A stretch of 64,000 nt of DNA from positions 1 to 64,000 of the forward strand of contig JBDRZP010000004.1 of assembly GCA_039804025.1 (NCBI GenBank), given 5' to 3'. How positions within the stretch are numbered: position 1 is the stretch's first letter; the number at the start of each line of letters is the position of its first letter. Origin of the DNA: a candidate division WOR-3 bacterium (GTDB taxonomy: Bacteria; Hydrothermota; Hydrothermia; Hydrothermales; JAJRUZ01). The position numbers and the translations under genes were made by a program. Below, piece by piece: positions 1 to 64,000 of this stretch. A model generated the notes under the pieces. The model was given only the letters and a program-made list of their open reading frames with translations. It was not told the DNA's origin and did no database searches.

Positions 1-1011
1 GGCATCAAAGTTTCCAAATCTTATTGCACGGAAATGGTCACTTTTTACATATTCTATGTATTCCTTTTCATGACATTTTGAACAGGTTTTAGGAACATTC
101 TGTTTATAAATTGTTGATAAGATATCTCTATGAGTAGCAATATTATGAACTCCATGACAGTCAGAACAGGTTGCTGCTCTTTTGCCTTTAAGTAACATTT
201 CATGATGAATGCTTTCTTCATATAAAGCATAGGGATTTTTTATTGTGATTCCCCATTTTTCAGCAAATTCAGGTTTTGAATGGCATTTTCCACAAGTTTC
301 AGGCAAATTTACATAATAAACTTTTGAATTTTTATTAAAAGTTTCAAGTATTTCGTGGCTATCATGACAGTCCCAGCATTTTGCAGCAGGCTTTTTTTCC
401 TTTATACCTGTTCCATGTATGCTTATCTCATGTTCTTCACATTCCTTCCTGTGACATAACCCGCAATCCTTACAGTTTAATTTTTTTACATGTTTTTTGT
501 CAGGTTCAAGACTGTATACAGTTCTATGACAATCAACACACTCATGATTTTTGTGAACTGAATTTCTTAGTTTTTCTTTTATTTCTTTGTCATGGCATTC
601 AAGACATTTTTCTGAAGGGTACAAAACAGCATGGTATTTTTCAGGAACAGAAACTGAAGGATGGCATGTTGTACAAAATTTATCCAGATTAAGGGGATGA
701 AGTTTAGATTTTACTTCTATCACAGGTTCTATATCATGGGTTCCATGGCAATCTGTGCAACCAGGAGCTTTCAAATTTCCCTTTTTCCTTGCCCTCTCAT
801 GTGGATCCATTTCAAAAACTCCCATTTCCTCTTTATGACAGAGATTACAATTTACATTACTCAATGGAACTTCATGGGGTAATTCTTTAATCCCGGTATG
901 ACAGTCAATACAATTAATATTCTCATGGGCTCTTCCTGGCATTTTTATATCTTCGTGACATACCAAACAATCACTGTTTTCAAATAAAATTAAAAAAAAG
1001 ATTAAAATCAT
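1..1011 (-). CDS. Multihaem cytochrome c (at least 12 haems), C-terminus outside window
   Basis: The frame is open from an ATG at 1011 to the left edge (337 codons), so the C-terminus is missing. The start has a hydrophobic signal-like segment and a strong ribosome site (AGGAGGGGG). I count 12 CXXCH haem-binding motifs (first CLVCH, last CSKCH), one inside an overlapping CxxCxxCH. Spacing and the repeated CGKCH/CSDCH pattern resemble the 9-haem proteins encoded upstream. It is the last visible gene of the cytochrome operon, 17 bp after the 18-haem gene. It is expected to be exported and to carry electrons in the periplasm or at the surface. There is no catalytic signature that would make it a specific reductase, and none should be assumed. 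Confidence 0.9.
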   Translation of the reverse strand, partial: MILIFFLILFENSDCLVCHEDIKMPGRAHENINCIDCHTGIKELPHEVPLSNVNCNLCHKEEMGVFEMDPHERARKKGNLKAPGCTDCHGTHDIEPVIEVKSKLHPLNLDKFCTTCHPSVSVPEKYHAVLYPSEKCLECHDKEIKEKLRNSVHKNHECVDCHRTVYSLEPDKKHVKKLNCKDCGLCHRKECEEHEISIHGTGIKEKKPAAKCWDCHDSHEILETFNKNSKVYYVNLPETCGKCHSKPEFAEKWGITIKNPYALYEESIHHEMLLKGKRAATCSDCHGVHNIATHRDILSTIYKQNVPKTCSKCHEKEYIEYVKSDHFRAIRFGNFDA

Positions 1012-1028
1012 TTTCCCCCTCCTTTTAG

Positions 1029-2942
1029 TTAGTAATTATACTTTTTAATTTTTTCTAAAAATTCCTCCATAAACATTATATTGTGTGTTCCGTAAGAACC
1101 TTCTTTTTTGAATTTTTCATATTCTTCAAGAAAATTGTAAAAATCAATAATTTCTTTTTTATTTCCCCTTTCTTTTAATTTATTTACTATTTCTTCAATT
1201 TTAAATTCAAATTTTCTTATTTCTGATTTGATAGAATTTAATTTCTCAGTAAAGTCTTTTTCATAACTTGTTTCATGGCAATTGGAGCAAACATTTGGTT
1301 CTGGTTTAATGATTTTTCCTCCTTCAATGTGACAATCCGAACAATCTATTCCAGCTTCTTTCATTACATCCATTGATTCTGAAAGATATTCACCACTATA
1401 AAATTCCTTCTGTATTTTATGGCAATCTTCACAATTTTTTTCCTTTTGGTGATGACAGGAATTACAGTCTTCCGATATTTTTTTTAAATTGCCGTGAAGA
1501 TCCTTTGAAGGTTCATCTTCTATATGACAGTCATTACATTTATAATTAAATAGATGGGGACCGTGTAAAAATTCTTTATTTTTAAAATATAAATTTTTAT
1601 TTTCTATACCAAAATGACAATCAATACATTTTGGATTATTACTATAAATTCTTTCAATATCTGGTTTTTTTGTATCAATTTTTAATTCTTTTTCAACTTC
1701 ATCAAGTAAAAGATTTATATATCTTATGTTATGGGCTCCGAAACTTTTATCCTTATTAACAAGTTCAAGATTTAATTCAATCTTTTTTGAATCATATTGA
1801 AGAATTTTTAAATCTTTTAACAGGGAATAAATTTTTTCTCTCTTCTTTATTCTTTCAATTCTCTCTTTTACAAGGTTTTGCCATTTTAAAAGGAGTTTAT
1901 CAAAATTTTTCCCATGGCAGAAAACACATTCAGAAGGATTAGCCTTTGGTAGTTTAAAATGAGGACCAGTTAAAGTTCTCTCTAAATTAACTTTATGACA
2001 GCCCTGGCATATAACACCTGCAATAAACATTCTATCAGGAAGATTTGGTACTCCAATTCCTCCTGTTCCTGAATAAATTTTTTCCTGAACAAAGTGGGCA
2101 TTTCCGTGACATTCCTGGCATTGTGGTGAGAAAACCTGTGTCACCATTATTTTTCCGTGTTTAATTTCCTCATGACACCTGAAACAAGAAATATTTTCTT
2201 TTCTGACATGAATATCATGTATTTTTCTTCTATCAAGAAATTCCCTTTTAACTTCAATGTGACAATCAAGACATTTTTCCGATTTTACATCGCCTCTGCC
2301 GGATATAACATTTAAGTGACAAGTAAGACAATCAACACCACCCTTAATATATTCATAGTGTTTAAAAGGAACCCCCCAAATAAGAAGTTCTTCCTTTGGC
2401 GGTCCGTGACAGATTCCGCACTCACCCTTTTTCCCAAATTCTCCACCAATAAAGTGACATAAAATACATACCTTGATTGAAACTGCAGTATGTTTTCCCT
2501 GAACAAGTTCTGAATGACAGTTCTGGCACCTGAAGTTAAGGTTATCTATTTTATCATTTAAATGGAAATTGTGGTTAAAACTTATTTCTTTCTCAGTAAA
2601 TTTAATTTCCTTATCTAAAAATTCTTCTTTTTTATGGCATTCTAAACAAACCTCGTCCTTTACTTTTGTTTTTATTTCCTTTGAATAAAATCCTGCAAAG
2701 TATCTTAATATTTCTCCTGTTAACCTCAATTTTCCCCCTATGTAATCCTTTTTTCCTGGTCCATAATGGCATTTATAACATGGGACTGTATTATGTGAAG
2801 AACTTGCCCAATTATCATAATAGGGTTTCATAAAATGACAGCTATTGCAGAAATCCGGATTATCGGTTGCTTTAAAGAAAATTATCGAGAGGTAAATTAG
2901 GAGTAAAAGGGATAGTAGAGAAAAAAAAGTAAATTTTCTCAT
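1029..2942 (-). CDS. 18-haem NapC/NirT-type membrane-anchored cytochrome c
   Basis: This 637-residue protein has an N-terminal membrane anchor followed by a NapC-like start ([16 protein letters not shown]) and 18 CXXCH motifs. NapC/NirT proteins normally have four haems and take electrons from quinol, so this is a greatly extended version. Two long helical segments without haems end in G-A/T-H-N motifs (about residues 405 and 615) of the kind seen in NrfA-like and other multihaem proteins. ATG overlaps the upstream cytochrome b stop (ATGA), implying translational coupling. It is a clear paralogue of the 18-haem gene at 6335-7984. Probable role: electron transfer from the membrane quinone pool or cytochrome b partners into a haem wire. 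The terminal acceptor is unknown. Confidence 0.9.
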
Positions 2943-3799
2943 TTTTTAATCTCTTTTTCTTTAATTATTTTTTCATATTCAAGGGGATGTTCCTTTAGCA
3001 TTCTTTCCTTTGAAATTTTTCCAGTAAAAATGGTGGGATTGAAGGGAAATACCTCAGGGTTAAAATGGGCATTATACCAGTGCCATATAACAATGGCAAG
3101 AGTTGCGAGCATTGCTTCATCTGAATGGGCTTCTTTTGCAATATCTATTACAAATTTTGGAAGAATACCGAGAAAAAAGTTATGAAACCACAGGATAGAA
3201 CCAGTAGAAACCATTATAACCATTCCCCAGTAAACAGCCCAGTAATCAAATTTTTCTATGTAGGAAAATCTACCAAATTTTGGCTTTTCCTTTGTAAGTC
3301 CTAGAAAATATCTGATATTCTGGAAGAAATCTTTAAAATCTTTTATTCTGGGTAAAAGTTCCCAGAATTCCCTTCTGCCTTCTTTTGTAAAAAGAATGTA
3401 AAACATATGCCAGAAGGAAACGAAAATAAGTATACTTGCTCCTATTCTATGAAGCACCCTTGATACCTGTATTCCCCCCATTATTTTAAGGAACATCTTG
3501 GCCCATCCTGCTTCATGAAACTTTATAGGCAGACCTGTAAATATAAGAATCAAAACACCAATAGCAAGAAATAAATGCTGAAGTCTTACATTTAAGCTGA
3601 ATCTTATAAAATATTCTTCTTCTTTTATCTTTTTTTCCTTTTCTTTTTTTTCTTTTTCCTTTTTTAACCTTTCAAATTCTTTTTTATATTTTTCCTTGAT
3701 TTCCCTTTTTATTTTTTCCTTCAATTTTTCATCTATTTCAATTTTTTCTTCCCTTTCAATTTCTTCAATTAATTTTTCTTCTAATTCTTTATTCTCCAT
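2939..3799 (-). CDS. Dihaem cytochrome b (cytb561/FDH-gamma-like) with charged N-terminal extension
   Basis: The 286-residue protein has about 60 N-terminal residues made almost only of Lys, Glu and Ile, predicted as a coiled coil, followed by four membrane helices. Histidines in RLQHLF, VLHRIGA, FWHMFY and a late WHWYNAH segment fit the two b haems of the cytochrome b561/formate dehydrogenase gamma-like group. It overlaps both neighbours (11 bp and 4 bp) and follows a 9-haem cytochrome, so it probably moves electrons between menaquinone and that cytochrome. It is a paralogue of the gene at 4805-5473, which lacks the charged extension. The extension could dock a cytoplasmic or membrane partner; that is a guess. 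Confidence 0.85.
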
Positions 3800-4808
3800 G
3801 CTTTCTCCTCCTTAATCTACCATAGAGGTCAAGTAATATATGGATTATAAGACCTGTTATAACAAGAAAGGTAAAGATTTTAAAAAAGTTATAAACATAA
3901 AATATAATACCTGATTCCTTTTCTTGGGGTAAAACATGAATTCTTCCTTTTGCTACATTCTGTGAAGCATTGGGGTGACATTTGCCACATGTTTTGGGGA
4001 GATTGTCAGGATGAATTGGAGATCTGGGGTCTCTTTGAGGCAAAATTTTGTGATATTCATGACAGGAAGTGCAGTTTGCAGCTTTTAAAACACCAAACTC
4101 AAGGGCAATCCCATGAAAACTTTCCTTGTAAGCTTCTACCTGTTTTACAGGCACACCGGTTTTTTTCATTAACTCTACATTTGCGTGGCATTTCTCACAG
4201 GTTTTTATAACATTCCTTGGATTTAGACTTGACCTTGGATCCTCAGGTGGCAAAACATCATGTTCTCTATGGCAATCATTACAAACAGCAGATCCCATTA
4301 TTCCTTTATTTATACCCTGCCAGTGAATTGATATTTCATATTCTTCCCTCTGATTTACATGACATTTTCCACATGTTGAGGGAACATTCTTTTTATATAC
4401 ACTTGAAAGGCTATCCTCAGGTGCTCTTACATTGTGAATTCCGTGGCAATCCATACATTCAGGGACTTTTTTTCCTTCCCTTTTTCCCTTTTCATGAATA
4501 CTTTCTTTATATTTTTCAGGTTTTTTCTCAGTGGGTGCTCCAACAACATTTCCTTCAAAATGACATTGTAAACAGTGAATTTTTTTTGGTTTTATAAGGT
4601 GAGGTATTACTCTAACATCATTATGACATTGTTGACATAAAAATTTTTTATGGACAGAATTTTTAAGTTCTTCATAACTTACATATAGACTTTTAAATTT
4701 ACCATCTTCAACAATTCCAAAATCTTTTTTACCGTGACATAAAAGACACCTTCTATCTTCTTCTAAAGGTGCCTGTAAAATAAAAATGAAAACTAAAAGT
4801 AAGCTCAT
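3789..4808 (-). CDS. Nine-haem cytochrome c with C-terminal membrane anchor
   Basis: 339 residues with an N-terminal signal segment, nine CXXCH motifs and one C-terminal transmembrane helix followed by a basic tail ([10 protein letters not shown]), so the haem domain should lie outside the cytoplasmic membrane. Repeated phrases such as D-P-R-S-x-x-x-P-x-N-x-x-K-T-C-x-K-C-H are typical of cytochromes in the extended cytochrome c3/c554-like group. Its start overlaps the stop of the dihaem cytochrome b upstream by 4 bp, and its own end overlaps the next cytochrome b by 11 bp. This 9-haem + cytochrome b pair duplicates the one at 4805-6347. Confidence 0.88.
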
Positions 4809-5473
4809 TTCTCCTTTATCTTTTTATATTCTAAATAATGATTTTCTTTTAACCAGTCTTCATCTACATAACCATCCCAGAAGGAAAAGTTTATAGGAAA
4901 ATTTGAAGGTGAAAGATGGACTATATAAAAATGCCACAAAATTAAAAATATTATAACAATTGTAGCAGTCCATGAATGAAGGGAAAAGGAAAGGTCGATA
5001 ATCCATTTTGGAAAAATAGTGAAGAAGTAGTTGTGAAACATAAGAATTATACCAGAAAGAACCATTATAAGTATTAAAAAGGAAATTACCCAGTATTGCA
5101 TTTTTTCTTTGTAGGAATACCTATCAAATTCGGGTTTTTTATCTGTTTTTCCTATATCATATAAAATACTATCAATGAAATCTTTAAAATCCTTTTTGCA
5201 TGGTAAAAGCAATTTAAATTCCCTTCTGCCTTCTTTTGTAAAAAGTATGTAAATAAAGTGATATATTGTTGTAAAAATTAATAAAAAAGCTGACATTCTG
5301 TGAAGTGCTCCCCTTGCTTCAAATCCTCCTTCAAGAAAAATCAGTATTTTACCGAAAGTGGTGTGGGAATATTTAAGTGAGAATCCCGAAAGTATGAGTA
5401 ATAAAACGCTTATCATTAAAAGCATATGCTGAACTCTCCAAGACCTTGAAAATCTTAATATTTTATTTTTCAT
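4805..5473 (-). CDS. Dihaem cytochrome b (cytb561/FDH-gamma-like)
   Basis: 222 residues, four transmembrane helices, histidines in RVQHML, ALHRMSA, IYHFIY and LWHFYIVH positioned as b-haem ligands. The loop with TKEGRREF between helices 2 and 3 is identical to that in the paralogue at 2939-3799. It lies between two 9-haem cytochromes and overlaps both. Probable role is quinol-linked electron exchange with the anchored multihaem partner. No molybdoenzyme or dehydrogenase catalytic subunit is visible nearby, so a formate-dehydrogenase role is not supported. Confidence 0.85.
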   Translation of the reverse strand: MKNKILRFSRSWRVQHMLLMISVLLLILSGFSLKYSHTTFGKILIFLEGGFEARGALHRMSAFLLIFTTIYHFIYILFTKEGRREFKLLLPCKKDFKDFIDSILYDIGKTDKKPEFDRYSYKEKMQYWVISFLILIMVLSGIILMFHNYFFTIFPKWIIDLSFSLHSWTATIVIIFLILWHFYIVHLSPSNFPINFSFWDGYVDEDWLKENHYLEYKKIKEK

Positions 5474-6347
5474 TTTCCCTCCTTTTTTTTCTATATCTTA
5501 TAATATCAAAAATTATATGCATAATAAAACCAAGAACAAGAATTGAAATAAAAATTGTATAAAATAATCTGACTGCGTAAACATAGGGGGCTATTTCTCT
5601 TTTGGCTTCCACATGGATTTTGCCCTGTGTAAATTTTATATCTGCACCAGGATGACATTTTCCGCAGGTTTTTGGAAGATTTAAGGGGTGTATCGGACTT
5701 CTATCATCCTTTGCTGGTAAAATTAGGTGATTTCCATGACAGGAAGCACAATTGGCAGATTTTAAAATGCCTTCCTCTAAATAAAGACCGTGATAACTTT
5801 TTAGGTAGGTTGAAAATCTTTTAGGTGGTAATCCATATTTTTCAGTTATGGCTTTATTTTCATGACAGTTAGCACATGTCTTTGGAACATTTTTGTAGTA
5901 AACAGGCGATTCTCTTTTTAAGGGGGATAAAATATAATGTTCTGAATGGCAATCAATGCAGGATGGTGCATCCTCTATGCCCTTTTTAAGAGATAAAAAG
6001 TGTATACTTTTTTTGTAATCATCACCTTCTTTTAAGTGACAGGTTGAGCATTTTTCTGAAATTATAATTTTAGAACCATAAATTTTAAATGATAAAGTTT
6101 TATGGCTTCCGTGACAGGAATAGCAATTAAGATGTTCAAAATGGTCACTTCTGTAGAAAAAGACAACAACATCTGTGTGACAATTTTCACAAATTTTCCC
6201 CTTTTCTGGATGCGGATATTTATCAAAGGATATATGGCAGTCAAGACAATTTAAAATTCTATGGGGAGATTGAATAAGGGAATCATAAATGCTTTTTAGG
6301 TGGCAGTCTAAACAGTTTATTGAAAAAATTAAAATTAAGAGTGACAC
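5463..6347 (-). CDS. Nine-haem cytochrome c with C-terminal membrane anchor
   Basis: 294 residues with a signal-like N-terminus, nine CXXCH motifs and a C-terminal transmembrane helix with a basic tail. The second half ([26 protein letters not shown]) aligns with the protein at 3789-4808, showing that the two cytochrome/cytochrome b cassettes arose by duplication. The gene overlaps the 18-haem gene by 13 bp and the following cytochrome b gene by 11 bp. Confidence 0.88.
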   Translation of the reverse strand: MSLLILIFSINCLDCHLKSIYDSLIQSPHRILNCLDCHISFDKYPHPEKGKICENCHTDVVVFFYRSDHFEHLNCYSCHGSHKTLSFKIYGSKIIISEKCSTCHLKEGDDYKKSIHFLSLKKGIEDAPSCIDCHSEHYILSPLKRESPVYYKNVPKTCANCHENKAITEKYGLPPKRFSTYLKSYHGLYLEEGILKSANCASCHGNHLILPAKDDRSPIHPLNLPKTCGKCHPGADIKFTQGKIHVEAKREIAPYVYAVRLFYTIFISILVLGFIMHIIFDIIRYRKKRRENEK

Positions 6348-7984
6348 TGTGAACAGGTATCTTCTTTTATTAAAAGATTTTTATCATGACACTCATTACA
6401 TTTTAACTCCATTTCCTTTACATGGATTTTGTGGTAGGGGTTTATTTCTTTACCATGACAGGTAATACAATCTTTTTTTATATTCTCTTTATGATGGCAG
6501 GGCACACAGTCTTTTTTTTCTTTCAAAAGGGTTATCATATGTGGTTTTTCTTCCTTATTTTCGTTGTGGCAGTTATTGCATTCTATTTTATTTAAAATAT
6601 GTATATAGTGAGAGAAAGTTTTTCCGTCAAAGGTGCTTATTTTCCTTTCAACTCCGTAGTGGCATCTTGTGCATTCAATTATTGCTTCTGTTATAATAAA
6701 AGTTTCAGTTTTATAAGGGCTAATTCCTTTTTCCTTTAAACCTTCATTAATAAAATCAACTGCTTTTTTCAATAATTTTTCAGAATACAAAACATTGTGC
6801 AAACCACCTCCTTCTTTTACAAGTTTGAGATTATATTCAGCATTTTCTAAATATTCTGAGTTCTTCAATTTACTTTTTGCTTCATTTATGATTTTCTCAG
6901 TCTCCTTTATTCTTTTTTCAATATTTTCTTTCCAGGAGTTGTATATTCTATAGTAGGAAGCACCATGACAGTTCATACAGGAAAAAGGACCTGATTTTTT
7001 TATTTTCCCTTCTTTACCTATTATATGGCATCCTTCACATCTTACACCTGAAAGAAACATAACTGAAGGAGTTGGTTCTACACCTTTTCCTCCAATTCCC
7101 ATATAAAGGTCCTTCTGCGGGGTATGTCCCTCCAAATGGCATGTGGAGCATGGAGTTTTTATTACCTCTTCTATTTCTCTTGGTTTTCCATGATAAATTT
7201 CCTGATGACAGTTTAAACACTCCACCTTATGTATAGTGACATGAATTTCGTGTATTTTTTCAGTGTTTTTATACTCCGATATTCTTGCTGGTTCATTATG
7301 ACATGTAAAACATCTTTCTTCAGGAACTGAGCCAGATCCTTCAACAGAATGAGCATGGCATAAGAGGCAATCCATACTGTATTTTTCAACATCGGAGTGA
7401 TCAAATGTAAAAGAGGCGATTTCTATTTTTTTTCTTGGCATACCATGACACATTGTGCATTTTGCAGTTTTTTTCCCCAGTTCTGTTCCCTTGAAGTGGC
7501 ATATAAAACATGTGCTTTCAGTAACTTTTATATGTGCTCCCTGAACAATCTGAGAGTGGCAGGAGGTGCATTTCAATTTTTTCCCCCTCCTTAGCATTGT
7601 CAAGTGGGGTTGATGGTCAAAAAGAATATTTTTAAAGTACACCTTTCCGTATAAAAGTCTCTTTTCATGACACTTTAAACAGGCAGCATCTTCAATTTCA
7701 GCCCATGGATTTGTGCTATAAGTTCCTGTAAAATACCTTACAACCATTGCAAGGGCTTCATATTTTTTTCTAAATTCAGAAGTTATACCAGGGGGAATGT
7801 GACATTCAACGCATGGAATACCATTATGGGATGATGTTTTCCAGGATTCAAAGTAAGGTCTCATATAGTGACAGGAACCACAAAAATTAGGATGGGAGGT
7901 AATTTGAAATGAAAAAATTATAAAAATTATAAAAATTGTGAAGGTAAGGAAAGAAAAAAAGATTATTATGTAGACTTTTCTCAT
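6335..7984 (-). CDS. 18-haem NapC/NirT-type membrane-anchored cytochrome c
   Basis: 549 residues: an N-terminal membrane anchor, a NapC-like opening (NFCGSCHYMRPYFESW) and 18 CXXCH motifs ending with CSQCHS at the C-terminus. One haem-free helical region closes with GGGLHNVLYSEKLL (around residue 390), a motif of NrfA-related multihaem proteins. It is paralogous to the gene at 1029-2942, sharing order and spacing of most haem motifs, but has only one helical insert where the other has two. ATG overlaps the upstream stop by 4 bp. Likely takes electrons from the cytochrome b or bc-like subunits and passes them on. Confidence 0.9.
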   Translation of the reverse strand: MRKVYIIIFFSFLTFTIFIIFIIFSFQITSHPNFCGSCHYMRPYFESWKTSSHNGIPCVECHIPPGITSEFRKKYEALAMVVRYFTGTYSTNPWAEIEDAACLKCHEKRLLYGKVYFKNILFDHQPHLTMLRRGKKLKCTSCHSQIVQGAHIKVTESTCFICHFKGTELGKKTAKCTMCHGMPRKKIEIASFTFDHSDVEKYSMDCLLCHAHSVEGSGSVPEERCFTCHNEPARISEYKNTEKIHEIHVTIHKVECLNCHQEIYHGKPREIEEVIKTPCSTCHLEGHTPQKDLYMGIGGKGVEPTPSVMFLSGVRCEGCHIIGKEGKIKKSGPFSCMNCHGASYYRIYNSWKENIEKRIKETEKIINEAKSKLKNSEYLENAEYNLKLVKEGGGLHNVLYSEKLLKKAVDFINEGLKEKGISPYKTETFIITEAIIECTRCHYGVERKISTFDGKTFSHYIHILNKIECNNCHNENKEEKPHMITLLKEKKDCVPCHHKENIKKDCITCHGKEINPYHKIHVKEMELKCNECHDKNLLIKEDTCSQCHS

Positions 7985-9108
7985 GCTTTTTCTACCCTCT
8001 TTTTGAATTCAAAAATTAAAAAAACTGTAACTATAATTAAAATCCATAAAATAGGTATTATTATGTATCTTGTCTGGAAAAGTTTATATTTATTTATTGC
8101 TTCATGTTTTACATCGTCGTAAACTCCCTTGTATTGAAGATAGGTTTCCTTTATTCTTTCAATATTTAATGTATGAAGAATACCTATTTCTTCTGCAAGA
8201 GAATTATTTGCATCTTTAATTCTTTCCTTTAAATCCTTTGTTTCAAGAGGAATTTTTTCTATTTTTGAGACCCATTCAGTTGCATCTTTATAGGAATTTT
8301 CAGTTTCAATAAGAAGTGTTTTGATCTCTTCTTTTAATTTTAAGGAATTATTATCTTTTTCGTGACAGTTTATACAGCTTTTATCCCAAGTGGTAAGATC
8401 GGCTTTGCCTATATTGTGATTTCCATGACATACTTCGCATTCTTTAATTTTTATCTCAACAAATACCTTATAATGGGGACTTTTCAAAAAATTTGCTCTT
8501 ACATTTTCATGACACTTACCACAAATTTTATCAATATCTCTGAAACCTGGCGGATAGGCTCCATGGGAACCATGGCAATCAGGACATGTGGGAGAGTCTT
8601 TTATTCCTCTTCTAACATATTCAAAATGTATGCTTTTAGAATATTCTTCAAATTCTTTTTTGTGACAATTTCCGCATAAATATGAGACCTTTGATTTATT
8701 TACAGGAGAATTTATATCATTTGCTTTGTAAACATTGTGGTAATTGTGACAATCGGAGCAGACAGGAATATTATTCTTTTTATCTAAAAATCTTCCGTGA
8801 GCGGAAAGCATATAAAGTTCAAATTGGTCAAAGGGTATGCCGTAGGGAGCCATTTTTTCTGCTGAGGAATGACATTTAGAGCATAAATTTAAAATTTCTT
8901 TTTTTGAGAATTTGCCTTTAAAATTCCCTGAATGGGCTTTTTTTATGTCAAAGGATTTTTCATTTCCACCATGGCAATCAGAACAGTAAACATTTTCATA
9001 ATAGTGAATGCTCTTTGTGTAGTTAAGTCTTATTTCACTGTGGCACAAAAAGCAACCTGTTGAATCTATCTGTGATAAGAATGATAAATAAATTATTATT
9101 CCTTTCAT
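7981..9108 (-). CDS. Nine-haem cytochrome c with helical domain and C-terminal anchor
   Basis: 375 residues with a signal segment, nine CXXCH motifs in the first ~245 residues, then a haem-free helical region and one C-terminal transmembrane helix. It directly follows the b6-type cytochrome b (4-bp overlap), the position taken by the multihaem cytochrome partner in quinol:cytochrome oxidoreductases of the Geobacter Cbc type. I infer that it is the electron acceptor of the bc-like complex. The haem region differs more from the other two 9-haem proteins than they do from each other. Confidence 0.87.
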   Translation of the reverse strand: MKGIIIYLSFLSQIDSTGCFLCHSEIRLNYTKSIHYYENVYCSDCHGGNEKSFDIKKAHSGNFKGKFSKKEILNLCSKCHSSAEKMAPYGIPFDQFELYMLSAHGRFLDKKNNIPVCSDCHNYHNVYKANDINSPVNKSKVSYLCGNCHKKEFEEYSKSIHFEYVRRGIKDSPTCPDCHGSHGAYPPGFRDIDKICGKCHENVRANFLKSPHYKVFVEIKIKECEVCHGNHNIGKADLTTWDKSCINCHEKDNNSLKLKEEIKTLLIETENSYKDATEWVSKIEKIPLETKDLKERIKDANNSLAEEIGILHTLNIERIKETYLQYKGVYDDVKHEAINKYKLFQTRYIIIPILWILIIVTVFLIFEFKKRVEKA

Positions 9109-10193
9109 TTCAGGAATTCTAAAAGGGATATAAAAATTAATACACTGAAAAAGAAGATATAAAGAAAAAATGTAATTGGTTTCTTTATGAGGGGAATTGG
9201 TGGGGTTCTATCAATCCAAGGGAGAAAGAATGGAAAAATAATAAGGATAAAGGATATAATTGAATAAGAAATCTGGTTAAGATTTGTTCTCAGAAAATCA
9301 AAAAACAGTAAAAAGAATGGAACTTTATAATTTACATAGTTTTTATAAGGAACAAAAGGTTCTGAGATTTTTCTCGGGAAAATGTTGCTGAGTGTGAAAA
9401 TTATAGCGAAAGCAAGGAACACTATTATTAAAATTTCAAAAAAGTATCCAGGGAAAACTTTATCGCCCCTAAAGTATCCATCTGATAAACCCAGTTTTCT
9501 TACAGAAAGAAAATGTAGATAGAAAAGGAAAAAAATAAAAAAGGGTAAGATAATTATGTGAAAAATGTAGCTTCTTAAAAGGAAAAAATCTGAAAGTTCG
9601 CCTGCAAATAGAAAAATTTTATAAAGGCTCCCGATAATTGGTATTGGTGAAATTATTTCATAAATTCTAAAACTTAAAAATCCTGAGCTTCCGTCCATTG
9701 GTAAGGAAATTCCTGTAATATACTCAAACACAATAAAAAGAAAAATAAGGTATGCTAAAATCCAGAAAAATTCCCTGGGTGGGGAGAAGACTTTATGATA
9801 AATAAATCTTATAAGGCGGAAGATAAGTATAACAAGTAGTGTTATGCTTGAAAAGTAATGGAAATTATATATGAAAAAGCCAAAGGGTTTATTTATTATT
9901 GTATCCACAGTGGAAGAGTATGCATTTTCCTTTGATGGAATGTAATAAAAAAGGAGCATAGTTCCTGATACTACACAGAAGATAAATAAGATAAAAGTTA
10001 GAATTCCGAGAAGATATGGCCATCTTGTATATGATGGAGAAGGGGTTTCCATTGCATCTTTTATTGCTTCTTTAACAGGTTTATCATGGGGAACGGGTGT
10101 ATAGAAAATTCCGAAGGAGGTTATAAATGATATAAGCTCATTAAGGGAAATTCTTTTCTCAAGAAACTCAAGTATTTTATTCAATAAGGACAT
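9105..10193 (-). CDS. b6-type cytochrome b with a missing haem-bH ligand
   Basis: 362 residues with eight or so membrane helices in one chain. Helix A keeps the G...GTMLLFYYIPS pattern, the Qo-side segment (TGISLPMDGSSGFLS...PIIG) is recognisable, and helix D has His212 and His227, 15 residues apart as in b6. Helix B has His112, but the second ligand position 14 residues later is Arg126 while the following conserved Arg is kept. Haem bL can therefore be ligated (112/212) but bH lacks one axial His. The PEWY loop is also altered to VPFFLL (about 291-296). The gene overlaps the Rieske-like gene by 17 bp and the 9-haem gene by 4 bp. The family is certain; a normal Q cycle is doubtful. Confidence 0.87.
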   Translation of the reverse strand: MSLLNKILEFLEKRISLNELISFITSFGIFYTPVPHDKPVKEAIKDAMETPSPSYTRWPYLLGILTFILFIFCVVSGTMLLFYYIPSKENAYSSTVDTIINKPFGFFIYNFHYFSSITLLVILIFRLIRFIYHKVFSPPREFFWILAYLIFLFIVFEYITGISLPMDGSSGFLSFRIYEIISPIPIIGSLYKIFLFAGELSDFFLLRSYIFHIIILPFFIFFLFYLHFLSVRKLGLSDGYFRGDKVFPGYFFEILIIVFLAFAIIFTLSNIFPRKISEPFVPYKNYVNYKVPFFLLFFDFLRTNLNQISYSIISFILIIFPFFLPWIDRTPPIPLIKKPITFFLYIFFFSVLIFISLLEFLK

Positions 10194-10584
10194 ATATTTT
10201 CCCTCCCTTTATTCTAACTTGATACTTTTTGAGTGTTTTTAATTTTTTATTTAAAGGATTACCGTTAAGGTCAAATTTTTCTCCGTGGACAGGACAAAAT
10301 AAGACATTTTCATTTTCCTTGTATTCAAGTATAGCCCTTCTGAATGTGCAAATAGCTGAGATAGAAAAAAATTCTGAGCCATTAAAGTATAAAAAAATAG
10401 GTTTCTCTAATTTATAAAATTTTACTTTTGGTTCATGAAAATTTTTTAGTTCATCTATCATAACCCACAGGGGTTTTTTATCATCCCTTGAGCTTAAATA
10501 TGTTAAAGAAGTTCCAAAAAGGACAATTATCCAGAAAAAAATAAAAAACCAGAAAAAAAGTTTAATAAAGTCAATTTTTTTCAT
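10177..10584 (-). CDS. Rieske-like protein with degenerate cluster-binding site
   Basis: 135 residues: one N-terminal transmembrane helix and a short Rieske-like domain. Box 2 is CPVHGE (Cys97, His100) and box 1 is CTFRRA (Cys79, Phe81), so the first cluster His is replaced by Phe and both disulfide cysteines are absent. A sequencing frameshift is unlikely because the frame is intact on both sides. Three of four [2Fe-2S] ligands remain, so it either holds an altered cluster, has become structural, or no longer works. It is the first gene of the cytochrome operon with a good ribosome site (GGAGGGG) and is followed by an equally degenerate cytochrome b. Confidence 0.8.
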   Translation of the reverse strand: MKKIDFIKLFFWFFIFFWIIVLFGTSLTYLSSRDDKKPLWVMIDELKNFHEPKVKFYKLEKPIFLYFNGSEFFSISAICTFRRAILEYKENENVLFCPVHGEKFDLNGNPLNKKLKTLKKYQVRIKGGKIYVLIE

Positions 10585-10696
10585 AATCCCCTCCAGAATT
10601 TAAATTAATTAATTATGTTTAATTATACTCCCCCATTTTTTAAAAATTCAATTTATATTTTGAAAATAACTTCCTGATTGATAAAAGAAAAGAGCT
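10585..10696. other. Intergenic region between divergent operons
   Basis: Apart from the minus-strand promoter described separately I see no gene here. The remaining bases are AT-rich and lead into the lipase-gene remnant. Confidence 0.6.
10622..10650 (-). promoter_or_regulatory. Promoter of the multihaem cytochrome operon
   Basis: On the minus strand TATAAT (10627-10622) follows TTGAAT (10651-10646) with an 18-bp spacer, about 38 bp before the ATG of the Rieske-like gene. No operator-like palindrome was noticed. All genes down to position 1 overlap or nearly touch, so this is probably the main promoter for the operon. Confidence 0.6.
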
Positions 10697-10885
10697 GATT
10701 ATCCTTTAAGTTCAATAGATGAGGAGGCGGGGAATATTATATTTCCTTATGAAAGTCAGGAAGGATGGGGATATGAGATAGGGGAGAGGATAGAAAAGGT
10801 TCTTAAAGAATATTATGGGAATAACTGGCAAGATAATCCTAATGCAAAAGTAATAATTATTTCACACTTAATGGGCGCACATTAA
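10697..10885 (+). pseudogene. Remnant of a lipase-domain gene, related to the giant protein downstream
   Basis: Read in frame from 10697, the translation aligns over about 60 residues with residues ~108-168 of the giant lipase-domain protein at 11825. Shared stretches include VLKEYYGNNWQDNPNAKVII, nearly identical also at DNA level to 12238-12300. The nucleophile motif AHSMGG of the intact gene is SHLMGA here and a TAA follows at once. There is no plausible start. This looks like the leftover of a duplicated or recombined lipase gene. Confidence 0.75.
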
Positions 10886-10970
10886 TATGAAAACTTGGAA
10901 AAAATTTATCATCTTGTTTGAAAATAATAAAAAAGATTTTTTTAAATTAAATTTTAAAGTAAGAGAAAAT

Positions 10971-11828
10971 ATGAAAAAGTTAATTTTTATTTTTTTAGTA
11001 GTTTTATTTTTGAGTTGTAATTACAAGGAGGAAGTGTCAGTTAAGTATTTTGCGCCGAGTTGGACTTCAGATAATAAGATAGTGTTTATAGAGATTTATT
11101 GGTATCAGAAATACAGGGAGGGTCCGATTGGGACTGATCTTGTTGAGAATAGGGAAATAGGTTATCTTTGGGAGGTTGATACAAATCAGGTTTATAGGAG
11201 GATAGCGAAGTTATGGGATAGTGAGTATAATCTTGCTTTAACGAATACGACAAGTGCTTTGGATTGGGTAGCGTTTTCAATACTTGGGGAAGATGGGGAA
11301 TATGAGATTTGGGTTATAAGGAGGGATGGGACAGGTTTAAGGAGATTGACAAAAGGAAATTGGCCAGACTTCTCACCAGATGCAAAAAAAATCGTATTTG
11401 AAAGAGATGACGGACTATATATAATAAACATAGATGGGACAGGGGAGCATAGGATAGTAAATGATCCAAGAGCAAATTATCCTGATTGGAGTTCAGATGG
11501 GGGGAGAATTGCATATGTAATCTTTTCTCCTGTGAACGATAATCTTATAATAATAGATACTATGGGAAATTTTTTGAATAGTTATAATACAAAAATAATT
11601 GCACCTGATTGGGGGCCTATAGATTCAAATGCTATTTCCTTTAATAATTGGGATTATGGATGTATCCTACACTTAACCAATGGGAAAATAGATACTTTTT
11701 ATACTGAAAATACTTGGGAGGGTTTATTTTTGTGGTCCCCTTCGGGGAATTTATTTCTTAGAAATACAACTGTTATTAAATATGATGGCACAACACTTTT
11801 CAAAATCAACCCTAAAGGAAAACTATGA
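10971..11828 (+). CDS. Lipoprotein with TolB-like beta-propeller repeats
   Basis: I chose the ATG at 10971 (285 residues) rather than the in-frame ATG at 10887, because it begins a clean lipoprotein signal: MKK, a hydrophobic stretch and FLSC, with Cys as the lipidated residue. Repeats such as GTGLRRLTKGNWPDFSPDAK and GTGEHRIVNDPRANYPDWSS are PD40/TolB-like propeller blades. No catalytic residues are seen. Its stop overlaps the ATG of the giant gene (ATGA), so the two products are probably made together and may interact at the cell surface. Confidence 0.8.
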   Translation: MKKLIFIFLVVLFLSCNYKEEVSVKYFAPSWTSDNKIVFIEIYWYQKYREGPIGTDLVENREIGYLWEVDTNQVYRRIAKLWDSEYNLALTNTTSALDWVAFSILGEDGEYEIWVIRRDGTGLRRLTKGNWPDFSPDAKKIVFERDDGLYIINIDGTGEHRIVNDPRANYPDWSSDGGRIAYVIFSPVNDNLIIIDTMGNFLNSYNTKIIAPDWGPIDSNAISFNNWDYGCILHLTNGKIDTFYTENTWEGLFLWSPSGNLFLRNTTVIKYDGTTLFKINPKGKL

Positions 11829-14800
11829 GGAAAATATTAATATATATTTTTTCATTATCTTTTCTTTACACAGAGCCATATAAGCCTTATCCTATTCTTT
11901 TTGTTCATGGAGCAGCGGGTTCATCTAAGGACTGGGGAGTAAAAATATATAAATTACCAGATAATCCAAGGCCAGATACAATCATAAAGGATTCAATTAT
12001 CCCAGGGCATACTTTTAAATTCTTCCTAAATGAAATGACCCCCTATTGTATAGTTTGGGATGCGATTGATAAGACCTATACTAAACCTGGGGACACTTTT
12101 CCCATTCTTTACCCTAACAAATCTTTTTTAGAGGTTATTAATTTTGCTGATCCTATAGGGTCAGTGGATCCTGACTCTGGGAATTATCCTGAACCTTATA
12201 AAGGATGTGGTGATGAACTCTCTCACAGAATTCAAGAAGTCCTTAAAGAATATTATGGAAATAACTGGCAAGATAACCCTAATGCAAAAGTAATAATTAT
12301 TGCCCACTCAATGGGTGGTGTTGCAACCAGAGAAGCATTGAAAGAAAAACCAGAGCTTATTCCCCATGTCTCGAAAATAATTACACTTAATACCCCCCAC
12401 CTTGGGACAATCAATGCGAATTTAGGAATGAGAGACTGGATGCTACTTACTTTTTTCGTATGGCATCCAATAGTGCCCCCTTTGAAAGTGTTTGTGGAGA
12501 AAATAATACCAGATAATTTACGATTACCTGATTGGCTTGCAAATTCAATAAAAATTGATCTCCAAAAACACTCTATTATAATAGGAGGGAAATTTGTACT
12601 TACCTTACATGGTGATAAAATAGCAGAGATAATAATAGAACACCTTCCCTCTTTTGTATATGAGATACCCTATTTGGGAGAGTTTTTCACAGCTTTTGCT
12701 CTTTTTGAAGGTATAGGCGCACCACTTATTATTGAAATGTGGCGAAAGATGAAGATTACAAATGGCGCTATTCCTGATTTAGCCGAAGGTTCAACATTTA
12801 TAAGAAATCTTGGAACCTATGGAGCAGGCAAAATTCCTTTTGTATCAGTGATGGGAAGAGGTTTTTATGATGATGATAAATATCTCTTTAAAAAATCTAA
12901 ATTAGCGGTCACCCCTTCGGATATAGGAAAAGGACTAAATAGAGGAATTGGACTCCCACTTACAGCATTTTACTGGATTAAGAGTATATTCGAGCCTAAA
13001 CCATTTCTGGAATGGGCAATAAAATCTACTATTTCTGAGGTTATGTGGGAATGGTGGAATTCTGATTCAGATTTCTGGGTTAGATGGGGTTGCCAGAGTG
13101 TCAATCATGTCTCAACAGAATTCAACGCTGAAGAGATACAATTATGGGGAATGTTTCACGGAAGAATAACAAGAGAACCTAATATTATCCTAAAAGCTCT
13201 TGAAGACCGTCCCTTCATTGACTCCGTCATACTCATACAAAAAATTAAGGATTCAACAGGTAATATTATTAAAATTGACACTCTATTCCTCTCCGAAAAT
13301 AAAATTGACACAATCATCGCTGACCTTAAAAACACTAAATTCAGAATTGAAGGTGTCCTTAAAAATGTATACTTCTTAGCTCAAACCGACTTTAATTTGT
13401 TAATTAACGGATTAGGGAGTAGATTCAAATACCCGGATAACCTTGGATACCAAAACAGAAGGTTCTTTGACACAACCTCATTAAATAACTTCCTCGGAGC
13501 AGGAATGAATTTAGTCCAGATAAAAGCTAAAAACATCGTCGGAGAAGAATTCACAAGAAACTATAAACTATGGGTAGTCCCAGCCGGATGGTTCTGCATG
13601 CAAGAAAACCCTGAATACAGAAAAGTCTTACCAACAATCAACACAGAAGATACCTTCAAAATAAGACTTATTAAACTCGGAACATCAGATTCACTTGAAA
13701 GAATTGCATGGGATACACTAAAAATAAACTTCGTAAGATTAATAAAAGATACAAGCGGAAACTACACACCCAACCCCATTGATACCTCCTTAATTTTAAT
13801 TCCAAAAAACTATTATAACTATCAGGACGTAGAAGGAAATGACATAGAATGCTCACAAAATAGAAACTATTTAACCTGTCCAGGGAAAAGACTTTTATTA
13901 CCTTTCACTAACCTAAAACAAATCATACAGGAAAAATTCCCGGATATTTCACCCGATACATTTGAGGGAGTTATCAATATATTTTATAAAGTCAATGATT
14001 ACTATAAAACCTTTAAATCATTCTTCCAGTTCTATGTTGATAAAAAACCACCCGAAATAAAAATAATAGGACCAAAAGGCTCATTCTCAATTAATAGAGA
14101 TACAACTTTACCAGTTATCATAAAAGCAAAAGATAACCTTCAATCTGAATGCATGACCCCTGACTCACTTTTAATTGAAATAAAAGATAAAAATAATAAC
14201 ATGATATATAAAAAGAAATTTGATACCCCAGGCTTTTACTACTACGGAGACCTTTTCTTCCACAATATTCCAAAATATATATTCCAAAACCTAAATGACG
14301 GAATATACAGAATCTTTGTAAAAATAACAGATAGGGCAGGAAATTTTGATACCTTAACTAAAAAATTCAAAGTAGATAATACACCACCTGAAGTAATACT
14401 TGTTGAAAAAATGGATTCTATTTTAAATACAAAAAAGAATTTCCTTGGAATAAAATTCAAAGTAAATGAATGGGCAAAAGCTAAATTAATTCTTTTTAAA
14501 AATAATGAAATAAAATATGAAAAGGAAATAAATGCATTACGAGAAAACTACTATGAACCTCAACCAATGAATAATGATTTTGAATTTGTTAACTCCTTTG
14601 TTATTATGAAAAATGAAATAATAGAAGACGGAATTTATACAGCAAAACTTGAAGTGCGCGATTCCGCCGGAAATGTAATAACACTAAATACTAACGATTT
14701 AACTGGAAATGCTTACTTAAGGATAGATAGAAAACCACCTGAAATGAAAGATATTTATATCCAACCACTTGTTGTTGATGATAACGATAACCTTAATCTT

Positions 14801-17800
14801 TATTTTAAAGTAAGCCAGAAAAAAGATGATAATGATAATAAAAAAGGAGCAAAAGTAAATGTTTATATAGATGAAGATTCAATAAATACATTTATTCTGA
14901 AACCTGAAGATGATACATTAAATATTCAAACATATTTCAGAATTAATTCATCACTTACAGATGGAAAACATAATATAAATCTCATTGCCCGCGACCCATT
15001 TGGAAATGAAAAAAGAAGCTCGTTAATTTTCTTCAAAAAAACATATGGAACTGAAATAACCTTTCCTGATAGAGACACCCTTAAAAGAGGAACTGTTGTT
15101 ATAAAAGGAAGAGCTTCTGACCCTGATATATTTGATGAAATTCCCTTTAAAAATTTTGAAATTTACTGGACAAGAATTATAAATGCACAGGTTAACCCTG
15201 AAAATATAGATACAACAATCTGGAAAAAGAATTTTATTAAGGTGAGGGAAGATTTAAGAAGGGAAAATGAGCTACTTAATTATGGATTTAAAGAAGTTAT
15301 TGAAAATGGAATACTTGCAACCTTTGATATACAGAATATTTTCCGCGATGACCGTAAGCCACAGCCCTTAACATTGCCAAGAATTAAAATTCTTTTAATA
15401 TCAAGGTCAGAAAAAGATGGAATAAAACTTTCTGCCTTTGATACCACAACAATGTATATTTCTAATGAAATTGCTCAAAATCCTGATATTGATATTTATT
15501 TAAGTGTTAAAAAGATAAGAGAAAGAGAAGAAGAAGTCTCACCTTTGAGCAATGACACCCTTATCCTCAATCTAACAAAAGGGGATACATTGCTTGCAAA
15601 ATATTCTTTAAAAAATGTTCCATCAAATATCTATTTCCAGGTTTTAAGTAAAAGTGGAGATATTCTTAAAAGTGAAATGGATGCTGATATTTATCCAATA
15701 AATGGAATACCATCTTTATTGGATAAAAATGGATTTTATCTATTCTCTGATAATCCTGATGAAATTAACATTTGCTACAGGGGTGATTCAACTCAATTTG
15801 GTGGTCTTGAGATAAAAGCTGAAAAGATTTTTGATATAGATTCAGTTTCAGTTGACTCAGGATTTGTTGTGAGCTCTTATATGAATACGGTTAATATAAT
15901 GGCAATAAAAAGCTTTGAAAGAAATCAACAGATAAAGATAAAAGGAAGGGGACCTTTTAAGATAAGTAATTCATATTCAAAAATATATCTCGGAAAAAAT
16001 AAATTATTAACTGAGGGGAATATTTATGTAGGTTCAAAGCTCCACAAGTGGGATGGCAAGATATTCCCTTCAAATACGATTGTTCCTCCGGGTATATACA
16101 GGATTAAGTTTATTGCCTATGGGAAGGATGGTTCAGGTTATGCTGAGAAGGAAAGATTCGTTAAGGTTAAATCAAAATTTGAGATTGATACTATTTATGT
16201 GGAACCAAAGGAAATAACTCTCTATGACCCCAATGTTTCAAAAGTTTCTCTTTATTTCAAGTGTAATATGGATTTAAAGGCTGATATATTTGTTGTAGAT
16301 AGTTATGGGAAAGTTATTGATACTGTTTGTCTTGATAAAAAGTTTTATGGTAGAACAATTACGCATTCAGTTTTATGGAATGCTTATAAAAGCCCAATTA
16401 TAGTTAGTGGTAATTATTGTTTTAAGCTAAAATTAAAAGCGTTAATGAGTGATAGAGATACTTTATGTTATTCTCCTTATTTTTCAGTTATTAATGTTCC
16501 TGTTGAATATGATACTACATCTATTTATATTCCTGATAAATATGCTGAGGGTAATGGTTTTTTAAATGGGGAAAAAATATACGATGCAAAGCCAGAATAT
16601 TTATTTAATTTGAAGGCAAACGGCATACTTTATAACAGGGTCCCTTATACTCTAACTATAACAAGAAAATCTAAAAAATTACCTTTAGAATTGATATGGA
16701 AGACAGAATATTTTACTAAGACAAAAAAATTTTTACCAAGAGAGTTTAAATATATATGTTCTATATCAAAAGGTGGTTCATGGGTTCCAGATAGTTTAGG
16801 ATCTTATAAAATAATTGGATTAAATCAAGACTCAACAAAGATTGATTCGTTCCAGCTTACTCTTAGTAAAGGTCTACTCTGTGTTTTTAATACTTTGAAT
16901 ATATTAAATAATTGTAATGATACACCACCTTGTGAAGAGGGACTTTACTTTGCACAAGTTATAGAATCTGTTAATTGTGGATCTAAAAAATGTTATAGGG
17001 CTACTGCTAAATATAGATTTAATTCTTTAAATGTTGTTAAATTGAAAATTTATAAAGAAAAATATCCCATAGGTTTTATAATTTATGACTCCCTTCTTTC
17101 AAATCTCACCGATTCTTCAAAAATAATCTTAATAGATACTGGTGCTATTTATAAGGATTACTCAAATTTCTTCCCAAGCTCTGATTCAAAACGCTACTTT
17201 TCATCTATACCAAAATATCCAAAAGCTGAACCTTTTACAGATGTAAATGAATTAACTTACTTTAATCCTTATACAAAGGATAGTGTAACACTCTCTAACT
17301 TAGGTTCTGTATCTTTATCCTGGGATATTTTAAAAATAAAAGGTGATACATATGCAATTGTTATATTGAATAATATAAATAATAATAAACTTGATACTCT
17401 GATAAAAGTAAGGAAAATTAAAAAATATGATATTTATGTTTTCACAGAACTTAATAACACTAATAAAATAATTCATCTTTCTAACAAAATTCCCTGTAAA
17501 GTTTTATTAAATATTTCAAATAAGCCTGTTAATACATGGCGAGTAAGATTTATTGTAAAATACAAAAATCAAAAAATTGATAGTTTGAAATCCAAAATTA
17601 TAAAGATAAGTAATGAGATATCCGATACCTCTCTGATTAATCCCTCCCAGTTTATAACATTGATAACACGAAGTTCAAACTTCTTTAGAGAATTACAATT
17701 TAAAATGAAATCAATACCTGAATTTGTTGAAATGAAAAGAATAAGCGGAATGCTCTCTCAGGGAAATAAAGAAGATACAATTTATTTAGACCAGCTTGGT

Positions 17801-20800
17801 TGGAATGGAAGTGATGTTTTAGTTAATTACAACTATACATTAAATCCAGGAGCCAGAAATTCTATTAAAGATACTTTTTTAGAAATACCAAATAAGGGGC
17901 GGGCTGTTATATTAAAATTGAAATCAAATTCCTTTTACTCTAACTGGAATAGCAATATGGACTCCCTTCTAACCAATGGTGAACTTTTCACTAAAAAACC
18001 ATTAACATTTGAAAATATCTTTCCAGATTATGGCTATGTCAGTGGAGCTCTTATATCCCAGAAATATAAAGAAAATTTCAGAAAAAATATACCACAGAGA
18101 TTAAAGAAAAAACCTACACAGATGTTCCACTTTGATTCATGCGGGACCCAAGGTATGTTTAATGAACCACCGGAAGAAGAACCAGGTGTGCCTCCAGGAC
18201 ATGGAGGAGGGAGAATAAACCCACCACCAGTTGATACATGTATTGTTTCTAACCCTGACCTTGATATACAAAATTATGTTGCTCAAATATTTTATATAAA
18301 TAAAAAAACACACCACGACCTTGTTATCGGAGAAAATTCATTCAAAAAACATGGGAAAGGAAATGGAGCAATGGATAGCTTAAGACCCCTTATTAAACTT
18401 ACATATCATCCGCGTGAATTCATTCCTTTAAGAGGAAAATTGAAACAATATCAAAAATATAAAATATACATATCAAGGGAAAATAAAATTTATCCACAAC
18501 ATGATTCAATACGCTCAAGACCCTTAAATAAAGATACATTATTTGGGTTCATTGAATGTTCTGAAATCGGTGAAAAAATAAAAGTTTTATTATATGAATA
18601 CGATAATTCAGGAGATCTTAAACTTATCAGATATAGGGAATTTCAAATCGGAGACCTTTTTGATCCACAGGATAATAATTTCTTAACAGCAAAAAGTCCT
18701 TATGCAAGAGCTGTTATTCAATTTTCAAAAAATTCCTTTAATTTTAAAACTCTTACAGGAATATGTCCTATATACCCTGACTCAATCTATCTTGAAGGTG
18801 ATGAACCATACATAGGTGGAAACTTCGGTCCAATATTTTTCCTCAAACCAAGAGGTGCTAAATTTTATCACCCGAATAAACCAACCCTTTACTACTACTT
18901 TACACCAGAAGAAATAACGAAATACAATATTGACCTTAATAATATAAAAATCTATGCAATAAAAGAAAATGGTGCCCTTATACCCTTAAATACCACAATT
19001 CACCAGGAAGAAGGTAAAATAACACTAAGCGTAATGGCTGACTCCTTCCCTGGAGATTCCTCACCATACTTTGTAGCCCTTGACAGAAGAGAAACAAAAG
19101 ATGGAAGAATAATAATAACAAGGGAAAGAATTCATAATGATACAATAAAAATAAGCGGTAAATACATACCTTACAGAAGTGAAAAAGGTGGAAATGTGAT
19201 ATTTCTTGGTTATTCACAAAAAATTAAAAATATTTACAATTTACTTTATAATAGAATTAACAGAAAATTTTATATATCAAAATCTTCTAATATTGGCACA
19301 AAAGATGGGAACTTTACTTTAAAAATTCCTCTTGATAAATTATTAGAAAATAGATATGAAGATACAATTTATTATTACATAATACCATGTGATACAATCC
19401 CACCTTTAAGGGAAAAAAGTGATACATTAATAAGAGATGATTCCTTTATATTAAGGGGAATAAGAAAATATTTCCTTAACTTTCCTGTTGCCTCAGGTAA
19501 AATTGAAATTGGAATCCCTTCAATAACTATTTTACCTCCTTTAAATCCTTCAACTGGAATTGAAATTGGAAAGCTCAAATTCTTTTTAAATAAAAAAGGA
19601 AAAATATTTTATACCCTATATAACTTAAATGGAGATATCATAGAGCACTTTGAGTTCAATGTCCTTCCATACGATACAATAACTGTAATATGGGACGGTA
19701 AAATAAATAACCTGCCTGCTGAAGAAGGTGAATACATCTATACCCTTAAAGGACTTTCCGAAAACGGAAGATATTCTGATGTAAAAACAGGATACTGGCA
19801 GGTAAAATGGAACTATTATGCTGTTATCCTTTCTCCAGAAGAAGGAGAGAGATTCATTCCAGGAAATAATATTAATCTCAGAGCAAAGGTAATAGGCTTC
19901 AATAAACCTTTAAAATGGGAAATGATAACACAAAAGACAAGGATAATAGGAATACAGGAAGATACATTAACTTCAATTAACTTTACAATACCTGACACAA
20001 TATTTGAAAGAATTATTTTTAAAGCAACCCCATTACCAGAAGGATCCCCTGATTACACAAGTATATACCCGCTTATTTATAACTACTTAGTGGCAATTAA
20101 TGTGGATACACCAAAGGTAATAAAAAATCAAAGAACTTATATTTCATCAAAAACAAAAATTTCTTTTAAAACAATTCCAGAAGATAATTCACCAAAACCT
20201 GCGGAAAGATACAAAATTTACTATAAAATAAATGAAAATCCATATAAGCTTTATGAAAATCCCTTTACAATTAATGGTGAGGATGGAAAGTATCATATTT
20301 CCTATTACCTTGTCTCAAATCGTGGAATAACAAGCGGTGAAAAAGACCTTTACCTTGATAATTCTCCTCCTATTTCACAATTGATTCCGCCTGTTCCTTT
20401 CATAAATAAAGAGGAATCAATAATATTTAAAGATGGGAAAATTCAAATAAAGGCTTTAGATCCAATAGGTGTTAAAAAAATACTATATAGAATAGGCTCT
20501 GAAGAAATAGTCCCTAATTGGAAAATATATAAAGGACCTTTTGAAATTAAAAAAAGGAATTTTACTGTTGAATTCTTTTCAGTAGACAGTCTATCAAATA
20601 AGGAAAATGTAAAGGCGATAAATTTCATAAAAGATACAATACCGCCTTCTATATCAATTTTAATTAAAAAGCCAAGCTGGAATAACAGAAATATATCAAC
20701 TAAAACACCAATTTCAATTTTATCTATTGATGAAGACGCAGGAGTTTTAAATGTATTCTATTCCATCGATGACTCAATAAATTATTCCCCCTACAATAAA

Positions 20801-23800
20801 GAATTCTTTTTACAAGGAGAGGAGGGAATCCACAGGATATACGTAAAAAGTGAAGATAAACTTGGAAATGTTATAAAAATCAATAAATCTTTATACCTTG
20901 ATAAAACACCACCTAAAGCAAATATATTTATTCTTGGAACACACCTTGATTCAATTTTAGGACCATTGAGCAGAATAGGTTTTGAAATCTTACCTGACTC
21001 AACACCATCCTATGTAATCTATAAATTGGATGAAAATGAACCTGAAACATATACAGATCCCTTTATCCCACCCCTTATAAATGGATTGCATCAAATAAAA
21101 TATTATGCAGAGGACTCTGTTCTTAACAGGGGCGGGTTAAAATTCTTCAAATTCTATGTGGATGCTCAAAAGCCTGAAATAACAATTTTATTTCATCCCT
21201 TTTCAATTTTTAAAAATTCAATATTCTATATAGGTGATAGTTTTAAAATTATCATAAAAACCAATGATGAATTTACAGGTATTGATAGTTCAATATTTAA
21301 AATTGATGACATAAGTAGAATCAGATTTATTGACTCTCTTGAATATAGATTGAGAGGTTCTGGTTTTCATAAGTTAAAAGTTTTATCATACGACAGAGTA
21401 GTAAATAAAAAGGATACTTCCATCAATATCTTCATAGATTCTTACCCACCCACAATTAAACTGAAAATTGGTAATCCTCAATATATCTCAGATAAAATAT
21501 ATATAAGCTCAATAACACCCTGCTCTCTTAAAGCAAAGGATAATGAAACATATGTAAAAAATATAACATATAAAATAAATTCTGACTCATTCATTATAAA
21601 TGCTTCTTCTTGCAAATTCAACCTGCAGGGAAAGGATGGAATATATTTAATAAAATATTATTCAAAAGATACCTTTAATAATAAATCATTCACTGAAACT
21701 GAATTCTTATATCTTGATAATACACCACCATCCCTTTCCCTTGAAATACCATCTCCCTTTATAAGAAAAAATGATACCATATATTATAAAACAGGATTTT
21801 TCTCAATCTTTGCATCTGATACTGGCTCAGGATTAAAAAATATCTATTACATAATTAATCCAAGAGAAACGATTGAATGGATGGAATATACAGGACCATT
21901 CAATGTAGAACTTAATAAATTCATACTCGGTATAAAGGCAGCTGATAACCTTTCCAATATGAGTGCTCCTAAATACTATATCATCGTAAAAGATAATAAA
22001 CCACCAAAAGGTGAATTCTTAATTGGAAAACCAAGATGGCATAATAATATATCAAATAAAACACTGATTAGCATAAATTTCAAAGATTCTTTATCAGGTG
22101 TGGATACTGTATTTTATTCAATTGATGATTCTCTTAACTTTTCTATATATACAGAAAGCTTCAATATTCAGGAAGAAGGGAGACATAAAGTTTATGCAAA
22201 AGCAAAAGATAAACTGGGGAATATATCGGGTTTGATTAAGAGGAGTCTTTATGTTGATAATACACCACCAAAATGCTCCCTTGTTATAGAAGGACCCCAT
22301 AAAGATACAATTTTTGGAAAGAAAACTTTTATTTCATTTATCATATCAGAAGACTCAACATTTTCTTTTGTAAAATATAAGTTTGATGATGACACATTTA
22401 ATCTATACACAAAGCCTTTTAATCCCATTTTATCACATGGGCACCATTTTCTTTCCTATTTTGCACAGGATTCTGTATTAAACATATCAGAAATAACTAC
22501 AATAAAATTCTTTGAAGACACAATACCACCTATTATAACCTTTAAGGTTGATTCACCTTTTTATATTTTTGAGGGGACTACTTTTATCTCTGATTCTTCA
22601 AAAATTCATATTTACGCCCTTGACAAAAATGCAGGTGTAGAATCTTCCTTTGTTTATGAACCTATAAACACTTTCTTTACTGATAGCATAATTTTTAAAG
22701 GTAATATTCTTCAAAGTGGAGAAAATACAATTCAGGTGATTTCAAAGGATTTTGTAAAGAATGAAAGAGATTCATCTTTTTATGTCTTTCTTGATGACAA
22801 TCCTCCTCAGGTCTTTTATAAAATAGGAGAACCAAAAAGAAGAGTAGGTGATACAATTCAGGTTTTACCCTGGACTCCTGAAACATTATTTGTAGAGGAT
22901 AAGGAATCAGGGGAAAGGGGGATTTTTTATCAAATAAAAACAAGGGGGAATACAATATCAGGTTTTGTTGAAAATTACTTCTTTATTCCTCCCCTTTCTT
23001 CACCAGGGTTTTACACAGTTAAATTTTCAGGAGTTGATAATGTTTTAAATAAATCTGATACAATGAAAATATTTATAAGGGTTATTGAACCGTTGCCTTC
23101 AATTGTTAAAATCACTTTCCCTTATGATTCTTTAATTGTAAATAGAAATTTCTCAGTAAGGGGATATGCTTATAGACTTTCAAAATGGAGATTAATGTAT
23201 GGTATAGGAATAGAGCCTTCAAATTACATACTTTTAAAAGAAAAAAATTATGAGGTATTTGATTCCTTAACAATCCTTGATACATTTCCTTCTATTTTCT
23301 TAAATGACGGAATTTACACACTTAAACTTGAGGGAATAACATGGTGGGGAGATACAAACTTCCATAAAAGGATTTTATATAAGGGTAAATTTAGAAAATT
23401 TTTAAAAACTGATGTGCCTTACGCCGGAGATATTGACGGTAATAAAGAAATTTTATATTATGTAGAAAGAGCATCTCCGGTAACAAGGGATACTTTTCAG
23501 ATAAGAAAATACATAATTACTGATTCTTTCAACCTTGTTAGAGAGGATACTATCCTTGCCCCATCCATGAAACCCTGTGACATATCATTTTTTCCTGATG
23601 ACAAAGTTTATATTTTAAGTAATCTTGAAACATCATTAGAGGGAAGTGTAATAAAATATAAAAATGGTATTAAGAATGTTTACCGTCTCTCTCCAAAACC
23701 TTTAAGGTGTGAGCCAATGGGAAATAAACTAACTATACTTATGCATAATGAAATAGATTTTGAACACTTTTTAATTCTTGATACATCAAATTTACAAGGT

Positions 23801-24508
23801 GAGATGTTTGGTGAATTTTACTTTGGAATTAGGGATTTTTCTGTTAAAGATTCATATTACTTTTATATTAAAAGTAATAATAAAATTTATAAATTAAAAA
23901 TTAAGAGGAATTCTCCTGAAGATTCAATTAAGGTTGATATTACACCAATAAGAATAAAGGTAAATGAAAAGGGAATAATATGGATAAGTTCTGATAATGG
24001 AATTATTGCATCATACTCTCCATTTAAAGAAAAGATATTTGAGCAAAATCTTAATTCTCAAATTTTCTCCTTTTATATAAAAAGTAGATATCTTTTCGTA
24101 AATGAAAAACCTTTCGAACTTCCAAATTACTATTTAACACTATATACCTACGATATGGGAATTCCTAAATTTCTTGAAGTTTTCTCAAAAAGTAAAAATG
24201 AAGATGAAATTAAAATAGGTGAAATTATTCCTTTCCCATCCCCTTATAATCCTAAAAAAGGATTTTTAAATATAAGTTTTTATCTTTCAACTGATTGTGA
24301 AGGTGAAGCTCTAATCTATACTCTATCAGAAAAACTTGTTAGAAGAATAAAATTTTTCGGAAGAAGAGGAGAAAATAATATAATGTGGGATGGAAAAAAT
24401 GAAGCAGGAATTGATGTTAGAAGTGGTATATATGTTATCTTTATTAGGGTTAAAAATGGAATATTTAAAGAAGAAAAATATACTAAATTTCTTGTTATAA
24501 ACAAATGA
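11825..24508 (+). CDS. Giant surface protein: alpha/beta-hydrolase (lipase) head and many Ig-like domains
   Basis: 4227 residues. After a short signal peptide comes a PGAP1/lipase-like alpha/beta-hydrolase domain (about 20-460) with oxyanion segment LFVHGAAGSS and nucleophile elbow AHSMGG (Ser162). From about 740 there are many Ig-like domains starting with T/K-P-P and containing D-x-x-G/S-N turns. A Pro/Glu/Gly linker sits near 2114-2135 and a FlgD-like domain near 2580-2660. Ig domains 2844-3760 form a five-domain superrepeat present twice. A propeller-like part (~3860-4125) precedes a C-terminal FlgD/T9SS-type domain (MWDGKNEAG...SGIYVIFIRV). Expected location: cell surface or secreted. 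It is coupled to both neighbours by 4-bp overlaps. The substrate is unknown; the hydrolase triad beyond Ser162 was not fixed. Confidence 0.85.
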   Translation: MRKILIYIFSLSFLYTEPYKPYPILFVHGAAGSSKDWGVKIYKLPDNPRPDTIIKDSIIPGHTFKFFLNEMTPYCIVWDAIDKTYTKPGDTFPILYPNKSFLEVINFADPIGSVDPDSGNYPEPYKGCGDELSHRIQEVLKEYYGNNWQDNPNAKVIIIAHSMGGVATREALKEKPELIPHVSKIITLNTPHLGTINANLGMRDWMLLTFFVWHPIVPPLKVFVEKIIPDNLRLPDWLANSIKIDLQKHSIIIGGKFVLTLHGDKIAEIIIEHLPSFVYEIPYLGEFFTAFALFEGIGAPLIIEMWRKMKITNGAIPDLAEGSTFIRNLGTYGAGKIPFVSVMGRGFYDDDKYLFKKSKLAVTPSDIGKGLNRGIGLPLTAFYWIKSIFEPKPFLEWAIKSTISEVMWEWWNSDSDFWVRWGCQSVNHVSTEFNAEEIQLWGMFHGRITREPNIILKALEDRPFIDSVILIQKIKDSTGNIIKIDTLFLSENKIDTIIADLKNTKFRIEGVLKNVYFLAQTDFNLLINGLGSRFKYPDNLGYQNRRFFDTTSLNNFLGAGMNLVQIKAKNIVGEEFTRNYKLWVVPAGWFCMQENPEYRKVLPTINTEDTFKIRLIKLGTSDSLERIAWDTLKINFVRLIKDTSGNYTPNPIDTSLILIPKNYYNYQDVEGNDIECSQNRNYLTCPGKRLLLPFTNLKQIIQEKFPDISPDTFEGVINIFYKVNDYYKTFKSFFQFYVDKKPPEIKIIGPKGSFSINRDTTLPVIIKAKDNLQSECMTPDSLLIEIKDKNNNMIYKKKFDTPGFYYYGDLFFHNIPKYIFQNLNDGIYRIFVKITDRAGNFDTLTKKFKVDNTPPEVILVEKMDSILNTKKNFLGIKFKVNEWAKAKLILFKNNEIKYEKEINALRENYYEPQPMNNDFEFVNSFVIMKNEIIEDGIYTAKLEVRDSAGNVITLNTNDLTGNAYLRIDRKPPEMKDIYIQPLVVDDNDNLNLYFKVSQKKDDNDNKKGAKVNVYIDEDSINTFILKPEDDTLNIQTYFRINSSLTDGKHNINLIARDPFGNEKRSSLIFFKKTYGTEITFPDRDTLKRGTVVIKGRASDPDIFDEIPFKNFEIYWTRIINAQVNPENIDTTIWKKNFIKVREDLRRENELLNYGFKEVIENGILATFDIQNIFRDDRKPQPLTLPRIKILLISRSEKDGIKLSAFDTTTMYISNEIAQNPDIDIYLSVKKIREREEEVSPLSNDTLILNLTKGDTLLAKYSLKNVPSNIYFQVLSKSGDILKSEMDADIYPINGIPSLLDKNGFYLFSDNPDEINICYRGDSTQFGGLEIKAEKIFDIDSVSVDSGFVVSSYMNTVNIMAIKSFERNQQIKIKGRGPFKISNSYSKIYLGKNKLLTEGNIYVGSKLHKWDGKIFPSNTIVPPGIYRIKFIAYGKDGSGYAEKERFVKVKSKFEIDTIYVEPKEITLYDPNVSKVSLYFKCNMDLKADIFVVDSYGKVIDTVCLDKKFYGRTITHSVLWNAYKSPIIVSGNYCFKLKLKALMSDRDTLCYSPYFSVINVPVEYDTTSIYIPDKYAEGNGFLNGEKIYDAKPEYLFNLKANGILYNRVPYTLTITRKSKKLPLELIWKTEYFTKTKKFLPREFKYICSISKGGSWVPDSLGSYKIIGLNQDSTKIDSFQLTLSKGLLCVFNTLNILNNCNDTPPCEEGLYFAQVIESVNCGSKKCYRATAKYRFNSLNVVKLKIYKEKYPIGFIIYDSLLSNLTDSSKIILIDTGAIYKDYSNFFPSSDSKRYFSSIPKYPKAEPFTDVNELTYFNPYTKDSVTLSNLGSVSLSWDILKIKGDTYAIVILNNINNNKLDTLIKVRKIKKYDIYVFTELNNTNKIIHLSNKIPCKVLLNISNKPVNTWRVRFIVKYKNQKIDSLKSKIIKISNEISDTSLINPSQFITLITRSSNFFRELQFKMKSIPEFVEMKRISGMLSQGNKEDTIYLDQLGWNGSDVLVNYNYTLNPGARNSIKDTFLEIPNKGRAVILKLKSNSFYSNWNSNMDSLLTNGELFTKKPLTFENIFPDYGYVSGALISQKYKENFRKNIPQRLKKKPTQMFHFDSCGTQGMFNEPPEEEPGVPPGHGGGRINPPPVDTCIVSNPDLDIQNYVAQIFYINKKTHHDLVIGENSFKKHGKGNGAMDSLRPLIKLTYHPREFIPLRGKLKQYQKYKIYISRENKIYPQHDSIRSRPLNKDTLFGFIECSEIGEKIKVLLYEYDNSGDLKLIRYREFQIGDLFDPQDNNFLTAKSPYARAVIQFSKNSFNFKTLTGICPIYPDSIYLEGDEPYIGGNFGPIFFLKPRGAKFYHPNKPTLYYYFTPEEITKYNIDLNNIKIYAIKENGALIPLNTTIHQEEGKITLSVMADSFPGDSSPYFVALDRRETKDGRIIITRERIHNDTIKISGKYIPYRSEKGGNVIFLGYSQKIKNIYNLLYNRINRKFYISKSSNIGTKDGNFTLKIPLDKLLENRYEDTIYYYIIPCDTIPPLREKSDTLIRDDSFILRGIRKYFLNFPVASGKIEIGIPSITILPPLNPSTGIEIGKLKFFLNKKGKIFYTLYNLNGDIIEHFEFNVLPYDTITVIWDGKINNLPAEEGEYIYTLKGLSENGRYSDVKTGYWQVKWNYYAVILSPEEGERFIPGNNINLRAKVIGFNKPLKWEMITQKTRIIGIQEDTLTSINFTIPDTIFERIIFKATPLPEGSPDYTSIYPLIYNYLVAINVDTPKVIKNQRTYISSKTKISFKTIPEDNSPKPAERYKIYYKINENPYKLYENPFTINGEDGKYHISYYLVSNRGITSGEKDLYLDNSPPISQLIPPVPFINKEESIIFKDGKIQIKALDPIGVKKILYRIGSEEIVPNWKIYKGPFEIKKRNFTVEFFSVDSLSNKENVKAINFIKDTIPPSISILIKKPSWNNRNISTKTPISILSIDEDAGVLNVFYSIDDSINYSPYNKEFFLQGEEGIHRIYVKSEDKLGNVIKINKSLYLDKTPPKANIFILGTHLDSILGPLSRIGFEILPDSTPSYVIYKLDENEPETYTDPFIPPLINGLHQIKYYAEDSVLNRGGLKFFKFYVDAQKPEITILFHPFSIFKNSIFYIGDSFKIIIKTNDEFTGIDSSIFKIDDISRIRFIDSLEYRLRGSGFHKLKVLSYDRVVNKKDTSINIFIDSYPPTIKLKIGNPQYISDKIYISSITPCSLKAKDNETYVKNITYKINSDSFIINASSCKFNLQGKDGIYLIKYYSKDTFNNKSFTETEFLYLDNTPPSLSLEIPSPFIRKNDTIYYKTGFFSIFASDTGSGLKNIYYIINPRETIEWMEYTGPFNVELNKFILGIKAADNLSNMSAPKYYIIVKDNKPPKGEFLIGKPRWHNNISNKTLISINFKDSLSGVDTVFYSIDDSLNFSIYTESFNIQEEGRHKVYAKAKDKLGNISGLIKRSLYVDNTPPKCSLVIEGPHKDTIFGKKTFISFIISEDSTFSFVKYKFDDDTFNLYTKPFNPILSHGHHFLSYFAQDSVLNISEITTIKFFEDTIPPIITFKVDSPFYIFEGTTFISDSSKIHIYALDKNAGVESSFVYEPINTFFTDSIIFKGNILQSGENTIQVISKDFVKNERDSSFYVFLDDNPPQVFYKIGEPKRRVGDTIQVLPWTPETLFVEDKESGERGIFYQIKTRGNTISGFVENYFFIPPLSSPGFYTVKFSGVDNVLNKSDTMKIFIRVIEPLPSIVKITFPYDSLIVNRNFSVRGYAYRLSKWRLMYGIGIEPSNYILLKEKNYEVFDSLTILDTFPSIFLNDGIYTLKLEGITWWGDTNFHKRILYKGKFRKFLKTDVPYAGDIDGNKEILYYVERASPVTRDTFQIRKYIITDSFNLVREDTILAPSMKPCDISFFPDDKVYILSNLETSLEGSVIKYKNGIKNVYRLSPKPLRCEPMGNKLTILMHNEIDFEHFLILDTSNLQGEMFGEFYFGIRDFSVKDSYYFYIKSNNKIYKLKIKRNSPEDSIKVDITPIRIKVNEKGIIWISSDNGIIASYSPFKEKIFEQNLNSQIFSFYIKSRYLFVNEKPFELPNYYLTLYTYDMGIPKFLEVFSKSKNEDEIKIGEIIPFPSPYNPKKGFLNISFYLSTDCEGEALIYTLSEKLVRRIKFFGRRGENNIMWDGKNEAGIDVRSGIYVIFIRVKNGIFKEEKYTKFLVINK
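20356..23090 (+). repeat. Five-Ig superrepeat, two copies inside the giant gene
   Basis: Ig-like units start near 20356 (A), 20641 (B), 20901 (C), 21170 (D) and 21446 (E), and again near 21721 (A'), 22000 (B'), 22264 (C'), 22530 (D') and 22798 (E'). The same order of signatures recurs: PF, KPSW/KPRW with YSIDDS, GTHLD/GPHKD, D-type and IGNPQ/IGEPK. The period is about 1.36 kb, so a block of five domains was duplicated as a unit. Confidence 0.75.
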
Positions 24509-25329
24509 ATATATTTTTAATTCTTTTGTTCCTCAATATAGGAGGAATTGGGTATGATATTTTTGAACTTGCAGGTTCTGCAAGAGCAAAAGGAATGGGT
24601 GATGCTTTCCTCTCAATAAGTGATGACCCTTCCCTTATTTTTTATAATCCAGCTGGACTTTTATCAATAAATAAAATAAAAATTCTTTATATGCATTCTG
24701 AACTATCCTTTGATTCCTACTTTGATAACATATCAGTTTCAAGAAAAGGAATTGGTATTGCATACCTTAGACTTTTTTCAAGTGATATACCCATAATTAT
24801 TTCAAAAGATACAAATATAATTGATAGCACAAATATTTATATAGAAAAAACTAAATACATATCACATGCTTTTTACCTTTCAACAGGATTTTCTTTAAAA
24901 ATCATTAATTTTGGTATATCAGCAAAATTTATTGAAAATAAAACAAAATTTTTTTACGAAAAGAAATTTTTATACGATATAGGAACTTTTAAAAATATTA
25001 AAAAAATTAATTTTGCCTTTGTTTTAAGAGACATAGAATTTGAAAAAAATAAGATGTCATTTATTGAAGGAGGACTTTCTCTATTTCCTTTTGATGACCT
25101 TTTAATATCATTTACAGTTCAGAGAATTTTTGAGAAAGATATATTCAGTATAAAAGGTGGAATTGAATTTAAATTCTCCGATTACCTCCTTTTAAGGGCA
25201 GGTTTAAATGAGGATGAATTTTCATTAGGAACTGGTTTTTTTAAAAATTTTATGGAGGTGGATTATGCCTTTATTATACATTCTGAATTACCTTCTTCTC
25301 ACAGAATATCCATTCAATTTTCCTTTTAA
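24505..25329 (+). CDS. PorV/UPF0164-like outer-membrane beta-barrel protein
   Basis: 274 residues with a signal peptide and then GSARAKGMGDAFLSISDDPS and YNPAGL, the hallmark N-terminal motif of the PorV/PorQ/UPF0164 barrel family. The rest is a series of amphipathic strands ending in a barrel-like C-terminus (ISIQFSF). In Bacteroidota PorV shuttles T9SS substrates from the translocon to the attachment machinery. Here it is coupled by a 4-bp overlap to the giant protein, which has a T9SS-like C-terminal domain, so a dedicated secretion or anchoring role is inferred. Confidence 0.75.
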   Translation: MNIFLILLFLNIGGIGYDIFELAGSARAKGMGDAFLSISDDPSLIFYNPAGLLSINKIKILYMHSELSFDSYFDNISVSRKGIGIAYLRLFSSDIPIIISKDTNIIDSTNIYIEKTKYISHAFYLSTGFSLKIINFGISAKFIENKTKFFYEKKFLYDIGTFKNIKKINFAFVLRDIEFEKNKMSFIEGGLSLFPFDDLLISFTVQRIFEKDIFSIKGGIEFKFSDYLLLRAGLNEDEFSLGTGFFKNFMEVDYAFIIHSELPSSHRISIQFSF

Positions 25330-26017
25330 GGAAATAGAAATTGAATTTAGTGGTGAAAGGATACTTGCACTAAAAGATGAAATAATTATTTATTCTGATA
25401 AAGAATCAAAAATTTATTTTCTTAAGGAAAATGGAGAAATAGATTTTATAATCTTAATATTTGGATTTGAAAAAGGTAAAACAAGAGAAGTTAAAGATTT
25501 AACAACTGATGGAAATGATCTTTTCATACTTGGTGAAGATAAAATAATTATATATAACATACACGGTGAATTAATTAAAGAATTTAAAATAGATGAAATT
25601 AATCCATCAATGATAAGAACACATTTTTCCTTTGGAATTTTTGTTCTTGACAAAAATCAAAACAAAATAACACGATATAACATTGAAGGAATAAAAGAAG
25701 AATCATTTATAATGGAAATATACGATAAAGAGATAACAGATTTTGAAATAGAAAATGGTTTTATCTATGTTTTTTATGAGGATGGGAGCCTTTTTAAATA
25801 TACCCTTTACGGAAATAAAAATAATGAGGTTAAAATTGAAAAAGGGGAAAAATTTAAAATTAAAGATGACCTTATTTTCCTTCTTTCAGATGATAAAATA
25901 AAAATTCTAAAAGATTATAATATTGAGGGCACTATTGAAATGAAAGTAAAGGATTTTTTTATTCAAAGGGAAGTCTTATACATTCTATCTGATAGAATCT
26001 ACCTTATTAAGTTATGA
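25265..26017 (+). CDS. Exported propeller-like protein
   Basis: 250 residues. The start lies 65 bp inside the PorV-like gene and is supported by a strong ribosome site (GGAGGTG) 6 bp before the ATG and by a signal-like N-terminus. The chain consists of short repeating strands with I-L-x-D/E-D-K-I-I-I-Y patterns, as in NHL/6-bladed propellers. No catalytic motif is seen. Similar propeller proteins accompany PorV-type genes in FCB bacteria, but I cannot name a function. Confidence 0.65.
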   Translation: MPLLYILNYLLLTEYPFNFPFKEIEIEFSGERILALKDEIIIYSDKESKIYFLKENGEIDFIILIFGFEKGKTREVKDLTTDGNDLFILGEDKIIIYNIHGELIKEFKIDEINPSMIRTHFSFGIFVLDKNQNKITRYNIEGIKEESFIMEIYDKEITDFEIENGFIYVFYEDGSLFKYTLYGNKNNEVKIEKGEKFKIKDDLIFLLSDDKIKILKDYNIEGTIEMKVKDFFIQREVLYILSDRIYLIKL

Positions 26018-28299
26018 AAATTTTATTTATTTTTTTATTCTTAAAGGAATCAATTGATATTCATGGAGCAAAAGGAATATTCTATGAATCAAAAAATTAT
26101 TTTGGAAATTATCCAAAGGGTTTTTACCCCTATTTCTTAAGACAGGAATATATGAATATTAAAATAAATGGAAAACTTAAATGGCAAACAGAAATAGAAG
26201 GTGATATAACACAAAATTCAAATCCACTAAAACCTAACCATATATTTTTCTCTTTAAAAAACCCTTTTTCAATTTTTACTCTCGGAGAGCAGAATATGTT
26301 TTTAGAAAGTAATTCCCTTTTACTTTCTAATATATATTCTGAAGGAATAAAAGGAAAAATAAATTTTGAAAATTTAAAGGGTGAATTTTTATATTCAAGA
26401 AAAAAGGGGGAAACTCAATACAAAAGATTTAGAGGAAATAATAGCCAGGGTCCATTCCACCTTGATAATCCACCTATTGTTCCTGAAAGTGAAAAAATAA
26501 AATTAATTAAAAATGGAAATTACACACAACTAAAAAGGGGAATTGATTATGAAATTGATTATTCAACAGGTGATATAAATTTCATAAACAGAATAATTAA
26601 AGAGGATGAAATAATAGAAGTAACATATGAGACACAAGAAGAATTATTTAAAGAAATTTATGGGATAAGTTCAAATATTTATTTTATAGGATATTCAGAA
26701 GTAAACTTAAGAGGAAAGGGAATAAAAGAAGGAAATATGGGACTTAATTTTTTTATTCCCCTTCTTAAATACGGAAACATAACCATTCTTTCTGCCTTTG
26801 ATAAATATACAAATAAATTAGGAGCATATGGAGCAAAGGGAAAATTTAATTTTAAAGAGATTAAAATAAACGGATATTCAAATAAATACTTTAACTTCTA
26901 TAAACCTATTGAAGAACCTTACATAACAAAGGGAGGAATAACAAATTCAGTTGATATTTCATATAAATCTTTATATTACACAAGATATGAATTTATAAAT
27001 GAAAAGCGAAATGAAAAAAACTATAAAACAGGTATAAGTTTAAATACAATTTCCTACAGCTTCTCAGAAAACTATCTCAAAGATATAACAGAACAGAATT
27101 CTTCCCTTAATAATTTTGCAATAAATAAAAAAATAAAAAATACTGAATTCAAAACAGAATATATCTTTGGAAAGGAAAAAATAAAGGGGATTATTGAAGA
27201 AAAAAGTTCTGTAAATATTTTAAAAATAAAAATAAATTCAAATTTCTCAAATTTTTATCTTGATGGTGAAAATAATTTTAAATTATCAAGTAATTATAAA
27301 GAAGAAAATACAAAGATTAATTTGAGCTTCTATGATAAGAAAATTAATCTCTATACAAAAGGAGAATACTTTATAAATTCAAAGATTAAGGGAATTTTAT
27401 TAATTACGTCAGGATACAAGATAAAATTATCAAACTCTCTTGAAACAACTGGAAACATAAAAAGAGAATATAAAACTTTATCGGAAAATAATTCAAGGGG
27501 AAGCATCACAGATATATCAAAAAGATTCACATTTTCAATAAAAAGAAATAGTTTTTCAACTTTTGTTAACCTTAAAGAAGCAAAGGGAAATAATTTTTAC
27601 TTTAATTATATAAACTACGGTGGAATAATGAATGTTATTCTTTTTAAAAATATTTTGACCATTTATTCTCTTTCTTTAGGAAAATCAAAAAATATAAAGG
27701 ATAAAAAAGATAATTTAATTGTTTCCAAAAGTATAAAAAATTTTCTCTTATCTTATGAATATTATCTTGCACTAAAAGAAGGAAAAAATTATTTTGACAC
27801 CCTCAAAGTAAGCTCTAAATTAAAATATAATAAATTTTCATTAAATTATTCAGGAATAAAAAAGAGTTTTAAGATTTTTCTTATCAATTCAGATTCTCTT
27901 TCAAAAAGGGAAAATTACTTTATTAATATGAAAACTAAATCTATAAATTTAACATTTTCAAAAGATTTATTGGAGGGTATAAGTATGATAAGCGGAATAA
28001 ATTTATCAGAAAAAATAGGTTATAACACCTATCTTTCAGATAACTTTCTGAAATTCAAAACAATATACCCTTTGATAGGTGCAATGGGAAAAATAAAAGA
28101 TTACCTTACAGTAAAAGGGAAAATAGGGATTGAAAATTCCATTACAAGAAATATAAATTACGGAAGAAAAGAAACAGAGATAATATTTTCAAGTATTTAT
28201 AAAATTTTAAATCTATCTCTATACCTTAAATATACAAAATTTTTAGTCCCTGAATACGGGGATTTTAAATTCTCCTTTAATGGAGAAATAAAATTTTAA
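26014..28299 (+). CDS. Outer-membrane beta-barrel protein with SprA-like motif
   Basis: 761 residues, signal peptide, then almost entirely amphipathic beta strands rich in Lys, Asn, Tyr and Phe. The segment RGIDYEIDYSTGDINFINRI followed by DEIIEVTYE (about 185-210) matches the recurring motif of SprA/Sov-like barrels, the outer-membrane pore of T9SS. SprA itself is about three times longer, so this would be a small relative or only a shared module. It overlaps the upstream gene by 4 bp. Together with the PorV-like gene it suggests an outer-membrane export unit for the giant protein. An ordinary barrel with a convergent motif is the alternative. Confidence 0.6.
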   Translation: MKILFIFLFLKESIDIHGAKGIFYESKNYFGNYPKGFYPYFLRQEYMNIKINGKLKWQTEIEGDITQNSNPLKPNHIFFSLKNPFSIFTLGEQNMFLESNSLLLSNIYSEGIKGKINFENLKGEFLYSRKKGETQYKRFRGNNSQGPFHLDNPPIVPESEKIKLIKNGNYTQLKRGIDYEIDYSTGDINFINRIIKEDEIIEVTYETQEELFKEIYGISSNIYFIGYSEVNLRGKGIKEGNMGLNFFIPLLKYGNITILSAFDKYTNKLGAYGAKGKFNFKEIKINGYSNKYFNFYKPIEEPYITKGGITNSVDISYKSLYYTRYEFINEKRNEKNYKTGISLNTISYSFSENYLKDITEQNSSLNNFAINKKIKNTEFKTEYIFGKEKIKGIIEEKSSVNILKIKINSNFSNFYLDGENNFKLSSNYKEENTKINLSFYDKKINLYTKGEYFINSKIKGILLITSGYKIKLSNSLETTGNIKREYKTLSENNSRGSITDISKRFTFSIKRNSFSTFVNLKEAKGNNFYFNYINYGGIMNVILFKNILTIYSLSLGKSKNIKDKKDNLIVSKSIKNFLLSYEYYLALKEGKNYFDTLKVSSKLKYNKFSLNYSGIKKSFKIFLINSDSLSKRENYFINMKTKSINLTFSKDLLEGISMISGINLSEKIGYNTYLSDNFLKFKTIYPLIGAMGKIKDYLTVKGKIGIENSITRNINYGRKETEIIFSSIYKILNLSLYLKYTKFLVPEYGDFKFSFNGEIKF

Positions 28300-28309
28300 G
28301 GAGGAAAAT

Positions 28310-28909
28310 ATGTTAGCCTTATACTTTATATTTTTCCTAACACAGGAGGAAATTGAAAAAAAAATAAGAAAAAATTTTGAATGGATAAAAAATATAAATG
28401 AAATAAAAGGAAAGATTGAATTTATAACCACAAAAAAGGACACTCAGTTTATAGAACCTATGACCTTTAATTTTGAAATAAAAAGAAAAGAAAAAAATTT
28501 TGAATTTGAAATTGAAAGTAATAAAGAAAAAATTATAATGAAAGAAAATCAGATAATTTTCAAAGATAAGAGTATGCCTATTCCCACCATTAATCCACCG
28601 ATACTTGATACTCAAAGCATATTCCCAAAAGGGAAAATAGAAATTCAAGAAATAAAAGAAAGAAAAATTATTGAATTAGAGTCAATACCAAAAGATACCT
28701 TACAAGGTATTCTGAAGTGTAGATACACAATAAATACTGAGAAATGGCTGATAGAAAGTGCTGAAATTTTATCATTTATGGGCACTATATATGTATTTTT
28801 TGAATATGAGGAACTTAAAAAGAACAATTACTTTTATAAGAAAATTACATTAATTTTCCAGGAGGGAGTAAAAAGCGAAATTATATATAATATCTCTCAA
28901 GTAAAGTAA
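28310..28909 (+). CDS. LolA-like periplasmic protein
   Basis: 199 residues with a short signal segment and a strong ribosome site (GGAGGAAAAT). The layout (N-terminal helix, I-K-G-K-I-E-F strand, repeating antiparallel strands, and a middle segment with R-Y-T-I-N-T-E-K-W-L-I-E) resembles the LolA/DUF4292-type outer-membrane lipoprotein carrier fold. It is the last gene of the surface operon. A role in carrying the operon's lipoprotein is plausible, but family assignment rests on pattern only. Confidence 0.55.
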   Translation: MLALYFIFFLTQEEIEKKIRKNFEWIKNINEIKGKIEFITTKKDTQFIEPMTFNFEIKRKEKNFEFEIESNKEKIIMKENQIIFKDKSMPIPTINPPILDTQSIFPKGKIEIQEIKERKIIELESIPKDTLQGILKCRYTINTEKWLIESAEILSFMGTIYVFFEYEELKKNNYFYKKITLIFQEGVKSEIIYNISQVK

Positions 28910-28913
28910 CTTT

Positions 28914-28931
28914 AAAGGTTTATTAACCTTT
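28914..28931. terminator. Hairpin at the end of the surface operon
   Basis: AAAGGTT and AACCTTT can pair across a TATT loop, just after the stop at 28909. The T-tract afterwards is interrupted, so it is a weak intrinsic terminator. It could also serve the opposing gene that ends at 28977. Confidence 0.45.
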
Positions 28932-28976
28932 ATTCCACTTTTGTCCTTTTAATCTCAAAATTTTAATTTATACTGC

Positions 28977-29549
28977 TTATTTAATAAACTTTAAAAAGGT
29001 GAAAAGAATGGCAGTTATAACACCTATTTCACCTACCCAGAATATAAACATCCATTTTATTATATTTGAATAACTCCTTGCAATTTCAATCCTTAATCTT
29101 GAGGATTCTTCAGTTATTCTATTATCAAGTTTCAAAGTTTCTTCAGTTATTCTCTTATCAAGTTTTGTTATATCCTCTGATTTTAATTTGTTAATTTCTT
29201 CACTAATTTTTTTATCCAGTCTATTAGTTTCTTCACTAATCTTTTTATCAAGTTTATTAATTTCTTCAGTAATTTTTTTATCAAGTTTTACGGTTTCTTC
29301 ACTTATTTTTTTATCCAGTTTGTTAGTTTCTTCACTTATTTTTTTATCCAGTTTGTTAGTTTCTTCACTTATTTTTTTATCCAGTTTGTTAGTTTCTTCA
29401 GAAAGTCTCCTCTCATATTTTTCAGTTTGTAATTCAACTAATTCAATTTTTAAAGTTTCATTAGAGGCATTTAAAAGTTCAATTAATGCCTCAACTACAT
29501 CTTCACCCAATTTTTCTCTCAATAACTTTGGAATAGTTATTATTTTCAT
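28977..29549 (-). CDS. Membrane-anchored hendecad coiled-coil protein (DUF1640-like)
   Basis: 190 residues. The N-terminal part (IPKLLREKLGEDVVEALIEL) is followed by about nine 11-residue repeats of the type LDKKISEETNK and one C-terminal transmembrane helix. Eleven-residue periodicity favours a right-handed coiled-coil stalk. The overall layout resembles the DUF1640/CCDC90-like proteins found in several bacterial lineages. The gene is monocistronic. Its -10 box lies only 5 bp before the ATG, so its mRNA is probably leaderless. Function unknown. Confidence 0.7.
   Translation of the reverse strand: MKIITIPKLLREKLGEDVVEALIELLNASNETLKIELVELQTEKYERRLSEETNKLDKKISEETNKLDKKISEETNKLDKKISEETVKLDKKITEEINKLDKKISEETNRLDKKISEEINKLKSEDITKLDKRITEETLKLDNRITEESSRLRIEIARSYSNIIKWMFIFWVGEIGVITAILFTFLKFIK
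29130..29425 (-). repeat. 33-bp tandem repeats encoding the hendecads
   Basis: About nine direct repeats of 33 bp are visible, several nearly identical at DNA level (centred on ttttttatccagtttgttag on the plus strand). Such arrays are prone to copy-number change, so repeat number may vary between strains or assemblies. Confidence 0.8.
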
Positions 29550-29554
29550 ATTTA

Positions 29555-29560
29555 ATTATA
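29555..29560 (-). promoter_or_regulatory. -10 box of a probable leaderless promoter
   Basis: TATAAT on the minus strand lies 5 bp before the ATG at 29549. Transcription would start at or next to the start codon. There is no Shine-Dalgarno. Confidence 0.55.
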
Positions 29561-29605
29561 ATATTAAAAATAAAAAAATACAAATTTTTAGTAGGTTAAT
29601 TTATT

Positions 29606-30496
29606 TTAATCTATGTTAGATAAATTACCGAAAAGAACTTCTCTCAATAAAAATCCTATAAGGAAACTTAAAAAAGAAACGACTAATATTATTAAAAACA
29701 TCTCAAAAAATCTTTCCTTATAGTCCTCGTCATAAACAACCGAAATATAAAAGGTAAAAAGAGAAATTATAATAAAAGAAAAAACAAGGGAAAAAAATAA
29801 AGAAATAAAAGGATTTTTCAAAATTAAGTAGGGAAGTAATAAAATTAAAACAACAGCTATATACATAAACCCAGTATAAACTGCTGATTTTAAAGGATTC
29901 CTATCACCAATTCTTTCTGCCTTAACTGATAAATACTCTGAACCCGCCATTGATAAAGCTGCTGAAAAACCTGTTATAAAACCTGCAACAACAATTAAAA
30001 GGGAATTTCTTAAAGCAAATGTTAAACCTGCAAGAGCACCAGTAAGCTCAACAAGAGCATCCGATGTCCCAAGAACCATTGATCCAAGATATTTCAGCCT
30101 TTCTTCTTTAATAAAGGAAATAAGTCTCATTTCATGCTCTTTTTCCTCTTTTCTTATATCTTTAAAATCTTCAAAATGCTTTTCTAATATATCATAAGTT
30201 TTTTCAGATAATTCTTCCCCTTTTTCCATTAATTTGAGACCAAAAACAATACCAAAAATTTTTATGATTGTTTTATAAAGAAAAATTTTAAAAAAACTGG
30301 GTTTAATCTCTCTCTTCGTTATTCCTTTTATTTTTTCATAATGTTTAAATTCATCCTCCCCTATTGCTCTTATTTTCTCACTTTCTTCACCCTTTATTTT
30401 CTCTGCTAAATACAAATATACATAATATTCTGTAATTTCTTTTCTTTGAGCCTCTAAAAGAAGATTTAAAACTTGAGGTGAAATACCTAAGCTCAT
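29606..30496 (-). CDS. Erythrin-VIT fusion: ferritin-like domain plus VIT1/CCC1 transporter
   Basis: 296 residues. The first ~135 form a rubrerythrin-like helical domain with E-x-x-E/H metal-ligand patterns (EITEYYVYLYLAEK, EDEFKHYE, EEKEHEMRL). The rest is a VIT1/CCC1 membrane domain with the signature LGTSDALVELTGALAGL and ALSMAGSEYLSVKAE. Relatives move Fe(II) or Mn(II) across membranes, and the ferritin-like part is thought to sense or oxidise iron. In a cell loaded with haem cytochromes, iron handling fits. ATGA overlap with the upstream lipoprotein gene. Confidence 0.85.
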   Translation of the reverse strand: MSLGISPQVLNLLLEAQRKEITEYYVYLYLAEKIKGEESEKIRAIGEDEFKHYEKIKGITKREIKPSFFKIFLYKTIIKIFGIVFGLKLMEKGEELSEKTYDILEKHFEDFKDIRKEEKEHEMRLISFIKEERLKYLGSMVLGTSDALVELTGALAGLTFALRNSLLIVVAGFITGFSAALSMAGSEYLSVKAERIGDRNPLKSAVYTGFMYIAVVLILLLPYLILKNPFISLFFSLVFSFIIISLFTFYISVVYDEDYKERFFEMFLIILVVSFLSFLIGFLLREVLFGNLSNID

Positions 30497-31152
30497 ATTT
30501 TAAGAGCTATACTGTTCCTCCCGTTTGTATAGTAAAGTAATCTATGGGGTGATTTCTCCTCATAATAAGCATCATGTTTTTCAACTCCAAAGTCAAAAAT
30601 AACATGATATCCCCTGAATTTACTATCTTTAAAACTTACTTCCTCCAACCCAACAATATTTATTTTAACATCAAAAATCTGAGCTCTTAAAGGAACAAAA
30701 CTTTTTACTTCGTAAATTTTACCACTCTCAAAAGGTAAAGCCCTTGGAATCATAATCAGAAAATCACTGTGATAAAAATTTTCTTTTGTTTTCAGAACTG
30801 TATCTTTTATTCCACCTGGAAACCTGGCTTTTAGTAATATTTCCCCCTTTTTAAATTCCGAGCTTATTTCAACAGGTCCCTGAGGCAAAAAAATTCTCAA
30901 AATTGATGAAACTGGTTTAAGCGTCTTTAAATCCATCTTTACCTCAGAATTGGGTAAATCTTGTTTAAAATTAATAAAGTTCTTCTCTTTTTTTATTGAA
31001 ACATTCAAAACACCAAGAGAATCACCCTGAACAGTTTTTACTACATAGATAAGATTTTCATTTTCAGGAAATATGTTCGTATTAAGAGCCCCTTCTTTAC
31101 CTTTACAGTAAAGAAAAAAAATAAAAAATAAGAAAATAAATTTTTTAAACAC
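30493..31152 (-). CDS. DUF3108-like lipoprotein
   Basis: 219 residues from a GTG start; the N-terminus FIFFLYCKGKEG is a lipoprotein signal with Cys as the modified residue. The chain is beta-rich with the features of DUF3108 proteins: Y-x-V-K-T-V-Q-G-D, a central metal-free barrel-like part and a C-terminal G-V-E-K-H-D-A-Y-Y segment. No Shine-Dalgarno is seen; a T-arm-like hairpin lies 18 bp upstream. Function unknown; coupled to the iron-transporter gene. Confidence 0.65.
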   Translation of the reverse strand: MFKKFIFLFFIFFLYCKGKEGALNTNIFPENENLIYVVKTVQGDSLGVLNVSIKKEKNFINFKQDLPNSEVKMDLKTLKPVSSILRIFLPQGPVEISSEFKKGEILLKARFPGGIKDTVLKTKENFYHSDFLIMIPRALPFESGKIYEVKSFVPLRAQIFDVKINIVGLEEVSFKDSKFRGYHVIFDFGVEKHDAYYEEKSPHRLLYYTNGRNSIALKI

Positions 31153-31170
31153 AATAAAAATGTAATTAAA

Positions 31171-31185
31171 AGGGATTTGAACCCT
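31171..31185 (-). promoter_or_regulatory. T-arm-like leader hairpin upstream of the DUF3108 lipoprotein gene
   Basis: The minus strand reads AGGGTTCAAATCCCT: a 4-bp stem with a 7-nt TTCAAAT loop, the geometry and sequence of a tRNA T-arm. It ends 18 nt before the GTG. A weak -10-like box (TCTAAT/TAATAC) lies just upstream, so the hairpin would form the 5' end of the mRNA. Confidence 0.55.
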
Positions 31186-31197
31186 CTTTGTATTAGA

Positions 31198-31701
31198 TTA
31201 TTGAGCCTTTACAGGATGTTTAATTTTTTCAAAGAATTCTGCAAATTTGAATTCCTTATAGGTTGGGGAATCAGGATTATGACACTTTTTACAGTATTCC
31301 TCATTTGGACGAATTAACCCAACATCTTCAGGCTTTATCTTCTTTTCATAAAGGTCTTTCATTACCTGCATAGATTTATATTCAGAACCAGGTCCATGAC
31401 AATCCTGACAACCAACTCCCTCTTCACCATCCCATCCATTGTGACAGGTTAAACACTTTTCAGATGTTGAAGGATCATCTATTTTCATTTTTTTGGCAAT
31501 TTCCTTTGCCTTATCTGTTTTTAAAGTTTCAAAAGCCTTTGCATGGTTTGAATTTTCCCATATTCCCCACTGGTTTCCCCTTGCTTCTGATTTATGACAC
31601 ATTTTACAGGTTGTGCTTTTAACATATTCAAATTTCTTTGCTTCTTCTGCATACAGGGATAGTATTCCAATTGTCATTGATAGGTAGATTATTTTTTTCA
31701 T
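31198..31701 (-). CDS. Exported tetrahaem cytochrome c (c554-like)
   Basis: 167 residues with a signal peptide ending near LYAEEA and four CXXCH motifs (CKMCH, CLTCH, CQDCH, CKKCH). The pattern SNHAKAFETL between haems and GVGCQDCHGPGSEY are typical of the cytochrome c554/cytochrome c-prime-like family. It lacks a C-terminal anchor and should be a soluble periplasmic carrier. It could link the multihaem complexes of the large operon to an acceptor, which is inference. No Shine-Dalgarno; a T-arm-like hairpin lies 19 bp upstream of ATG. Confidence 0.88.
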   Translation of the reverse strand: MKKIIYLSMTIGILSLYAEEAKKFEYVKSTTCKMCHKSEARGNQWGIWENSNHAKAFETLKTDKAKEIAKKMKIDDPSTSEKCLTCHNGWDGEEGVGCQDCHGPGSEYKSMQVMKDLYEKKIKPEDVGLIRPNEEYCKKCHNPDSPTYKEFKFAEFFEKIKHPVKAQ

Positions 31702-31720
31702 TTTTCTCTTTTTATTTTTC

Positions 31721-31735
31721 AGGGAATTGGACCCT
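31721..31735 (-). promoter_or_regulatory. T-arm-like leader hairpin upstream of the tetrahaem cytochrome gene
   Basis: The minus strand reads AGGGTCCAATTCCCT, a 4-bp stem with a 7-nt loop, 19 nt before the ATG. TATACA lies 5 bp upstream, so the hairpin is at or next to the expected transcription start. Confidence 0.55.
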
Positions 31736-31802
31736 TAAATTGTATAAATTATTATGTATAAATTATTATAAAGTAAAAATTGAAAAAAATCAAGGGAAAG
31801 GG

Positions 31803-31830
31803 TATAATATTCTCACGGGTTAAAATCCCC
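31803..31830 (+). promoter_or_regulatory. -10 box and T-arm-like leader hairpin of thiC
   Basis: TATAAT (31803-31808) is followed after 8 bp by GGGTTAAAATCCC (31817-31829), again a short stem with a 7-nt loop. The ATG follows 18-19 nt later with only A/T between, so there is no Shine-Dalgarno. No TPP riboswitch is recognisable here. Confidence 0.6.
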
Positions 31831-31848
31831 TTAAAAAAAATTATAAAA

Positions 31849-33180
31849 ATGACACAACTTGAATTTGCAAAAAAAGGTAAAATTACAGAGGAAATGGTTT
31901 ATATTGCCCAGGTTGAGGGCAAAAGTAAGGAAGAGATAAGGGAACTTGTTGCTTCAGGAAGAGTAGTTATTCCAAGAAATATAAATCATAAGAATCTTAC
32001 AAAGTTCTGTGGAATAGGTGAAGGACTTAAGGTAAAGATAAATACAAATATTGGAACTTCCTATGATTATGTTAATATTGAGGAAGAAATAGAAAAAGCT
32101 AAAATAGCCATAGAATACGGAACGGATACTCTTATGGACCTTTCAACAGGTGGTGATATTAAATATATAAGGCAAAAGATTTTAGAGGTATGTACTGTCC
32201 CTCTTGGAACTGTGCCTATTTATGAGGCTGAATTTAAGGTTGCCAAAGAGAAAGGTTCAATTTATGAGATGACCCCTGATGATTTATTTGAAGTTATTGA
32301 AGAACATGGAAAACAGGGTGTTGATTATATTACTGTCCACTGTGGAATTACCTGGGAAACATTAAAAATATATCAGAATTCAGAGAGATTAACCGGTATA
32401 GTATCAAGGGGAGGAGGTCTTATAGCAGCCTGGATGTTTGAAAATAAAGAGGAAAATCCCCTTTATAAGTATTTTGACAGACTTCTTGAAATTGCAAGGG
32501 AGTACGATATGACACTTTCTCTTGGAGATGGTTTAAGGCCAGGTTCTATTAATGACTCAACTGATAGAGCTCAGATTGCTGAACTTATGGTTATAGGGGA
32601 GCTTGTTGAAAAAGCCAGAAAAAGCGGTGTTCAGGCAATGGTTGAGGGTCCAGGACACATACCCTTAAATGAAATAAAAACAAATGTTCAGATTCAGAAG
32701 AAATTAACAAATTATGCTCCCTTTTATATTCTTGGAATGCTTCCCACTGATATTGCAGCAGGTTTTGACCATATAGCAGGCGCAATAGGTGGAGCCCTTG
32801 CTGGATGGTATGGTGCCGATATGCTTTGTTATATCACACCAGCAGAACATCTTGGACTCCCGACTGTTCAGCATGTTAAAGAGGGGGTTATTGCCTTTAA
32901 AATCGCTTCTCACATAGCAGATTTAGCGAGGGGAAATAAGGAGGCTATTGAGAGAAATAGAAAAATGAGTGAGGCAAGATATAAACTGGATTGGGAAACA
33001 CAGTTTCAACTTGCTCTTTTCCCAAAAGAAGCAAGGGAAATATTTGAAAGGAGAAAGAGTGGAACTAAAGCCTGCTCAATGTGCGGCCCCTTCTGTCCAA
33101 TGAATCTTGTTGAAAAAACATTAAAGAAACAGAAAATTGAAGATTTAAAAAAAGAAGAAGAAATAAAAGTTAAGATTTAA
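31849..33180 (+). CDS. thiC: Phosphomethylpyrimidine synthase (HMP-P synthase)
   Basis: 443 residues from ATG at 31849; the upstream in-frame ATG at 31780 would place the promoter and hairpin inside the gene and adds residues not found in ThiC. ThiC converts AIR to HMP-P with S-adenosylmethionine chemistry. Seen here: DLSTGGDI, VDYITVHCGI, SRGGGLIAAWM, GLRPGSINDSTDRAQ, MVEGPGHIPLNEI and the C-terminal [4Fe-4S] motif CSMCGPFC. The thiamine genes usually next to it are absent. Its 3' end overlaps the converging cyclo-ligase gene by 11 bp. Confidence 0.95.
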   Translation: MTQLEFAKKGKITEEMVYIAQVEGKSKEEIRELVASGRVVIPRNINHKNLTKFCGIGEGLKVKINTNIGTSYDYVNIEEEIEKAKIAIEYGTDTLMDLSTGGDIKYIRQKILEVCTVPLGTVPIYEAEFKVAKEKGSIYEMTPDDLFEVIEEHGKQGVDYITVHCGITWETLKIYQNSERLTGIVSRGGGLIAAWMFENKEENPLYKYFDRLLEIAREYDMTLSLGDGLRPGSINDSTDRAQIAELMVIGELVEKARKSGVQAMVEGPGHIPLNEIKTNVQIQKKLTNYAPFYILGMLPTDIAAGFDHIAGAIGGALAGWYGADMLCYITPAEHLGLPTVQHVKEGVIAFKIASHIADLARGNKEAIERNRKMSEARYKLDWETQFQLALFPKEAREIFERRKSGTKACSMCGPFCPMNLVEKTLKKQKIEDLKKEEEIKVKI

Positions 33181-33877
33181 GGATTTCCCTTAAAATAGGA
33201 ATACTTTTAATTTTTTCTTCTGTTAAATACTCTTTTAAAATTCTATCAGGTTTTTTAAGTTTTTCTCCAGTTTTAATTACCCTATCCTGAGTTATAATAT
33301 AATCCACAGGTATATCATGGGGTAAAAGCGGGATTTCCTCATCTATAATCTGAATTTCATGGACTGTTGTTACTATCGGGGTATTTTCTTTTACAAAACC
33401 AAAATGTCTTCCTATTGCATATTCAAGGTCAGAGTATCCTCCGCCTTTACCGAGTCTTTTACCATCAATATTTAAGGCTACAGAACCAACAACTATTAAG
33501 TCAATTTTTTCAATTTCTTCTGGATGAACAGGTTTTCCAAGGATAAATGCTCCTTTTATTGTTGATGCAAATCTTTTATCTTTTATTTTATCCGGTTCAA
33601 GTTTTATAAAACATTTTAATTCTTTAAGTTTTGGAACAGCCATATAAACCGTTTTTCCTTCAAGTAAGGCTTTTTCCCTTATAATTCTTTGAGGAGAATC
33701 GGGATTTGATTTTATAAAATTTGCCTTTTCCCATATTTCTAATTTAAATAGATTTTCTCCTGCTTTTAAAGCTTCTTCAAAATTAGGTATCCTTCCAAAA
33801 GCTCCTGGAAATTTAGCTATTTTTCTTTGCTCTAACATTTTCCATACTAATTCTCTTAATTTTTGTTTTCTATTCAT
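33170..33877 (-). CDS. 5-formyltetrahydrofolate cyclo-ligase family protein
   Basis: 235 residues. The motifs RIIREKALLEGKTVYMAVPKL, the glycine-rich GKRLGKGGGYSDLEYA (GKGxGYxD signature) and VDYIITQDRVI identify the MTHFS family, which makes 5,10-methenyl-THF from 5-formyl-THF with ATP. This group, as in archaea and some thermophiles, is longer at the N-terminus than MthfS of E. coli. It is downstream of the TRAP homologue on the same strand. A one-carbon role fits, although some relatives have other substrates. Confidence 0.8.
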   Translation of the reverse strand: MNRKQKLRELVWKMLEQRKIAKFPGAFGRIPNFEEALKAGENLFKLEIWEKANFIKSNPDSPQRIIREKALLEGKTVYMAVPKLKELKCFIKLEPDKIKDKRFASTIKGAFILGKPVHPEEIEKIDLIVVGSVALNIDGKRLGKGGGYSDLEYAIGRHFGFVKENTPIVTTVHEIQIIDEEIPLLPHDIPVDYIITQDRVIKTGEKLKKPDRILKEYLTEEKIKSIPILREILKS

Positions 33878-33907
33878 TTATCTTTCTTTTAAAGAAGCTT
33901 TAGAGAT

Positions 33908-33926
33908 TGAGCCGGGTCCCCTTTTA
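33908..33926. repeat. Left arm of inverted repeat flanking the TRAP gene
   Basis: TGAGCCGGGTCCCCTTTTA on the plus strand matches the reverse complement of the element at 34323-34342 (TGAGCCGGGTTCCCATTTTA) with few differences. In the transcript the two copies could pair around the TRAP coding region or each form a small hairpin. Confidence 0.6.
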
Positions 33927-33939
33927 TTTTTCTGATTAA

Positions 33940-34272
33940 TTAAAATTCAGGAACCTTTTCTTTAAATTCCTTTAATTTGGGAATAGCTCCCTCTGCCTGA
34001 ATTTCTCCATAAGGTGTTATTACCTGTGCTTTTCCTACTATTTTAAAAGCAGAGGTGTATTCTGTCAATTGACATATTATGATTTCTCCATTGGAAAGTA
34101 TTTCAGTATGGGAGACTCTTGTCTGTAAACCTCTTGTGAGACCCATAACCCTAACTCCATCTTCAAGGGCTTTAATCACAAGGTATGGATTCCCATGGAC
34201 AGGGTTCCTGTCCTCATAAACATTCTTTTTTGTTTGTTGTTCTCTTTTAGTTCCTTCTTCATAATTTAACAT
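33940..34272 (-). CDS. mtrB: TRAP (trp RNA-binding attenuation protein, MtrB) homologue
   Basis: 110 residues. Residues 31-91 align without gaps to Bacillus TRAP: LVIKALEDGVRVMGLTRG, E-I-I-I-C-Q-L-T-E-Y-T-S-A and TPYGEI. TRAP forms an 11-mer ring that binds tryptophan and wraps (G/U)AG repeats. Residues of the tryptophan pocket are kept (Thr46, Thr51, Gln68, Thr70, Thr73, Ser74), but two of the three RNA-contacting residues of Bacillus TRAP are changed (Lys37 to Ile58, Arg58 to Val79; Lys56 kept as Lys77). There are extra ~27 N-terminal and ~18 C-terminal residues. No trp genes or long (G/U)AG arrays were noticed in the window. The ribosome site is strong (AAGGAGG). Family confident, target unknown. 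Confidence 0.82.
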   Translation of the reverse strand: MLNYEEGTKREQQTKKNVYEDRNPVHGNPYLVIKALEDGVRVMGLTRGLQTRVSHTEILSNGEIIICQLTEYTSAFKIVGKAQVITPYGEIQAEGAIPKLKEFKEKVPEF

Positions 34273-34322
34273 ACTTTTCCTCCTTTTTAATTCTTTCTTT
34301 TAAAGGTCTTTTAAAACCTTTT

Positions 34323-34342
34323 TAAAATGGGAACCCGGCTCA
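34323..34342. repeat. Right arm of inverted repeat flanking the TRAP gene
   Basis: It begins right after the TGA of trmFO and lies about 50 bp before the TRAP start. Its partner lies between TRAP and the cyclo-ligase gene. The GGGTTCCC core is reminiscent of, but not the same as, the T-arm-like leader hairpins. Confidence 0.6.
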
Positions 34343-34343
34343 T

Positions 34344-35660
34344 TCATAATTTTAATTCATTTTTAATAAAATCTTCAAGAACTTTCAAACTTCTATTTGC
34401 AACAAACTCCATTTTTTTTCTCTTATTTTTTATTTTAGGAATATCAGGAAATAGGGAGAGATTAATGTTCATCGGTGAGAACCTTTTTGGATCTGATGAT
34501 GTTACATAGTTAATAAGAGCACCTATTGCTGTTTCTTTTGGAAAAACAATTGTTTTTCCTGTTCTTTTATATAAAAAAGCATTTATACCTGCTACAAGAC
34601 CACCTGCTACTGCCTCAGTATAGCCCTCTGTTCCTGAAATTTGACCTGCAAAAAATATTCTTCTTTCTTTTTTTAAACTTAAATCAGGATTTAAAAGTGC
34701 AGGACCTAAAATATAGGAATTTCTGTGAACTGCCCCATATCTTAAAAACTCAGCTTTTTCCAATCCTGGAATCAGCCTGAAAACCCTTTCCTGTTCTTTA
34801 ATTTTTAACTGTGTCTGAAATCCTACAAGAGAAAAGGCAGAACCTTCCATATCTTCCCTTCTTAACTGCACACAGGCAAAAGGAGTTTTACCGGTTTTAG
34901 GGTCTTTAATTCCATCCGGTCTTAAGGGTCCAAACCTTAAGGTATCAAATCCCCTTTTGGCCATCTCTTCAATTGGTAAACAACCCTCAAAAAATTTTAT
35001 TTCTTTTTCAAAATCATGAACCCTTGCAATTTCAGCATTAGTTAGCTCCTTCCAGAATAGTGTATATTCTTTTTCATTCATTACTGAATTTAAATATCCT
35101 TCATCCTCTACTCCGTGTCTGTCTTTAAAGAATAATTTTTTCATATCAAGGGAATCTGCGGAAACAATTGGTGAAAGAGCATCATAAAAATAAAAGAAAT
35201 CTGATCCCGTTATTCTTTTTATCTCCTCCGCAAGTTCCCCTTCTGTTAACGGACCTGTTGCTATTATAACAATTCCGTCATCAGGTATATTTTTGACCTC
35301 TTCCCTTATAACTTCTATATTGGGATAATTTTCAATTATTTCTGTTAGATATTTTGAGAATTTTTCTCTATCAACAGTTAATGCCTTTCCCCCTGGTAGT
35401 GAGAATTTAAAAGCGCTCTCCATTACAATTGAACCGAGTCTTTTTAGTTCTTCTTTTAAAAGACCGTGGGGATGAATTAATTCTTTTGATTTAAAGGAAT
35501 TGGAACACACAAGTTCAGCCAAAAATCCTGTTTTGTGTGCAGGAGTATGTGAGAAAGGTCTTTTTTCATAAAGTATAACCTTTTCTCCCCTTTTAGCTAT
35601 CTGCCAAGCTGCCTCAACTCCAGCTAATCCTCCTCCTATTACATAAATTCTATCACTCAT
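34344..35660 (-). CDS. trmFO: Folate/FAD-dependent tRNA m5U54 methyltransferase
   Basis: 438 residues, the normal length. TrmFO adds the methyl group of m5U54 in the tRNA T-loop using methylene-THF and FADH2. The N-terminal dinucleotide fold is YVIGGGLAGVEAA; LVCSNSFKS and FACVQLRRED contain the two family cysteines; DRHGVEDEGYLN and FAGQISGTEGYTEA are typical. The start overlaps the IF-2B-like gene by 8 bp. Being in a transcript that begins with three tRNA genes is functionally apt. The T-arm-like mRNA leaders found in this window could in principle be additional substrates (speculation). Confidence 0.95.
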   Translation of the reverse strand: MSDRIYVIGGGLAGVEAAWQIAKRGEKVILYEKRPFSHTPAHKTGFLAELVCSNSFKSKELIHPHGLLKEELKRLGSIVMESAFKFSLPGGKALTVDREKFSKYLTEIIENYPNIEVIREEVKNIPDDGIVIIATGPLTEGELAEEIKRITGSDFFYFYDALSPIVSADSLDMKKLFFKDRHGVEDEGYLNSVMNEKEYTLFWKELTNAEIARVHDFEKEIKFFEGCLPIEEMAKRGFDTLRFGPLRPDGIKDPKTGKTPFACVQLRREDMEGSAFSLVGFQTQLKIKEQERVFRLIPGLEKAEFLRYGAVHRNSYILGPALLNPDLSLKKERRIFFAGQISGTEGYTEAVAGGLVAGINAFLYKRTGKTIVFPKETAIGALINYVTSSDPKRFSPMNINLSLFPDIPKIKNKRKKMEFVANRSLKVLEDFIKNELKL

Positions 35661-36384
35661 CAGTTATAAAATTATCTATAAGTTTCTTTGGCACCTCCTC
35701 AAAAAATTCATTTGTTTTTGGTAAGTTTTTAAAATTGTTTGAAATTTTCATTCTGCTTGTTAGACAAAAGGAGGGAACTTTAAAATGGTTACCAATCAAA
35801 ACAAGGGAATAGGTTCCAACTTTGTTAATTATCTTATCTTCGTAAACAGCGTCTGCTCCAAAGATTATAGCATTTAATTTGTCTATAATTTTTGTGACAT
35901 AAAGATCAGGAATTAAATCAGTTTGAAAATCTGCTTTTTTTAGTTCTTTCTCAGCTAATCTTCCTTCATCTCCTGGTCTTGATTCTGTGCAGTATATAAA
36001 GGGGTTAAAGTTCTTATCCATTTTCTTTATTTCTCTTAGAACTTTAATAACAGTTGAGCTTCTTGAATGGAGTAAAATACTTTTTTTATCCTTTAAAAGT
36101 GGGTAAACCTTTTCAGAAATTTTTTTTGGAGCTTCTTCTACTTTTCTTGTTAAGTCAATAAGAAAATCTTTTAATTTATCTTCAGGAATTTTAACTGTTT
36201 CTTCCATCAGTTTATAGAAAACAGCCATTGAAGGGTGTGCTTCAATGATTTTGGATACGGCTTTTAAAAATTCTTCTTTTTCAATTTTTTTTCTCGAAGT
36301 TAATACTCCCTTTAAAAAAGTAAGAAGAAGCTCCTCACTTCCTGATTTAAAGTCTTTTAAAACTTTGTAAACGATAGATTCCAT
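35653..36384 (-). CDS. IF-2B (eIF2B alpha/beta/delta)-like protein
   Basis: 243 residues from ATG at 36384. A longer reading would begin inside tRNA-Gly and is rejected. The C-terminal half has YCTESRPGDEGRLAEKELK, IIFGADAVYE and NKVGTYSLVLIGNHFKVP, the signature of the IF-2B superfamily, which includes ribose-1,5-bisphosphate isomerase and MtnA. Substrate unknown. Only 11 bp separate it from the 3' end of tRNA-Gly, so tRNA processing would create a nearly leaderless mRNA. Confidence 0.8.
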   Translation of the reverse strand: MESIVYKVLKDFKSGSEELLLTFLKGVLTSRKKIEKEEFLKAVSKIIEAHPSMAVFYKLMEETVKIPEDKLKDFLIDLTRKVEEAPKKISEKVYPLLKDKKSILLHSRSSTVIKVLREIKKMDKNFNPFIYCTESRPGDEGRLAEKELKKADFQTDLIPDLYVTKIIDKLNAIIFGADAVYEDKIINKVGTYSLVLIGNHFKVPSFCLTSRMKISNNFKNLPKTNEFFEEVPKKLIDNFITDE

Positions 36385-36395
36385 AGATAAATAAA

Positions 36396-36468
36396 AGCGG
36401 GGGACGGGACTTGAACCCGCAACCATCGGCTTGGAAGGCCGATGCTCTGCCTATTGAGCTACCCCCGC
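36396..36468 (-). tRNA. tRNA-Gly (anticodon TCC)
   Basis: The minus strand folds with acceptor stem GCGGGGG/CCCCCGC, D-arm TAGCTCAATAGGCAGAGCA, anticodon loop CTTCCAA and T-arm GCGGGTTCAAGTCCCGT. CCA is not encoded. It is 6 bp after tRNA-Tyr and 11 bp before the IF-2B-like gene. Confidence 0.95.
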
Positions 36469-36474
36469 TTCTAA

Positions 36475-36558
36475 TGGGAGGGGAAGGATTCGAACCTTCG
36501 TAGGCGTAAAGCCAGCGGGTTTACAGCCCGCCCCCTTTGTCCGCTTGGGTACCCTCCC
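36475..36558 (-). tRNA. tRNA-Tyr (anticodon GTA)
   Basis: A class II tRNA: acceptor GGGAGGG/CCCTCCC, anticodon loop CTGTAAA, a long variable arm and T-arm GAAGGTTCGAATCCTTC. CCA is not encoded. Six bp separate it from the tRNA on each side. Confidence 0.95.
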
Positions 36559-36564
36559 ATAAAA

Positions 36565-36636
36565 AGCCGGGGGAGGGATTTGAACCCACGGCCTGCTGAT
36601 TACAAATCAGCTGCTCTACCACTGAGCTACCCCGGC
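36565..36636 (-). tRNA. tRNA-Thr (anticodon TGT)
   Basis: Acceptor GCCGGGG/CCCCGGC, anticodon stem GCTGA/TCAGC with loop TTTGTAA, and T-arm with GGGTTCAAATCCC. CCA is not encoded. First of three tRNAs in the order Thr-Tyr-Gly, the order seen upstream of tuf in many bacteria, but no tuf gene follows here. Confidence 0.95.
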
Positions 36637-36644
36637 CTGTTTAT

Positions 36645-36674
36645 ATTATAAAGTTATATTTTAAAATTTTTCAA
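36645..36674 (-). promoter_or_regulatory. Promoter of the tRNA operon
   Basis: On the minus strand TTGAAA (36674-36669) and TATAAT (36650-36645) are 18 bp apart. The start point would be a few bases before tRNA-Thr. This promoter probably also drives the IF-2B-like and trmFO genes. Confidence 0.65.
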
Positions 36675-36795
36675 GATAATGTTCGATATATAATTATTCA
36701 AGAAGTGAAATTTTACCGATGTATAGATTTTTTAGTGCGATTTAAAATTGTAGATACCATATGATTAAATAAAATTATGGGGATAAAAAAACATC
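36675..36795. other. Non-coding stretch between the tRNA promoter and an inverted-repeat element
   Basis: AT-rich and full of stop codons on both strands. I see no gene or clear signal in it. Confidence 0.5.
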
Positions 36796-36965
36796 CTTAA
36801 AGAATTTTTGCGCACCCTAAAGGGTGAGGCTACCATAAAATTATAGAATATGAGAATAAATGTTAAAAATTTTAAAAAAATTGTAGGCGCAGGTTTTAGC
36901 CTTCGAAATACAACCAGAGAATTAATTTAATGCACCCTGAAGGGTGCGCAAAAATTCACTTTAAG
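36796..36965. mobile_element. MITE-like inverted-repeat element
   Basis: A 17-bp perfect inverted repeat (GAATTTTTGCGCACCCT at 36802-36818 and its complement at 36941-36957) encloses about 120 bp of non-coding sequence. Outside it both arms continue with CTTAAAG. Each arm also forms its own hairpin (CACCCT/AGGGTG). No ORF is inside. The structure fits a small non-autonomous element or a BIME-like palindrome pair. No other copy was seen in the window. Confidence 0.6.
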
Positions 36966-36969
36966 ATTA

Positions 36970-37081
36970 AAATATGAAAAAGAAAAAAAGTTTAAAAAAT
37001 AATGATAGAGAGGAAAAATTGAGGGAAGTTATTAAATTTTTTGAAAAATAGGCAACAAAGTAACGAAAGATGCTCTTTAAA
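36970..37081 (+). other. Decayed sequence linked to the 112-bp repeat
   Basis: An A-rich stretch starting with ATGAAAAAGAAAAAAAG and full of stops. A similar stretch (ATGAAAAAAAGAAAATG...) occurs at 62418 ahead of another decayed repeat copy, suggesting that both are remnants of one element. Confidence 0.4.
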
Positions 37082-37193
37082 GTTGAAAGATTTAAAGAGG
37101 AATATACAAGAACATTTTGTAGTAGGAACTTTTGAAGATCTTATTGAGCCAGAAAATTTCAATATTTTCATGGTATTCTACATTTCTTTGACA
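37082..37193 (+). repeat. 112-bp repeat, copy A, ending in the -35 box of the cyclophilin gene
   Basis: It aligns without gaps to the reverse complement of 40609-40720, about 95 of 112 bases identical by my count. The last ~54 bp (TCTTATTGAGCC...TTGACA) are the most conserved. The first part reads like a short C-terminal coding remnant (ERFKEEYTRTF-C). TTGACA (37188-37193) is 18 bp before TAAAAT (37212-37217), giving a promoter for the gene at 37248. It is either an IS-end remnant or a duplicated upstream control region. Confidence 0.75.
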
Positions 37194-37247
37194 ATTTTTT
37201 TCTTTTTTTGATAAAATTAAATTTCTTTTAATACAGGGAGTTTTTAA

Positions 37248-37835
37248 ATGTTTTTGTGGTTCTTTTTTATAATTTTTTCACAAGGAGAAGTGTTAAAAAT
37301 AGAAAGAGTTCTGAATAAAAATTCAAAACCGGAAGAAAGGATTGAGATTGCTAAAAAATATAAGGATGTTGATATAGAGGTAAAGGAGCCGTTAAAAATT
37401 TTAATAAAGACAAATAAGGGTGAAATTCTTTGCGAGCTCTATCCTCAATATGCTCCTAAAACTGTTAAAAATTTTGTAAAACTCTCAAAACTCGGATTTT
37501 ATGATGGACTCATCTTTCACAGATATGTTCCTGATTTTGTTATTCAGGGAGGCGATCCTTATGGAACGGGTTACGGGGATGCAGGATATAATATTCCATT
37601 AGAGGTTAATGAAAAGGCAAGGCATATAGAAGGGGCACTTGGTATTGCAAGGGCTCAGGAGCCAAATTCTGGTTCATGCCAGTTTTATATTACTTTAAAA
37701 GAAACTCCGCATCTTGATGGAAATTATACGGTTTTTGGGAAAGTTATAAAGGGAATGGATGTTGTTAAAAAATTGAGGAAAGGTGATATAATTAAAAAAA
37801 TAGAAATAATTGAGAAAAAAACAAAAGAAAAATAA
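37248..37835 (+). CDS. Exported cyclophilin-type peptidyl-prolyl isomerase
   Basis: 195 residues. The N-terminus (MFLWFFFIIFSQGE) is a signal peptide, so it works outside the cytoplasm on protein folding. The cyclophilin core begins near residue 60: YPQYAPKTVKNFVKLSKLGFYDGLIFHRYVPDF, then VIQGGDPYGTGYGDAGY and SGSCQFYITLKETPHLDGNYTVFGKV. The catalytic-site Arg (FHRYVPDF) and the QFYIT strand are present. Start supported by GGGAG 8 bp upstream. Confidence 0.92.
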   Translation: MFLWFFFIIFSQGEVLKIERVLNKNSKPEERIEIAKKYKDVDIEVKEPLKILIKTNKGEILCELYPQYAPKTVKNFVKLSKLGFYDGLIFHRYVPDFVIQGGDPYGTGYGDAGYNIPLEVNEKARHIEGALGIARAQEPNSGSCQFYITLKETPHLDGNYTVFGKVIKGMDVVKKLRKGDIIKKIEIIEKKTKEK

Positions 37836-37940
37836 ATGGGTAATTTTAGCATAAATGTTCATGGTGGAGCAGGAAAGCACAGAGAGAAAAAACAAAAGAA
37901 GAAGTGATAAAGGCACGTAAGGAAAGATATTAGATTTTAG
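37836..37940 (+). pseudogene. Remnant of an isoaspartyl peptidase/asparaginase N-terminus
   Basis: ATG at 37836 opens MGNFSINVHGGAGKH, the N-terminal strand and HGGAG motif of the Ntn-hydrolase isoaspartyl peptidase family. The frame stops at 37907; a shifted frame continues KTKEEVIKARKERY to a TAG at 37940. The remaining ~300 residues of the enzyme, including the catalytic Thr region, are absent. This is a gene relic directly after the cyclophilin stop. Confidence 0.6.
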
Positions 37941-38100
37941 AAAAAAGTTATTCTCCAAAATTAGACCTCTCTATATAAGTTTCTTTTCTGACACATTCGT
38001 GGTATAAAAAATTTTCTTTATTTTCTTCTTCAAAGTAATATCTTTTAATTTTTTCCTTATAAAATTTTTCAGTAGAGTTTAAGTTCCTTCGCTTTAAAAT

Positions 38101-40539
38101 TTATTCAATATTCAAAATTTTTATTGTTTCTGTTTTTTCTCCAAAATTTACTTTTAAAAAGTAGATATTTTTATTTATCTCGTTCTTTTTAAATTCAATT
38201 CGGTGCATTCCCTTTTGAATAGTTCCATATTCTCTTTTTTCAATTAATGAACCATTTTCACTATAAAAACTCAAAGATAAATCAGATGGATCTTTAATAT
38301 CAAAAACTAAAACAAGGGACTTTGGATTTTGTAAGACATAGAGACCATTATCTTCAAAAGGAAATCTTTTAGATAAAAATTTCTCTTCACCAATTAAACC
38401 AACTCCAAACTTTAAAATATATGCATCGACACCTCCTGCAAATCCTTGAGAATATGCGCCACCACCAGGATTATAGGTTGGGAAATTTGTTGACCAAGTC
38501 ACTCCTGTTAAAAATATATTACCTGAGGTATCTGTTGTAATTGAATAGCCATAATCATAATCATTTCCTCCGTAGTATGTTGCCCATTGCCTTTCACCAG
38601 AATTTGTAAACTTTAAAATAAATACATCATACACTCCTGCAATTTGTCCCTGAAAGTAACCACCACCTGGATCATAGATTGGGAAATCTGCTGACCAAGT
38701 GTATCCTGTTACAAATATATTACCTGAGCCATCTGTTGTAATTGATCTGCCATCATCATGACTATTTCCTCCGTAGTATGTTGCCCATTGCCTTTCACCA
38801 GAATTTGTAAACTTTAAAATAAATACATCATACCATCCTGCCCATGTTTCCTGAAAATATGCACCACCACCTGGATTATAGATTGGAAAATTTGTTGACC
38901 AAGTTGCTCCTGTTACAAATATATTACCTGAGCCATCTGTTGTAATTGAATAGCCATAATCATAATCATTTCCTCCGTAGAATGTTGCCCATTGCCTTAC
39001 ACCTGAATTTGTAAACTTTAAAATAAATACATCCGAAAAACCTTGATTTGATGCCTGAAAATATGCACCACCACCTGGATTATACGTTGGGAAGTTTGTT
39101 GAAGAAGTCCCTCCTGTTATAAATATATTACCTGAGCCATCTGTTGTAATTGAAAAGCCCAAATCAATAAAATTTCCTCCGTAGTATGTTGCCCATTGCC
39201 TTACACCAGAATTTGTAAACTTTAAAATAAATATATCCTCATACCCTGCATCTCCCTGAAAATATGCACCACCACCTGGATCATAGGTTGGGAAATTTGT
39301 TGACATAGTGTATCCTGTTACAAATATATTACCCGAGCCATCTGTTGTAATTGATCTGCCATAATCATGACTATTTCCTCCGTAGAATGTTGCCCATTGC
39401 AGGACACCAGAATTTGTAAACTTTAAAATAAATACATCATAACCTCCTGCATTTGTTCCCTGAAAATATGCACCACCACCTGGATCATAGATTGGGAAAT
39501 TTGTTGACATAGTGTGTCCTGTTAAAAATATATTACCTGAGCCATCTGTTGTAATTGAAATGCCATAATCCTTATTATTTCCTCCGTAGAATGTTGCCCA
39601 TTGCCTTACACCTGAATTTGTAAACTTTAGAATCACAGCATCAGTGCTATCATTAAAAGACCCATCAAAATAAGCGCCACCACCCGGATTACGTGTTGGG
39701 AAATTTGGTGACAAAGTCCATCCAGTTACAAATATATTAGCCCCATCTGTTGTAATTGAATAGCCATAATCATCACGGCTTCCTCCGTAGTATGTTGCCC
39801 ATAAAAGTGAAAGGGGTGGATCAATAATTAAGGGTTCTTCCATAAGATAGTCTTTAACATCAAAAGAAATTGTTTTATCATTATTAATTCTGTAAGAAAC
39901 ATCCACAAGATTTTTTCCCCCTTTTTCTCCTTCATAAGAAAAAATAGGTCCTTCCAGTATATCTCCAACAGGTGTCCTAAAAATAATCTCCTTATTCCCT
40001 TCTTTAATCTCATAATCAGCCCATTTAAATTTCATCTTCACCACGTTTATATCAGCGTAAGGCTGAACAATAAACTCATGATGCATCTTCCCATCCTCAT
40101 ATTTCCATACCCAATCCACACCAGGATAAATTTCTTTTATTTTCACTTTTCTATAAGTTATAACACCAAGAATTCCATCAGGACAGGATGAAAGATAATA
40201 GTTTGTATAACCTGGTAAAGGGTCTTCAAATTCTATATTTTCTTCTTTTATATTTGCATTTAAAAGGTCAACATCAATCCTTGCATATTTATCTTTTGAA
40301 TAAATTACATAAGAAGCTCCTTTTTCTGTTATGAATATACCAAATCCAGGAAGTTTTGCCCTTAAAAGAACCTCTTTTGCAAATTCTCCTTCCAAATTCT
40401 GGGTTTGACCAAGATTTTTTTCAAATCCTATATAATCAGTCGTCCAGCTTTTCACCATTTTTTCCGGAATAACAGATTGATTACCTTCAAAGGCATAAAG
40501 CCCTATTAACGTTAAGAGCATTGCAACCATTTTTTTCAT
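38101..40539 (-). CDS. SBBP-repeat surface protein with T9SS-like C-terminal domain
   Basis: 812 residues with a signal peptide. An N-terminal domain (~30-245, including [20 protein letters not shown]) typical of proteins that carry SBBP propellers is followed by seven ~65-residue beta-propeller repeats of the form [10 protein letters not shown]...[14 protein letters not shown]. The end (about 735-812) is a sorting-domain-like sandwich finishing with [20 protein letters not shown], like T9SS type A domains. It is expected at the cell surface. A strong ribosome site (AAGGAGG) and a full promoter precede it. Ligand unknown. Confidence 0.85.
38420..39800 (-). repeat. Seven tandem ~195-bp repeats encoding SBBP blades
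   Basis: The units share long near-identical DNA stretches (for example ccatctgttgtaattgaa and tttcctccgtag on the plus strand). High identity indicates recent expansion or gene conversion, and the array could be mis-assembled from short reads. Confidence 0.8.
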
Positions 40540-40586
40540 TTATAACCTCCTTTTTGGTTTAATTTTAAATTTGAAATAATTTTTAT

Positions 40587-40614
40587 ATTATATTAAAAAA
40601 AAAGTTTTTGTCAA
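40587..40614 (-). promoter_or_regulatory. Promoter of the SBBP gene, -35 inside repeat copy B
   Basis: On the minus strand TTGACA (40614-40609) and TATAAT (40592-40587) have a 16-bp spacer. The -35 hexamer is the last six bases of repeat copy B. Confidence 0.7.
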
Positions 40615-40720
40615 GTTAATGTAGAATACCATGAAAATATTGAATTTTTCTGGCTCAATAAGATTGCAAGGAGTGCCTACTTCAAAATGTTCTTATATAG
40701 TCTTCTTTAAAGCTTTCACC
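40609..40720 (-). repeat. 112-bp repeat, copy B
   Basis: Reverse-complement counterpart of 37082-37193 and in the same orientation relative to the gene it precedes. In one frame its start encodes GESFKEDYIRTF and a stop, comparable to the short tails in copy A and at 62545. The sequence further upstream (40721-40839) holds broken coding-like fragments and no intact gene. Confidence 0.75.
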
Positions 40721-40839
40721 ATAACCATATAGGCGCTCTTGATTTAGGAATAAAAGATTCTATTTTACCTTGCGATTCACTAAATCTCTTTTTCCATAAA
40801 TATTAGATATTGAGGAATGTTAAAATTTTAATAATTTTT

Positions 40840-42816
40840 TTAAAGCACTAAAAGACCCGGTTCAGTATCTTTCTCAGTTGTTAAAATAGTAATTTTTCCA
40901 CTTTTATCCTCAACTGCTAAAAGCATCCCCTCTGAAATTACCCCCTTTATTTTCCTCGGTTCTAAATTTGAAACTATTATAACATTCTTTCCCTTTAATT
41001 CTTCCTTACTGTAACTTTCCTTTATACCTGCAACAATTGTTCTTACCCTATCTCCTGTATCTACCTCAAGTTTATATAACTTATCTGCTCCCTTTATATC
41101 ATAAACTTCGAGGACTTTTCCAACAACAAGTTTTACCTTTCTGAATTCTTCATATGTTATAAATTCCTCCTTTTCCTCACTAATAACCTCTTTTTCAACT
41201 TTTTCTTTAATTCTTGGAAATAAAATAGGTGGTGTTTTTAAAATTTCACCTTCCTCTAAATGTATCTCTTTAATTTCATCCCAAGAAGGTTCTTTTAAAT
41301 TAAAGGAATCTCTCAAAACTTTCATTGTTAATGGTAAAAATGGATACAAAAGCGAAGATAAAAGTTTTATTGCTTTAAGTGAATTGTAAATTACTTTCCC
41401 TCCAGAAACTTTATCCCCTTTTAAAACATCCCATGGTTTAGAGAAGTCTATGTATCTATTTACTTCCTGACTTATTTCTATTATCTCCTGTAAGGCCTGT
41501 CTGAATTTGAAATTTTCAAAATATTCTTCAATTCTTATAATTTTTTCCCTTACAATACTCCACAATCTATTTTCCCTTTCTCCCTCCTTTCCTTTTTGTG
41601 GAACCCTGTTATTAAAATATTTTTCAAATAATTTAAAAATCCTTGAAACAAGGTTTCCTATATCATTTGCAAGATAAGTATCACAATCCCTTTCAAAATC
41701 ATTAACTATGAAATCTGAGTCCTTTGTTTCAGGTAAAACCCTTGAAATTCCAAATCTTATGTAATCAGGATGATATTTCTTTAAAAAATCATCAAGCCAT
41801 AAAGCAGCTCCCCTTGAAGTGGACATTTTACCACCTTTCATTAGTAAATACTGATTTGCAGGTATCTCTGAGGGAAGAATGAATTCACCATGAGCAATAA
41901 GCATTGCTGGCCATATTACAGCATGAAAAACAATGTTATCCTTACCAAGAAAATGAACGAGTTTGGTATCACTATTTTTCCACCATTCCTCCCAGTTTTC
42001 AAAATTTTTCTCTGCCCATTCCTGAGTAATAGATATGTAACCAATAGGAGCATCAAACCAGACATATAAAACTTTTTCTTTAGCTTCCTCAAGGGGAACA
42101 GGAACACCCCAGGATAAATCCCTTGTTATTGAACGTGCCTTTAAACCCTCCCTTACCCAGGATAAAGCAAAATTTCTAACAAAATCCTTCCAGTTTTCCT
42201 TTTTCTCTAACCATTTTTCAAGTTCATTTTTTAATTTTGGTAATAAAAAGTAATAATTAAAGGTATCTTTTAAATAAGGAGTTCCACCACATATTTTACA
42301 TTTTGGTTCAAGGAGTTCAAAGGTTTCAAGCCATCTTCCACATGTTTCGCACTGATCACCTCTTGCTCCTTCTGATTTGCAATAGGGACATATTCCTTCA
42401 ATGTATCTATCCGGTAAAAATCTTTTACAGTTTTCACAATAATAATTTTTTTCTTCCCTTTTTTCTATATACCCTTTTTCATAAATTTTTAAGAAAAAAT
42501 TCTGAGAAAGAGTTTTATGGTGTTCTCTTGTAGTCCTACCAAAGTAATCAAAGGAGATAGAAAGTTTTTCAAAAGAATTTTTTATTACCTCATAATAGTA
42601 ATCAACAAGTTCGCGTGGAGTTTTTTTCTCTTTTTCAGCACTTATAGTGATCGGAACACCATGTTCATCAGTCCCACATATATGAATTACTTTTTTATTT
42701 TTCATTCTCAAATACCTTACATATATATCAGCGGGTAAATAACATCCTGCAATATGTCCTAAATGAAGCGGGCCATTAGCATAGGGTAAAGCAGATGTTA
42801 CAAGTATTTTTTCCAT
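40840..42816 (-). CDS. metG: Methionyl-tRNA synthetase
   Basis: 658 residues including a C-terminal tRNA-binding (EMAP/OB-fold) domain from about 545. The HIGH motif is PLHLGHIAG and KMSKS is KMSTS. The zinc region has four CxxC knuckles (CENC, CPYC, CETC, CKIC). The enzyme charges tRNA-Met. The -10 box TATAAT lies 6 bp before the ATG and there is no Shine-Dalgarno, so the mRNA is probably leaderless. It is divergent from the MFS gene with a 55-bp shared control region. Confidence 0.96.
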   Translation of the reverse strand: MEKILVTSALPYANGPLHLGHIAGCYLPADIYVRYLRMKNKKVIHICGTDEHGVPITISAEKEKKTPRELVDYYYEVIKNSFEKLSISFDYFGRTTREHHKTLSQNFFLKIYEKGYIEKREEKNYYCENCKRFLPDRYIEGICPYCKSEGARGDQCETCGRWLETFELLEPKCKICGGTPYLKDTFNYYFLLPKLKNELEKWLEKKENWKDFVRNFALSWVREGLKARSITRDLSWGVPVPLEEAKEKVLYVWFDAPIGYISITQEWAEKNFENWEEWWKNSDTKLVHFLGKDNIVFHAVIWPAMLIAHGEFILPSEIPANQYLLMKGGKMSTSRGAALWLDDFLKKYHPDYIRFGISRVLPETKDSDFIVNDFERDCDTYLANDIGNLVSRIFKLFEKYFNNRVPQKGKEGERENRLWSIVREKIIRIEEYFENFKFRQALQEIIEISQEVNRYIDFSKPWDVLKGDKVSGGKVIYNSLKAIKLLSSLLYPFLPLTMKVLRDSFNLKEPSWDEIKEIHLEEGEILKTPPILFPRIKEKVEKEVISEEKEEFITYEEFRKVKLVVGKVLEVYDIKGADKLYKLEVDTGDRVRTIVAGIKESYSKEELKGKNVIIVSNLEPRKIKGVISEGMLLAVEDKSGKITILTTEKDTEPGLLVL

Positions 42817-42822
42817 GAGATA

Positions 42823-42828
42823 ATTATA
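42823..42828 (-). promoter_or_regulatory. -10 box of a leaderless metG promoter
   Basis: TATAAT on the minus strand ends 6 bp before ATG at 42816; TTAACT is a possible -35 at 17 bp. Confidence 0.6.
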
Positions 42829-42871
42829 AAGGAAAAAAAATTATAAGTTAAATTATACTAACAGAACTAAA

Positions 42872-44083
42872 ATGATTAAGGGAAAAGAAAGAATTATAAT
42901 TTTCTGGTTAAGTCAATTTATCTCAGCAGTGGGAGATAATCTCTTTTTTGCCTCTCTTTTATTTCTTATTCTCTTAATTGAAAAAGAAAAAGCATCCTTT
43001 AAAGCAGGAATAACAAGTTTTTCTGAAACTTTGCCCTATTTAATTTTTGGTATTTTTGCTGGATTCCTTGTTGATAGATTTAAAAAAAAGAAAGTTATGA
43101 TATATTCTGACTTTTTAAGGGCACTTATTTTATTTTTGGTTCCTTTACTTTATAAGAATAATCTTTTAAATTTTATCACTTTGTCAATTTCCGCTTTTTT
43201 GCTTTCAAGTTTTTCAAGCTTTTTCTTTCCTGCAAGAGATTCCGTTATTCCAAAGATTGCTGAAGGAAAAACTCTTTTAAGGATAAATGCTTTTATTCAG
43301 AGTTCAACACAGATTGCTCAGGTTATTGGAACCTTTTTGGCTGGATTTTTACTTACAATTTTAAAAGGTGACCCTGTTAATAAAATTCTTAATTTATTTT
43401 TAATTGACGGCATAACTTTTCTTATATCTTTCGCACTTATTGGAATTTTATTTATTCCTGAAGATAAAAAAACTAAAATTCCTCTTAAAAGTGATTTTAT
43501 TGAAGGTTTAAAATTCATTTTAAAGGATAAACTTTTAAGAGGTCTTCTAATTCTTACTGCTCTTGATAATCTCTTTATTATGGGACCTGCTGTTGTTGGT
43601 GCAAATCTTTTAATAAAAAATTATTTTAATTTAAAAGCACATCACCTCGCTTACTTTCACTCCTTTTTATCCTTTGGATGGTTAGTTGGAACTATATTCA
43701 TTGCTAAATACGGAATTTATTATAAAAAGGGACTTTTGCTTATATTCGGAATATTTATGGATGGTATTACATACATCCCATTTATTTTTATAAAGAATTA
43801 TTATCTTGCTCTTCTTATGATTTTAATTCATGGTTTCTTTATATCTTTTATAACTGTTCCAAGAACAACCCTCATACAGGAATATGTTCCTGAAAGGTTC
43901 ATTGCAAGGGTTTTTTCAATGATTCAATTAACTGTTATAGGATTTATGGCTCTTTCTTCACTCTTAACAGGAATTTTAGGAGAATTTCTTTTGCCTCCTC
44001 TTCTTTTTTTAATAGGAGGTTCAGGGGGTGCTTTAACAGGTCTTTTTGCCTTTTTCTTTTTTAAAACACTTAAGAAAATTTAG
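42872..44083 (+). CDS. MFS transporter
   Basis: 403 residues with about 12 hydrophobic segments. The loop motif GFLVDRFKKKKVMIYSDFLRAL between helices 2 and 3 is the major facilitator signature (GxLaDrxgrkrv). The nearest described relatives are drug/macrolide-efflux-like members, but the substrate cannot be read from sequence. TATACT lies 12 bp upstream of ATG with no ribosome site. The 3' end overlaps the converging radical SAM gene by 14 bp. Confidence 0.85.
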   Translation: MIKGKERIIIFWLSQFISAVGDNLFFASLLFLILLIEKEKASFKAGITSFSETLPYLIFGIFAGFLVDRFKKKKVMIYSDFLRALILFLVPLLYKNNLLNFITLSISAFLLSSFSSFFFPARDSVIPKIAEGKTLLRINAFIQSSTQIAQVIGTFLAGFLLTILKGDPVNKILNLFLIDGITFLISFALIGILFIPEDKKTKIPLKSDFIEGLKFILKDKLLRGLLILTALDNLFIMGPAVVGANLLIKNYFNLKAHHLAYFHSFLSFGWLVGTIFIAKYGIYYKKGLLLIFGIFMDGITYIPFIFIKNYYLALLMILIHGFFISFITVPRTTLIQEYVPERFIARVFSMIQLTVIGFMALSSLLTGILGEFLLPPLLFLIGGSGGALTGLFAFFFFKTLKKI

Positions 44084-45155
44084 CTTTTAATTTTTTTAAA
44101 AATTCTTCATCAAAAATACATACAGGATCTTCCTCAAGGTAATCACCTTTCATTGTGTAAGCTCTTGCTCTTGAACCACCGCACATATCTTTGAAATAAC
44201 AAATACCACATTTACCCTTTAAAAGGTCTGTGTTTCTTAAATTCTTCAAAATTTCATGGTTTTTATAAACATAGGATAATTTATTTTCTTTAACATTTCC
44301 AAGTTTTAAAGGTAAAAAACCAGCAGGATAAATATCTCCCTTATAGGAAACAAAAATAACCCCATTACCATCTCTTACTCCTAAACCCATTTTTCTTGAA
44401 TCCATCATTATTTCTTCAAATTTTTTCCCTTCTTCCATTTCCTTTAAAAAATAGAAGACCTTATAAAAAGGGGCTTCAGTTGTTGTTATATGAAAAGGTG
44501 CTTCCTTTGATTTTTCGTATAAAAATAAAAGTAAATTTTCAATTTCTCTTTTTGAAGGTAATTCAAGTTCAGCACCTCTCCCCACAGGTACGAGAAAAAA
44601 AATACTCCATCTATTAACAGGTGGTGAAAAGTTTTTTAAAAGAAGATAATAAATTTCCTTTATTCTATCTATAGTTTCCCTTGTGCAAGTTGTATTAACC
44701 TGGACTTTTATTGAAAGTTCCTTTGCATAATTTAAAACATTCATTGAATTTTCAAAAGTTCCATTAACACCCCTGAAGGAGTCCTGGGTGTTTTTATCCG
44801 GACCATCAAGGCTTATTCCAAGGGCATATATTGATAATTCCTTCATTTTCTTAATCTTTTCATAAGTGGCAAGGGGTGATGTGGTAGGTGTAACTGCAAC
44901 TGGAAGTTTAATATTTTTTGCATAAAGAAGAAGTTCAAATAAGTCTTCTCTTTTTAAAGGGTCACCTCCTGAAATAACAAGATGAGAGCCCATATTTTTT
45001 ATATCATCCATTAAATTTTTTACCTCTTCTGTTTTAAGTTCAAAGGGTGATCTTTCAGGTATTGCTTCTGCTCTGCAGTGTTTACATTTAAGGTCGCAGG
45101 CTATTGTTGACTCAAAATAAACATTTATAGGTTTTTCATATATAAATTTTTTCAT
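44070..45155 (-). CDS. Radical SAM/SPASM protein, AhbD/TIGR04053-like
   Basis: 361 residues. The radical SAM motif is CDLKCKHC preceded by VYFESTIA and followed by RAEAIPERSPFELKTEE, then VISGGDPLKREDLFELL. A C-terminal SPASM-like region has CGICYFKDMCGG and a final Cys. These match the group that includes AhbD, which decarboxylates Fe-coproporphyrin to haem in the sirohaem-dependent pathway, and related TIGR04053 proteins. A haem-maturation role would suit a cell with so many cytochromes, but peptide-modifying SPASM enzymes look similar. It overlaps the mscS-type gene by 4 bp. Confidence 0.75.
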   Translation of the reverse strand: MKKFIYEKPINVYFESTIACDLKCKHCRAEAIPERSPFELKTEEVKNLMDDIKNMGSHLVISGGDPLKREDLFELLLYAKNIKLPVAVTPTTSPLATYEKIKKMKELSIYALGISLDGPDKNTQDSFRGVNGTFENSMNVLNYAKELSIKVQVNTTCTRETIDRIKEIYYLLLKNFSPPVNRWSIFFLVPVGRGAELELPSKREIENLLLFLYEKSKEAPFHITTTEAPFYKVFYFLKEMEEGKKFEEIMMDSRKMGLGVRDGNGVIFVSYKGDIYPAGFLPLKLGNVKENKLSYVYKNHEILKNLRNTDLLKGKCGICYFKDMCGGSRARAYTMKGDYLEEDPVCIFDEEFLKKLKAKFS

Positions 45156-45949
45156 CTTTTATTTTCCTCTTTTTTAAAAGTTTTTTCTTCTAAATATAAA
45201 ATTCTCTGGGGATAGGGAATTTCAATTCCTTTACTTTCAAGTTCTCTTTTAATTTCTAAAAGCATTTTTTTCTTTGTTTCATACCAGGTCTTGGTAGGTG
45301 CCCAGAATCTTATTTTTATTTCAATTGAATTTCCACCCAAACTGGAAACAAAAACTTCTGGTTTTGGTTCCTTGAGAACAAATGTATTTTTTTGGAGTAA
45401 ACTTTCAATAATGTTGATGGTTCTATCCGTATCCTCTTTATAACTTATTCCAATTCTATACTCAATTCTTCTTATAGAATTTTTATTAAAATTTGTTATG
45501 TTTGAAGTAAAAACCCTTTCATTCGGGATCCTGACATAAGGACCATCGTAAGTTTTGATTACTGTTGATATTATACTTATATCCTCTACAAAACCTGTTA
45601 TTCCTTCTATTTCTACTTCGTCACCTATTTTAATGGGTTTTTCAAGTATAAGCAAAATTCCTGATAAGAGATTTGAAATAATTTTTTGGCTGGAAAAACC
45701 AATTGCAACGCTTAAAATTCCTCCTGCAACAAGAAGTCCAGAAATATTAAAACCTAAAAGAGGTAAAATAGAAATTATAACAATAATAAAAAGTCCATAT
45801 TTAACAATTCTCTCAATTAAAATTAATTCCTGTTTTTCAAGTTTATTTTTCAGGATTTTTCTTATATTGAGATTTAAAATTTTTATAAAAATAGCTGTAA
45901 CAAATATAATTAGAGCTGCAAGAATTAAATTAAAGACTTTTTCATTCAT
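45152..45949 (-). CDS. MscS-family mechanosensitive channel
   Basis: 265 residues with three N-terminal helices and the MscS pore/beta domain: VAGGILSVAIGFSSQKIISNLLSG, PIKIGDEVEIEGITGFVEDISI and YVRIPNERVFTSNITNF. Opens on membrane tension to release solutes. Small-channel length is normal. It is between terC and the radical SAM gene in a minus-strand run. Confidence 0.92.
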   Translation of the reverse strand: MNEKVFNLILAALIIFVTAIFIKILNLNIRKILKNKLEKQELILIERIVKYGLFIIVIISILPLLGFNISGLLVAGGILSVAIGFSSQKIISNLLSGILLILEKPIKIGDEVEIEGITGFVEDISIISTVIKTYDGPYVRIPNERVFTSNITNFNKNSIRRIEYRIGISYKEDTDRTINIIESLLQKNTFVLKEPKPEVFVSSLGGNSIEIKIRFWAPTKTWYETKKKMLLEIKRELESKGIEIPYPQRILYLEEKTFKKEENKR

Positions 45950-45958
45950 AGAAAATAA

Positions 45959-46885
45959 TTATAAGGATTTTACGGAATTTTTTCCTTTAACGAGGGATAA
46001 AAATATGGAAATAAAAAGTATAAAAAGCACAAATAAAAGGGCAATACCTGTATGTATTTTATAAAATTCACTTATAAGCATTTTAATACCTATGAAAATG
46101 AGTATAATAGCGAGTCCCTTGTCAAGATATATGAATAAATTCATTAAATTCTCAAGTAAAAAATAAAAGGATCTGAGTCCGAGAATTGCACAAATATTTG
46201 ATGTAAAAACTATAAAAGCATCTCTCGTTATTGCAAGTATGGCAGGAACAGAATCAACTGCGAATACAATATCTGTTGTTTCAATAGCAACAAGAACAAT
46301 AAATAAAGGGGTTAACATAAATTTAGAATTAATTCTGACAAAAAATTTTTGGCCATGATAATTTGTGGTAAAAGGGAAAAATTTTTTAAAAAAAATTAAA
46401 ACAGGATTTTTTTCTGGATGTATTTCTTCTTTTTTTCTTCTCATTAAATTTATTCCTGAAACAATTACAATAATACCAAGAACATAAATAAAAAAATGGA
46501 ATTTTTTTAGTAAAGCAACACCTGTTAAAATAAAGAAAAGCCTCATAAAAATTGCTCCAAGAATTCCCCAGAATAAAACTCTGTGTCTATTTTCTTTTGG
46601 GACATTAAAATAATTAAAAATAAGAGCAAAAACAAAAATGTTATCAGCAGAAAGGGATAATTCAATAAGGTAACCTGTTAAGAATTCAAGGGCTTTTTGA
46701 TTTCCCCATAATAAAAGAACGATAAAATTAATTAAAAGTGATATTGAAACCCAGAAGAGGCTGAAAAAAAGCGCTTCTTTAAAGGAGAGAATATGTGCTC
46801 TTCTGTGAAAAACCCCGAGGTCGACCATTAGTGCGAAAATAACAAAAGACAAAAAAATTATCCACACCCAAATACTTTCAGTCAT
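45959..46885 (-). CDS. TerC-family membrane protein
   Basis: 308 residues, nine or so helices. Signatures LSLSADNIFVFALIF and ETTDIVFAVDSVPAILAITRD contain the acidic residues of the family, linked to tellurium resistance and to manganese export during exoprotein metalation. The exact cargo is unclear here. The start is next to a TAAAAT box. Confidence 0.9.
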   Translation of the reverse strand: MTESIWVWIIFLSFVIFALMVDLGVFHRRAHILSFKEALFFSLFWVSISLLINFIVLLLWGNQKALEFLTGYLIELSLSADNIFVFALIFNYFNVPKENRHRVLFWGILGAIFMRLFFILTGVALLKKFHFFIYVLGIIVIVSGINLMRRKKEEIHPEKNPVLIFFKKFFPFTTNYHGQKFFVRINSKFMLTPLFIVLVAIETTDIVFAVDSVPAILAITRDAFIVFTSNICAILGLRSFYFLLENLMNLFIYLDKGLAIILIFIGIKMLISEFYKIHTGIALLFVLFILFISIFLSLVKGKNSVKSL

Positions 46886-46936
46886 GTTTTAAAATTAAGT
46901 TGATTATTTTACCTTATAAAATTTATTTTTTCAAAC

Positions 46937-48847
46937 TTATTTTAAATATATAATTTTAGAATTTTTTCTTATTTGTTTATTTTTTATAAGAACAAAATAA
47001 ATTCCTGATTTTAAACTTTTTTCAAGAGAGATTTTTGAACCCTTTATATCAAAAAGTTCCATTTCAGTGTTTGAAGGAAGTTTCTCTTTCATAATTAACA
47101 GATCTTTATCACCTTTTGATAATGTTTTAAATTTTATATCATACTTATCAGGAATTTCTTTTTCCTTTACATAAACAGGATGAGGCCACATTAGGGGCAG
47201 TAGAATATGTGATGGAAAAGTGCTATTCATATATACCGTATTTGTTGCCTCTACCTGGTTAGGATCATTTCTCATAAAGGGAGCACCTGTTTGTGGATTA
47301 ACTTCAAATCTTGGATAATTTGTTGAAGAAATTACTATTCTAATTCTGTGATTTTTGTTGAATACATAAGCAGTGCTCCAAAGGGGAATATAAAATGTGT
47401 CAATTTGGTTAGGAATAAGTAGCTCTTCATTTTCAAAACCGTGTCTAAACCTTGCTTTTAAAATATTATCCTGTATAAGTATTGTTCTTCCGTCAGGGTA
47501 AACATCGGCTAATCTAATAGCAAAATCAGTGTCAAGGGCATCAGAAGAAGCATAGAGAACCATAACTGGTCTACCAACAACAGCATAGGAAGTGTCAAGT
47601 AAAGGACTTGTAAAAACTAAAACATCGCTTCTTGAGAGAATTGATGAAATATCCTTTGGACCGTAAGCATCACCAGGTATTCCTATAAACTCATTTCCAC
47701 CGATTGTTGGAACAGGATCCCAGGGTCTTGAAATATAAGAGGAATAAGTATCACCTAAATCAGGTGGATTTAAGGTAAGGGAAAAATCAGAATGAAGATA
47801 AAATTTGTAGTATTTGACCCCTTTTGGTGGGAAGGTATCAGAGTAATACCATCTGTTAAATAAAGTTGTATCAGGGTAATTGACATCTCCCATTAAATAA
47901 AATTCAACCCTTGGTCCGAATATCAAAAAAGAGTCATCAGGGTCATTAATCTCTCCCTTTAAATAATAATCAAACCATGTGAACTGTAAGTTAGCTACTT
48001 TAAGGTTTGAAATCCAGTCTGCATTGCCTGGGAAAGTTAAATCTCCCTGAGTTTTTTGTCCAAAAGTCTGGTGTCCCCAAGGTCCTATTATAAGTTTCTG
48101 TTTTCCTCTTGCGAAGTTATTACCGAGAAAGTTTATTTTTTCAAAGGCTTCAATTTGTGACTCAAGGAATATATCAAACCAACCAGCAAAATGAAACATT
48201 GGATAAATTATTGAATCAAGACGGGTATTAAGATTAAGCTTTTTCCAGAGAGGATCATAAAAAGGGTGGTTACATACAGAGTCAATTAAAAAAGGTGTTC
48301 CTATACCGTTTAACCAGTTTTCAACAAGGGCTTTTCTGAATTCACCACCCGGAAAAGCAGCATAAAAATACATATTATGACAGGCAATCCAGGGTATAAG
48401 AGTTTTTAAATTTGGATGCACAACACCTGATAACATATATTGAGTTATTCCAAGTGCAGAAGGTCCAAAAGTTCCAATATTTCCGTTGCAGAAGGATTGG
48501 TTTTTAACCCATTCAACTAAATCGTATCCATCCCTCAATTCACCCCATCCATCGGTTAAGAAAACTGTCGGGAAACCTTGAGATCCCTGATAACCCCTTA
48601 CACTTTGAATGACAAGAACATAATTAAAAATATCACATATGAGGGTTCTAAGTTCATTACTTAATATCTGATCTCTTGGATAAGGTGTTCTTGAAATTAA
48701 AACTGTCGAAGGCTCAGGAAAGTATTGATACCACCAGGGGTAACAGATTTCAGTTACAAGATTTACACCATCCCTCATTTGAACCATAACCGTGTCAACT
48801 GTATAGGAGAATAAATTTATTGATATTAATAATTTTGTTAATCCCAT
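46937..48847 (-). CDS. Exported S15/CocE-type hydrolase with T9SS-like C-terminal tail
   Basis: 636 residues. Signal peptide, then an X-Pro dipeptidyl-peptidase/CocE alpha/beta-hydrolase: MVQMRDGVNLVTEICYP, SVRGYQGSQG, nucleophile GPSALG (about Ser142), FHFAGWFDIFLE (Asp) and IIGPWGHQTFG (His). A beta-sandwich follows (AVVGRPVMVLYASSDALDTD). The last ~60 residues (FDIKGSKISL...SGIYFVLIKN) are a short sorting-type domain. Likely an extracellular esterase or peptidase; substrate unknown. Ribosome site AAGGAGG. Confidence 0.88.
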   Translation of the reverse strand: MGLTKLLISINLFSYTVDTVMVQMRDGVNLVTEICYPWWYQYFPEPSTVLISRTPYPRDQILSNELRTLICDIFNYVLVIQSVRGYQGSQGFPTVFLTDGWGELRDGYDLVEWVKNQSFCNGNIGTFGPSALGITQYMLSGVVHPNLKTLIPWIACHNMYFYAAFPGGEFRKALVENWLNGIGTPFLIDSVCNHPFYDPLWKKLNLNTRLDSIIYPMFHFAGWFDIFLESQIEAFEKINFLGNNFARGKQKLIIGPWGHQTFGQKTQGDLTFPGNADWISNLKVANLQFTWFDYYLKGEINDPDDSFLIFGPRVEFYLMGDVNYPDTTLFNRWYYSDTFPPKGVKYYKFYLHSDFSLTLNPPDLGDTYSSYISRPWDPVPTIGGNEFIGIPGDAYGPKDISSILSRSDVLVFTSPLLDTSYAVVGRPVMVLYASSDALDTDFAIRLADVYPDGRTILIQDNILKARFRHGFENEELLIPNQIDTFYIPLWSTAYVFNKNHRIRIVISSTNYPRFEVNPQTGAPFMRNDPNQVEATNTVYMNSTFPSHILLPLMWPHPVYVKEKEIPDKYDIKFKTLSKGDKDLLIMKEKLPSNTEMELFDIKGSKISLEKSLKSGIYFVLIKNKQIRKNSKIIYLK

Positions 48848-48856
48848 TTTGCCTCC

Positions 48857-49426
48857 TTACCAAATTATAAAGTATTCTATTTTATTATCTCCTTTAAAAA
48901 CAGATTTTTTAATTTCAATAAAAGCTTTTTTAGAACCAAGAATTTTACCCATTTCCTCTATCCAGCCTGCAATCCTCTCTTCAAAATAAGGGTCCTTAAA
49001 AGGAACATCCTCTATTGAAATAATTCCTTCACTTTTTTCTTCGTCAATTTTAATAATCTTCAATTTCCCCATATTGGGATAATACATTTTATAAATGGTC
49101 TCACCCCTTCTTAATGCCCAGGGGATGCTTGCCAGTTTAAGTATAAATTTAAAAGCTCCCCTTACAGATTTTCTTGCAGAAAAAGCACCTAATTTTCTTG
49201 CAAATTCAGGTTTCCCCTCACCAAATGTTTCACATATTTTTCTGTTTATTTCAAGAAAAAGATTTCCATCATAACTTGCCGCATCCATCAAAGGAGCTTT
49301 AAGGAGTTTTCTTGAGCCCTCTGAAAGCACCTCTTGTAACTTATTAAACCCTTCTTCTCCAAAATTCTCTAATACAAACTCCCTAAGCCCCTTCAAAAGA
49401 ATCCCTTTAACCTTCATCTCAGCCAT
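48857..49426 (-). CDS. DUF2378/TIGR02265-like protein
   Basis: 189 residues, mostly helical at the start (VKGILLKGLREFVLENFGEEGFNKL) with a small beta part near the C-terminus (KMYYPNMGKLKII, SEGIISIEDV). This layout resembles DUF2378 (TIGR02265) proteins and more distantly haem-NO-binding/V4R domains. No histidine fits as a clear haem ligand. TAAAAT lies 5 bp before the ATG with no ribosome site. It precedes the S15 hydrolase gene by 9 bp. Function unknown. Confidence 0.5.
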   Translation of the reverse strand: MAEMKVKGILLKGLREFVLENFGEEGFNKLQEVLSEGSRKLLKAPLMDAASYDGNLFLEINRKICETFGEGKPEFARKLGAFSARKSVRGAFKFILKLASIPWALRRGETIYKMYYPNMGKLKIIKIDEEKSEGIISIEDVPFKDPYFEERIAGWIEEMGKILGSKKAFIEIKKSVFKGDNKIEYFIIW

Positions 49427-49431
49427 AACTA

Positions 49432-49437
49432 ATTTTA
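49432..49437 (-). promoter_or_regulatory. -10 box of a leaderless promoter
   Basis: TAAAAT on the minus strand, 5 bp before the ATG at 49426. Confidence 0.5.
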
Positions 49438-49568
49438 AATCTATTTAAAAAAATTTTCAAATAAAAGATATTTTCAAAAGAATTTCTCAAAACTTTATAA
49501 AAAATTTAAAAAAAACTTGCAAAAATATAAAATAAATGTTATAATTTATAAAATAAATTTTATAAATT

Positions 49569-49581
49569 TGGTTCAAATCCA
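49569..49581 (+). promoter_or_regulatory. T-arm-like leader hairpin upstream of the SHOCT-type operon
   Basis: TGGTTCAAATCCA: a 3-bp stem and 7-nt TTCAAAT loop ending 19 nt before the ATG at 49601. TATAAA boxes lie directly upstream. Only A/T bases separate hairpin and start, so no Shine-Dalgarno. Confidence 0.55.
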
Positions 49582-49600
49582 TTAAAAATATAAAAAAATT

Positions 49601-49951
49601 ATGGAGGAGATAAAAAAAATTTTGAAGATGGTGGAAGAGGGTAAAATAAATGCTGATGATGGATACAGGTTGATAGAAGCAGTTCTTGAAGATGTATTTA
49701 AAAAAGGGAAAAAAGTGAAAATGTTTAAAATTTATGTTAAGGATGAAGAGGGTGATGAAGTGAATTTAAAGATTCCTGTATCCCTTTTAAAATTTGGTCT
49801 TAAATTTATACCAAAGGATAAAATAGAGGATTTAAAGGAAAAGGATATTGATCTTGAGGAGATTATTTCTTCCATTGATATTGATACTGAAGGTGAGATT
49901 GTTAATGTAAAAACTGAAGATGGGGATGTTGTGAAAATATGGATTGAATAG
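49601..49951 (+). CDS. SHOCT-like/YvlB-type small protein
   Basis: 116 residues. The first 30 (IKKILKMVEEGKINADDGYRLIEAV) form the short helical hairpin found at the N-terminus of YvlB and in SHOCT domains. The rest is an acidic beta-rich domain (KMFKIYVKDEEGDEVNLKIP). Such proteins often accompany envelope-stress genes with DUF2089 and LiaI-like partners, as here. First gene of a three-gene operon. Confidence 0.65.
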   Translation: MEEIKKILKMVEEGKINADDGYRLIEAVLEDVFKKGKKVKMFKIYVKDEEGDEVNLKIPVSLLKFGLKFIPKDKIEDLKEKDIDLEEIISSIDIDTEGEIVNVKTEDGDVVKIWIE

Positions 49952-49963
49952 GAGGAAAAAATT

Positions 49964-50221
49964 ATGAAAAGTGCTTTTATACTGATTTTCATAGGTCTTT
50001 TAATATGGTTTTTAAATCTTGGTTATTTATCTTTTTTTAAATGGTCAAGGGATTGGCCTCTTATAATAGTTTTTGTGGGAATTTATATGATAATTTCCTC
50101 TCTTGGAAAAAGAAATAGAATAAAAAAGTCAAAAAGAAGAAAAGTTTTAGAAATTCTTGAAAGATTGGAAAAGGGAGAAATAAATGTTGATGAAGCAAAA
50201 AAGGAAATTGAAGATTTATGA
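49964..50221 (+). CDS. Small membrane protein, LiaI/DUF5668-like with SHOCT-like tail
   Basis: 85 residues: two transmembrane helices (LIFIGLLIWFLNLGYLSF and PLIIVFVGIYMIISS), a basic stretch, then VLEILERLEKGEINVDEAKK, the same short motif as in the neighbours. Ribosome site AGGAGG is 8 bp upstream. The stop overlaps the next start (ATGA). Possible envelope-stress membrane component. Confidence 0.65.
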   Translation: MKSAFILIFIGLLIWFLNLGYLSFFKWSRDWPLIIVFVGIYMIISSLGKRNRIKKSKRRKVLEILERLEKGEINVDEAKKEIEDL

Positions 50222-50583
50222 AAAAAAATATACTTACAAGGTGTCCTGTATGTAATTCAGAATTGAAAATAAAAAGATATTACTGTCCTGAATGTAAAAC
50301 AGAAATAGAAGGAGATTTTTATTTTTCGCCTATACTTAATCTCAGTTCAAGTGATTTAGAATTTTTGATTTTATTTTTAAAAACAAGGGGAAATCTGTCG
50401 GAACTCGCAAAAGTAATGGGTGTATCTTATCCCACTGTAAGGACAAGATTTGAAGAGTTTCTGAAAAATATAGGAATTGAAAGTGAAAAGGAAGAGAAAA
50501 ATAAGATATCAGAAATTCTTGATAGTCTCTATAAAGGTGAAATAAGTGTTGAACAGGCTATAGATAAAATAAAAGGAAAATAA
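50218..50583 (+). CDS. DUF2089 zinc-ribbon/HTH regulator
   Basis: 121 residues. A zinc ribbon (CPVC...CPEC) is followed by a helix-turn-helix (RGNLSELAKVMGVSYPTVRTRFEEFL) and a C-terminal SHOCT-like hairpin (ILDSLYKGEISVEQAIDKI). DUF2089 proteins are probable DNA-binding regulators. All three genes of this operon share the short I-L-x-x-x-x-x-G-E/K-I-x-x-x-x-A motif, which may mediate their contact. Confidence 0.8.
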   Translation: MKKNILTRCPVCNSELKIKRYYCPECKTEIEGDFYFSPILNLSSSDLEFLILFLKTRGNLSELAKVMGVSYPTVRTRFEEFLKNIGIESEKEEKNKISEILDSLYKGEISVEQAIDKIKGK

Positions 50584-50585
50584 TT

Positions 50586-51782
50586 TCAGGCACCGAATTT
50601 TTCCAGTTTACCTGAAAGAGCTAGTAAAAGAGGCATTAATTTATAACCTTTTATTGTTCCAAGATAACCCTTTAAAACTTCCCTTTCATCAAATTTTTCG
50701 CATGGGTCAGGTTCCTGTGTTTTCGAATAAATAAGAAGGGGTGTTGGATGCCAGGAATGGCTCTTTAATACAGCAGGGGTTGAGTGATCTGCCGTAATTG
50801 CTATAACATCAAATCCAAGATCAACAATTTCAGGAATAAATTTATCAACTCTTTCAATTTCCTTAACTTTACCTTCAAAATCTCCATCTTCTCCCTTTTT
50901 ATCTGTTTCCTTATAATGAAGGTATATAAAATCATAATCTTTAATTTTTTCTTTTAAAACTTTAATTGCTTCTTCAAATTTTGTTATTCCTTCAGGTGTA
51001 TCCATTCCAACAAGTTTTGCAAGTCCTCTGTACATAGGATAATAGGCTATTCCACAGGCTTTTAATCCCCATTTTTCTTCAAAAGTTTCCCATTCAGGTA
51101 GGGAGGAAAATCCCCTTAAAAGAACAAAATTTGCTCTTTTTTCCCCTTTTAAAATTTCTTTTACTTTATTTAAAAAAGTTTCAATTACCCTTTTTGTTTT
51201 TTCTGCCTTTTTATCCCTTGGGATAAGTTCCTTAGGTTTTTTTCCCTCTTTAAGCGGGTCAGTATCATTTAATTCAGGAGAAATGTCCTCACCCCTTAAA
51301 ATTAAAACAAATCTGTGTTCTTTTCCAGGATAAAGAATTACTTCAACATCTTCTATTTTTTTTATTTCACCTTTTATTTTTTCAACAAGTTTTTTTGATT
51401 CTTCGGTTTCAATTCTTCCTGCTCTTCTATCGGTAACAATTCCATTTTCATCTATGGTGCAAAAATTGCATCTTATTGCTACATCTTTCTTTTTAAGGTC
51501 AGCTCCAACTCCAAGTGCCTCTAAAACTCCTCTTCCAATCTGGTATTTAAATGGATTATAACCAAAGAGGGAAAGGTGTGCAGGTCCGCTACCCGGTGTT
51601 ATTCCCCATTCAACGGGTAAAATTCTTCCACAGCTTGAATTTTTTGCCAGGTTATCAAGGTTAGGTTTTTTAGCGCATTCCATTTCAGTTTTTCCGTTTA
51701 ATGGAAGTCCTGACATGCCATCAATAACAAAAAGTAGAATTTTTTTATTATTTTTTGAATAGATCTCTCTTATAATTTTCAT
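50586..51782 (-). CDS. apgM: 2,3-bisphosphoglycerate-independent phosphoglycerate mutase (ApgM type)
   Basis: 398 residues, the archaeal-type length. Catalyses 3-PG/2-PG interconversion in glycolysis. Metal and nucleophile region FVIDGMSGLPLNGKTEME; GITPGSGPAHLSLFGYNPF; late metal ligands in YLHYKETDKKGEDGDFEGK and AITADHSTPAVLKSHSWHPTP. TATAAT lies 5 bp upstream of ATG (leaderless). Its stop is 2 bp from the converging DUF2089 gene. Confidence 0.92.
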   Translation of the reverse strand: MKIIREIYSKNNKKILLFVIDGMSGLPLNGKTEMECAKKPNLDNLAKNSSCGRILPVEWGITPGSGPAHLSLFGYNPFKYQIGRGVLEALGVGADLKKKDVAIRCNFCTIDENGIVTDRRAGRIETEESKKLVEKIKGEIKKIEDVEVILYPGKEHRFVLILRGEDISPELNDTDPLKEGKKPKELIPRDKKAEKTKRVIETFLNKVKEILKGEKRANFVLLRGFSSLPEWETFEEKWGLKACGIAYYPMYRGLAKLVGMDTPEGITKFEEAIKVLKEKIKDYDFIYLHYKETDKKGEDGDFEGKVKEIERVDKFIPEIVDLGFDVIAITADHSTPAVLKSHSWHPTPLLIYSKTQEPDPCEKFDEREVLKGYLGTIKGYKLMPLLLALSGKLEKFGA

Positions 51783-51787
51783 AATTA

Positions 51788-51793
51788 ATTATA
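51788..51793 (-). promoter_or_regulatory. -10 box of a leaderless apgM promoter
   Basis: TATAAT on the minus strand, 5 bp before ATG at 51782. Confidence 0.55.
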
Positions 51794-51906
51794 AGATTTA
51801 ATTAAAGGTAAATTCTGTTATAAAGACTTGATTATAAAAAAACCCCTAACTTACAAAATGAGAATTTTCTAACAGGGAGAGAGAACTTTTTTCTAAATTA
51901 CCTTTT

Positions 51907-52929
51907 TTACCAAGGTATTGCTCTGAGGATTACTGTTCCTGTAAAGGTGCCTCCTTGAAAGTCTATCACAAGAGATGTGATTTTGGTTGTAGAATCATTC
52001 CACCAGCCAATATGATCACCCCGCAATTCTCTATCATCACCTACAGTAACATTATAATATGAATGGGTTCCTTGGTAAATTCTTGCTCTTCCGGTTTCTG
52101 CATAAAACATTCCCTCTATAAAAATATCCCCATCTGCATTCCAGTTGCTAAAACCCATAGTAATACCACCAGTATTTCTGATGTAAATATCAGAACCCCC
52201 TGTTCCCCCTACTTCCCAAAACCGATGGGATAGGTTTCGGAATCCGGTTGTTACCACATTACCATTTGGTCCGAGTCGAACGCTTCTGATAAGATTTTGT
52301 GTATAAAGTCTTCCAATTATAATAATATGGTAAATTTTATCAATATCTCCATCTAAGCCAAAGAAAGGGACAAGGGGTTCATTACTAACATTTTTAATTA
52401 TTCCATATTTAATCTGACCATTAACATCAAGTTTTTGTTTTGGTGTGCTTGTTCCTATTCCAAGTCTTTCATTTGTATTATCCCACCATAAGTTGTTATT
52501 ACCACCAATAGTATTTGTTCCTGTCCAGAATGCAATCTGTGTTGCAGAACCTGAACCGCTTATTGTTCCACCACTATTTTCATCTGTTGCTGGGACAAAT
52601 GAAGCTCCATCCCATTTTAGAACTTGTCCTGTGCTTGGTGCGGATGTTATACTTATAGGCCAGGAATTTATATAGAGGGAACCTTGAATTCTTGAGTTAC
52701 CAAGAACATCAAGTTTATATTGCGGTGAACTTGTTCCTATTCCAACATTATAATTTGGTAAAGGTGATACTGCTGTCCACAGATTTGTTCCGTTTTCATC
52801 CCATCCCCTTTGCCCTTCAATCCATCCTTGCTTAGGAAGTATTTCTTCCCTTTCAGGTGCCCTCTGGGGTGCTAAAAATATAATCCCTAAAAACAAAATT
52901 CCTATTATTTTTTTGTTTGATAAATTCAT
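51907..52929 (-). CDS. Exported fibre-like protein with GIGTSSP repeats
   Basis: 340 residues with a signal anchor (KIIGILFLGIIFLAP). Two repeats, NVGIGTSSPQYKLDVLGN and RLGIGTSTPKQKLDVNGQ, are the module found in phage-tail-fibre-like and surface proteins of FCB-type bacteria. In between is a Gly/Ser/Thr/Asn-rich region (GTISGSGSATQIAFWTG). The C-terminal half is beta-rich and unassigned. There is no intramolecular chaperone peptidase motif. Ribosome site GGGGG. A T-arm-like hairpin lies 21 bp upstream. Confidence 0.65.
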   Translation of the reverse strand: MNLSNKKIIGILFLGIIFLAPQRAPEREEILPKQGWIEGQRGWDENGTNLWTAVSPLPNYNVGIGTSSPQYKLDVLGNSRIQGSLYINSWPISITSAPSTGQVLKWDGASFVPATDENSGGTISGSGSATQIAFWTGTNTIGGNNNLWWDNTNERLGIGTSTPKQKLDVNGQIKYGIIKNVSNEPLVPFFGLDGDIDKIYHIIIIGRLYTQNLIRSVRLGPNGNVVTTGFRNLSHRFWEVGGTGGSDIYIRNTGGITMGFSNWNADGDIFIEGMFYAETGRARIYQGTHSYYNVTVGDDRELRGDHIGWWNDSTTKITSLVIDFQGGTFTGTVILRAIPW

Positions 52930-52950
52930 TTTAGCCCCCTTTTTATTTTC

Positions 52951-52963
52951 GGGAATTGAACCC
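52951..52963 (-). promoter_or_regulatory. T-arm-like leader hairpin upstream of the fibre-like gene
   Basis: The minus strand reads GGGTTCAATTCCC, preceded at 7 bp by TATAAA, so the transcript should begin at the first G. It ends 21 nt before ATG; unlike the thiC and SHOCT leaders a G-rich ribosome site is present. Confidence 0.6.
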
Positions 52964-53060
52964 TTTTATATTTATAAATAAAACTTTTAGTATTAGTATA
53001 AAAAATTTTCTCTTTCTTAAAGGAGTGCTGTTGATGATTACAGAATTCTTAAACACTTCT

Positions 53061-53876
53061 CTATCTTATAATAGTAATTTTCTTTGTTTTTTTAAATTTA
53101 TTTCCTATTTCCATTTTTATGAAATATTCACCTGAAGGAACTAATAAGCCATTATTGTCTTCAAGTCCCCAGAATATTCTGTAAATACCTTTATTTTGTT
53201 CCTCATCCTTTATTTTTTTTACAATACTTCCCTTTTTGTCATAAACATAGATTTTTACATGTGCTTTTTCAGATAAGGAATAATATATTCTTGTGAAATC
53301 AGAGGCAGGGTTTGGTGCAATTTTTGTTAGGTCATTATAAATTTTAATTTTAGTTTCTTCAAGTTCTTTTCCAGCTCTTTCCTTTATACCAACCTGGTCT
53401 ATATCAACAAGGAGCCATACAAAGCCATCTGTATCAGGACCACTTGTATAAAATCTTCTTATGTGATAGCCAGAGACTGCGTAGTTATTGATTTCAGTTA
53501 GTTTAAGCTTTGTTCTTAAAATATCGTAACTGTTTCCGAGGTTTGTGATTGCACTCAATGTGTAAAATCCATTTGCATCAGGACCTGAGGTGTTAAATCC
53601 AGAAAAGTATTCATTTTCAGGGAGTTGAGATGTTTCGTTAATTTGGAGTCCTTTAACTTTTGATGCAAGAATGTCACCTGTAGCAGTTCCACCACCAGAG
53701 AGGGATGCTACTGCCTGGAGAATGACCCATTCACCTGAAGTTGTTGTTGTGAACTGGATGAATTTCTGTAAATGGGTAGGTTCAAATTCCTGGACCTCTA
53801 TCCCTTTTATTTTAGCACCAAATATTCCATTTGATGGAGGCTGTGAAAATAGAAATAATAAGATAAAATCTATCAT
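53061..53876 (-). CDS. Surface protein with C-terminal FlgD/T9SS-type domain
   Basis: 271 residues with a short signal peptide. Three ~50-residue units share T-S-G-P-D-x-N/D-G-F endings (residues ~25-170). The last ~85 residues (IAPNPASDFTRIYYSLSEKA, VKIYVYDKKGSIV, SGEYFIKMEIG) are a FlgD-type Ig domain of the kind used as a secretion tag. Adjacent to the fibre-like gene and probably part of the same surface layer set. No enzymatic motif. Confidence 0.7.
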   Translation of the reverse strand: MIDFILLFLFSQPPSNGIFGAKIKGIEVQEFEPTHLQKFIQFTTTTSGEWVILQAVASLSGGGTATGDILASKVKGLQINETSQLPENEYFSGFNTSGPDANGFYTLSAITNLGNSYDILRTKLKLTEINNYAVSGYHIRRFYTSGPDTDGFVWLLVDIDQVGIKERAGKELEETKIKIYNDLTKIAPNPASDFTRIYYSLSEKAHVKIYVYDKKGSIVKKIKDEEQNKGIYRIFWGLEDNNGLLVPSGEYFIKMEIGNKFKKTKKITIIR

Positions 53877-53898
53877 ATTACTTCCTTGTTTAAGAGAA

Positions 53899-53909
53899 GG
53901 ATTCGAACC
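53899..53909 (-). promoter_or_regulatory. T-arm-like leader element upstream of the 53061-53876 gene
   Basis: The minus strand reads GGTTCGAATCC, with TTC following as in the tRNA-Tyr T-arm, 22 nt before ATG. A TATAAT/TAAAAT box is directly upstream. The stem is only 2 bp, but the loop TTCGAAT is perfect. Confidence 0.5.
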
Positions 53910-54007
53910 ATATATTTTAATTATAAAAATTACTCAAAATTTTTACAATGAGATATTTAATAAAAAGAATTTTCAAAAAGGCTTTGGGTGCAATCCTATG
54001 GTATCGT

Positions 54008-54037
54008 TTGACTTTTTTCTATAATTACTTATAAAAT
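54008..54037 (+). promoter_or_regulatory. Leaderless promoter of the CsgG-like/barrel gene
   Basis: TTGACT (54008-54013) and TAAAAT (54032-54037) with an 18-bp spacer; ATG at 54043 is 5 bp after the -10 box. Confidence 0.6.
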
Positions 54038-54042
54038 AAGTT

Positions 54043-55026
54043 ATGAACAAAATATATAAAATAAAAGTTATATTTTTCTTCTTTTTATATAGCGTTTTAC
54101 ATTCTGAAAAAATACTTGTTCTTCCCTGGAATTCTCTTGGAATAGATATTGAACCTACAAAAAATAAAGTCTTAACAAAACTGTTTGCAGGTGAGATCGC
54201 AAAATTGGGTAAATATCAGGTTATAGAAGGCACTGAGATTTGTGAGGATGTTGAATGTGCGATTGAAAAGGGTAAAGAAAAGGATGCTCAAATTGTTATT
54301 TTTGGCTCCATTAATGCACTTGAATTTGATAAATATTTTTTTGATTTAAAAGCTGTTCAGGTATCAAATGGAGAAGTATTTTATTTTACTCAATATCCTC
54401 TTGAATCTCTCGAAAATATAGATGTTGCCATTAAACTTCTTGCAAAATCTTTTGTTTTGGGAAAACAGGCAGAGGAGGTTGCTCTTGAGGAAGAGGGGGG
54501 CTGGAGAAGAAAGGCAAGGTTAGCTCCGAGTGTAAAAATTGGATATAATTACTTTGTAGGAAAAAATTCTTATAGAAAGGAACACACAGAAGATATCATA
54601 AAGAAAACAGGAGAACAGTTTGCAGAGCCACAGCCTCAAAGGGCTTTTAATCTTGATTTTGTTTTTACTTACTTTATGACAAATGTCCTAACAGTTGATT
54701 TTGATTTTAGATTTGAAATTTCTTACAGAGGTATCCAGATGATTGTTCCTGTTAACTATTTTTTCTATCAATCAAATTTTTCTCCCTTTGTCCAGGGTGG
54801 TGTTCTTTTTGGTTTCGGACCAACGAAAAAGGAAAGTGTTCATGACTTCTGGTCAAGCGAGAGGGACGGTTTTGGTTTTGTTCTTGGAGGAGGAATTTTA
54901 TTCTTTCGTAAATATGATTTTAATTTGATATTTAATTCAAGATATACAATAATTTTCAACAAAATAAATGATCAAGGTATAAGTTTTGTTTTTGGAATCT
55001 TATGGGCTCCTACTGAAAAATATTAA
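54043..55026 (+). CDS. Fusion of CsgG/TolB-N-like domain and outer-membrane barrel
   Basis: 327 residues with a signal peptide. Residues ~20-140 (ILVLPWNSLGIDIEP, LFAGEIAKLGKYQVIEG, DAQIVIFGSINALEF) have the alternating strand/helix pattern of CsgG/FlgO/TolB-N-like periplasmic domains. Residues ~160-327 are barrel-like strands (FNLDFVFTYFMTNVLTVDFDF, FVQGGVLFGFG, GFVLGGGILFF). It may be an outer-membrane protein with a periplasmic sensing or assembly domain. Ends 3 bp from a converging gene. Confidence 0.65.
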   Translation: MNKIYKIKVIFFFFLYSVLHSEKILVLPWNSLGIDIEPTKNKVLTKLFAGEIAKLGKYQVIEGTEICEDVECAIEKGKEKDAQIVIFGSINALEFDKYFFDLKAVQVSNGEVFYFTQYPLESLENIDVAIKLLAKSFVLGKQAEEVALEEEGGWRRKARLAPSVKIGYNYFVGKNSYRKEHTEDIIKKTGEQFAEPQPQRAFNLDFVFTYFMTNVLTVDFDFRFEISYRGIQMIVPVNYFFYQSNFSPFVQGGVLFGFGPTKKESVHDFWSSERDGFGFVLGGGILFFRKYDFNLIFNSRYTIIFNKINDQGISFVFGILWAPTEKY

Positions 55027-55029
55027 AAA

Positions 55030-56034
55030 TTATTCAAATGTAATTTCTGTTTTAATAGTCTTATCTGGTAAAAGAGGAAAATCTGCGGATAATTTTAAAA
55101 AAATTTTAAAATTTTTACTTTTTGCTATTTTTAATAGTTTTATTTTTTCAGGAAAATAAAATTCAGGAAAGATATAGATATTTTTATCATCTTTCTCAAA
55201 TAATTTGTAATTTATTTCATAACTTCCTACATCTTCATTTCTTGAAATTAGTTCTCTAACTATGTAAGGATTCCTTATATTCACTTTATTTACCCATTCT
55301 ATCTCAACTTTAAAGCTTCTTGCTTTTTCTTTATTAGTTATTGATAAATACATTTTTATTTCTCTTTCAGTTATAGAAAGTACTTCAAGATAAGCCCTAA
55401 CCCCGTTATAAAGTGTCAAGATATTTTCTCTTAGTCTAAATTTTTCTTTTAAAGTATCATCAGAAAATAAAATTATAAATTTCTTTTTAAAAATTCCCTC
55501 CAAAACAATTCCTGAACCTTCTATAAAACCCTTTTCTTTTTCTAAACAGCCTAAAACTTTTCTTCTTTCAATTTCAAATTCAATTTGAGAAGTGTTATTA
55601 AATTCATATTTTTTATGTTCATTAATTCTGTATTTTGTTACAATATGTGAAGATTTACCTGAAGAAATAATGTATCTTTCTACGAAAATTTCACCACTTT
55701 TTAGTTTTAATTTGTTAATAGGTTTATTTAAAATAAGTTTAATCAAAAGTTTTTTATCTTTTTCTTCTGTTTCTATTTTTTTTATATTTTTAAAAAAATC
55801 GTCAAACCATTTTAAAGCTTTCTTTTTCTGTATTAGATTAAAAAAAACCAAAAGATCTAAAAAAAGGAAAAAAATTATAAAAAGAAAAATGATTAAAAAA
55901 GGGGCTCCAATTTCAAATTTTGCGAAAATTATATATATGATTAAGATCGTGAGGGGTAAAGAAATTATTAAAATGAAAGGAATATATTCTTCTTGAAATT
56001 TATAAGGCTTTATATAATTGATTTTCCATTCCAT
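55030..56034 (-). CDS. Membrane protein of unknown function
   Basis: 334 residues. Two hydrophobic helices lie near residues 20-70, followed by a soluble, beta-rich part with many Lys and Glu (VNKVNIRNPYIVRELISRNEDVGSYEIN). No family is recognised. It begins 19 bp after murA and a TATAGAT box overlaps its start, so it may be partly independent. It is not a known cell-wall enzyme. Confidence 0.6.
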   Translation of the reverse strand: MEWKINYIKPYKFQEEYIPFILIISLPLTILIIYIIFAKFEIGAPFLIIFLFIIFFLFLDLLVFFNLIQKKKALKWFDDFFKNIKKIETEEKDKKLLIKLILNKPINKLKLKSGEIFVERYIISSGKSSHIVTKYRINEHKKYEFNNTSQIEFEIERRKVLGCLEKEKGFIEGSGIVLEGIFKKKFIILFSDDTLKEKFRLRENILTLYNGVRAYLEVLSITEREIKMYLSITNKEKARSFKVEIEWVNKVNIRNPYIVRELISRNEDVGSYEINYKLFEKDDKNIYIFPEFYFPEKIKLLKIAKSKNFKIFLKLSADFPLLPDKTIKTEITFE

Positions 56035-56053
56035 AATCTATATTCTTTAAAAA

Positions 56054-57319
56054 TCACTCTCTAATTTCAACCCGTGCTCCCAATTTTTTCAGTTTTTTAT
56101 CAATTTTCTCATATCCTCTTTTTATATTTTCTATTCCAATAACCTGAGATTTACCTTCTGCTACAAGACTTGCAAGTATTAAACCTGCTCCTGCTCTTAT
56201 GTCAGGTGCAAAAAGAGGAGCGCCTTTTAATCTGGTTTTCCCTTCTATTTTTGCATAACCATGTCCCACTTCAATATCAGCACCCATTTTTATAAGCTCT
56301 CCAACATAACCAAACCTCTCAGGATAAATTCTCTCTTTTACAAGGCTTTTACCTGTTGCCTGTGTTAAAAGAGCAACAATTTGGGGCTGTAAATCTGTTG
56401 GATAACCAGGATAGGGTGATGTTGTTATGTTACAAGAATTTAAATCTTTTTCTCTTTTTAAATAAAGAAAATCACCTTTATCTTCTATATAAACTCCCAT
56501 TTTTCTTAATACCCTTATAACACTTTCAAGATATTTAGAAGGGTTTGGTTTTAAAATGATTTCACCACCTGTTCCTGAAACAAACATCATATAAGTTCCT
56601 GCTTCTATTCTATCTGGTATGTTTTCAAAATTTAAAGGTGGTTTTAAATTACTATTTCCCTTTATAATTGCTCTTCTTCCCTCAATCTCAATTTTTACAC
56701 CGCAGCTTTTTAAAAAATCAAAAAGATGAATAACTTCTGGTTCAAGAGATATATTTTCAAGAATAGTCTCTTCTTCAATTCTTGAAGCTGTTATTGCAAT
56801 ATGAGCAGTTGCTCCCACACTTACTCTTTTAAATTTTATTTTTGTTCCTTTAAGTTTATTTGCTCTTGCAATTATAAATCCTCCCTCTATATCAATTTTT
56901 GCCCCCATTTTTTTTAAAGCCTCTAAATGAAAGTTTATAGGTCTTGGTCCAAAGGAACATCCTCCAGGAATCCCAACTTTTGCTTTACCTTCCATTACAA
57001 GAAGAGGTCCTAAGACATATATTGAAGCCCTCATTTTCTGAATAAAGGAAATAGGTGCTGACACATCTTTAATTCCTTTATTTTCAATTTCCACACATTT
57101 GTTCTTTTTATCAATATTTATATTTAACCCAAGATGTGATAAAAGGGAGATCATTGTTTTAACATCATCAACAACTGGAATTTTAGTAAACCTTGTTTTT
57201 CCATCCATTACAAGCATTGAGGCAAAAAGAGGTAAGGCAGAATTCTTTGCACCCTGAATTTCTACTTCTCCTGTTAAAGGATGAGAACCCTCAATTAAAA
57301 GATACTTTTTACTATTCAA
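56054..57319 (-). CDS. murA: UDP-N-acetylglucosamine 1-carboxyvinyltransferase
   Basis: 421 residues, standard length. First committed step of peptidoglycan synthesis: transfers enolpyruvate from PEP to UDP-GlcNAc. N-terminal motif GEVEIQGAKNSALPLFASML contains the Lys-Asn pair. The catalytic loop reads GIPGGCSFGPRPINFHL with the active-site Cys (CSFGPR). SYPTDLQPQIVALL-type segment and APDIRAGAGLILASL are present. The start overlaps the upstream lamin-tail gene by 8 bp. Confidence 0.96.
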   Translation of the reverse strand: MNSKKYLLIEGSHPLTGEVEIQGAKNSALPLFASMLVMDGKTRFTKIPVVDDVKTMISLLSHLGLNINIDKKNKCVEIENKGIKDVSAPISFIQKMRASIYVLGPLLVMEGKAKVGIPGGCSFGPRPINFHLEALKKMGAKIDIEGGFIIARANKLKGTKIKFKRVSVGATAHIAITASRIEEETILENISLEPEVIHLFDFLKSCGVKIEIEGRRAIIKGNSNLKPPLNFENIPDRIEAGTYMMFVSGTGGEIILKPNPSKYLESVIRVLRKMGVYIEDKGDFLYLKREKDLNSCNITTSPYPGYPTDLQPQIVALLTQATGKSLVKERIYPERFGYVGELIKMGADIEVGHGYAKIEGKTRLKGAPLFAPDIRAGAGLILASLVAEGKSQVIGIENIKRGYEKIDKKLKKLGARVEIRE

Positions 57320-58967
57320 AGTAAACGAAAGTATTTTTATAAATTTTATTACCCTGTTTTAAAACAACAATATAAAGTCCCTTTTTAAGCCCTATATTAT
57401 TTTTTGTTAATTTAATAAGTTTTGGGAAATTTATAACTTGATTTTCAAAGAATGTATGTTTTAAAAATCCAGCAGAATCGTATAAATAAAGGGATGATAA
57501 TTCCTTGGATGGAGAAATCCATATTTCAATTTCCTCATCCTTTCCATCATTATTTGGAGTAAACCTTCTTCCCTTTAAAATCAATTTATTTTCCCCCATT
57601 TCAATTTTATAGGGACCTCTTCCAGGTGTTGCACCCTTTGGATCCTGTGATGAACCCCAGTTTTCCTTTAACCAGGAAGTTCCAAAGGAATACCTTTCAA
57701 GGGATATTCCGTAACTTCCTCCCCAATCAGGATAATATCTGACAGAATCAATTCTCTCCTTTAAATTATCTGTGATAAAGACTAAATCACCATCATTGTT
57801 AAAAGCAGGAAAGTTTGATAATTGAAAGGTAAAAGGGATTTTACCATAAACTCCATAAAAACTTAGTGTATCTGATGTGAAAATAGCATAGGTATCACCA
57901 GGTATCTTTATGTTATTTATCAAACAGGTTTTTTTTGTTTCATCCATTAAAATGAAATTATTTAAAAAAACTGTATCCCTTGAATTTGTTTTTATTTCAA
58001 TCCATTCTGGAGAACCATTATAAAATATTTCAGTTATGTAAATTAAATGTGTATCAATTATTACTTTGAAACTTGAAGTGTTATTAAATGTATCCTTTTC
58101 ATTTAGCACTGGATTAATTTTTAATTCAAGATTAAAAATTCCCCTTTTAGATTCCTGTGTAGTTATGGAATATAAAACAGAATCACCACCTTTAATTGTT
58201 GTATCAAGCTCAAAATTTTTAGTATTTAAAATTTTAATATAACCCCCTATATTACCTGAATAGGTAAGAGTTCCAGCGTTTTTTATAAGAAAATAAACAG
58301 AAAAATTTTCGTTAATTTTTATAAAAGTAGGTTTAACATAAACCCTTTTAAAAGTAAGGTCAAATCCAGGTGAAACTGAATTAAATCTACCTGGTGTAGA
58401 TTTTGTTGGATCAGTTGACTTTCCCCAGTTATAAGTAGAATCGGGTCCTTCCAGTATAATTCTTTCAATTGATATTCCGTCGTGACCGCTTGTAAAAGGG
58501 ACCCCGTTTATACCAAATGTGGAAACATAAATTGAAGGATTTGAAAGTTCAAAGATTGCTATGGGGTCAGTAAGTGCAAGTCCGCTTCCATTATTTCCTA
58601 TATCCTTATCACTTATTTTAAATATATAAGTTCCAGGGTCAATTCTATAAGGTTGAGGGTATTCTGTGTTTAAGGTATCTGTATAGTCAGGGTCAAGAAT
58701 AACACCAAACCTTAATGGGGGCAATTTTGTTTTGCCGAATATAACTCCTGGATGAAATCTCAAAATTAATGAATCAGTCCAAGCAACAATTGAATCAATT
58801 GGTTCATCAAAATCTGTAATTCCGTAAAGGGATAAATCAAGGGTATCAGGACCTGGATTATAAACTTCAATCCATTCATTTCTCCTTCCACTTTGAGTTT
58901 CACTTCCAGGTGCATCATTTAATACTTCAGATAATATTGGTTGAAGAAAAATAAATAAGAAAATCAT
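57312..58967 (-). CDS. Lamin-tail-domain surface protein with FlgD-type C-terminus
   Basis: 551 residues with a signal peptide. Two lamin-tail (LTD) domains: one near 10-200 (RRNEWIEVYNPGPDTLDLSLYGI) and one near 315-450 (ITEIFYNGSPEWIEIKTNSRDTVFL). A CARDB-like Ig domain (FKRVYVKPTFIKINENFSV) lies between. The C-terminus (SLYLYDSAGFLKH, GLKKGLYIVVLKQGNKIYK) is a FlgD/T9SS-like domain. Probably extracellular; LTD domains occur in secreted nucleases and adhesins, but no nuclease part is present. Leaderless-type promoter upstream. Confidence 0.8.
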   Translation of the reverse strand: MIFLFIFLQPILSEVLNDAPGSETQSGRRNEWIEVYNPGPDTLDLSLYGITDFDEPIDSIVAWTDSLILRFHPGVIFGKTKLPPLRFGVILDPDYTDTLNTEYPQPYRIDPGTYIFKISDKDIGNNGSGLALTDPIAIFELSNPSIYVSTFGINGVPFTSGHDGISIERIILEGPDSTYNWGKSTDPTKSTPGRFNSVSPGFDLTFKRVYVKPTFIKINENFSVYFLIKNAGTLTYSGNIGGYIKILNTKNFELDTTIKGGDSVLYSITTQESKRGIFNLELKINPVLNEKDTFNNTSSFKVIIDTHLIYITEIFYNGSPEWIEIKTNSRDTVFLNNFILMDETKKTCLINNIKIPGDTYAIFTSDTLSFYGVYGKIPFTFQLSNFPAFNNDGDLVFITDNLKERIDSVRYYPDWGGSYGISLERYSFGTSWLKENWGSSQDPKGATPGRGPYKIEMGENKLILKGRRFTPNNDGKDEEIEIWISPSKELSSLYLYDSAGFLKHTFFENQVINFPKLIKLTKNNIGLKKGLYIVVLKQGNKIYKNTFVYFE

Positions 58968-58973
58968 AATTTT

Positions 58974-58979
58974 ATTATA
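58974..58979 (-). promoter_or_regulatory. -10 box of a leaderless promoter (lamin-tail gene)
   Basis: TATAAT on the minus strand, 6 bp before ATG at 58967. It shares a 48-bp intergenic region with the sppA promoter. Confidence 0.6.
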
Positions 58980-59003
58980 ATGGATTTATTAAAAATTTTG
59001 CCT

Positions 59004-59009
59004 TAAAAT
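59004..59009 (+). promoter_or_regulatory. -10 box of a leaderless sppA promoter
   Basis: TAAAAT, 6 bp before the ATG at 59016; no ribosome site lies between. Confidence 0.55.
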
Positions 59010-59015
59010 TTAAAT

Positions 59016-59867
59016 ATGAACAAAAGAATTTTAATAGTAATTTTATTTTCTGTGTTTATCATTTTAATATATATACTTTCCTTTCTTTCAATAAAAACCC
59101 AGAAGAAGGAAATAGTTAAAGGAGGAGTTGGAATACTTGAAGTTAAGGATGTTCTTATTGATTCCAAAACATACAGAAAAAACCTCGATTATCTTAAAAA
59201 AAGAAAAGATGTTAAGGCTTTGCTTATTTACATAAATTCTCCTGGTGGAGGTGTAGTTGCGTCACAGGAAATATACTATTCTATAAAAAAATTTAAAGAA
59301 GAGAAAAATGTTCCTGTTTTGGCTTATATTTCAGCAGTTGGTGCTTCAGGAGGTTATTATGTTGCAATTTCTGCTGATAAGATAATGGCTGCTCCTGGTG
59401 CAATAACAGGTTCAATTGGTGTTATAGCAGAGTTTCCATCCTTTTATGAACTTTTGGAAAAAATAGGAATAAAGTTTAGGGTTTTTAAGAAGGGAAAGTT
59501 TAAGGATGTTGGTTCACCCTTCAGGGATATTTCAGAAGAAGAAAAGAAATATCTTGAAGATTTACTTGATGATGTATACAGGCAATTTTTTAAAGAAGTT
59601 GCAATAAGGAGGAATCTTGATACTTTAAATTTAAAGGAATGGGCAGAGGGTAAAATATTCACAGGAAGACAGGCTAAAAAATTGGGACTTATTGATACAC
59701 TTGGAACCTATGAGGATGCTCTTCTATTAGCTGGAAAACTTGCTGGAATAAAAGAAAAACCAAAGGAAATTAGACCGCCTGAAAGAAGAAGGGGGCTTTT
59801 TTATAAGTTTTTTGAAGAGTTAATTAATTTAAACTTTTTAAAATTAAAATACATAATGGTTTTTTAA
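59016..59867 (+). CDS. sppA: Signal peptide peptidase SppA (S49 family)
   Basis: 283 residues, the short single-domain form. An N-terminal membrane helix is followed by ALLIYINSPGGGVVASQEIY, ISAVGASGGYYVAISADKIMA (nucleophile Ser in GASGGYY) and FKKGKFKDVGSPFRDISEEE (catalytic Lys). Degrades signal peptides and membrane fragments. The C-terminal segment FTGRQAKKLGLIDTLG is typical. Confidence 0.93.
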   Translation: MNKRILIVILFSVFIILIYILSFLSIKTQKKEIVKGGVGILEVKDVLIDSKTYRKNLDYLKKRKDVKALLIYINSPGGGVVASQEIYYSIKKFKEEKNVPVLAYISAVGASGGYYVAISADKIMAAPGAITGSIGVIAEFPSFYELLEKIGIKFRVFKKGKFKDVGSPFRDISEEEKKYLEDLLDDVYRQFFKEVAIRRNLDTLNLKEWAEGKIFTGRQAKKLGLIDTLGTYEDALLLAGKLAGIKEKPKEIRPPERRRGLFYKFFEELINLNFLKLKYIMVF

Positions 59868-59947
59868 AAATAAAAGTTAATAAATTGGTGAGAAAAAAGT
59901 AAAAACGTAAAAAATTGATAAAAAGAGAAAAATAAAGGAAATTTGTA
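59868..59947. other. Intergenic stretch between converging sppA and restriction gene
   Basis: A-rich sequence without a hairpin or ORF. No terminator is recognised on either strand. Confidence 0.5.
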
Positions 59948-60757
59948 TTATAGTTGGTTTTTTATGAATTCCTCTAATAATAGTGCACTAAAACAAAACT
60001 CATTATTTTTGAGTTTTTCAAGTGTTAATTTCATTTCTCCACCTAACCATGCTACACCATCTATTACAGCAACCTTGACTACATTATAAGGACACAGAGT
60101 TTCTTTTACCAAACTCACTGCTTCTTTAAATTGATTATCTTGGGAACCGCCAAAATCGGTGATAAATTTAGCAGTGCCTATTATGTATTTATTATTAATC
60201 TTTGCTACAAAATCCAATCCTTTGCTTAATTCTCTAAATTTACATTTCAATTCTCTTGTTGCATATTCCTTTAAGAATTTATCGCCCCCATTTAGAAATA
60301 CAATACCGGGTGTTTTTCTAAATTCATTAATGTCTAAGAAATCAAACTTTTCTTTAAGCCAAATCTTAAACATTGGTCCTATCCTTCTACTAGGTTTTTT
60401 AGGTGCTTCTAATTTTTCTTTTAATTCATTAAAATTCATTTCAAACAATTTATCACAAATTTTTCTAATAGTTTTTGGGTTTTTATCAATTGCTTCTTCA
60501 TAATGAGTTAGAAAACTCACATACGGATTTTCAATAGGAAATTTAAACCCCTGTTTTTTCAAATGGATTAATTCTTTAACTAAATCTTTACAATTTTTTT
60601 CTTTAAAAAGTCGTTTTAACAATTGATACTGCTGTTCGCTAAGGGCTTTCTCTCTGCTGATTTCTTCTGGAGGATATATTTTCAATAATTTATCTAAATA
60701 AAACTCACTCTTTGCCAATTTTATACTTTTTTGTACCCACTTATTCATAATTATCAC
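59948..60757 (-). CDS. Type II restriction endonuclease (Tsp45I-like)
   Basis: 269 residues from a GTG at 60757; an ATG at 60748 (MNKWVQ) is an equally good start. The C-terminal half has GLDFVAKINNKYIIGTAKFI followed by TDFGGSQDNQFKEAV, the layout of Tsp45I-type enzymes whose PD-(D/E)xK core normally reads GEAKF. Here Asp182 is present but the Glu is Thr195 (GTAK), so the active site is altered. It sits 3 bp after the methyltransferase stop, as expected for a restriction-modification pair. Recognition site unknown. Confidence 0.75.
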   Translation of the reverse strand: MIIMNKWVQKSIKLAKSEFYLDKLLKIYPPEEISREKALSEQQYQLLKRLFKEKNCKDLVKELIHLKKQGFKFPIENPYVSFLTHYEEAIDKNPKTIRKICDKLFEMNFNELKEKLEAPKKPSRRIGPMFKIWLKEKFDFLDINEFRKTPGIVFLNGGDKFLKEYATRELKCKFRELSKGLDFVAKINNKYIIGTAKFITDFGGSQDNQFKEAVSLVKETLCPYNVVKVAVIDGVAWLGGEMKLTLEKLKNNEFCFSALLLEEFIKNQL

Positions 60758-60760
60758 TAT

Positions 60761-62281
60761 TCAAAAAAGTGCTGATTGGTTTCCAAATTTTTCTTTTAAA
60801 CTTAATAGAATATCTTTTATTCCTTCCATATTTTTTTGCTCTATTAAAATTCTTAATATCTCTTTAGTTTTAGGAAACATTAAATGAACAGGGAAGGTTT
60901 CTAATAATTTTTTCGCTTGAGATAATCCTAAATATTTCCGGACATAATCAGAATCAGAATATTTAAAAGTAGTCAAGAACTCACTGTCTGTAATATCTCT
61001 AAAATACTCAAGTGCTAAATTAAAATAATTTTTTAATAAAGATAAATCATCAAAAGAAAGTTCTGGGGTTATAAAAATCTGAATTGGATGGGTTCGGTAT
61101 TTTTCTTTTGTCACCACTATCCCATCAACTCCAAATGTTTCTTTAACATTATAAATTCCGGCTCTACCTTCCCAGCTTCCGGTATCTAGAGTTCTTACAA
61201 ATAAAGGATTCTGTTGTAATTTTTTATAAAGTCTTTCATTAACCGAGTAAGTATTAACTTTATAATAGCCATTAGAAAAAGTATTTACATCCAATAGTTT
61301 AACTTGGTATGGACCTTTATTTTTTTTAACTTCTTCTAATGTTAAATAAAATTTAATTTTTAATGGTGAAGAAGATTTGAAAGAAGAGACAAATTCATCA
61401 AATTCGCTCCCGGCTCTGTAAAAATTCTTAGGCAATAGCTTATATTCTTTTTCTATGGTTTTGTTGTTTATCTTTAAAGCTTTAAAAATGATTGGTTCTT
61501 GGGATGGCTTTTGTTTTCTTTCAAAAAAACATATACAAACATTAGTTCCTGTAAACTCAAAGATTTTTCTCTCAAAAATAATTGCTTTTTTGATATCATA
61601 AAAAGGAAGAAAATCTCTTCTAATTTTATTAGATACAGAAAAACCAAATAAAAAATTAGTAGGGATTATATAAATCATTTTTTCTATATTGTGTCTTAAA
61701 TCATTAATAAGAGCAATTTGATACAAGTCTTGATAGCCTTCATTAGGACCACAAAAATATGTCAAATTTCTGTCAGAATGTTTGACAATATATCCTAAAT
61801 AAAGATAAGGGGGATTGGTTATATGATAAGGGGGATGTTTTAAATGTTTAAAGTCTGGATAGTTTTGTAAAGTATCCCTTAGTTGAATATTTTCTTTCGC
61901 TATCTTATAAGGAATCCCATAACTTAGTGCCTTTTCAATAGCCTTCTCAACCATTTCTTTCTGTATATCAAAAAGAAGGATATGTTCTTTAAAGAATTCT
62001 ACTCTTTTATCTTCAGGAATTACTTCTAATATAGGTAAAATTAGGTTACCTTCGCCAGCAAATAGGTCTATCCAACTATGGTTATAGAGAATATCTTTAA
62101 TCTCTGGAAGAATAAATTTTCTAAAAATGTCTATGGAGGTAAGATGTGCACCAAATTCTCTTCGCTTTTTTTCTGCCGAAATATAAGTTCCCATTCCTAA
62201 ATCTTTAACATACCCATTTTTTATATTTTGATTAATTAAAATTTTTTCTCGGTTTGATTTATATTTAATTTTACGTTTCAT
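60761..62281 (-). CDS. N6-adenine DNA methyltransferase of a type II R-M system
   Basis: 506 residues. Motif I is IDLFAGEGNL (71-80), motif IV is NPPY (156-159), and VEFFKEHILLFDI fits motif II, giving the gamma-type order of M.TaqI-like N6-adenine enzymes. The C-terminal half should hold target recognition. It is cotranscribed with the nuclease gene. Probable promoter: TATTATAGAT region about 25 bp upstream with a weak ribosome site (AAGAAAG). Confidence 0.88.
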   Translation of the reverse strand: MKRKIKYKSNREKILINQNIKNGYVKDLGMGTYISAEKKRREFGAHLTSIDIFRKFILPEIKDILYNHSWIDLFAGEGNLILPILEVIPEDKRVEFFKEHILLFDIQKEMVEKAIEKALSYGIPYKIAKENIQLRDTLQNYPDFKHLKHPPYHITNPPYLYLGYIVKHSDRNLTYFCGPNEGYQDLYQIALINDLRHNIEKMIYIIPTNFLFGFSVSNKIRRDFLPFYDIKKAIIFERKIFEFTGTNVCICFFERKQKPSQEPIIFKALKINNKTIEKEYKLLPKNFYRAGSEFDEFVSSFKSSSPLKIKFYLTLEEVKKNKGPYQVKLLDVNTFSNGYYKVNTYSVNERLYKKLQQNPLFVRTLDTGSWEGRAGIYNVKETFGVDGIVVTKEKYRTHPIQIFITPELSFDDLSLLKNYFNLALEYFRDITDSEFLTTFKYSDSDYVRKYLGLSQAKKLLETFPVHLMFPKTKEILRILIEQKNMEGIKDILLSLKEKFGNQSALF

Positions 62282-62656
62282 AGTAAATCTTTCTTATATC
62301 TATAATATAAAATATTATAAAGTTTTTAAAATATTTTTACAAATTTCAATCATAAACTGAAAAATTTAAAAATATATTATATAGTTTGAAAAGTTGACTA
62401 AACACATTAAACTAAGATATGAAAAAAAGAAAATGATAAAAATGATAAAAGAGGAAAATTAAAGAAATTACTTTAAAAAGATATATTTTATTTGTGGCTA
62501 ATTTAAAAACAAATTTTGTTTTGCTTTTGCTTATAAATCTTTAACAAGTGAAAATGCCAGAGATTTTATGAGGAACACTTTGTAGGAGCACTTCTTATAC
62601 TCCTATTTAACTATAAAATTCAATATAAGTAAACCACACAAATTTTAATAAATTTT
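62282..62656. other. 375-bp gene-free stretch with a decayed repeat copy
   Basis: No intact gene. At 62545-62597 the plus strand (S-E-N-A-R-D-F-M-R-N-T-L, stop) resembles the starts of the 112-bp repeats at 37082 and 40720, and a preceding A-rich segment at 62415 resembles 36975. This looks like a third, older copy of the same element, next to the restriction-modification genes. Confidence 0.45.
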
Positions 62657-63601
62657 TTACCTTAAAATTTTTTTCCCCTCTATCTTTACATTTTTAAGTT
62701 CATCTTCCCTAATGAGTTTCTGTAAAATTTTTAACGCTTCTTCTTTTTCATCATATTCAGGTATACCAGGTGGAATTAATACTAATGGAACTATCTCCCC
62801 CTCAATAAATTCTCCAGTTGAATTTACTTTCACTTTTAATATAAATGATATATTTCTCGGATAATCAAGGTTTAATCCCCAGAAACAGGCAAAATTAGAA
62901 AGTGAATAAGCAATTATTCTTTCCTTATAAATCTCAATACCCCTTATAACATGTGGACCATGACCAAATACTATATCAGAACCTATATCAACTAAATACC
63001 TTGCTAATTTTTTTACATTCCCCCTTTTTTCACCATAAAAGTATTCAAACTTATCTTTTACATGCATTGCAGAATCACCTTCTGCTCCTGCATGTATCGA
63101 TACAATTAAAATATCAGTTTTTTTTGCTAAAACTTCTGCTAACTTTAAATCATCTTCCTTTAATAAATTGTTCGTATAATCATAAACTGAATAGGCAATA
63201 AAACCCACTTTTAAATTTTTAATTCTAAAAGTATCAAAGGTTCCTTTTAAACCTGAAACTATGAAACCTTCCTTTTTTAAAATTTCATAAGTTTTTTTTG
63301 CTGCCTTTTCCCCTCCATCATAGATATGATTATTTGCAATTGAAAATCCCTTTATTCCACTTTTTTTTAGCCCCTTTAATGAACTTAAAGGAAAAAGGAA
63401 TCTATATTCTTTATTTCTATCTATTACATCAATATTAAATACTCCTTCAAAATTTGCAAAGGATAAATCAGATTCTTCTATAAAATTTTTAACATTTTTA
63501 AAAAGAATAAATCCAGAATCAGGGGGAATTCTATCTTTCAAAACATTACCGAGCACAAGGTCTCCCATTAAGGCAATTGTTAGAAATAGTGTATCAACCA
63601 T
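62657..63601 (-). CDS. CapA/PgsA-type metallophosphatase-fold protein
   Basis: 314 residues. IALMGDLVLGNVL, DLSFANFEGVF, FSIANNHIYDGGEK, VSIHAGAEGD and DIVFGHGPHVIRGIEIYKE are the metal-ligand blocks of the CapA family, named for poly-gamma-glutamate capsule synthesis. Here no capB/capC genes are visible, so its role may be in another envelope process. It begins 2 bp after the M19 dipeptidase gene and has a signal-like N-terminus. Confidence 0.88.
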   Translation of the reverse strand: MVDTLFLTIALMGDLVLGNVLKDRIPPDSGFILFKNVKNFIEESDLSFANFEGVFNIDVIDRNKEYRFLFPLSSLKGLKKSGIKGFSIANNHIYDGGEKAAKKTYEILKKEGFIVSGLKGTFDTFRIKNLKVGFIAYSVYDYTNNLLKEDDLKLAEVLAKKTDILIVSIHAGAEGDSAMHVKDKFEYFYGEKRGNVKKLARYLVDIGSDIVFGHGPHVIRGIEIYKERIIAYSLSNFACFWGLNLDYPRNISFILKVKVNSTGEFIEGEIVPLVLIPPGIPEYDEKEEALKILQKLIREDELKNVKIEGKKILR

Positions 63602-63603
63602 TT

Positions 63604-64000
63604 TTAAGGTAAATTTTCTTCAAAAAATTTATAAGCATTTAAATATAAAAAATTTTCAGGAAATTCTTCCAAGGCTTCTTTTATTTCCTTATAAGAATAT
63701 AAACCCTCAATTATATGTTTTTCTGATAAACCGAATAAATCAGAGCCGAGGGCAATATTTTCGGGATATTTTTTTATTAACTTTTTTATTTCCTTTAAAA
63801 CTTCTTTTTTATTAATTCTCCTTTCAAAAAAAATGTTACCAAGACCAATACCCACAATTCCTCTCCTCTTTTTAATCCTTTTCATTTCTTCAAAAGAAAT
63901 ATTTCTCTTTGTTTTTGGCTTATTAAGGATTCCAGTATGGGAAACAATAAAAGGAATTTTTAATTTATAAACATCATAAAAGGTTTTTCTTCCAGAATGG
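63604..64000 (-). CDS. Peptidase M19 (membrane dipeptidase), N-terminus outside window
   Basis: The frame is open from the right edge (first full codon at 63999) to the stop at 63604. A start at the Met encoded at 63885 is unlikely, since the family pattern continues upstream: HSGRKTFYDVYKL, PFIVSHTGILN, KTKRNISFEEMKRI, RRGIVGIGLGNIF. Downstream IALGSDLFG corresponds to the GSDFDG motif. About the last third of the enzyme is present. M19 enzymes cleave dipeptides, often with D-residues, at a zinc site. Confidence 0.85.
   Translation of the reverse strand, partial: HSGRKTFYDVYKLKIPFIVSHTGILNKPKTKRNISFEEMKRIKKRRGIVGIGLGNIFFERRINKKEVLKEIKKLIKKYPENIALGSDLFGLSEKHIIEGLYSYKEIKEALEEFPENFLYLNAYKFFEENLP

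Follow-up and report, generated by a model that had tools for sequence, protein, structure and literature searches.

Type IX export is described as running through a single SprA pore, type B tails being served by PorP/SprF shuttles, and the SprA/Sov translocon is a laterally open barrel of 36 strands. For F. johnsoniae, the pertinent passages describe a PorP/SprF-like shuttle gene that lies directly downstream of its type B cargo, whose secretion requires it, and one PorV that is common to all type A tails (PMC12618676). The T9SS was given as limited to Bacteroidetes in the relevant part of a 2016 survey (PMC4793230), and a 2024 paper allows for its presence in additional FCB phyla, though the relevant passage does not name WOR-3 (PMC11285876). 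In the literature searched we found no T9SS report for the WOR-3/Hydrothermota phylum, and in the text of PMC12542636 the terms secretion, lipase, outer membrane and T9SS do not occur.

We analysed a stretch of 64,000 nucleotides (the window) from a WOR-3 genome (G000), whose host is a heat-loving, uncultured bacterium. Six ORFs, all on the + strand, span positions 10971-28909, and the features considered below are the following:

10697-10879, + strand, remnant of a duplicated lipase N-terminal region, immediately 5' of the lipoprotein gene
10971-11828, + strand, P0001, lipoprotein with TolB/PD40-like propeller repeats (Pfam/NCBIfam search)
11825-24508, + strand, P0002, secreted giant of 4227 aa with signal peptide, lipase-like domain, repeats and C-terminal domain
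11882-13204, + strand, lipase-like alpha/beta-hydrolase domain of P0002 (residues about 20-460)
24248-24505, + strand, FlgD-Ig/T9SS-like C-terminal domain of P0002 (residues about 4142-4227)
24505-25329, + strand, P0003, PorV/PorQ-like outer-membrane barrel (NF033709), candidate dedicated shuttle
25265-26017, + strand, P0004, small secreted propeller, from its same-slot relatives
26014-28299, + strand, P0005, SprA-related large beta-barrel of 761 aa (SprA homology), candidate dedicated pore
26434-26661, + strand, SprA-like domain in P0005 (residues about 141-216)
28310-28909, + strand, P0006, LolA-superfamily periplasmic carrier-like protein (fold comparison)

The closest described arrangement is the SprB-SprF pair of F. 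johnsoniae, which, in the parts of the sources that treat it, resembles P0002-P0003 in combining a giant repetitive surface protein, a sorting domain and a shuttle gene directly downstream (PMC12618676, PMC9143113). The SprB shuttle is of the PorP/SprF type, whereas P0003 is PorV/PorQ-like and the P0002 tail is FlgD-Ig-like, and the WOR-3 set adds a SprA-related barrel, a propeller, a LolA-like protein and a lipoprotein. The giant also has a PorV-like partner of its own, in contrast to the PorV that type A tails share according to the passage on F. johnsoniae (PMC12618676). Our preferred reading, to which we give a probability of roughly 0.45, is that the locus encodes a dedicated type IX-like export and display module, in which P0005 would be a pore or docking platform for the giant.

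The six genes form a genuine operon, as first described, with all ORFs on one strand and an order that recurs in other genomes; since those genomes keep the order although the proteins have diverged, the arrangement is more than chance. Coupling by overlaps, which had been claimed for the whole series, holds for four of the five junctions (4, 4, 65 and 4 nt), but P0005 and P0006 are separated by a 10-nt gap. The longest ORF for P0001 begins at 10887, and the start was corrected to 10971, where the lipoprotein signal MKKLIFIFLVVLFLSC is found; this signal and the TolB/PD40-like repeats bear out a lipoprotein as first gene. The flanks are in opposite orientation, with cytochrome b, Rieske and multihaem cytochrome genes on the left and a coiled-coil gene and a VIT-family gene on the right. 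A promoter and terminator scan gave a signal no higher than in shuffled sequences.

P0002 had been described as a giant cargo with a T9SS-like tail. That description needed a correction at the N-terminus, which is formed by an alpha/beta-hydrolase domain of the PGAP1/DUF676-like kind (Pfam, E 2e-10) carrying an AHSMGG serine motif; Ser162, Asp416 and His445 are invariant across three aligned sequences and constitute a putative catalytic triad. The middle region is composed of Ig-like domains and nine OmpL47-type stretches. At the other end, the tail matches PF13860 (FlgD_ig, E 4e-5 in one search and 2e-4 in another) and aligns with the C-termini of two NCBIfam models, PorU (E 0.001) and PorZ (E 0.0018), but no TIGR04183 match was reported at E<=0.1. 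For a relative of 4333 aa in another genome of the phylum (G053), BLAST gave alignments with P0002 in the two terminal regions and in the central part.

The product of the next gene, P0003, appears to be of the right family for a PorV-like barrel, matching NF033709 (PorV_fam, NCBIfam) with E 2e-17, but it scores 63.6 bits where the cut-off is 90; in locus L067 the homologue that occupies this slot reaches 95.9 bits and passes the cut-off. In the window's genome, five of the eight PorV places at E<=1e-8 stand directly behind a sorting-tail gene, P0002-P0003 among them. We extended the count to 11 genomes with 73 PorV places at the same threshold, in which the counts are not independent because three of the genomes belong to one genus. 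A same-strand upstream ORF of >=120 aa lies within the span used at 57 of the 73 places, and 29 of these 57 neighbours carry TIGR04183; Por_Secre_tail and FlgD_ig were found on 21 and 17 of them, in overlapping sets. Among 37 downstream neighbours, taken as control, TIGR04183 occurs at most once, since it is absent among the 25 families listed. An uncontrolled count by eye gave 37 of 73 upstream ends resembling CTDs. In these genomes PorV-family genes often follow immediately on a tail-bearing gene, which mirrors the PorP/SprF rule of F. johnsoniae with PorV-type shuttles instead, and makes shuttle specificity testable by sequence across many genomes.

These observations also bear on a role in lipid use, in which the lipase would free lipids, P0003 (as a FadL-superfamily member) and P0005 would import them, and P0006 would carry them across the periplasm. 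The lipase-like domain of P0002 and the LolA fold of P0006 would suit such a role, as would the passage that places PorV in the FadL family of 14-strand barrels (PMC9143113) and the presence of the lipid transporter LptD among the Foldseek matches of P0005. Nevertheless, neither P0003 nor its L067 homologue has a FadL-family match in Pfam, and both match PorV_fam in NCBIfam; PorV genes stand behind many other tail-bearing genes, and P0005 is homologous to SprA, so that we regard lipid import as improbable.

P0004 has no family match in Pfam or NCBIfam and was called a propeller in the preliminary description; in G053 and L069 the corresponding slot is occupied by relatives with the NHL-repeat propeller fold.

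P0005, too, has no family match in Pfam or NCBIfam. Against TIGR04189 (SprA) only model positions 616-657 are matched (E 7e-6, 23.2 bits, under the cut-off), and the other conserved SprA blocks of this model are unmatched. When a profile of eight P0005 relatives was compared by hhalign with a profile of six SprA segments, 117 columns were aligned with a probability of 97.5% (E 5e-12), sharing the pattern 'SE-V...RG-DYEIDY--G-I-F'. The designation as a SprA-like barrel was therefore right in homology over about 117 columns, but this is the only SprA-like stretch, and the cut-off of TIGR04189 was not reached. By these comparisons P0005 is a SprA-related protein and not SprA itself, since the homology covers one shared domain and the other SprA blocks are unmatched; it has 761 residues, against the 1801 of SprA in the same genome.

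Like the SprA/Sov translocon, P0005 is predicted as a very large strand-rich barrel: in the AlphaFold2 model about 40 strands were counted, of which 8 precede the shared domain and about 31 follow it, though with a pLDDT of 67.8 and a pTM of only 0.44. In Foldseek, LptD ranks above SprA, and the PapC usher and other large barrels also appear, all with low TM-scores; SprA (6h3i) is at rank 4 (E 6e-6, TM 0.28). VIA-align placed AlgE and ordinary porins in its best rows, with Z up to 15 over parts of the protein, and SprA is not among the rows listed. A PDB sequence search with the P0005 barrel profile gave 0 matches. In terms of fold, the data favour an outer-membrane barrel of very large size, and do not alone single out SprA.

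A second family, of 900-1000-residue barrels of the phylum, aligns with P0005 over 188 columns (hhalign probability 99.1%, E 2e-18) and with SprA at 96%. The C14-type barrel follows, like P0005, a small propeller-like gene, but unlike P0005 it adjoins housekeeping genes, without cargo or PorV. Since this second family stands without cargo or PorV, the barrel type has at least one role that is not tied to a neighbouring cargo. Besides SprA, the phylum thus has no fewer than two families of SprA-related barrels, and one of these goes with a single giant cargo and its PorV-like partner.

Whether the gene order recurs in related bins had been proposed as a check; it does in ten genomes of nine families, with parts of it in other lineages. 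A single-sequence search with P0005 in 41 neighbourhood genomes matched five, in which, besides itself, only the G004 protein is close (46%). With a barrel profile of three rows, 17 of the 147 phylum genomes were matched at E<=1e-10. The barrel is linked to the set in ten of them (G000, G004, G007, G046, G048, G053, G070, G122, G124 and G128), which have divergent sequences and represent nine WOR-3/Hydrothermota families. Five of the seven others (G066, G079, G080, G081 and G088) carry the second, unlinked barrel family, and the barrel-positive G071 and G082 were left out of the linkage reading.

The full order (lipoprotein, giant, PorV-like, propeller, barrel, LolA-like) is found in G004, and G053 has a cut lipoprotein, its 4333-aa giant, PorV-like, propeller and barrel. 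Giant tail, PorV-like and barrel follow each other in G007, G046 and G048, and in G070 with one extra tail protein between. In G124 and G128 the contig begins just before PorV-like, propeller and barrel, with a 123-aa gene between the first two in G128, and G122 has LolA-like, lipoprotein, a PorV remnant (C-terminal piece only), propeller and barrel. Among further loci, L067 (labelled archaeon, probably misbinned) has giant tail, PorV, propeller and barrel; L069 has giant tail, LolA-like, PorV-like, NHL propeller and barrel; L070 (Margulisiibacteriota) has PorV-like, two other genes, a propeller-like gene and barrel; and L077 (Saganbacteria) has a propeller-like gene and barrel.

The lipase profile matches 14 of the 147 phylum genomes at E<=1e-10, and eight of these are among the ten with a linked barrel (Fisher p 3e-8, uncorrected for kinship); six lipase genomes are without a linked barrel, and the two linked-barrel genomes without a lipase match both have short contigs. 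The profile search found no barrel in the close relatives G001, G002 and G003, so the block is dispensable.

The operon had been called self-contained, and a possible compact relative of T9SS; the first is wrong, and a compact relative in place of T9SS is not supported by the search for T9SS genes elsewhere in the genome. A full-length SprA is encoded elsewhere (C17) in a frame of 1821 codons, with 305.9 bits including neighbouring stretches (cut-off 200), and SprA matches occur in all 41 genomes searched, over the cut-off in 38. A PorU-like protein at C5, in a frame of 1241 aa, covers model positions 4-1094 of 1095, although its 377.6 bits remain below the cut-off of 420. The genome also has nine PorV-family genes, P0003 included, and 76 TIGR04183 matches, 59 of them over the cut-off. 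As to the motor and ring genes (PorL/M/N, or GldL/M/N), which may still be present, by the models used GldM was not found in this genome, the only one searched for it; GldN was found in none of 13 genomes, where the controls gave no match either; and GldL gave only below-cut-off matches in 6 of 13 genomes, none of them in G000. A complete standard T9SS elsewhere, together with a barrel unrelated to SprA, had been named as what would speak against a private export set: the first is largely present, although the motor genes were not found, but the barrel is related to SprA.

With a full SprA and a PorU-like protein encoded elsewhere in the genome, the cell does not strictly require a second pore. 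The giant might instead leave through the general SprA, the operon contributing P0003 as a private shuttle and anchor together with surface accessories, and P0005 being an anchoring or assembly barrel and no protein pore. This would agree with the proposal, in a passage of PMC9143113, that PorV and PorP-like shuttles dock at the same SprA site, and with the cargo-PorV pairs without barrel that are common in these genomes. It leaves unexplained, however, why a SprA-homologous barrel is kept with the cargo in nine families, and we consider it rather unlikely.

The best reading, in our view, is a cargo module linked to T9SS that includes a shuttle of its own and a SprA-related second pore, through which the cargo would be translocated. 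The idea of a cargo with its own outer-membrane set, already put forward in the preliminary description, is upheld by the linkage across families, the PorV-like partner and the homology of P0005 to SprA. P0002, in which a signal peptide is seen, would reach the periplasm via Sec, and its FlgD-Ig-like tail would be collected by P0003, which family and gene pairing suggest as its own shuttle and surface anchor. P0005 may then be the pore or docking platform where P0003 takes this cargo, as the SprA homology and conserved linkage suggest, while P0006 and P0001 may serve the set in the periplasm, for example in lipoprotein delivery or in restraint of the lipase before export. The general SprA/PorU/PorV route would serve the other tail proteins, and may still process or energise the giant. 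This suggests that certain large cargoes come with some export machinery of their own, even where the cell has a general export route. Doubtful, to our mind, is a second cargo-private translocon running parallel to SprA, made of a mini-SprA barrel, a PorV-type shuttle, a propeller and a LolA-like factor, as part of a phylum-wide habit of giving sorting-domain cargoes PorV paralogues of their own. If P0005 is a pore, the SprA barrel would be reducible to about 760 residues and cargo-specific, and the locus would offer a compact set for testing the minimal requirements of the export route.

For P0006 no LolA family model in Pfam or NCBIfam matches, in contrast to its predicted structure (pLDDT 76), which has the same fold as the LolA superfamily, including P. 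gingivalis LolA3: Foldseek returned 3buu (E 4e-7), 3bk5 and LolA3 (9tp6). The protein is accordingly a LolA superfamily member by predicted fold, not by family model, in agreement with the LolA-like assignment first proposed.

Relatives of P0001 sit 5' of a giant or lipase-like gene in G004, G053, G003 and G040. The remnant in front of P0001 matches columns 107-164 of the lipase profile (E 1e-19), and it forms a 126-nt direct repeat with 12190-12315 (79%). Three lipase N-terminal pieces alternate with two full lipoproteins and a cut third in G128, and lipoprotein and truncated lipase copies alternate in G040. Such alternation, and the remnant preceding P0001 in the window, could speak for an antibacterial surface lipase with a protective lipoprotein, the truncated copies being held in reserve in the manner of polymorphic toxin loci, where spare modules occur. 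What is duplicated here, however, is the N-terminal enzyme and not a swapped C-terminal toxin, and we think this reading very improbable.

The G004 operon contains four in-frame stops, all TAG, three in the giant and one in the barrel. Genome-wide stop recoding was considered for this genome and set aside, as 9 of the 45 ORFs of >=150 aa counted in 11 G004 loci likewise terminate in TAG, some of these being the giant's internal ones.

A gene with a sorting tail followed directly downstream by a PorV-family gene is a common arrangement in the 11 WOR-3/Hydrothermota genomes (loci L026-L033 and L081-L144), and several other PorV-family genes are preceded by genes with outer-membrane-receptor-like ends (L102, L103, L121, L131 and L137). 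Upstream of one PorV place, L135 (contig C36 of genome G008), lies a gene that looks, from its sequence, like an IscB/Cas9d-type HNH nuclease. Among the upstream neighbours of the PorV places, the IscB model matched one of 57 ends (E 1e-18) and, as judged from sequence, this end would belong to the L135 gene.

We also identified a second family of SprA-related barrels, of about 900-1000 amino acids, at L018 5552-9162 (contig C14 of G000, the genome of the window), L057-L059, L061 and L062. Each is preceded by a small propeller-like gene, and all are found in housekeeping-gene surroundings, without cargo.

The window holds the following further features, two of the four additional tail matches exceeding the family cut-off:

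7981-10584, minus strand, cytochrome b, Rieske and multihaem cytochrome genes, left of the operon
10697-10879, single lipase remnant, 5' of the lipoprotein gene
38113-38331, minus strand, T9SS-tail match
46949-47095, minus strand, T9SS-tail match
53070-53321, minus strand, T9SS-tail match
57324-57557, minus strand, T9SS-tail match

In genome G002, one lipase remnant is located at one end of a contig, adjoining the same left flank as the operon of the window. Truncated N-terminal lipase copies alternate in tandem with whole lipoprotein genes at L165 62-5491 (contig C48 of genome G128), a stretch composed of three lipase pieces, two full lipoproteins, a cut third lipoprotein and a LolA-like gene, and also, on the minus strand, at L167 (genome G040).

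The operon copy of Candidatus Hydrothermus pacificus (G004) contains four in-frame stops, all TAG (L016 9073, 12847 and 14377; L012 1588), apart from which its giant gene reads in a single frame across about 10 kb; this copy may be a pseudogene or may be expressed by amber read-through. A bacterial outer-membrane gene set of the operon type is also present on the L067 contig, binned as a Thermoplasmatota archaeon, a label that is probably a binning error.

Follow-up and report, generated by a model that had tools for sequence, protein, structure and literature searches.

TRAP and its RNA code

TRAP (MtrB) is a textbook RNA-binding regulator, a ring with which Bacillus senses tryptophan and turns off the genes for its synthesis. 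Its RNA code has looked fixed; K37 and R58 (residue numbers throughout follow Bacillus subtilis TRAP) are kept in nearly all of the other TRAPs compared here. In the crystal structure of TRAP with RNA, Lys37 stacks on G1 and Asp39 hydrogen-bonds it, Phe32 stacks on G3, which Glu36 also binds, and Arg58 is salt-bridged to Glu42 and contacts a spacer base in some subunits (PMC4854314). G1 contributes least to affinity, while A2 and G3 count for more (PMC4854314). The RNA-binding residues have also been enumerated elsewhere (PMC3184956). Through translation control, Bacillus TRAP represses further genes as well, among them the transporter gene trpP (cited in PMC3971595). For the mRNA of another regulator, icaR, pairing of the 5′ and 3′ untranslated regions blocks translation and invites RNase III (PMC3868564).

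A clade that had kept the sensor, changed the reader and was without trpE and trpA would show a metabolite-gated RNA ring gaining new targets, and would make the TRAP recognition code testable by comparison. Four TRAPs from WOR-3 bacteria may form such a clade. One is encoded in the window, the whole stretch of 64,000 nucleotides analyzed here, with the following features:

33940..34272, minus strand: TRAP-family (TrpBP, MtrB-like) open reading frame, ATG to TAA, 110 amino acids; core, residues 28-95; N-terminal extension, residues 1-27; C-terminal extension, residues 96-110 (AIPKLKEFKEKVPEF)
34344..35660, minus strand: trmFO (GIDA family), adjoining TRAP upstream in all four TRAP-bearing WOR-3 genomes
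33170..33877, minus strand: 5-formyltetrahydrofolate cyclo-ligase family protein, downstream of TRAP; this position varies in the relatives

A TRAP-family gene in WOR-3 bacteria

The original prediction, of a gap-free TRAP (MtrB) homolog with extensions at both ends, stands. Pfam TrpBP (PF02081) matches the open reading frame at E=1e-27, with 96.2 bits against a cut-off of 21.3, so that the profile search, named earlier as a possible refutation, places it inside the family. The alignment runs without gaps from residue 29 to 94 and covers profile positions 4-69 of 69. Matches among solved structures are TRAP/MtrB without exception, mostly at E around 1e-20, and the extensions of 27 and 15 residues are real. 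The same protein falls below the 117-bit cut-off of the MtrB equivalog NF009724 (NCBIfam) at 96.2 bits, as do relatives at 95.0 and 96.7 bits.

The gene is single-copy in its own genome and has a good Shine-Dalgarno sequence (AAAAAGGAGG). Comparison with the relatives gives a dN/dS of about 0.04-0.07 (dN 0.06-0.14; dS 1.6-2.0, hence saturated at above 1.5, with third-position changes predominating), which points to strong purifying selection and so rules out a chance reading frame. Among the relatives the C-terminal extension is almost constant (12-13 of 15 residues the same), the N-terminal one less so (17-22 of 27).

An AlphaFold model of the monomer (mean pLDDT 66; moderate confidence in the core, low in both tails) is predicted to have the TRAP beta fold. 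Its closest folds are TRAP chains, with rmsd mostly 1.0-1.6 Å over 61-68 residues, and TRAP chains are the only matches at E <= 0.001. In the C-terminal tail a short helix is predicted, at low confidence, for residues 100-106.

TRAP was found in four of the 147 genomes of this phylum that were searched: the window's own (G000), one of the same genus (G029), one of the same family (G028) and one of the same order (G027). The genome, earlier described as FCB-like, belongs with WOR-3; its nearest named relative is a WOR-3 metagenome-assembled genome (JAJRUZ010000042.1), which NCBI taxonomy assigns to the phylum Caldifarciminota. TRAP, which had been taken as known mainly from Firmicutes, is far from confined to them. 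It occurs in roughly one in two of 300 genomes sampled from a single phylum, which is probably Bacillota, judged from neighbors such as SpoIVA, and TRAP is also present in phyla beyond this one and WOR-3. One genome of the Bacillus-type phylum (G409) carries two TRAP genes (L069 and L070). A phage or viral origin was rejected, as there was no match among 50,697 phages or in viral contigs. The plasmid collection gave one hit, the mtrB of Monoglobus. A further genome of the window's genus (G030) has neither TRAP nor trmFO although it is 96% complete, which may reflect co-loss or an assembly gap; it was set aside as a control for TRAP loss.

Profile matches bear out that the neighbors are trmFO and a folate enzyme, not trp genes. 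The only constant neighbor of WOR-3 TRAP is trmFO, by family a folate-dependent tRNA U54 methyltransferase. Elsewhere in the window, on the minus strand, an open reading frame at 28977-29549 has many near-identical 11-residue repeats (SEETNKLDKKI) of coiled-coil-like character and a C-terminal membrane segment, and an 812-residue protein at 38101-40539 has a signal-like start and repeated, beta-propeller-like units. The open reading frame at 35653-36426 (minus strand) probably starts at an internal Met (MESIVYKV), as in L002; its listed start (36384-36426) overlaps a tRNA-Gly gene (36395-36469).

A retained sensor and a changed reader

The four WOR-3 proteins were compared residue by residue with 68 TRAPs from other bacteria, 20 of them picked for their low scores, as a counterweight to a sample biased toward the best matches. 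Residues T25, R26, G27, T30, H34, Q47, T49 and T52 are invariant in the four WOR-3 TRAPs. S53 is Ser in two of them and Ala in the other two, a replacement seen in three of the 68 others. With the tryptophan pocket as established from the TRAP structures, the retention of ligands noted earlier holds for T25, R26, G27, T30, H34, Q47, T49 and T52, but not for S53 in two of the four proteins.

The RNA face is altered across the clade. The original prediction of Ile and Val at two of the three Lys/Arg positions is correct: in the window protein K37 corresponds to Ile58 and R58 to Val79, with K56 retained as Lys77. All four WOR-3 proteins have Ile at position 37, which is Lys or Arg in 68/68 other TRAPs, and Val at position 58, which is Arg or Lys in 67/68. 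That account of the RNA contacts was incomplete, as it overlooked two further replacements, D39S and F32V. Position 39 is Ser in 4/4 WOR-3 proteins against Asp, Glu or Asn in 68/68 others; position 32 is Val in all four, against Phe, Ile or Leu in most other TRAPs and Val in two. Within the RNA-binding set K37, K56, R58, E36, D39 and F32, then, only K56 and E36 are kept in 4/4 WOR-3 proteins and the other four are replaced; E42 is also retained in all four. The contacts lost are mainly on the G1 side, because Lys37 and Asp39 bind G1 and the conserved Glu36 binds G3.

The four WOR-3 TRAPs form a single clade with support of 100/99, in a tree of 66 columns whose other forks are unsure. The stem of this clade is 1.2 changes per site long, where the median tip has 0.13, a pattern of rapid change first and constraint later.

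A very divergent PF02081 protein found elsewhere (L014 1471-1731, minus strand; E=4e-7) is the mirror image of the WOR-3 case. Nearly all of its tryptophan ligands are gone (T25, R26, G27, Q47, T49), and it has R at position 37 and keeps K56 and R58.

Uncoupling from tryptophan synthesis

Genome searches found no trpA, and no anthranilate synthase N-domain (trpE), in G000, G028, G029 or G030. A TrpB above the TIGR00263 cut-off occurs in G027 only and in none of G000, G028 and G029; a TrpB-like protein that is more distant (frames of 435-440 amino acids) is encoded in G028 and G029 but not in G000. In G027 a trpEGDCFBA set lies inside an aromatic cluster (trpA and trpE named by profile, the remainder by reading the proteins).

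The G027 trp leader (L017 15760-16060, minus strand) has two tandem units before trpE. The first encodes the peptide MKTLRLLKIYYWYFRKSG... (fully MKTLRLLKIYYWYFRKSGGLGVEI) and the second MMMPGSLPLYYYWFIRRG... (fully MMMPGSLPLYYYWFIRRGGGPGIMG), with YYWYF and YYYWF runs, and each is followed by a GC-rich terminator hairpin and a T run. As read from the sequence, pairing is possible between each peptide's end and the segment preceding the terminator, as in classic ribosome-mediated attenuators. This leader thus holds peptide attenuators instead of NAG repeats. WOR-3 TRAP is uncoupled from tryptophan synthesis, since trpE and trpA are absent from three of the four genomes and the fourth uses leader-peptide attenuation. 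Leaders with about 11 (G/U)AG triplets were accordingly found before no trp genes of the TRAP-bearing WOR-3 genomes. As a positive control, TRAP genes from other phyla have trpE or trpD as a neighbor, and the space between the two genes contains a long array of spaced NAG triplets (L007 1743-1795, L008 1724-1753, L009 1729-1779). The window protein should not carry an annotation as a trp operon attenuator.

An SNF-family sodium-dependent transporter gene is convergent with trpS-ribE in G000, G029 and G030 (L114, L115 and L116, with L101, L102 and L103), and because of this position the transporter is plausibly a tryptophan importer. Its start codon lies directly behind a promoter-like -10 box, so that the mRNA is apparently leaderless. 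No NAG array was found before trpS or the transporter gene. The best NAG chain in the window (35580-35638, minus strand, 11 triplets) lies inside the coding start of trmFO; it was rejected as a TRAP target, being coding and near chance level (one of 60 random 64-kb strands gave the same score), and it is not conserved in G027-G029. A search of the window for other short motifs repeated every 5-6 nt gave nothing convincing.

A predicted helix around the TRAP gene

The earlier account of the locus had also overlooked an inverted repeat around the gene:

34325..34345, minus strand: 5′ arm of the inverted repeat, gene sense GAATGAGCCGGGTTCCCATTT; overlaps the trmFO stop, upstream of the TRAP Shine-Dalgarno; conserved in G029 and G028
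34277..34292, minus strand: TRAP Shine-Dalgarno region, AATTAAAAAGGAGGAA; partly complementary to the end of the open reading frame (33938-33953), a weak, AT-rich pairing
33905..33925, minus strand: 3′ arm of the inverted repeat, gene sense AAAAGGGGACCCGGCTCAATC; directly past the TRAP stop codon; paired with the 5′ arm in the MFE and centroid folds

GC-rich complementary arms of 12-18 nt flank the TRAP gene in G000 (TGAGCCGGGTTCCCATTT / AAAAGGGGACCCGGCTCA), G029 (GGGGAGCCGGGTTCTCT / AGAGAACCCGGCTTCCT) and G028 (GCCGGGCTCCCT / GGGGAGCCCGGC), in genomes of 30-35% GC (coordinates in the relatives: L005 1351-1367 and 1789-1805; L002 5934-5945 and 6349-6360). Their pairing score was reached by 0 of 2000 mononucleotide shuffles per genome, and the three TRAP genes take places 1-3 among 126 open reading frames (about 156 kb of G000, G027, G028 and G029). 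MFE and centroid folds pair the arms in all three transcripts (z -3.7, -4.0 and -2.0), and the arms are thereby predicted to close the TRAP mRNA end to end. Inter-arm pairing holds in 97% of cells, against 23-58% when slid. The three arm sequences include two compensatory double changes and two G-U pairs; a shuffle test of this covariation is weak, being equalled by 52/500 shuffles with three sequences and two double changes. Conservation of the arms despite saturated synonymous divergence argues that both are under selection. No Rfam family was found at the arms, only tRNAs nearby.

The motif GCCGGGYTCYC occurs in G029 at the two arms only. In G028 it occurs at both arms and at two coding sites, which were dismissed as lying inside an S1-like protein and a large regulator-like open reading frame. 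In G000 the 5′ arm has it and the 3′ arm deviates from it. It is absent from G027 and from G030, the latter being weak evidence as the locus may be an assembly gap.

By inference, the arms base-pair within the mRNA and so govern how it is processed, how stable it is or how it is translated. Since the 5′ arm lies 52-56 nt upstream of the TRAP start codon, cutting of the TRAP message away from that of trmFO by RNase III, or an effect on the stability of the mRNA, is an equally plausible alternative to direct control of translation. A different possibility is that the arms are DNA elements, either transcription factor operators or the termini of a mobile cassette. Each 5′ arm is near-palindromic (GAGCCnGGCTC-like), and one motif stands in two copies around TRAP with no further intergenic copy found. 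However, within each genome the arms match each other rather than a palindrome, and in G029 and G028 the 3′ arms lack the outer half-site yet retain inter-arm pairing. A mobile cassette is ruled out because TRAP stays behind trmFO even in G027, which has no arms. Altogether, DNA elements seem an unlikely origin. Independently of the protein's changes, the conserved end-to-end complementarity around the gene offers another lead, to an unusual kind of mRNA control.

What WOR-3 TRAP may bind

WOR-3 TRAP may be a ring protein of the TRAP family that still binds L-tryptophan between its subunits but would no longer recognize canonical leader RNAs of 11 x (G/U)AG. With tryptophan present it would bind another RNA, an altered repeat read by E36 and K56 together with new hydrophobic contacts and perhaps the basic C-terminal tail. 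Ring formation, tryptophan binding and the changed RNA target are all inferred from sequence. Such a ring, responsive to tryptophan, altered in its RNA specificity, directed at a target other than trp and uncoupled from the control of tryptophan synthesis, is given a probability of roughly 50%. This is close to the original suggestion that the protein senses tryptophan and binds a different RNA or a non-RNA partner, which is the leading reading given the kept ligands, the changed RNA contacts, the non-trp neighbors, the absence of trpE and trpA from three of the genomes and the leader-peptide attenuation in the fourth; Ala at S53 in two of the proteins weakens its sensing part. Against altered specificity, binding of NAG might survive, as G1 contributes least to affinity (PMC4854314), and no target RNA was found at trpS, the SNF transporter or within the window.

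The protein may instead be an ordinary, somewhat relaxed TRAP, which binds AG-containing repeats via E36 and K56 and represses the translation or transcription of a tryptophan-uptake or other gene elsewhere in the genome. K56, E36, H34 and E42 are invariant in WOR-3 as well, A2 and G3 outweigh G1 for affinity (PMC4854314), and an auxotroph still has reason to control uptake, for which trpP of Bacillus is a precedent (as cited in PMC3971595). Yet K37 and R58, almost never lost elsewhere, are both gone clade-wide, and neither the likely tryptophan transporter nor trpS has a NAG array, which makes such a TRAP rather unlikely. A partner could also be a protein, with the lost charges and the conserved C-terminal LKEFKEK helix forming a docking face on a tryptophan-sensing ring. 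Bacillus TRAP offers a precedent, since it binds a protein, anti-TRAP. Three charged residues of the RNA face are now I, S and V, and the tail is conserved (12-13 of 15 residues) with its low-confidence helix at 100-106. The RNA-contact residues K56 and E36 nevertheless remain invariant, and trmFO is the sole constantly linked candidate gene, through a link that could be simple synteny; a protein partner appears improbable.

Returning to the ring with a changed RNA target, a fuller picture can be drawn tentatively and with some doubt: in bacteria without trpE and trpA, a tryptophan-gated ring would read a new RNA repeat (or a protein) while its own mRNA is locked by a helix between its 5′ and 3′ ends. 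If true, a TRAP regulon would exist beyond the synthesis and transport of tryptophan, and nature would have provided a switch of specificity in the TRAP code.

Comparison with known systems

The closest described proteins are the TRAP/MtrB of B. subtilis, B. stearothermophilus and B. halodurans (PDB 1wap, 1qaw, 1c9s, 3zzl). The window protein shares with them a gap-free 66-residue core, the predicted fold (TM to target about 0.9), the tryptophan-pocket residues, E36 and K56. It differs in having I37, S39, V58 and V32, in its 27-residue N-terminal and 15-residue C-terminal extensions, in scoring 96 bits against the 117-bit MtrB cut-off, and in belonging to a genome without a trp operon to control. 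TRAPs of other non-Bacillus phyla (L007, L008, L009 and relatives) likewise represent the family outside the classic genera. In contrast to the window protein, they retain K37 and R58 and are encoded next to trpE or trpD, whose leaders carry NAG arrays; the MtrB cut-off is reached by L007, L008 and L009 alike. For the arms, the nearest parallel is icaR of Staphylococcus aureus, also a regulator mRNA with a 3′ untranslated region complementary to its 5′ one (PMC3868564). There a 7-nt motif covers the Shine-Dalgarno, whereas the TRAP arms form a longer, GC-rich predicted helix about 52-56 nt upstream of the start codon.
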